In this document: one piece after another, positions 1 through 21,085 of the stretch
How positions within the stretch are numbered: the stretch's first letter is position 1
How the letters are laid out: each line of letters begins with the position of its first letter
Virus record (IMG/VR): IMGVR_UViG_3300025319_000119
Coordinates: 1-21,085 of that record
Length of the DNA: 21,085 nucleotides
Origin: a virus
Reading direction: 5' to 3' (one strand)
Translations under genes and position numbers: made by a program
The notes under the pieces: model-generated
The model's database searches: none
What the model was told of the DNA's origin: nothing
The model's input: the letters and a program-made list of their open reading frames with translations, nothing else

Positions 1-2
1 AG

Positions 3-44
3 CTTCGCGACATGACCCGCGCGCTCGCCAAGGCAGCGCGCTAG
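3..44 (+). CDS. C-terminal tail of an upstream gene (5'-truncated)
   Basis: The frame that reads LRDMTRALAKAAR and stops at TAG 42-44 has G/C in most third codon positions, as in the genes downstream, so it is probably the last 13 codons of an upstream gene. In tailed phages the gene before the portal block is often the large terminase subunit, but 13 residues cannot identify it. A second frame stays open to TGA 68-70 with a less typical third-position pattern. The 35 bases from here to the next start contain a GTGAGGA ribosome binding site. Confidence 0.4.
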   Translation, partial: LRDMTRALAKAAR

Positions 45-79
45 AGTCGATCCGTCATCCCCTACCGTGAGGACCGCCC

Positions 80-2605
80 ATGAGCACCCGTGAAGCAACC
101 GACCTCCTGAAAGCCTCGCAGCTCGGCCTCTTCGGCGGTGGTGGCGGTGGAGGCGGCGAGCGCCCCGGCCACAAGTACATCAAGCGCACGGGCGCTCCGG
201 GCAGCTACCACTACGACTACGGCAACACGGCGAGCGGCAAGCCGATCCAAGGCTCGTTCGACCACGCGGCTCACGCCTCGTTCGGCGGGCAGGACCACGC
301 CGACGCCGCGAGCGCGCACGCCGGAGTCGTCAACGACATCATCGACACGCACGAAGACTCCGCCGACCGGCGTGAGCACCTCGACAAGCACCGCGCCGAG
401 ATGCACAAGCATGCCGACGCGGCCGCCAAGTTCGGCAACCCCGCCGCCGGGCTCCCCTACGCCGACAAGCCGCGCAACACGCCGCGCCCCGAGGCGACCA
501 AGCCCGGCGATGCCGTCAACGCGGCGCGCGCGGCCGCGAACGACCTCTCCGCCGATGCCCATCGCATCGGCGCCGCGGCGAACAAGCGATCCAACCCCGC
601 ACATCACGAGCTGGCAGCGACGGCCCACGACAAGGCCGCGGCCGCGCACGTCTCCGGCCCGCTGGCGACCGAGCACCGCGACGCCGCGAAGAGCCACCGC
701 GACGAAGCCGCCGGGTTCAAGCACCTCGCCGGCGAGCGGAAAGCGGCGAAGAAGGCGAAGGCAGCGGCCGCCGCTGCGCCGAAGGCGCCCGATCCCGTCG
801 ATGAGGCTCACGGCGTCGCCAGCAAGGCGGTGCAGAAGACCATGGCGGCGCGCGAGGCGTCGGCCAAGGCCGACAAGAGCGGCGACAGCACCGACCACCA
901 GCTCGCGCACGCGGCGCACAAGGCTGCCGGTCACGCGCAGCGCGAGGCTTCGTCGGCGTTCGAGAAGCCCGGCGCGAGCGTGAGCATCGGCGGCACCAAG
1001 TTCTCCACGCTCCACGAGAACATGGCGAAGGAGCACGACGAGAAGGCGCACGGTCATTGGATCGATTCCGTCAACGCGCGCTCCGACGAGCAGGGCGAGC
1101 CCGCGTCGGCCGCCGCGACGCACAAGGTCGGCGGCGAGGCCAAGTCGCACGTCGACAAGCTGCACGAGGCCGTCGCGAACCTCAAGCCGGAGAAGATGAC
1201 GAAGAGGGAGCACTTCGAGGGCGCGCACGCGAAGTTCAAGGCGCTGCACGACCACCTCGAGACGAAGCTCGGCTTCCACGAGGCGACCGCGCATGCGAGC
1301 AAGGCCGCCGGGCTCGCCGACATGGCGACGCATTCGATGGGCTCATCGACGGACAAGGCGTCGCACCGTCACGCCCGCGAGGTGCTTGGCGAAGCGCAGG
1401 AGCGCGCGAAGCGCGCCGTCGAGACCGCGCCGGAGCACGTGCGGAAGGCGCCGACGCAGGGACGCCACCAAGAGGCGGCCGCCGAGGCTGCGGGCGGAGG
1501 CGAGAAGCCGCCCCCGAAGCCGAAGAAGAGCGGCGCCGTGAGCATCGGCGAGACCTCGAGCGGCAAGACGATCCACGCCACGCACGCGAGCGCCGAGGAC
1601 TTCAACAAGCACACGAAGGGGTGGAGCGGGAAGGACCACGAAGAGGCCGCCATCGCGCACCGCTCCACGCGCTCGCACCACACCTTCGCCGCGGACAAGA
1701 TCGCGAGGGGCCGGACGGAGGGCGCCGACAAGTCGCACGCCACGCACCGCGCCCTCTCCGAGCACCACGGCGACATGACCGGCGCTCACGAATCCGTCGC
1801 CAGCTCCGAGCGCGTGAAGGCCACCGGCGAGAAGCCGAGTGGGCCGCGGTCGTGGGATCAGATCGCGCACGACGGCGTGAAGGACGCCTTCAAGTCGGCG
1901 GACGAGGGGCACAAGATGCGCGGCTACTCGCCCGACATGCACAAGAGCCCCGAGGGCAAGGGCGCTCCCAAGTTCGACGCGAAGGAGAACGCGGCGCTCG
2001 AGGCCCGCGTGCGAGGTCACATGGGCAAGAGCATGGATCACGAGGTGGGCATCTCCCGCTTCCAAGACCGCTCCGCCGGCCCGCCGGCACCGGCCGGCCT
2101 GTACGACGGGCTCGGCGCCGGCATGGTCGACACCACCGTGGATCGCCCGCGCTGGATCCGCGCGCCCGAGGCCGCTCCCGTCGGCGCTGGCGCGCGTGGC
2201 GTGCTCGACGCCGACCCGGCCCGGCACACGCTCGCCTACCAGAAGCCGCGGCAGCACGGCGCCACCCTCGAGCTGGCGAAGAGCGCCGTCGTCGCGGCCG
2301 TGAAGGACGGCTACCGGCAGCAGCTCATGCAGGCGGAGGACAACCCCGTCGCCAAGATGATCGCGCGCTCGGTCCAGCCGGGGCAGCGCCCCACCGTGTC
2401 GCTCGATCTGCGCAAGAGCATGGCCGCCGGCGAGCCCGACCCCGATGCCGTCGTCGCCTTCGCCGCGGCCGCCCTCGCGTCGGCCAGCGAGCGCAACCCG
2501 CAGCTCCGCGAAGGGCTCTCGCGCCTCGCCGTGACGCGGCGTACCCTGCGGGAGACCCTCGCCGCTCTGCGGCTCACACCCGCCGGCGTGTCCGCGGGCT
2601 ACTAG
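80..2605 (+). CDS. His/Ala-rich helical phage protein with N-terminal GHKYI module, function unknown
   Basis: This 841-residue protein is not recognised. Residues 19-26 are eight glycines, followed by GHKYIKR (30-36) and a Gly/Tyr-rich stretch ending near residue 47. The same module occurs in the MuF polyprotein downstream (residues 532 on). Residues ~55-640 are rich in Ala, His, Lys and Glu, with His recurring every few residues in a pattern like long helices. A VSIGxT segment occurs twice (residues 301 and 487), each followed by a His-rich helical stretch, which suggests an internal duplication. Residues ~640-841 are less repetitive and end in a helical tail. The start is ATG 80 with GTGAGGA just upstream; the portal start follows the stop by 12 bases. 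Its place before the portal and the shared module suggest a virion or ejected protein; this is inference. Confidence 0.85.
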   Translation: MSTREATDLLKASQLGLFGGGGGGGGERPGHKYIKRTGAPGSYHYDYGNTASGKPIQGSFDHAAHASFGGQDHADAASAHAGVVNDIIDTHEDSADRREHLDKHRAEMHKHADAAAKFGNPAAGLPYADKPRNTPRPEATKPGDAVNAARAAANDLSADAHRIGAAANKRSNPAHHELAATAHDKAAAAHVSGPLATEHRDAAKSHRDEAAGFKHLAGERKAAKKAKAAAAAAPKAPDPVDEAHGVASKAVQKTMAAREASAKADKSGDSTDHQLAHAAHKAAGHAQREASSAFEKPGASVSIGGTKFSTLHENMAKEHDEKAHGHWIDSVNARSDEQGEPASAAATHKVGGEAKSHVDKLHEAVANLKPEKMTKREHFEGAHAKFKALHDHLETKLGFHEATAHASKAAGLADMATHSMGSSTDKASHRHAREVLGEAQERAKRAVETAPEHVRKAPTQGRHQEAAAEAAGGGEKPPPKPKKSGAVSIGETSSGKTIHATHASAEDFNKHTKGWSGKDHEEAAIAHRSTRSHHTFAADKIARGRTEGADKSHATHRALSEHHGDMTGAHESVASSERVKATGEKPSGPRSWDQIAHDGVKDAFKSADEGHKMRGYSPDMHKSPEGKGAPKFDAKENAALEARVRGHMGKSMDHEVGISRFQDRSAGPPAPAGLYDGLGAGMVDTTVDRPRWIRAPEAAPVGAGARGVLDADPARHTLAYQKPRQHGATLELAKSAVVAAVKDGYRQQLMQAEDNPVAKMIARSVQPGQRPTVSLDLRKSMAAGEPDPDAVVAFAAAALASASERNPQLREGLSRLAVTRRTLRETLAALRLTPAGVSAGY

Positions 2606-2617
2606 CGGAGGCCGACG

Positions 2618-4348
2618 GTGTTGGATCTCATCAAGCCAGAGCAGATCCGCGCCATGATGGCGACGGCGATCGAGTCGAAGCTGTCGCAAGCCGTGCATGA
2701 CGCCACCGGCGAGGCGATCGAGCGGCTCGTCGAGGCGCAGATCCAACAGCAGCTCGGCCCGATGCTCGGCGGCATGCTCAACAAGGCAGAGCCCGGCGCC
2801 CCGCGCCCCGGCCAGCTCCAACAGACGACGGCCGCCGACCCCAAGGGCTTGCTCTACGACCCGTTCACCGCGCTCGATCAGATGGGCTTCCGCGAGCGGC
2901 CGAGCGCGCTCACGTTCCGCACCCTCGGCGAGATGGCCCGGCGCGTCCCGCCGTTCTCCGCCTACTTGCAGACGCGCTTGAACCAGATGGCGGCGTTCTG
3001 CGAGCCGCAACCCGACGAGCACAGCGTCGGGTTCAAGTTCGTGCTCAAGGACAAGCGCCAAGACCTCTCCAAGAAGCTCCAACGCCGCGCTGACGAGCTG
3101 TCGAGGTGGATGATCGGCATGGGAGATCCAGAGCTGACCATCAAGCGCGACAAGTTCGGCGCGTGGATGCGCAAGTCGATGTGGGACAGCCTCGTCTACG
3201 ATCAGTTCACGACGGAGATCGTGCCGCGCAAAGACGGCAACGCGCCCGCGTACCTGCGCGCGCTCGACGCGGCGACCATCCGCGTATCGGACACGCTCGA
3301 CGAGGTGGACTACCTCGACGAGTCGATCCAATACGTGCAGATTTACGACGACACGATCATCGCGGAGTTCACCGAGCCCGAGATGATCTTCGGCATCCGC
3401 AACCCGCGCAGCGACATCCGCTACAGCGGCTACGGCATGCCCGAGCTTGAGATGCTGATCAGCATCGTCACCGCGCTCCTGTGGGGCATCGACTACAACG
3501 CCAAGTTCTTTTCGCAGGGCTCGGTCGCGAAGGGCTTGCTCAACTTCAAGGGCGCCATCCCCGAGAAGGAGCTGATCGCGTTCCGTCGTCAGTGGTACGC
3601 GATGATCACCGGCGTGCAGAACGCTTGGCGCACGCCCGTCGTGAACGCCGAGGACGTTCAGTGGTTGAACATGCAGACGAGCAACCGCGACATGGAGTTC
3701 GCGGCTTGGATCGATTGGCTCCTCAAGGTGACGTGCGCCGTGTGCCAGATCGCCCCCGAGGAGATCGGCTTTCAGTTCGGCAACGGCGGGCAGACGTCGG
3801 CGATGTCCGAGGGCTCGCAGGCCGACAAGCTCTCGCAGTCGAAGGACAAGGGGCTCGTGCCGCTGGCGAAGTTCGTGTGCGAGCAGCTCAACGACAAGGT
3901 GGTGAGCAAGCTCGACGACCGATTCAGGATCGAGTTCGCCGGCGTGAACGCGCGCACCGCCGAGGCGCTCATCGACTTGCAGACGAAAGAGGTCAAGAGC
4001 GTCAAGACCGTCAACGAGGTGCGCAAGGAGCGCGGCGAAGATCCGCTCCCCGAGTCGCTCGGCGACGTCATTCTCGATCCAACTTGGCTCCAATGGGCGA
4101 ACGCCAAGGCCGCCGAGAAGCAACAGGCGCAGCAAGGCGGGCAGGGCTACGGCACGCCGCCGGGCTCGCCGCAGATGGACGGACAGCCGCCGTGGGCGGA
4201 CGCTCCCGGCGGCTCGGACGACGGCTCGCAAGGCGACGTTGACCCGGACGGCGCCGGAGGCGACGATGCGGTCCAGAAGAGCGGCTACGGCCTCTCTCGC
4301 GCGCAAGGGCGCGCTCTCCGCGTGCTGGATCTCGAGGTCGACTTGTGA
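2618..4348 (+). CDS. Phage portal protein (HK97/SPP1-like portal superfamily)
   Basis: The 576-residue protein should form the dodecameric ring at the capsid vertex through which DNA is packaged and ejected. Portal-like features are a helical N-terminus, a central core with NPRSDIRYSGYG (262-273) followed by a long helix (AKFFSQGSVAKGLL, 295-308), and a late segment TVNEVRKERGEDPLPE (464-479), the typical 'T-hNEhR...G..PLP' portal motif. The tail after ~500 is rich in Gln, Gly, Pro and Asp and likely disordered. I use GTG 2618 as the start: GCGGAGG lies 5-6 bases upstream; TTG 2621 is the alternative. The stop overlaps the GTG start of the next gene. The order portal, MuF protein, protease, capsid supports the call. 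Confidence 0.93.
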   Translation: MLDLIKPEQIRAMMATAIESKLSQAVHDATGEAIERLVEAQIQQQLGPMLGGMLNKAEPGAPRPGQLQQTTAADPKGLLYDPFTALDQMGFRERPSALTFRTLGEMARRVPPFSAYLQTRLNQMAAFCEPQPDEHSVGFKFVLKDKRQDLSKKLQRRADELSRWMIGMGDPELTIKRDKFGAWMRKSMWDSLVYDQFTTEIVPRKDGNAPAYLRALDAATIRVSDTLDEVDYLDESIQYVQIYDDTIIAEFTEPEMIFGIRNPRSDIRYSGYGMPELEMLISIVTALLWGIDYNAKFFSQGSVAKGLLNFKGAIPEKELIAFRRQWYAMITGVQNAWRTPVVNAEDVQWLNMQTSNRDMEFAAWIDWLLKVTCAVCQIAPEEIGFQFGNGGQTSAMSEGSQADKLSQSKDKGLVPLAKFVCEQLNDKVVSKLDDRFRIEFAGVNARTAEALIDLQTKEVKSVKTVNEVRKERGEDPLPESLGDVILDPTWLQWANAKAAEKQQAQQGGQGYGTPPGSPQMDGQPPWADAPGGSDDGSQGDVDPDGAGGDDAVQKSGYGLSRAQGRALRVLDLEVDL

Positions 4349-4722
4349 AGCTCCTGCGGTCCCTCAAGCTGCTCATCTCCGGCGACGTCGAGGCGCAGAA
4401 GCTCTTTGACCCCGGCAACATGGATCGTTCCGAGGACTTGGCTACCGTCGTGTCCTACGAGAACAGCGGCATGCGCAAGGTCGCCGCGGGCGTCGTTGGC
4501 GCCATCATCCCGTTCGGTGGCGTGACCACCGCCGGCTTCGTCCTCGTCGCCAGCGACAAGGACATCAACGTGCGCATCAACGGCGGCGCGGAGAACATCG
4601 CCGTCAAGAAAGCAACGAGCGGCCGCGGCGTCCTCTATCTCGAGGGCGCCGTCACGGCGCTCGTGGTAGACAACCCCGGCACCGAAGACGCGACCGTGTT
4701 GTACGCGCTCACGGGCGTGTAG
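4345..4722 (+). CDS. Small virion-associated protein, unknown function
   Basis: This 125-residue protein starts at GTG 4345, inside the portal stop codon (GTGA overlap), which implies translational coupling. After a basic N-terminus (MKLLRSLKLL) it contains alternating hydrophobic segments (for example AGFVLVASDKDINVRI and GVLYLEGAVTALVV) that suggest a compact beta-rich domain. There is no catalytic motif, Cys pair or clear transmembrane segment. Lying between portal and MuF protein it could be a decoration, fibre or connector protein, but I do not recognise the family. Confidence 0.8.
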   Translation: MKLLRSLKLLISGDVEAQKLFDPGNMDRSEDLATVVSYENSGMRKVAAGVVGAIIPFGGVTTAGFVLVASDKDINVRINGGAENIAVKKATSGRGVLYLEGAVTALVVDNPGTEDATVLYALTGV

Positions 4723-4767
4723 CATCGGATCTCGAACCACTACGGGCGTGCCCCGAAGGAGACGCAG

Positions 4768-5175
4768 ATGACCTTGAAGACGACCCTCACCCCTGCCGAG
4801 CACGCCAACGTCGTGCAGGGCTTGCAGATGCCCCTCGACGTCACCGGCTCGCAAGCCGGCGCCATCTCGACGGGCACGAAGCAGCAGTTCCTCGCCGACG
4901 GCCCCATGGCGATCCGCAACCTCCGCGCGCGCCTCGGCACGTGCGGTACCGGCGCCGGCCCGTCCGTCGTCGAGGTCAAGAAGAACGGCGTCGTCGTGGC
5001 GTCGGTCTCGATCGCGCACGACGCCGTGGACCCCGCGCAGCTCGTCGGGCTCCCGACGACCGACGCGCTGGCGAAGGTGGAGGCGGGCGACCTCATCGAG
5101 ATCGCCGTCTCGGCCGTCGCGACTGCGGCCGCGGACCTCACGGCCACGGCGCACGTCGATCGCCGCTTCGAGTGA
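4768..5175 (+). CDS. Beta-sandwich-like virion protein, unknown function
   Basis: This 135-residue protein starts at ATG 4768 with a good GAAGGAG site at 4755-4761. The pattern VVEVKKNGVVVASVSI, then a loop, then VEAGDLIEIAVSAVAT and DLTATAHV resembles jelly-roll or Ig-like modules common in phage decoration, fibre and tail proteins ('hhVxhxKNGxxh...h..GDxhxhxV'). There is no enzyme motif. It follows the 125-residue gene by 45 bases; the pair may be related decoration or fibre components. The structural reading is inference from pattern. Confidence 0.8.
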   Translation: MTLKTTLTPAEHANVVQGLQMPLDVTGSQAGAISTGTKQQFLADGPMAIRNLRARLGTCGTGAGPSVVEVKKNGVVVASVSIAHDAVDPAQLVGLPTTDALAKVEAGDLIEIAVSAVATAAADLTATAHVDRRFE

Positions 5176-5185
5176 GCTGCGCGCC

Positions 5186-5446
5186 GTGAAGGCCCGCATC
5201 CGTGTCGAGCTACCGCCCGGCGTCGAGGACACCCCCGACGTTCGGGCGAAGCTCGCTTCGGCGGTTGCAGCGCGGCTCGGCGTGGACCCGCACGCGGGAT
5301 GCACGCACGGCGACCTCGAGAAGAGTGAGAAGGCCCCGCCGAAGCTCCGGCACCGGGCGCCGCAAGAGGGCATCGATCGGGCGACCAAGCTCTACGAGAA
5401 CCTCATGGGCGCCATGATCGACGACATCGCCGCGGCCTTGAAGTAG
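5186..5446 (+). CDS. Small hypothetical phage protein
   Basis: This 86-residue protein starts at GTG 5186, ten bases after the preceding stop. No strong ribosome binding site is visible, so coupling to the upstream gene is likely. The N-terminal half (KARIRVELPPGVEDTPDVR) looks like a small alpha/beta fold; the C-terminal part (GIDRATKLYENLMGAMIDDI) is helical. The family is not recognised. Codon use matches the neighbours and the gene fills the space between two well-supported genes, which is the main reason for calling it. Confidence 0.7.
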   Translation: MKARIRVELPPGVEDTPDVRAKLASAVAARLGVDPHAGCTHGDLEKSEKAPPKLRHRAPQEGIDRATKLYENLMGAMIDDIAAALK

Positions 5447-5467
5447 CGCCGCGGAGGAGAACCCCGC

Positions 5468-8400
5468 GTGGCGTTGTGGACGGCCGAGAAGCTGCAAGCG
5501 GTGCGCGCGATCATCGCGCGTTACCACGCAGCCATCGCCATCGCCGTCTTCGGCCACAAGGCCCTCCCGCCCGACCTCCTGAAAGACCTCCGCGGCGCCG
5601 GCGTCGCCGTCCCTGACGGCCCGCAGCTCATCGACGACGCCTTCGCCTACGGCCAGCTCGTCGCGCTCTTGCGCGACCCGAAGCTCGCGACGAAGAGCCC
5701 GGCGGAGATCGCCAAGCTCGTCGAGGAGCGCAAGCTCCCGTTGCAGCTCTCGCAGCAAGAGAAGGCGTCCGTCGAGGTCGCGCGCCAGCACGCGGGCCAG
5801 TACGTCGTCGGGCTCGGCACGCGCGTCGCCGGGCAAGTCATGGCGGCCGTCACCGGCGCCGAGGCGAACCTCACGCCCGAGCGCATGGTGGAGATCATCG
5901 CCGACAAGACCGCCGGCAACCGCGCGCGGCGCGAGACGATCGACAGCCTTCGATCCGACCTCGGGCACGCGATGGGCAACTGGACCCGTGATTGGCAGCG
6001 CATCGCCATGACGGAGAGCAACAACGCGATCCAAGAAGGCACGGCGAGCACGATCGAGAAGCAGGACGGCGCCGAGCAGCTCGTGTCGAAGATGCCGCGC
6101 CCCGACGCCTGCCCCGACTGCAAGCGGCTCTACCTGCGCGGCGGACAGCCGATCATTTTCAAGCTCTCCGAGCTGCGCGCGAACGGCTCCAACGTCGGCC
6201 GCAAGAAGCGCGATTGGAAGCCGACGATCGAAGCGATCCACCCGTGGTGCGGATGCGTGCTCGTGCGCGTCCCCGCAGGCATGGAATGGATCGACGGCGA
6301 GCTGCAACCGAAGAAGGCGGAGCCGGACGAAGAGAGCGACGAAGGCGCGCAAGGCGACGCCGCCATCGTGCGCGGCATGAAGGCCGCCGTCGAGAAGAGC
6401 GAGCGCCCGCTCGAGAAGGCCGCCCGCAAGCTCCACGGGCGCCTGACGTTCGCCGGCATGCCGATCTCGATCGAGAACCGCCGCGGCTCGCTGCGCCATT
6501 GGTACGACCCCGTGGCGAAGGAGAAGGGCGCCACGAAGGTGCGCTACCCCTACGGCTACATCCGGCTCACCGAAGCCGCCGACGGCGAGCACGTCGACTG
6601 CTACATCGGCCCCGACAAGCACGCGACGAGCGTGTACGTCGTCCACCAACAGAAGAAGAAGCCGGATGGATCTTTCGGCGGCTACGACGAGGACAAGTGT
6701 TTTCTCGGCTTCGCATCGGCCAGCGAGGCGAAGGCCGCATACCTCGCGCACTACAACGATCCGAGGTTCTTCGGGTCGATGACGGCCATGACGGTGCCGG
6801 AGTTCAAGCGCAAGCTCGTCGAGAAGAAGGGCGAGAAGCTCACCAAGGCGGACCCGCTCGTGATCGACATGCGGCTCGAGAAGGGCGGCACCGATCCCTG
6901 CCCACGTTGCGGCGCGATGACGCGGCTCTCCGACACCGACGGCGCCGAGCCGTGCTGGACGTGCCGCAAGGCGCTCGAGGCCGCTGGCACGCCCTACAGG
7001 CGCGCGGGGTGGGACTACGAGAACGACCGCTGGCAGAAGAGCTACGGCGCCGAGCGCGCGGGCCACAAGTACATCTCGCGACGCCGCGGCGTCGACGGGT
7101 CGTGGGAGTACAAGTACGCCGAGCCCGCGCCGCACGCGCAGCTCGCCCTCGACTTCACGCCACCGAAGCCGGAGGCCGAGCAACGGCACGAGGCGGGCGA
7201 GGCCGGCGTGAACCTCGACAACTACTTCGCGTCGGGCTCCAACCATGAAGGCGAGATCCAAGGGTTCGCGTCGATCGGCTGGAACGTCGGTGTCGCCGCC
7301 CACGAGGTGAGCGACGACGCCGTGCGCGCGCTCCACGCGCTCAAGGGCACGCGAACCAAGGTGTTCGTCGACAGCGGCGCGTTCTCCGAGGTCGACTTCA
7401 ACTTCCCCGCGCGGAAGGACAACGCGAAGAAGGGGATCAAGGCCGGCGACCTCCCCTACCCCGACAAGCCGATCGGGCCGCTCGTCGTGGCGCCCATCTC
7501 CGACGCCGAGTGGACGAAGCGGCTCGACCTCTACGACAGCCTCGCGTCCTCGCTCGGCCGCCAGCTCTACGCCGTCGCCCCCGATCAGGTGGCGTTCCAA
7601 GACGAGACCGCCGACCGCCTCGCCAAGTACGCCGACCGCGTGCGCGAGATCCACGCGAAGGGCGCGAACATCCTCGTGCCGTTGCAGAAGGGGAAGCTCT
7701 CCCTCGCCGACTTCGACGACAAGGCTCGATCCATCCTCGGCTTCGACGACTACATCCGCGCCATCCCCATGAAGAAGGACGCCACGACGACGGCGGAGTT
7801 CGAGGCGTTCATGGCGGCGAAGAAGCCCGCGCGCGTCCACCTCCTCGGGCTCGGGAAGGAGAGCGACCGCTACGATGAGGTCATGGCGGCCGCCAAGCGC
7901 GCATCGCCGGCGTCCGAGGTGTTCCTCGACAGCGTGAAGATCACGAGCGCCGTCGAGCGATCCAAGCCGACGAAGGCCGGCGGATGGTCGCGGCCGCGCA
8001 AGCTCACCGCCGCCACCGACCGGACGATCAAGCGCCTCGCTGGCGAAGCGTTCGAGCGCGAGGAGTACCACGAGAACATTTCCTATCCCGGCGAGTGGCT
8101 CCCGCCGAAGCAACGCGCCGCCGTCGGCGCTCGCGCAAGGCTCTCCCTGAAAGAGATGAGCGCGTTCAAGAAAGATCCAACGAAGTTTCTCGAGGATCTG
8201 CGAGCGGCCGACAAGGCGGAGACGACCGACAACCGCCAAGCCGTCATGCTTCACGTGCTCGAGGCGGAGCTGAACAGCGCGTGGTCCGTTCACTTCGCCG
8301 GCATCCCCGGCGCCGAGATCGAGCAGCACCACGGCAAGGGCACCGTGACCGAGAGGAAGCGCGACGCCATCGTCGAAGCCTTCGGCGGCGGCAAGCTCGC

Positions 8401-9124
8401 CCACCTCAAGACGCGCGCCGAGATCATGCACGAGCACGCGATGGTCGACAGCGGCCGCCCCGTGCCCGCCCACCGCATCGAGGCCGACTACCGATGGGAG
8501 GGCCGTCACGACGCCGAAGCCGAGCACCGCGAGGCCATCTCGCACGCGCTCCACGCGCACGAGATGTCGGCGCCCGAGTACACGAAGCTCCACGAGGCCG
8601 ACTACGGCCCGGTCGCGGACTTCTACAAAGATCCATTCCGCGGGCCGTTCCTCTCTGACGTCGAGAAGCCAAAGATCCGAGACGCGATCGACGTGCTCAA
8701 GAGCGCCGCCGAGGCCCTTGAGCAGCTCGGCAGCTCGCCCGCGCGGCTCGGTATGATGAGCTGGCGAGGGAACGAAGACTCCCCGCGGCCGGAGCGTCCG
8801 GCGAACATCGTCGGGATCTCCGACGAGATGGGGCTCACCGTGAAGGGGAAGAAGAAGCGGAAGAAGCAGCGCGACGAGGGCAAGGCCGTCGCGCGCGCGA
8901 GCCGCCTCTCTCCCGAGGATCGGTTCAAGCCGGCGAAGCGGATGCGCAAGCCGCCGAAGGGCGTGCAGCACTTCGCACCCGACACGCTCAAGGACGCGCG
9001 CGAGGGCGCGCGCGAGGGCGCAGAGGTGAAGCGCGAACGCATCCGCGATGACCTCGCACGTCGACAAGCGAACAAGCCGCCCATGGATCCCGTGCGCATC
9101 GCGCGCGCCCGAGGCGAAGCCTGA
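5468..9124 (+). CDS. MuF-type head morphogenesis polyprotein with pyrophosphatase-like and TGT-like domains
   Basis: This 1218-residue multidomain protein starts at GTG 5468 with GGAGGAG upstream. Residues ~100-265 match MuF/SPP1-gp7 head morphogenesis proteins: RIAMTESNNA (177-186), CPDC (215-218) and HPWCGC (258-263). Residues ~328-452 resemble the pyrophosphatase-like domain of phage polyvalent proteins: YGYI (362-365), DGEHVDCYIGP (372-382; D372, E374, D377 at the catalytic acidic positions of family I pyrophosphatases) and YDEDKCFLGF (406-415). C478/C481 and C496/C499 form a zinc-ribbon-like knuckle. GHKYI (532-536) begins a module shared with the 841-residue protein. Residues ~580-835 look like a TGT-superfamily barrel: VDSGAF with D635, PDQ with D706, LQKG (739-742), VHLLGLG (790-796) and LDS with D821. 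The remainder is helical, then very basic (KGKKKRKKQR), with no recognised function. Most MuF proteins are much shorter. TGATG links it to the next gene. Confidence 0.88.
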   Translation: MALWTAEKLQAVRAIIARYHAAIAIAVFGHKALPPDLLKDLRGAGVAVPDGPQLIDDAFAYGQLVALLRDPKLATKSPAEIAKLVEERKLPLQLSQQEKASVEVARQHAGQYVVGLGTRVAGQVMAAVTGAEANLTPERMVEIIADKTAGNRARRETIDSLRSDLGHAMGNWTRDWQRIAMTESNNAIQEGTASTIEKQDGAEQLVSKMPRPDACPDCKRLYLRGGQPIIFKLSELRANGSNVGRKKRDWKPTIEAIHPWCGCVLVRVPAGMEWIDGELQPKKAEPDEESDEGAQGDAAIVRGMKAAVEKSERPLEKAARKLHGRLTFAGMPISIENRRGSLRHWYDPVAKEKGATKVRYPYGYIRLTEAADGEHVDCYIGPDKHATSVYVVHQQKKKPDGSFGGYDEDKCFLGFASASEAKAAYLAHYNDPRFFGSMTAMTVPEFKRKLVEKKGEKLTKADPLVIDMRLEKGGTDPCPRCGAMTRLSDTDGAEPCWTCRKALEAAGTPYRRAGWDYENDRWQKSYGAERAGHKYISRRRGVDGSWEYKYAEPAPHAQLALDFTPPKPEAEQRHEAGEAGVNLDNYFASGSNHEGEIQGFASIGWNVGVAAHEVSDDAVRALHALKGTRTKVFVDSGAFSEVDFNFPARKDNAKKGIKAGDLPYPDKPIGPLVVAPISDAEWTKRLDLYDSLASSLGRQLYAVAPDQVAFQDETADRLAKYADRVREIHAKGANILVPLQKGKLSLADFDDKARSILGFDDYIRAIPMKKDATTTAEFEAFMAAKKPARVHLLGLGKESDRYDEVMAAAKRASPASEVFLDSVKITSAVERSKPTKAGGWSRPRKLTAATDRTIKRLAGEAFEREEYHENISYPGEWLPPKQRAAVGARARLSLKEMSAFKKDPTKFLEDLRAADKAETTDNRQAVMLHVLEAELNSAWSVHFAGIPGAEIEQHHGKGTVTERKRDAIVEAFGGGKLAHLKTRAEIMHEHAMVDSGRPVPAHRIEADYRWEGRHDAEAEHREAISHALHAHEMSAPEYTKLHEADYGPVADFYKDPFRGPFLSDVEKPKIRDAIDVLKSAAEALEQLGSSPARLGMMSWRGNEDSPRPERPANIVGISDEMGLTVKGKKKRKKQRDEGKAVARASRLSPEDRFKPAKRMRKPPKGVQHFAPDTLKDAREGAREGAEVKRERIRDDLARRQANKPPMDPVRIARARGEA
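8996..9019 (+). repeat. Tandem 12-base repeat (2 copies)
   Basis: The unit GCGCGCGAGGGC occurs twice back to back inside the polyprotein gene and encodes AREG AREG in its C-terminal helix. It is a minor in-frame duplication, probably from slippage. Confidence 0.75.
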
Positions 9125-9345
9125 TGCGCTGCCCCGTCTGCAACGCCAACCTCTTGCAGAAGAGCGACGGCAAGCTCAAGGTCCGCGTGCCGATCCTCGT
9201 CTTCTCCGCCGACGGCACGACGTGCGTGACCAACTGCCAGCGCTGCAAGGCAGAGATCCCCATCCCCGTCACGCTCGCAAAGAGCGCGTGCCCCGCGGAT
9301 GAACCGGCGCCGAAGCTCGTAACGACGCGCTTGACGCGCCCGTGA
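9124..9345 (+). CDS. Small zinc-ribbon protein
   Basis: The 73-residue protein has two Cys pairs, CPVC (residues 3-6) and CQRC, about 35 residues apart, separated by a beta-rich segment (KLKVRVPILVF). This is the layout of a treble-clef or rubredoxin-like zinc ribbon. Small zinc-ribbon proteins near head genes occur in Mu-like phages (for example Com), but I see no more specific match and do not claim that function. ATG 9124 shares its A with the last base of the polyprotein stop (TGATG), so translation is probably coupled. The terminator follows 60 bases after the stop. Confidence 0.75.
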   Translation: MRCPVCNANLLQKSDGKLKVRVPILVFSADGTTCVTNCQRCKAEIPIPVTLAKSACPADEPAPKLVTTRLTRP

Positions 9346-9360
9346 TCCAGCCTCTAGCCT
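9331..9360 (+). promoter_or_regulatory. Candidate sigma70-type promoter upstream of the capsid genes
   Basis: TTGACG (9331-9336) and TAGCCT (9355-9360) are separated by 18 bases, fitting the loose TTGAC / TAGNNT pattern of many high-G+C bacteria. It overlaps the end of the zinc-ribbon gene. A transcript from here would carry the 9405-9444 hairpin in its leader, so it would need antitermination or read-through. This is a weak motif match. Confidence 0.25.
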
Positions 9361-9404
9361 GACCACCGGACCCAACGGCCTAGACCACGAACGGTCACAA
9401 GAGG

Positions 9405-9444
9405 CGGGCGGTACTGCGAAAGCGGTGCCGCCCGTTTTCGTTTT
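9405..9444 (+). terminator. Intrinsic terminator before the prohead protease gene
   Basis: A 13-base stem (9405-9417 with 9422-9434, two G-T wobbles, otherwise fully paired) closes on a GAAA tetraloop (9418-9421) and is followed by TTTTCGTTTT (9435-9444). The T-tract touches the AGGAGA ribosome binding site of the protease gene, whose GTG start is 12 bases further on. It would end transcripts of the portal/MuF block or act as an RNA-processing or attenuation hairpin for the capsid block. The 111-base gap (9346-9456) otherwise shows only the weak promoter candidate. Confidence 0.88.
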
Positions 9445-9456
9445 AGGAGATCCAAG

Positions 9457-10329
9457 GTGCGAGAGACCGAGAGCACATTCGCCTTCGACTTCGAGATGGA
9501 GGCGTTCGAGAAGGCCGGCGTCGCTCCCGAGAAGGCGCGGCGCATCGGTGGCTTCGTGTCCACCGCGGATCTCGACAAGCAGAACGAGCGCGTGCTGCAA
9601 GAGGGGCTCGACTTCTCCCCGTTCCTCGCCGACGGGTGGTTCAACGACAACCATTCCAAGGCGACGGCCGACATCGTGGGCTTCCCCGAGACGGCGAAGC
9701 TCATCCGCAAGGGCGAGCGCATGCCGAGCGGCTCGCACGCCGACCGCACCGGGTGGTTCGTCGAGGGCTACCTGCTCCAAGGCCATCCGCCGAGCGACAA
9801 GCTGTGGGATCTCGCGCAGTCGTTGCAGAAGACGCCGCGGCGCCTCGGCTTCTCCGTCGAGGGCCGCGTCACGCAGCGCATGAGCAAGGCCGGCGAGCCC
9901 ATCGTCGCGCGCGCCATCGTCAAGAACGTCGCGATCACCAACTGCCCGGTGAACAACCGCACCGCGCTCGAGGTGCTCGCCAAGAGCTTGAGCGCCGTCG
10001 AGATGAGCAAGGCGCTCGAGGCCGGCGGCGGCGAAGACGGCGACGGCGGCGGCACCCCCGGCAGCGGCCGGGCGCTCATGCCTGAATCGCTCGGCGGCTA
10101 CACCAACGCCATCGGCTTTCGCGCGCCCGTCGGCTCGCCGCGCGGCGCGGCGCCCGCCGGGTTCACCGAAGCGTCGGCCAACGGCGCGCAGCCGGCGTCG
10201 TCGAAGAAGAAGAAGCGCAAGAAGCTCACGAAGAGCGAGGCGCTCAAGCTGATCCACGGCCGGTACCCCGGCATCACCACCACGACGGCAGCACGGATCT
10301 TTCAGTTCGTCGTCTCACACGCCGCCTGA
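9457..10329 (+). CDS. Prohead (procapsid) maturation serine protease
   Basis: The 290-residue protein resembles HK97-type prohead proteases (peptidase family S78), which cleave scaffold and capsid N-termini during head maturation. WFNDNHSKATADIVG contains the probable catalytic His66, and LGFSVEGRV contains the probable nucleophile Ser133. The following ARAIVKNVAITNCPVN strand is typical of the fold. The core ends near residue 185. The remaining ~100 residues are a Gly/Asp linker, a basic tract (SKKKKRKK, about 246-253) and a helical tail (LTKSEALKLI...), an extension beyond the usual core that could be scaffold-like or DNA-binding. The start GTG 9457 is supported by TAGGAGA at 9444-9450. Scaffold and capsid genes follow directly. 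Confidence 0.9.
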   Translation: MRETESTFAFDFEMEAFEKAGVAPEKARRIGGFVSTADLDKQNERVLQEGLDFSPFLADGWFNDNHSKATADIVGFPETAKLIRKGERMPSGSHADRTGWFVEGYLLQGHPPSDKLWDLAQSLQKTPRRLGFSVEGRVTQRMSKAGEPIVARAIVKNVAITNCPVNNRTALEVLAKSLSAVEMSKALEAGGGEDGDGGGTPGSGRALMPESLGGYTNAIGFRAPVGSPRGAAPAGFTEASANGAQPASSKKKKRKKLTKSEALKLIHGRYPGITTTTAARIFQFVVSHAA

Positions 10330-10358
10330 CCGGCGGACCCCACAAACGGAGCAAGAAC

Positions 10359-11270
10359 ATGGCGAAGCGCACGACCACCCCCACCATCGACGACGAGCCC
10401 ATCGTGAAGGCGGACATGGATTCCGAGGAAGGCGAGGCCGAAGGCGCCGCCGAGAACGATGAGGACGACGACGGCATCGACGACGAGGACGACGAGATCG
10501 ACGAGGACGCCGCGAAGAGCGATCTCACCGAGGACACGCTCGTCAAGGCGCTCGACGAGATGGACAACATCGCCAACGCCTCGGCCAACGGCGTCAACCC
10601 GCGCGAGCGCGAGCTGGCGGCGAAGCTCGCGTCCGGCACCCCCCTCACCAAGTCGGAGCGCGCCGAGATGTCGTCGTTCGCCGACGACACCACCACGCTC
10701 GAGAAGAGCAACCGGGAGACGTTCATGGAGAATCCGCAGATCGCGCAGGGCTTCGAGGTGTCCGACTTCCTCGACGCCGCTCTCACCAAGGTCGCCGAGG
10801 CGCTCGACAACAGCCGCGAGGAGATGACCAAGAGCTTCTCCGAGGTCGGCGAGTTCAACCGCGCGCTGGCGAAGAGCCTCAACGCGCTCGGCGCCGTCGT
10901 CATCTCGCAGGACAAGGAGATCCGCGCGCTCAAGAAGAGCCTCGCCGGCGTCTCCACGGCCAGCGTCGAGGCGGCTCCCGCCAAGGGCGTCGCGCGCACC
11001 AGCGTCGGCCAGAAGGTCAACGACAGCGGCGCGATCCGCAAGTCGCAGGGCGGCAAGGGCAACGACGTGCAGCTCACGAAGGGCGTGATCTTGCAGACCC
11101 TCGACGAGCTGCTCGAGAAGAGCGAGGGCAAGCAAGGCGTCGTCGACGGCGTGGATCTCGTCCTCGAGTCGAGCCGCTACGAGACCACGCAGCTCCTCTC
11201 CCCCGACGCCATGCGCCTCGTCTGCAAGGCGCGCGGCATCGACCCCACCACCCTCGGGCTCAACGCCTAG
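10359..11270 (+). CDS. Probable capsid scaffold / head assembly protein
   Basis: The 303-residue protein lies between protease and major capsid protein, where a scaffold is expected. Residues ~12-55 are a very acidic tract (runs of Asp/Glu). Residues ~55-175 are predicted helical with coiled-coil character (for example DALTKVAEALDNSREEM), then a Ser/Ala/Lys linker and a C-terminal helical region (LQTLDELLEKSEG...). An acidic, helical, low-complexity protein in this position fits a scaffold that the protease removes. No enzyme motif is seen. ATG 10359 is preceded by ACGGAGC. The role rests mainly on position and composition. Confidence 0.8.
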   Translation: MAKRTTTPTIDDEPIVKADMDSEEGEAEGAAENDEDDDGIDDEDDEIDEDAAKSDLTEDTLVKALDEMDNIANASANGVNPRERELAAKLASGTPLTKSERAEMSSFADDTTTLEKSNRETFMENPQIAQGFEVSDFLDAALTKVAEALDNSREEMTKSFSEVGEFNRALAKSLNALGAVVISQDKEIRALKKSLAGVSTASVEAAPAKGVARTSVGQKVNDSGAIRKSQGGKGNDVQLTKGVILQTLDELLEKSEGKQGVVDGVDLVLESSRYETTQLLSPDAMRLVCKARGIDPTTLGLNA

Positions 11271-11308
11271 CCGGCGTCGCTCACCACCCTCACCTCTCAC
11301 AAAGATCC

Positions 11309-11316
11309 AAGGAGAT
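11309..11316 (+). promoter_or_regulatory. Strong ribosome binding site of the capsid gene
   Basis: AAGGAGAT lies six bases before ATG 11323 in a locally A/T-rich leader (AAGGAGATAATCAC). It is the closest match to the consensus in the window and fixes the capsid protein start. Confidence 0.75.
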
Positions 11317-11322
11317 AATCAC

Positions 11323-12765
11323 ATGAGCTACGGAACCTTCGTCGGAACCTCCGACTACGACGGCATCGAGGGCTTCGGCTCGGCGAGCGCCGAGGAGATG
11401 CAGAACCTCAACAAAGCCTTGCGCTCGGGGCAAGAGCGCAACGCGCCCGGAGCGGTGGTCGCCGGCGACGGCTTCACCCTCAAGCCGGAGTCGCTCGACC
11501 GCACGTTGAAGAACGTGACGTACCGGATGGAGCACATCCAGTTCTGGAAGTTCCTCGACAAGACCCCGGCCTACAACACGGTCGAGGAGTACAGCCGGCT
11601 CCGTGAGTACGGCAACGGCGTCGCGGCCTTCATCGAGGAAGGCGAGCTGCCCGCCGAGGACGACGCGACCTACTCGCGTGAGTTCAACATCGTGAAGTAC
11701 ATGGGCACGACCCGGCGCATCACGCACGTGATGCAGACGGTGCGCACCCACATCGGTTCCGCGGTCGCGCAGGAGACGGTGAACGGCACGATGTGGCTCT
11801 TGCGGCAGGTGGAGAAGGCGCTCTTCTACGCCGACAGCAACCTCGTCCCGGCCGAGTTCGACGGCCTCTTCGCGCAGCTCGAAGCGCAGTCGCCCAACGT
11901 GGTCGACATGCGCGGCAAGCCGCTCAACCAAGACGTCATCGAAGAGGCGGCGCACGTCATCCGCGCCTCGCCCAACTACGGCATCCCGACGGATCTGTGG
12001 ATGGCCGATGGCGTCTACAGCGACCTCGCCCGGCTCTTCTACCCGACGCAGCGGTCGGAGATCCCGGTCCCGGCCGGCGGCGGCGACGGCTACGTCGGCT
12101 TCGCGGTGAAGGGCATGCGCACGCAGGCTGGCCCGATCCGCTTCCAGCCCGACGTGTTCATCGAGCCCGGTCGCGCGCCCATCGCGGCCGGCGTCGGCGA
12201 CATCGCCAAGCGCCCCGGCGTGCCCACCATCGGCGTCGGCGCCGCGGGCGCTCCCGGCGGCGGCGAGACCTCGCTCTTCATCGCGACGGACGCGGGCGAC
12301 TACCGCTACCGCGTCGTGGCGAAGAACCGCTACGGCCTCTCCATCCCCGTCGACGTGAACGGCGGCGCCGCCATCACCGTCGCCGCGGGACAGAAGGTGT
12401 CGTTCACGATCACCGACGGCTCGCCGTTGGCGTCGTGCTACGTCATCTCCCGCACGAAGGTGAACGGTCTGCTCGCCGAGGCCGTCGAGATGATCACCGT
12501 GAAGCGCACGGGCGCCGTCACGAGCTTCGGGGATCTCAACCGTGACCTCCCCGGCACCACGAAGGCCGCGCTGTTGCAGGGCAACCGCGAGAACATCATG
12601 GTGAAGCAGCTCGCGCCGTTCACGCGCATCCCGCTCGCCACCGTCGACACGTCGATGCGTTGGTCGCAGGTGCTCTACCTGACGCTCACGCTGCACAGCC
12701 CGAACAAGAACGTGCTGTTCAAGAACGTCGGCCGCATCGACGGGACGAAGAACCTCGCCGTCTGA
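11323..12765 (+). CDS. Major capsid protein (HK97 fold) with probable Ig-like insertion
   Basis: The 480-residue protein is placed as major capsid protein by gene order and by features such as the N-arm/E-loop-like region FIEEGELPAEDDATYSREFN (103-122), the long spine helix (THIGSAVAQETVNGTMWLL, 142-160) and the P-domain-like segment VIEEAAHVIRASPNYGIPTD. Residues ~300-405 are a Gly-rich linker plus a beta-sandwich-like stretch (DYRYRVVAKNRYGLS, AAGQKVSFTI, SCYVISRT) that looks like a fibronectin III or Ig-like insertion, probably on the capsid surface. The end (RWSQVLYLTLTLHSPNKNVLF) returns to the capsid core. ATG 11323 has the best ribosome binding site in the window (AAGGAGAT, 11309-11316), fitting the most abundant product. 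A terminator follows. Confidence 0.88.
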   Translation: MSYGTFVGTSDYDGIEGFGSASAEEMQNLNKALRSGQERNAPGAVVAGDGFTLKPESLDRTLKNVTYRMEHIQFWKFLDKTPAYNTVEEYSRLREYGNGVAAFIEEGELPAEDDATYSREFNIVKYMGTTRRITHVMQTVRTHIGSAVAQETVNGTMWLLRQVEKALFYADSNLVPAEFDGLFAQLEAQSPNVVDMRGKPLNQDVIEEAAHVIRASPNYGIPTDLWMADGVYSDLARLFYPTQRSEIPVPAGGGDGYVGFAVKGMRTQAGPIRFQPDVFIEPGRAPIAAGVGDIAKRPGVPTIGVGAAGAPGGGETSLFIATDAGDYRYRVVAKNRYGLSIPVDVNGGAAITVAAGQKVSFTITDGSPLASCYVISRTKVNGLLAEAVEMITVKRTGAVTSFGDLNRDLPGTTKAALLQGNRENIMVKQLAPFTRIPLATVDTSMRWSQVLYLTLTLHSPNKNVLFKNVGRIDGTKNLAV

Positions 12766-12769
12766 TCGG

Positions 12770-12798
12770 GTGACGCCGGCATGAGTGCCGGCTAGGAT
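12770..12798 (+). promoter_or_regulatory. Candidate promoter for the post-capsid genes
   Basis: GTGACG (12770-12775) and TAGGAT (12793-12798) are 17 bases apart, resembling TTGAC / TAGNNT. Transcription would begin inside the 5' arm of the following terminator, so the new RNA would lack the hairpin. A small perfect hairpin (12775-12792) fills the spacer. It is a weak motif match. Confidence 0.25.
12775..12792 (+). other. Small perfect hairpin after the capsid gene
   Basis: GCCGGCA (12775-12781) and TGCCGGC (12786-12792) pair perfectly around a TGAG loop, ten bases after the capsid stop and six bases before the larger terminator. No T-tract follows, so alone it is more likely to protect the mRNA 3' end or to be an operator-like inverted repeat. 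Confidence 0.6.
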
Positions 12799-12842
12799 GG
12801 GCCGCTGCACGGACACGATCCGAGCAGCGGCCCTTCCCTTTT
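12799..12842 (+). terminator. Intrinsic terminator after the major capsid gene
   Basis: A perfect ten-base stem (12799-12808 with 12824-12833) continues, after an A-A mismatch, as a four-base stem (12810-12813 with 12819-12822) around a CACGA loop. TTCCCTTTT follows. The T-tract merges into the GAGGAG ribosome binding site of the next gene, repeating the arrangement at 9405-9457. The two hairpins bracket the protease-scaffold-capsid block. Confidence 0.85.
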
Positions 12843-12856
12843 GAGGAGATCCAACG

Positions 12857-13351
12857 ATGGCACGTAAGCTCTTCTGCAAGCTCAACCACGAACGCGGCGA
12901 GAAGTTCTCCGTCGCCGGCAAGCTCTACACGATCGGCGCCGACGGCTACGTCGAGGTCGACGACGAGCACGCGCCGCTCCTCTTGCAGAACGACGGGAAG
13001 TGGGCCGATCCGAGCCTCGCCACGGCGCCGTACAAGCGCCCGAACGGGCCGCCAGCTCTGATCCTCGCCGACGCCCAAGGGCGCGTGCTCTCGCCGGAGG
13101 AGACCGCCAAGGCGATGCAGGCGTCGAAGCCGGCCGAGCCTGCCAAGGCCGCGGAGGAACCGGCGATGGATCCCGAGCCTGCTCCGCCGGAGTGGCCCTC
13201 GCAGAGCACGGACACGTCGAAGCACGATCTGCTCGCCAACCTCGAGAAGCTCAAGATCGCGGGCCACGTGCAGCCCGGCGACTTCAACCACAAGATGAGC
13301 AAGACGGATCTTCTCGAGGTGATCGAGCGCGCTTACGACAGCATGAGCTGA
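12857..13351 (+). CDS. Head-associated protein with C-terminal LEM/HeH-like helices
   Basis: This 164-residue protein starts at ATG 12857 with GAGGAG at 12843-12848. Residues ~1-60 form a small beta-rich domain (FSVAGKLYTIGADGYVEVDD), residues ~85-115 are a Pro/Ala/Glu-rich linker, and the last ~45 residues (SKHDLLANLEKLKI...KMSKTDLLEVIERAYD) read as two helix-extended-helix units like HeH/LEM or Rho-N motifs often found at the ends of small phage head proteins. This two-part layout just after the capsid gene is common for head-completion or decoration proteins. The exact role is not known. Confidence 0.8.
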   Translation: MARKLFCKLNHERGEKFSVAGKLYTIGADGYVEVDDEHAPLLLQNDGKWADPSLATAPYKRPNGPPALILADAQGRVLSPEETAKAMQASKPAEPAKAAEEPAMDPEPAPPEWPSQSTDTSKHDLLANLEKLKIAGHVQPGDFNHKMSKTDLLEVIERAYDSMS

Positions 13352-13415
13352 ACCTCGCGTTGCGCCGTCGAGCGCACGCCGTGATACTTGGACCCACCAC
13401 CGGAGGCATACGACC

Positions 13416-13658
13416 ATGGCAGCACCCACCAACATCTCGGCCGAGCAGAAGCGCGGTCTCAACAAGCTCGGCGAACATCTCCCCGAGATGGGCCGCATGG
13501 ACGGCATCTCCCCCGTGCAGCTCGGGAGCTTCCTCGCCGCGCTCGGGCCGATCGCGAGCGCCGACGCGAGCGACCTCGCCACGGCGATCACCCTCGTCAA
13601 CGAGATCAAGGCGAAGATCAACGCCGCGTGTGCGGCCTCCGCCGTCGTGGCGAGCTGA
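13416..13658 (+). CDS. Small helical phage protein, unknown function
   Basis: The 80-residue protein is largely helical, with a short Met/Gly-containing turn (EMGRMDGISPVQLG) and a hydrophobic helix at the end (TLVNEIKAKINAACAASAVV). ATG 13416 is preceded by CGGAGG (13401-13406). The 64-base upstream gap contains a marginal promoter-like pair (TTGCGC 13360, GATACT 13383, spacing 17) that I do not list separately. The family is not recognised; it could be a minor head or connector protein. Confidence 0.7.
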   Translation: MAAPTNISAEQKRGLNKLGEHLPEMGRMDGISPVQLGSFLAALGPIASADASDLATAITLVNEIKAKINAACAASAVVAS

Positions 13659-13661
13659 TCC

Positions 13662-13994
13662 ATGATCATCCGAGGTGGAATCCCCAAGCCGCTCCGCGGC
13701 ACGGCACCGGCCGTGCCGGGGGCACCCCTCGCTGACGCGAACGCGCTCGCGCCGTTTCAGTTCCTTGCGGAGCAGAAGACGGTGTGGACGCGCATCGACA
13801 ACATCGGGGCGAACCCGCTGCGCGTGTACCCGCAGAACCCCGGCTTGGATCCCGCCGGCGCCGGCTGGCAGCTCTACTACGAGATCGCACCCGCGGGCTT
13901 CCTTGAGGGCATGTTCGAGTTCACCGATCTGTGGCTCGCTGGCAGCGGAGGAACCACCACGTTCAAGGCCCTCATGGGCTTGCGCGTGCTGTAG
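13662..13994 (+). CDS. Small virion protein, unknown function
   Basis: The 110-residue protein starts at ATG 13662, three bases after the previous stop. It contains an aromatic-rich beta pattern (FQFLAEQKTVWTRIDNIGANPLRV ... WQLYYEIAPAGF) and ends in a Gly/Thr-rich strand (TTTFKALMGLRVL). The pattern suggests a beta-sandwich virion protein similar in style to surface or fibre-attachment proteins. No motif allows a firmer call. It lies in a chain of small structural genes of common codon use. Confidence 0.72.
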   Translation: MIIRGGIPKPLRGTAPAVPGAPLADANALAPFQFLAEQKTVWTRIDNIGANPLRVYPQNPGLDPAGAGWQLYYEIAPAGFLEGMFEFTDLWLAGSGGTTTFKALMGLRVL

Positions 13995-14012
13995 CGCGCC
14001 GAGAGGTGCGCC

Positions 14013-14300
14013 ATGCCGCTTGTCAGACGGAAAGCCCTGCCGGCAGCAGACGCTCGAGAGGGCGTCTTGCTGGCCGGCGTGGTGGACGGCGTGAACCTCA
14101 CCTTCACCACGCCGGATGCGTTCATCCACGCCCCTCCGGGGCTCTCCGCGCGCGTCCACCTCAACGGCCAGCGGTTGCTCCTCACCGACGACTACACCGT
14201 CGCCGAGTCGGGCGGACCCGGCACCGGGTTTGATACGGTGGTGCTGCTTCACGCGCCCGTGGCGGGCGACAAGGTATTCGCGGACTACTTTGTAGTCTGA
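14013..14300 (+). CDS. Small beta-rich virion protein ('NG...DY' domain)
   Basis: The 95-residue protein has the widespread phage tail/virion pattern DGVNLTFTTPDAFIHAP, ARVHLNGQRLLLTDDYTV, then a Gly-rich turn and VVLLHAPVAGDKVFADYFV. This fits 'DGxNxxFxTP...hxhhNGxxLxxxxDY...h.L..xPxxGDxhxhxY' modules found in fibre, baseplate and decoration proteins. The C-terminus of the next protein carries a related segment. ATG 14013 is preceded by GAGAGG. It is likely a small structural component; the exact location in the virion cannot be told. Confidence 0.78.
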   Translation: MPLVRRKALPAADAREGVLLAGVVDGVNLTFTTPDAFIHAPPGLSARVHLNGQRLLLTDDYTVAESGGPGTGFDTVVLLHAPVAGDKVFADYFVV

Positions 14301-14314
14301 AAGGTTGGATCACC

Positions 14315-15853
14315 ATGGCTCGCACGTTTGTCCGGCAGGAATCGCAGATCCGCCCGTCGTTCACCTACGACGACACGCTCGCCGCCGGCATCGCCTTGCA
14401 GACCGGCGCGGCGTCGATCGAGGGCGACCTCAACAGCCTGCGCTCGCAGGTGAAGCGGGCCACCGGCGACGCCAACTGGTACGCCGCGCTCTCCGGCCGC
14501 AGCCTCGCCACGGTCCACACCGACCTCGCCGACATCGAAGGCAAGAAGCAGCTCCGGCGCGTGCAGGTGCTCACCGACGTCTCGGTCACGGCCGCGCAAA
14601 ACTTCGAGCTGCTCTCCGTCGCCGGGGCGGAGGCGCCCACGCTCGTCGCTGCCGTCGCGCTCTCGCAGAACGGCGCCGTCGTCGCGCAGTCCGCGCTCTC
14701 CGGCGCCGGCTTCCTCGTCCATGAGCTGATCGAGCTGGCGGGCCAGAACGCGATCAGCCCGAAGAACCTGTGCATCGTGCGCGACTCCACCACGGGTCAA
14801 AAGATCCAAAGCGCCGGCAAGGACGTGTTCGCGCTCTTGCAGTACGAGAGCACCGGCGCCGACGGCGCCGCCTTCGACGACACGAGCGCCGGAGCGCGCG
14901 TCAAGCTGTCGTTCGTCATCCTGAACGCCGGCCTCGACGACCTCATCGCCTGCCCCGTCGGCGACATCGCCGGCAAGACGATCAACTACGCCTACGTCGC
15001 CCGCATCAACCTCGACGCCATCCCCGAGGATGCGTGGCTTCCCCTCGACGCCAACTTCGTCGATCAGGCCACCGCCGTCGACGTCACGCGCCAGCGCGCC
15101 TACGACAACCAAGCCGCCACCCCCGTCGATCAGCTCACGAGCGCCTTCCTCGATCTCGAGGCGGCCGGGATCAAGTGGTCGATCCGCGACGACCTCGAGG
15201 CCGAGCTGTTCACCGTGCTCGAGGGCAGCGCCGGCGGCACGAGCGAGGTGCAGGTGAAGGCCGACGTCGACGTGTTCAACGTCGATGCCGTGATCAACGA
15301 CTTCAACGCGGGCATCCGCGCGCGCACCGGCGGCACCCGCCCGATCCACGTCGGCGTGAACGACGGCGTGCTCGAGTCGACCGCCGGCGACCTCCGCGTG
15401 CTCGGCGCCGCCGAGCTGCTCCTCGACGACGGCAACCAGACCGGCTCCACGTGGGCGCAGACGAGCGGGATCAAGCTCTCCGACACCACGGCGGAGTGGG
15501 ACGCTTTCGAGACCGCCTTCGGCGAGGTGTCGCTGCTCAACGCCATCGCGCAGGCGTACAACGCGAGCAGCGAAGCGAAGACCTACGCCAACGTCACGGC
15601 CGACGCGAACGAGAACGTCGACGTGAGCCTCGCCGACGGCAACCTCGACGTGGCGCTCCCCGACATGAGCGGCGGCTCGTTCTTGCAGGATTACGACGTG
15701 TTCGTGAACGGCGAGCTGATGCGCCCCGGCGTCGACGCGGCGGCGAACAACGACTACTACCCCGGCACGACGCTCGCGGGCGCGGCGAAGCTCAAGTTCG
15801 AGTTCAAGCTCAAGACCGGCGACGTGCTCTGCGTGATCAAGAAGATCGCCTAA
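14315..15853 (+). CDS. Large virion structural protein, C-terminal 'NG...DY'-like domain
   Basis: The 512-residue protein starts at ATG 14315, with AAAGG upstream and a gap of only 14 bases from the previous stop. The first ~90 residues are helical (TLAAGIALQTGAASIEGDLNSLRSQ written in part), the middle is mixed alpha/beta with repeated Asp/Ala/Val-rich strands (SEVQVKADVDVFNVDAVI), and residues ~460-512 (YDVFVNGELMRPG ... NDYYPGTTL ... KLKTGDVLCVIKKI) resemble the 95-residue protein encoded just upstream. No enzyme, sheath or tape-measure signature is visible. I suggest a major fibre, collar or adsorption-apparatus protein, with low certainty on which. Confidence 0.8.
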   Translation: MARTFVRQESQIRPSFTYDDTLAAGIALQTGAASIEGDLNSLRSQVKRATGDANWYAALSGRSLATVHTDLADIEGKKQLRRVQVLTDVSVTAAQNFELLSVAGAEAPTLVAAVALSQNGAVVAQSALSGAGFLVHELIELAGQNAISPKNLCIVRDSTTGQKIQSAGKDVFALLQYESTGADGAAFDDTSAGARVKLSFVILNAGLDDLIACPVGDIAGKTINYAYVARINLDAIPEDAWLPLDANFVDQATAVDVTRQRAYDNQAATPVDQLTSAFLDLEAAGIKWSIRDDLEAELFTVLEGSAGGTSEVQVKADVDVFNVDAVINDFNAGIRARTGGTRPIHVGVNDGVLESTAGDLRVLGAAELLLDDGNQTGSTWAQTSGIKLSDTTAEWDAFETAFGEVSLLNAIAQAYNASSEAKTYANVTADANENVDVSLADGNLDVALPDMSGGSFLQDYDVFVNGELMRPGVDAAANNDYYPGTTLAGAAKLKFEFKLKTGDVLCVIKKIA

Positions 15854-15868
15854 CGATGAGGTGATCGC

Positions 15869-16387
15869 GTGAGCGTGGAGAAGGCGCAGATCAAGATGTC
15901 GACGGCGCACGAGATCGGCGCGCGCCTCGACGACGTGCTCGAGGCGACCGAGCGCGACGCTCTGCGCATCGAGGGCGGCGTCGAATGGATCGCGCGCGCC
16001 GTGGTGCTTGCGGCCACGGCGCAGAAGCGCGTCGAGGTGGACGTCGACTCCGGCAAGATGGATCTGGAAACGGCCAAGCTCGTGAAGGACGCCATCGGTC
16101 GGCTCGGCGCCGATCTGTCGAAGCTCGGCGCGCAAGCCGGCGCCGAGCTGCACGGGACGCGCGGGAAGGCCGCGGGCTTGAACGCCGCCGTCGCCGTCGC
16201 CAAGCAGGCGTTCGAGGTCGAAAAGGCCAAGGCGGAGGCCATCACGCGCGCGGAAGCGGCCGAGGCCGCCGACGAGCTGGCGAAAGCCGCGGGCGCCCTC
16301 CCTGACCCCGCCGCCGAACCCCGCCGCGTCACCGGCAGGCGCCCCGGCCCGTCGATGAAAGCCAAGCGGGGGAAGCGCGATGGCTAA
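15869..16387 (+). CDS. Alanine-rich coiled-coil protein, unknown function
   Basis: The 172-residue protein is almost wholly helical and Ala/Glu/Lys-rich (for example AEAITRAEAAEAADELAKAAG), with heptad-like spacing, and ends in a basic Pro/Arg/Lys tail (RRPGPSMKAKRGKRDG). GTG 15869 follows GATGAGGTGA, a good ribosome binding site. Its end overlaps the next start by eight bases. It could be a chaperone, scaffold or linker for the neighbouring structural proteins; no family is recognised. Confidence 0.75.
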   Translation: MSVEKAQIKMSTAHEIGARLDDVLEATERDALRIEGGVEWIARAVVLAATAQKRVEVDVDSGKMDLETAKLVKDAIGRLGADLSKLGAQAGAELHGTRGKAAGLNAAVAVAKQAFEVEKAKAEAITRAEAAEAADELAKAAGALPDPAAEPRRVTGRRPGPSMKAKRGKRDG

Positions 16388-16859
16388 GACGCCAGACCGC
16401 CGACCGGGGGCGCTCGAGGAGGACGAAGAGATCCGCCTCGGCTCCAACCCCGGCGCGCCATCGCTGAACGGCGCCATGCGCTACGACGGCACCATCGGCG
16501 CCTTCCAGCTCCGCGACGCCGGAGGCACATTCGATCCGCGAAGCGGCTCCGGGCTCTCGCCAGCGCAGCACGCGGCGATCTTGCAGCTCATTCACTTCAT
16601 CGACGAAGGCCCCGCCGAAGGCTTCGCCACCGGCGCCACCAAGACGACCACCGGCACCGTGTTCCCCACCGAAGAGCTGTGGAAGCGCGCCGACAACACC
16701 GCGCTCGTGCGCAAGTCGATCACGTGGACGGGCGCGACGCCGACGTCGGTCGTGTGGCGCATCTACGCCGCCGACGGGACCACCGTCCTCGCCACGATCA
16801 CCGACACGATCTCGTACACCGGGCCGTTTGAGAGCAGCCGCGCACGGGCGCTCGCATGA
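16380..16859 (+). CDS. Virion-associated protein, unknown function
   Basis: The 159-residue protein begins at ATG 16380 (GGGGAAG upstream), within the end of the previous gene. Residues 31-55 (NGAMRYDGTIGAFQLRDAGG) read like the short strand-turn-strand segments of phage fibre proteins. A helix follows (SPAQHAAILQLIHFI) and then a beta-rich half (VRKSITWTGATPTSVVWRIYAADGTTVLATITDTISYTG) that looks like an Ig-like or carbohydrate-binding-like sandwich. Its stop overlaps the next ATG (ATGA). It is probably part of the adsorption apparatus with its downstream partner. Confidence 0.76.
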   Translation: MAKTPDRRPGALEEDEEIRLGSNPGAPSLNGAMRYDGTIGAFQLRDAGGTFDPRSGSGLSPAQHAAILQLIHFIDEGPAEGFATGATKTTTGTVFPTEELWKRADNTALVRKSITWTGATPTSVVWRIYAADGTTVLATITDTISYTGPFESSRARALA

Positions 16860-18004
16860 GCAACCTCTCCCCCGCCGCCATCCTGTACGACGAGGCAGGC
16901 AACAAGGTCGCCGTCATCATCGACGGCGCCGTCTACCGCCTCGGCGTCGACGCCAAGGTCACGGCGAGCGCGCTCCCCACCGGCGCCGCGACAGAAGCGA
17001 CGCTGGCGACGCGACTGACGGAGGCGGACTTCGTTGCGCGCGTGGGCGCTGTCGTCGCATCGCCGGCCGCAAACACCGTCCTCGGCCGCCTCAAGGATCT
17101 CTACGACCGCTTCATCGCGCAGCTTCCGGCCGCCCTCGTCGGCGGGCGTCTGGATTCCAACATTGGATCGTGGCTAGGCAGCACGACGCCCACCGTCGGG
17201 CAGAAGGTCAAGGCGGCGAGCCTTCCCGTCACCTTCGCCAGCGATCAAGAGCCGTTCGCCGTGTTCGTCGACTCGCCTGACGACGCCGACGTTGGCATCA
17301 CCACGGGCACGGCTATCCTCGGCGGCGGCACCGCCGCCACCATCAACGCCGTGCGCTCCACGCCGTACACCGAGCAGACCACGAACGCCGTGCGCAGCCT
17401 CAAGTCGACGAGCGCGAACGACGCGGCCGCCGGTACGGGCGCGCGCAAGGTGCGGGTCACGTACTTCGATCAGGCGATGGCGGGTCCGTTCACGGAGACC
17501 GTGACGCTGAACGGCTTGACTGCCGTCGCACTTGTCGCCGCCGACGTCTGCTTCATCGAGTCGTTGGTCGTCACCGAGGTCGGAAGCGGCGGCGCCAACG
17601 CCGGCGCTATCTCCCTCTACGCCAACAACGTCGGCACCGGCACCGTGATTGGATCGATCGGCTTCGGCACCATCGCGGCCGGCGTCGGAGACAACCGCAC
17701 GCTGTGGGGCCACCACTACGTGCCGGCGGGCAAGACGGCCACGCTCGCCACGTACATCGTGAGCGCGGCGAGCGGCGGCAGCGGCACCAACGCTACGTTC
17801 TTTCTCCGATCCAAAGATCCGACAGCAGCGCTCGCGCCCGACTTGATCGTGAGCGATCTCCTCGTCACCGTGGCGTCGATCGTCCGGCAGCTCACCAACC
17901 CGATCAAGATCATCGGCCCGGCTCGCGTCACCGCCTACGGCGTGCCCGCCGTGAACAACGCCACCTTGAACGCGAGCTTCGACTTCTCGGAACGGGATAC
18001 CTGA
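16856..18004 (+). CDS. Probable tail/fibre-type structural protein
   Basis: The 382-residue protein starts at ATG 16856, overlapping the previous stop by four bases. Residues ~40-80 (ATEATLATRLTEADFVARVG, then ANTVLGRLKDLYDRF) and ~105-130 (IGSWLGSTTPTVGQKV ... VTFASDQ) match repetitive phrases common in phage fibre and baseplate-associated proteins ('TEATL..RL', 'TVGQK', 'ASDQ'). The C-terminal ~200 residues are Gly/Ala/Thr-rich strands typical of a jelly-roll (SLYANNVGTGTVIGSIGFG, HHYVPAGKTATLATYIV), possibly a receptor-binding or capsid-decorating head. No enzymatic motif is seen. Confidence 0.78.
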   Translation: MSNLSPAAILYDEAGNKVAVIIDGAVYRLGVDAKVTASALPTGAATEATLATRLTEADFVARVGAVVASPAANTVLGRLKDLYDRFIAQLPAALVGGRLDSNIGSWLGSTTPTVGQKVKAASLPVTFASDQEPFAVFVDSPDDADVGITTGTAILGGGTAATINAVRSTPYTEQTTNAVRSLKSTSANDAAAGTGARKVRVTYFDQAMAGPFTETVTLNGLTAVALVAADVCFIESLVVTEVGSGGANAGAISLYANNVGTGTVIGSIGFGTIAAGVGDNRTLWGHHYVPAGKTATLATYIVSAASGGSGTNATFFLRSKDPTAALAPDLIVSDLLVTVASIVRQLTNPIKIIGPARVTAYGVPAVNNATLNASFDFSERDT

Positions 18005-18005
18005 C

Positions 18006-18458
18006 ATGCCGAGAGACCAAGACGGCAACGAGATTTTCACGCGAAGCGCCTACGCCTTCGTCAAGCAGCACACCGTCTTTCAGGGCAAGCGCAACGTCGT
18101 GCCCGCAGGCACGCACGCGATCTTCGATGTCGTCCTCACCGATCAGATTTACCTTCAAGGCGGCCGTTATTGGGTGAAGGGCGCGGCCGACGGCGATTAC
18201 GTCGAGTTCGCCATCGTCGACAAAGACGACGTGCTCGGGCTCTTCGCCTACTACGGGCTCACCGTCGGCGTCGACGTGTTGGAGCTGTCGAAGTACGTGC
18301 GCACGGCCTTCGTCCCCGCAGTAGAGCTGTTTCAGGATGAGCTTCGCGTGGAGGCAGCGGCCAAGGTGGTCGCCGGCCTCTACGCTCGTTCCATCTATCA
18401 CAGCGTCGGAACCACCGATCCAACCTTCGGCGTCACGTTCCTTTGGTACGAGGAGTGA
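18006..18458 (+). CDS. Hypothetical virion protein
   Basis: The 150-residue protein starts at ATG 18006, one base after the previous stop. It alternates beta strands (THAIFDVVLTDQIYLQGGRYWV, DYVEFAIVDKDDVLGLFAYYG in part) with one helical region, and ends in aromatic residues (GVTFLWYEE). Its coupling to the adhesin-like gene upstream suggests a partner in the same virion assembly. The family is not recognised. Confidence 0.75.
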   Translation: MPRDQDGNEIFTRSAYAFVKQHTVFQGKRNVVPAGTHAIFDVVLTDQIYLQGGRYWVKGAADGDYVEFAIVDKDDVLGLFAYYGLTVGVDVLELSKYVRTAFVPAVELFQDELRVEAAAKVVAGLYARSIYHSVGTTDPTFGVTFLWYEE

Positions 18459-18460
18459 GC

Positions 18461-18616
18461 ATGGCGGATCACGAGAACAAGAAGATCGTCGTGGATGGCG
18501 TCGAGGTGCAGCCGGCGAAGAAGGTGAAGCTGCGCGACCACAAGACGAAAGAGGAGATCGACGCGCTGCTCGACAAGAAACGCGCGGAGCTGTCAGAGAA
18601 AGAGGACGCGCCATGA
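18461..18616 (+). CDS. 51-residue charged protein
   Basis: This short gene runs from ATG 18461 to TGA 18614-18616. AGGAG at 18451-18455 sits at good spacing. The product (MADHENKKIVVDGVEVQPAK, then KKVKLRDHKTKEEIDALLDK and an acidic end) is highly charged, with a likely C-terminal helix (KTKEEIDALLDKKRAELSEK). Its stop overlaps the patatin gene start (ATGA), so it is probably co-translated with it. It fills the gap between two real genes and its third codon positions fit. Function is unknown. Confidence 0.72.
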   Translation: MADHENKKIVVDGVEVQPAKKVKLRDHKTKEEIDALLDKKRAELSEKEDAP

Positions 18617-19404
18617 AGCTCGTGCTCTCCGGCTCCGGCACGCGCTATCCGGTGTTCATCGGCGCGCTTCGGCGTCTTGAGAAGGCCGGCATGCGCCCGA
18701 CCGAGGTGTGCGGCGTCTCCGGCGGCGCCATCATCGCCGCCGGCATCGCCCGCGGCATGGATTCACACGCGCTCGAGGCGTTGGCGAAGAAGTGCCTCCC
18801 CGGCCCGCTGCTCGACAAGCGGTGGTTCGTCGAGCTGCTCGCGCTCGATCCCTACAAGGGGATCTGGAAGGGTGAACGGTTCCTCGCCAAGTTCCGCGAG
18901 GTGCTCCCGAACAAGTGGGAGGATTGCAAGATCCCGCTACACGTCGTCACGTTCAACCTCGGCCGCGGCGCGCATCGCGTGTGGAGCGCGAAGGATGCGA
19001 AGGACTGCAACGACATCCCGCGGCTCGTTCGCGCGTCGATGAGCCTCCCCGTGTTCGACTCGTGCCTGATCAACGGCGAGTGGCACGAGGACGGCGGCTT
19101 CGGCGCCAACTTCCCGCTCGACATCTTCGGCGACGGCAAGGACGTGATCGGGATGCGTTTCCGAGGCACCGATCCAACCAAGGTGCGGCGGTTCAAGACG
19201 AAGATCGAACGACTCCTGACGATGATCGACGACTTCATCGAGGCGACAGCGCACGAGCACGTGGAGGACGCCATGTTCGCGCGCGTCATGCTGCTCGACA
19301 CGAAGCACGGCGGGCTCGACCTCGGCATGGACGAGAAGGCCGTCGAGAGCATGATCGACGAGGGCTTCCGGTGCGCGGACAAGTGGCTCACCAAGATCGC
19401 GTGA
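18613..19404 (+). CDS. Patatin-like phospholipase
   Basis: The 263-residue protein has the patatin Ser/Asp dyad layout. LSGSGTRYPVFIGAL (5-19) is the oxyanion-loop/helix region, a variant of the usual GGGxRG. CGVSGGAI holds the nucleophile elbow with Ser36 in GVSGG (34-38). DGG at 160-162 holds Asp160. The family hydrolyses acyl esters of glycerophospholipids. There is no signal peptide or transmembrane segment, so it is likely cytoplasmic or virion-borne. The frame is open well upstream, but ATG 18613 is chosen because AGAGG precedes it and it forms ATGA with the 51-residue gene. A membrane-anchored coiled-coil protein follows, so a role in lysis, membrane remodelling or infection interference is possible but unproven. 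Confidence 0.85.
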   Translation: MKLVLSGSGTRYPVFIGALRRLEKAGMRPTEVCGVSGGAIIAAGIARGMDSHALEALAKKCLPGPLLDKRWFVELLALDPYKGIWKGERFLAKFREVLPNKWEDCKIPLHVVTFNLGRGAHRVWSAKDAKDCNDIPRLVRASMSLPVFDSCLINGEWHEDGGFGANFPLDIFGDGKDVIGMRFRGTDPTKVRRFKTKIERLLTMIDDFIEATAHEHVEDAMFARVMLLDTKHGGLDLGMDEKAVESMIDEGFRCADKWLTKIA

Positions 19405-19434
19405 CGTACCGTAGCGATGGGAAGGCCAACACAA

Positions 19435-19683
19435 ATGACGATGGCGGAGATGCTAGAGCTACTGATGAAAGGCGGCCCGTGGACCCTCTTGATCGTCGCG
19501 GGGGCCGTGATCCGTTTCCTGTTCGTCGAGATGCGCCGGCGCGATCTCGAGCACGCGACGCAGACGCAGGCGCTCAATGATCGCATCGTCGCCAGCGTCG
19601 AGAAGCAGATCCCTCTCTTGCAGGCGTCCAACGAGCAAAGCCGGAAGCTCGTCGACGCTCTTGCGCGTATGGAGGAACGATGA
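19435..19683 (+). CDS. Single-pass membrane protein with coiled coil (holin/spanin-like candidate)
   Basis: The 82-residue product has one hydrophobic segment near residues 15-31 (PWTLLIVAGAVIRFLFV), followed by a basic stretch (RRR) and a helical coiled coil to the end (ALNDRIVASVEKQIPLLQAS). An ATG at 19417 would add six residues, but GGGAAGG (19419-19425) is well placed for ATG 19435, which I prefer; ATG 19441 is also possible. One membrane segment plus a coiled coil is seen in small phage lysis proteins and in virion membrane anchors. No Rz-type lipobox or endolysin is nearby, so the lysis role is a guess. The stop overlaps the next start (ATGA). Confidence 0.72.
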   Translation: MTMAEMLELLMKGGPWTLLIVAGAVIRFLFVEMRRRDLEHATQTQALNDRIVASVEKQIPLLQASNEQSRKLVDALARMEER

Positions 19684-20099
19684 GGCTCTTTCGCAAGACG
19701 TCGAAGAAGGTCGAGTGCCCGGACGTGAAGCAGAGCCCGTTCGACGACGAATCGTCGATCGGTTCCATCCTGCTCCGCATGCAGAAGATCACGAAGGAGC
19801 AGCTCTACAAGGCCGTCGGCGTGCAAGCGCGCGCAAACGATCACCTCCTCGGCGCTCTGCTCATCGAGCAAGAAGCCGTGTCGCAGGTGGACGTGGCGAA
19901 GGCGCTTGAGATCCAACACAAGCTCCGCACGGGCTCACGCGCTGACGCCGAGCTGGCGATGCTCGAGAACGTCATGGCGGAGAGCGAGTCGTGCTCTGCG
20001 GACCTCGACCGGGCCATCGCCAAGCGCAAGCAGAGCAAGCGCGACCGCGGCGAGAACACCGGGCTCTTCCTCGTCTACCCGCCCGCGAAGACCGCATGA
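19680..20099 (+). CDS. MshEN-like (type II secretion E N-terminal-like) domain protein
   Basis: The 139-residue protein contains two copies of a ~23-residue unit spaced exactly 30 residues apart: SIGSILLRMQKITKEQLYKA ending at Gln49, and LLGALLIEQEAVSQVDVAKA ending at Gln79. Gly28/Gly58, Leu31/Leu61 and Gln49/Gln79 are in register. This is the repeat of MshEN/GspE-N domains (pattern LGxxL...L...L..Q), which in PilB/MshE/GspE-type ATPases can bind cyclic di-GMP. The first-repeat Arg and the mid-repeat Gly positions are not kept (Ser26, Gln35, Glu65), so ligand binding is doubtful. No ATPase domain follows; the C-terminal half is helical and charged. ATG 19680 overlaps the previous stop (ATGA). 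Confidence 0.72.
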   Translation: MRLFRKTSKKVECPDVKQSPFDDESSIGSILLRMQKITKEQLYKAVGVQARANDHLLGALLIEQEAVSQVDVAKALEIQHKLRTGSRADAELAMLENVMAESESCSADLDRAIAKRKQSKRDRGENTGLFLVYPPAKTA

Positions 20100-20608
20100 T
20101 CCTCGGCACCGTCGGCAAGCCCCTGCTCCTCGAGCTTGTGCTCGCCGACCGTGCCGGCGGGAAGTTCCCGCGCGCCCGCATCATCGACAGCACCGGGGCG
20201 CAGATCGGAAGCGCCATCGACCTCGCCGGCGCGCCGGCGTGGACGGGGCTCTATCAGGGCTCGTGGGCCGTGCCCGTGGCCGGCCACTACTCCGCCGTGT
20301 TCGAGACCTACCACGACGCCCCGCACACGCTCCCGACCGACCACGAGCCCGGCGTGGAGCACCTCCGCATCGTCTCCGACTTCGAGCTGGCGCTGCTCAA
20401 GCTCCTCGCCCACCAAGGCGAGAACGTGCGCGACACGATGCTCACGCCAGATCCAAGCACCGGCCGCCCGCTCGTCGCCCGCCGGAAGCTCTACGCCACC
20501 AAGGCCGACGCGCTCGCCGACGTGAGCCCCATCGCCACGATAGACGTCACAGCGAGCTACCCCGGCCCGACCACGTGGACCGAGCTGCTCCGGGTGCTCA
20601 CGCCATGA
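20096..20608 (+). CDS. Ig-like beta-sandwich structural protein (BppU-N-like style)
   Basis: The 170-residue protein is called from ATG 20096, which overlaps the previous stop as ATGA; the frame is open further upstream, but that part overlaps the MshEN gene in another frame. The pattern (GKPLLLELVLADRAGGKFPR, ARIIDSTGAQIG, YQGSWAVPVAGHYSAVFETY) resembles Ig-like modules at the base of baseplate and receptor-binding proteins. Residues after ~100 are helical, with a tail reading TIDVTASYPGPTTWTELL. No catalytic motif is present. With the next two genes it forms a set of beta-rich proteins, suggesting a baseplate, neck or fibre-attachment module. Confidence 0.76.
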   Translation: MILGTVGKPLLLELVLADRAGGKFPRARIIDSTGAQIGSAIDLAGAPAWTGLYQGSWAVPVAGHYSAVFETYHDAPHTLPTDHEPGVEHLRIVSDFELALLKLLAHQGENVRDTMLTPDPSTGRPLVARRKLYATKADALADVSPIATIDVTASYPGPTTWTELLRVLTP

Positions 20609-20889
20609 GCACCGGCCCGTCGCCGCTCGTCACCGGCGGATGGATCCCCGATCAAGACGCGGGATCCGTGGTCGTGCTGTCCGCGTCCGACCGCGTGACC
20701 GGCGCCGTGGCGGGGGATACCCTGCTCGGGGCGGCGCTCGTCGCCCCGCGCCTCTCCGGGGCGGTGTCGGCGGACACCAAGCTCGGCGGCGTGGTATCCG
20801 AGAGCCGGGTGTCGGGCACCGTGCGCGATGACCGGCTCACCGCCACGCTCGTGAGCCTCAAGGCCACGGCGCGGATCAAGGAGTGCTAG
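20605..20889 (+). CDS. Repeat-containing beta protein (19-residue repeats)
   Basis: The 94-residue protein starts at ATG 20605, overlapping the previous stop by four bases. Residues 29-84 hold three units of about 19 residues with Gly33/52/71 in register: DRVTGAVAGDTLLGAALVA, PRLSGAVSADTKLGGVVSE and SRVSGTVRDDRLTATLVS. Each divides into two ~9-10-residue half-units of 'xxLxGxV' type. Such alternating short strands suggest a small beta-solenoid or triple-stranded fibre shaft, as in phage fibre or neck proteins. The role is inferred from pattern and neighbours. Confidence 0.75.
   Translation: MSTGPSPLVTGGWIPDQDAGSVVVLSASDRVTGAVAGDTLLGAALVAPRLSGAVSADTKLGGVVSESRVSGTVRDDRLTATLVSLKATARIKEC
20689..20856 (+). 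repeat. Three ~19-residue protein-level repeats
   Basis: The encoded units begin at residues 29, 48 and 67 of the 94-residue protein, with conserved Gly every 19 residues and a second register at residues 42, 61 and 80 (Gly, Gly, Ala). At the DNA level the copies have diverged, so this is an old or selected protein repeat and not a recent duplication. Confidence 0.65.
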
Positions 20890-20892
20890 GGC

Positions 20893-21085
20893 ATGGCGAC
20901 GAAGGCACCGGCGATCGTGGACATCGAGCTTGTCCGAGGTGACTCGGACGACATCCTTGTCACGATCACCGACGACGCCACGACGCCGAACCTGATCGAC
21001 CTCTCCGTCGCGACCGACGCCACCGCGGGGCGGCCGGCGATCATCCGCTTCGCCGTCAAGAAAGATCCGAGCAAAGAGCCCAACG
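20893..21085 (+). CDS. Ig-like virion protein, N-terminal part (cut by window end)
   Basis: The gene starts at ATG 20893 with AAGGAG at 20878-20883 and is still open at the window end, giving 64 complete codons. The pattern IVDIELVRGDSDDILVTITD, then PNLIDLS and AIIRFAVKKDPS, is that of the BppU-N-like domain seen in phage baseplate and fibre proteins ('hxlxRGDxxxhxhxhxD...pxDLT...hxFxhKxdp'). It supports a baseplate/fibre module at this end. The C-terminal part is outside the window. Confidence 0.75.
   Translation, partial: MATKAPAIVDIELVRGDSDDILVTITDDATTPNLIDLSVATDATAGRPAIIRFAVKKDPSKEPN

Follow-up and report, generated by a model that had tools for sequence, protein, structure and literature searches.

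The TGT-like motifs inside a putative phage head protein raise two questions: whether they mark a genuine enzyme of the tRNA-guanine transglycosylase (TGT) superfamily, and what such an enzyme would do in a virion. TGT and DpdA swap guanine for 7-deazaguanine via a covalent Asp intermediate, and the known DNA-modifying transglycosylases are standalone enzymes made after infection. The DNA analyzed here, referred to as the window, comprises the 21,085 bp of IMG/VR virus record IMGVR_UViG_3300025319_000119. A sequence-only reading had proposed that it encodes a TGT/DpdA-like domain inside a MuF head polyprotein, an interpretation that was found to be largely right.

Gene context and architecture of the polyprotein

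The polyprotein (1218 aa) is encoded on the plus strand at 5468-9124, in an unbroken frame with a GTG start and the sequence GGAGGAG upstream. Its gene is located between the portal and capsid genes, more narrowly between those of the portal and the head protease. The features of this region are as follows, where residue numbers refer to the polyprotein:

2618-4348, + strand: portal protein gene (PF04860, E 1.8e-19; phrog_12, E 3e-40)
5468-6340, + strand: MuF-like minor head region, residues ~1-291 (phrog_115 'minor head protein', E 0.0015; phrog_1657 'head morphogenesis', E 0.0029)
6434-6814, + strand: InPase domain of the polyvalent type, residues 323-449 (PF18823, E 4.2e-33)
6899-6964, + strand: Cys4 zinc-ribbon-like segment CPRC...CWTC, residues 478-499 (from sequence)
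7013-8673, + strand: swappable cassette, missing in the sister phage L070 (blastn)
7061-7120, + strand: linker motif GHKYISRRR..GSWEYKY at the cassette start, residues 532-551 (from sequence; recurs in neighboring polyvalent ORFs)
7223-7942, + strand: TGT/DpdA-like (beta/alpha)8 barrel, residues ~586-825, with D635, D706, Q740, H791, and D821 (AF2 model, match to 7ui4, hhalign, invariance)
7943-8386, + strand: helical domain after the barrel, residues ~826-973 (common to L003 and L021; helices in the AF2 model)
8618-9121, + strand: conserved C-terminal tail, residues 1051-1218 (65% identical to the C-terminus of the L070 protein)
9457-10329, + strand: head maturation protease gene (phrog_1028, E 5e-39)
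10359-11270: scaffold-like gene of the head gene module, between the protease and major capsid genes
11323-12765, + strand: major capsid protein gene (phrog_752, E 1.4e-79)

No Pfam match was obtained for the head region (residues ~1-291), and the head parts of relatives of the polyprotein matched minor head or head morphogenesis profiles at E 0.0003-0.02. These weak profile matches, together with the motifs CPDC (residues 215-218) and HPWCGC (residues 258-263) and the gene order, suggest a MuF-like protein. The transglycosylase part of the earlier proposal was supported by the analyses described below; its MuF part draws on weak profile matches and gene order.

The fusion with the transglycosylase domain is not a private assembly join, since two further IMG/VR contigs, whose sample numbers differ, contain window positions 1-10105 (L035) and 240-12807 (L036) with 100% identity. 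An assembly chimera was set aside on the basis of these two contigs and of a codon-position GC that is conserved from the N-terminus to the cassette.

One of these contigs reaches 7.2 kb farther upstream, where a further pair of large polyvalent-type proteins is encoded; an SNF2 helicase is part of one, and LPD1 of the other. Neither the window nor these 7.2 kb contained a base-modification gene. In this genome, which is a fragment, no preQ0 synthesis genes were found among the window ORFs by Pfam, and the QueC and QueD families were unmatched in the L035 contig.

Two minor observations were made in this region. A motif of the form GHKY(I/T)(S/K)R...G.(W/Y).Y.Y occurs near domain junctions in four neighboring large phage proteins (window 80-2605 and 5468-9124; L035:10065-13718 and 13756-17178), as if it marked cassette boundaries. 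Additionally, a patatin-like phospholipase (PF01734, E 5e-21) is encoded at window 18613-19404, where the structural module ends.

Fold of the domain and its kinship to DpdA

An AF2 model was produced for residues 575-1000 of the polyprotein, in which eight beta/alpha units form a barrel with a pLDDT mostly above 90. Structural matches were ranked by VIA-align, which realigned the best 1000 chains of Foldseek, and the best 50 rows were considered. DpdA, the DNA preQ0 insertase (7ui4), ranked first (Z 15.1, rmsd 3.5 over 191 residues), followed at ranks 2-50 exclusively by TGT entries (Z 13.3-13.8). A compact plasmid-borne relative (L029), modelled separately, likewise matched TGT in 50 of its best 50 VIA-align rows (Z 12.2-12.6), and TGT was among its top Foldseek rows (E 4e-5). 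TGT is abundant in the PDB, and therefore the number of such rows is not independent evidence, whereas the lack of any other barrel among the best 50 is. It is extremely improbable that the motifs resemble those of TGT by chance in an unrelated TIM barrel. Although generic TIM barrels, at weak E-values, head the list that Foldseek itself gives for the window model, that explanation is contradicted by the TGT-fold matches of two independent models and by the shuffled-profile control given below. Residues ~586-825 are thus a (beta/alpha)8 barrel of the TGT superfamily. The domain had been placed at residues ~580-835; the barrel indeed lies there, but its end is near residue 825. Next comes the helical domain, which extends to ~973 in the nearest relatives and takes the position where TGTs have their zinc domain. 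By blastp, residues 586-973 share 44% identity with residues 18-362 of the L003 relative and 35% with L021.

A relative with 59% identity (L003) is encoded by a separate 472-aa gene, which lies on a phage contig of 186 kb. A tblastn search from this relative led to 40 plasmids, and a genome scan led to MAGs and isolates, while scans of viral contigs with the L005, L012, L021, and L022 proteins yielded no further relatives. A coherent family of 21 sequences from phages, plasmids, and MAGs was assembled, in which D635, D706, H791, and D821 are unvarying in 21/21. The landmark motifs reported earlier were recovered at their places, namely VDSGAF at V634 (with D635), VAPDQV at V703 (with D706), LQKG at L739, VHLLGLG (with H791), and LDS (with D821). 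They extend beyond chance, as D635, G637, A638, F639, P705, D706, Q711, H791, L793, G794, and D821 are invariant in the 21-sequence alignment. The exception was GFDDY, which is unconserved in the family; the conserved element is the AIPMKK/GIPSN that comes next. The absence of a Cys/His zinc site was also correctly noted, as there is no Cys beyond residue 499.

In the model, the ends of strands 3, 6, and 8 hold D635, P767, and D821, respectively; D706 immediately follows strand 4, Q740 comes after strand 5, and H791 is within strand 7. The invariant residues at the C-terminal strand ends are thereby predicted to line the catalytic face of the TIM barrel, and from these positions the catalytic Asp residues may be close to each other in space. 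That the domain is catalytically dead and only binds nucleic acid or contributes structurally to the connector is very unlikely: the strong divergence from characterized enzymes would agree with it, but the window copy keeps every residue that is invariant in the family, which points to selection on the active site.

The sequence profiles of the domain relate it to DpdA. Pfam, NCBIfam, and PHROGs returned nothing relevant for the window copy, including no match to PF01702 at E 1 and none to phrog_887; individual family members matched phrog_887 'queuine tRNA-ribosyltransferase' at E 1e-5 and 1.5e-5. Of the two profiles from which support had been expected, PF01702 thus gave none, whereas that of phage DpdA did: alignment of the family to eight phage DpdA proteins with hhalign reached 96% locally (score 66) and 95% globally over 202 columns, with D635, D706, H791, and D821 in register. 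Sixty gap-filtered column shuffles reached at most 1.1% and a score of 20.5. The family profile also detected phage 9g DpdA at E 3.7e-4. Searches of PDB sequences with the family profile (hmmsearch), of INPHARED phages with the window and L003 domains (tblastn), and of the phage contigs with PF01702 yielded no matches. An hhalign comparison of the family to 17 bacterial tRNA TGTs was negative (1.7%); however, this result is uninformative, because DpdA itself reached just 0.3% against the same set.

With phage 9g DpdA, the family shares the fold, the DSGAF and D-x-x-GD motifs, an HxxG motif with an equivalent of His196, a D-S/A-x-x-W-like nucleophile motif, and the lack of a zinc site. The family spellings PDVVGDQ, HxLG, and SADANWLRS resemble LDxIGDP, HGFG, and SCDSSSW of DpdA and are unlike those of TGT. 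H791, which aligns with His196, is the counterpart of a conserved histidine that distinguishes DpdA from DpdA2 (Hutinet et al., PMC6884629). In contrast, the family is less than 20% identical to this DpdA and forms a clade apart from the sampled phage DpdAs (support 100/100 in a tree of 29 rows), and the window domain differs further in its fusion into a head polyprotein with no preQ0 genes seen nearby. Kinship with DpdA, and not with tRNA TGT, is therefore indicated by the structure and profile matches, the His196 equivalent, and the missing zinc site, while the domain belongs to a clade of its own, well separated from known DpdA, whose specificity may differ.

A virion-delivered enzyme that modifies tRNA instead, altering or removing the queuosine-type modification of the host and thereby changing translation, appears unlikely. 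The domain does share the (beta/alpha)8 fold, the positions of the catalytic Asp pair, and the Gln-Gly after strand 5 with tRNA TGT (Tgt, PF01702), its model fits tRNA TGTs almost as well as DpdA (Z 13.8 versus 15.1), and the L029 model matched TGT only among its best 50 rows. However, it lacks the zinc domain with its Cys3-His site, its motifs are spelled differently at three sites, and its profile affinity is to DpdA only.

Among the BFVD matches of the window model, the best was A0A6J5LU57 of an uncultured Caudovirales phage (E 2.2e-18, 21% identity over 419 columns), titled 'ART-PolyVal-like domain-containing protein'. Its annotation includes the ART domain, and its title does not mention a barrel; it is probably a second polyvalent phage protein with such a barrel. 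The second match was R9TGF0 of Vibrio phage nt-1 (E 1.6e-6), presumably the DpdA2 of that phage, and an Arthrobacter phage queuine tRNA-ribosyltransferase was matched at 5.7e-4. DpdA2 of nt-1 likewise has a TGT-type fold. It was not found by a family-profile search of the nt-1 genome, and DpdA2 is without the conserved histidine that the family keeps (PMC6884629).

Cassette exchange and the possible role of the domain

The head-protein part of the polyprotein was used in a search that identified a sister phage on a 107-kb contig (L070). By blastn, the two phages are ~80% identical over window positions 2020-7012 and 8674-12557, with nothing aligned between. The encoded proteins correspondingly share residues 1-515 (77%) and 1051-1218 (65%). 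At the position of the transglycosylase module, the sister protein contains an unrelated ParB-like segment (PF08857, E 0.0029; phrog_1033, E 1.5e-4) followed by a further domain. In more distant relatives, the head part stands by itself or is joined to a segment that includes HExxH, and L070, L071, L073, and L074 all show other cargo or none on the conserved N-terminus. Accordingly, a fixed site between the conserved N-terminus, with its MuF-like and InPase parts, and the conserved C-terminus can be filled by different cargoes, of which the transglycosylase domain is one. An upstream 841-aa protein also includes two stretches (window 124-893 and 1337-2019) that are unaligned to L070 and lie between conserved blocks.

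This arrangement is shared with the MuF polyvalent and polymorphic-toxin proteins, which likewise have a head-protein N-terminus, an InPase domain, and an exchangeable effector region, and whose fused enzymes are regarded as effectors that enter the host together with the DNA (PMC5512222; PMC5576092). In the searched text of these two papers, no TGT or queuine cargo was named, and the three 'transglycosylase' mentions shown from PMC5512222 refer to lysozyme-type domains. The domain fills its variable cassette exactly as polymorphic toxin domains do (PMC5576092), and it might by that analogy attack bases of host DNA or RNA, for example through abasic sites or aberrant bases, rather than protect phage DNA. 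Such a toxin-like role is unlikely, as standalone relatives are present on many plasmids with no obvious partner, and as MuF toxins were reported from temperate phages (PMC5576092) while a tyrosine integrase was not found in the sister contigs.

The locus is best explained, with somewhat better than even confidence, by a domain that resembles DNA-guanine transglycosylases, is catalytically intact, belongs to a previously unmodelled DpdA-related subfamily, and forms an exchangeable cargo of a MuF-type minor head protein in a tailed phage. Beyond the fold, the homology to DpdA, the invariance of the catalytic residues, and the cassette exchange, all of which were observed, we infer a DNA substrate, a donor base, packaging, injection, and a protective role, and the domain would then most likely be a virion-associated DNA-guanine transglycosylase effector. 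The MuF part would locate the polypeptide within the capsid, at the portal, from where it may enter the next host with the genome or act during DNA packaging. By homology to TGT and DpdA, the barrel would bind a flipped guanine, D821 would attack the nucleoside C1' to form a covalent intermediate with D635 as the general acid/base, and a 7-deazaguanine from the preQ0/queuosine pool of the host would be inserted. A lone DpdA without preQ0 genes is known in 76 phages (PMC6884629). The resulting mark might protect phage DNA against restriction at the very start of infection. More specifically, a tentative scheme is that a portal-packaged transglycosylase rewrites guanines of the passing or incoming genome with host 7-deazaguanine before restriction, and that the DpdA-like family performs a similar function for large plasmids.

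If the enzyme is built into the head protein, DNA modification could take place in step with packaging or with the opening minutes of entry, the stage at which restriction threatens unmodified DNA most, and the phage may carry a DNA- or RNA-editing enzyme inside its own particle. With this domain, the known cargo of exchangeable MuF/polyvalent cassettes gains a new enzyme class. The superfamily and the idea of delivery are already known. A search of the open-access literature, as distinct from subscription literature, found no description of the subfamily or of a fusion between a head protein and a transglycosylase, a result that does not establish priority.

Relatives on plasmids

DpdA-like proteins were uncovered on many plasmids of Pseudomonas, Shewanella, Alteromonas, and others. 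They are mostly labelled 'hypothetical protein' and were missed by Pfam, NCBIfam, and PHROGs; the plasmid family offers compact proteins that are well suited to tests.

The fusion partners and neighbors of these relatives varied. In the Vibrio campbellii plasmid pIFL1_1 (L008:3503-5158), the TGT-like domain (family profile E 2.3e-18) is located behind a fused DUF6884 with weak similarity to YaaA/PF03883, the family to which DpdC belongs (PMC12839542). This fusion hints at DNA as the substrate. In four unrelated plasmid or genome loci, a gene for a DndC-like/PAPS-reductase PP-loop ATPase lies a few kb from the TGT-like gene (L005:778-2415, L010:1133-2773, L012:4470-5015, and L024:6139-7842; TIGR03183 E 1e-18 to 5e-33, all below its cut-off), and it is a possible functional partner for base or backbone modification. 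Additionally, a QueC-like PP-loop ATPase (L076:1036-1815; PF06508 E 3e-7, over cut-off; SGGADS and CxxC motifs) is encoded ~42 kb from the standalone TGT-like gene on the 186-kb phage contig, where QueD was unmatched.

In the Geoalkalibacter plasmid pGSUB1 (L010:2872-4259), the TGT-like gene is broken over two frames, by either a frameshift or a sequencing error. Fusion into polyvalent proteins also occurs on plasmids, as the Cupriavidus plasmid pMTS3 (L007:2754-9374) encodes a TGT-like domain within a 2206-aa LPD1 polyvalent protein.
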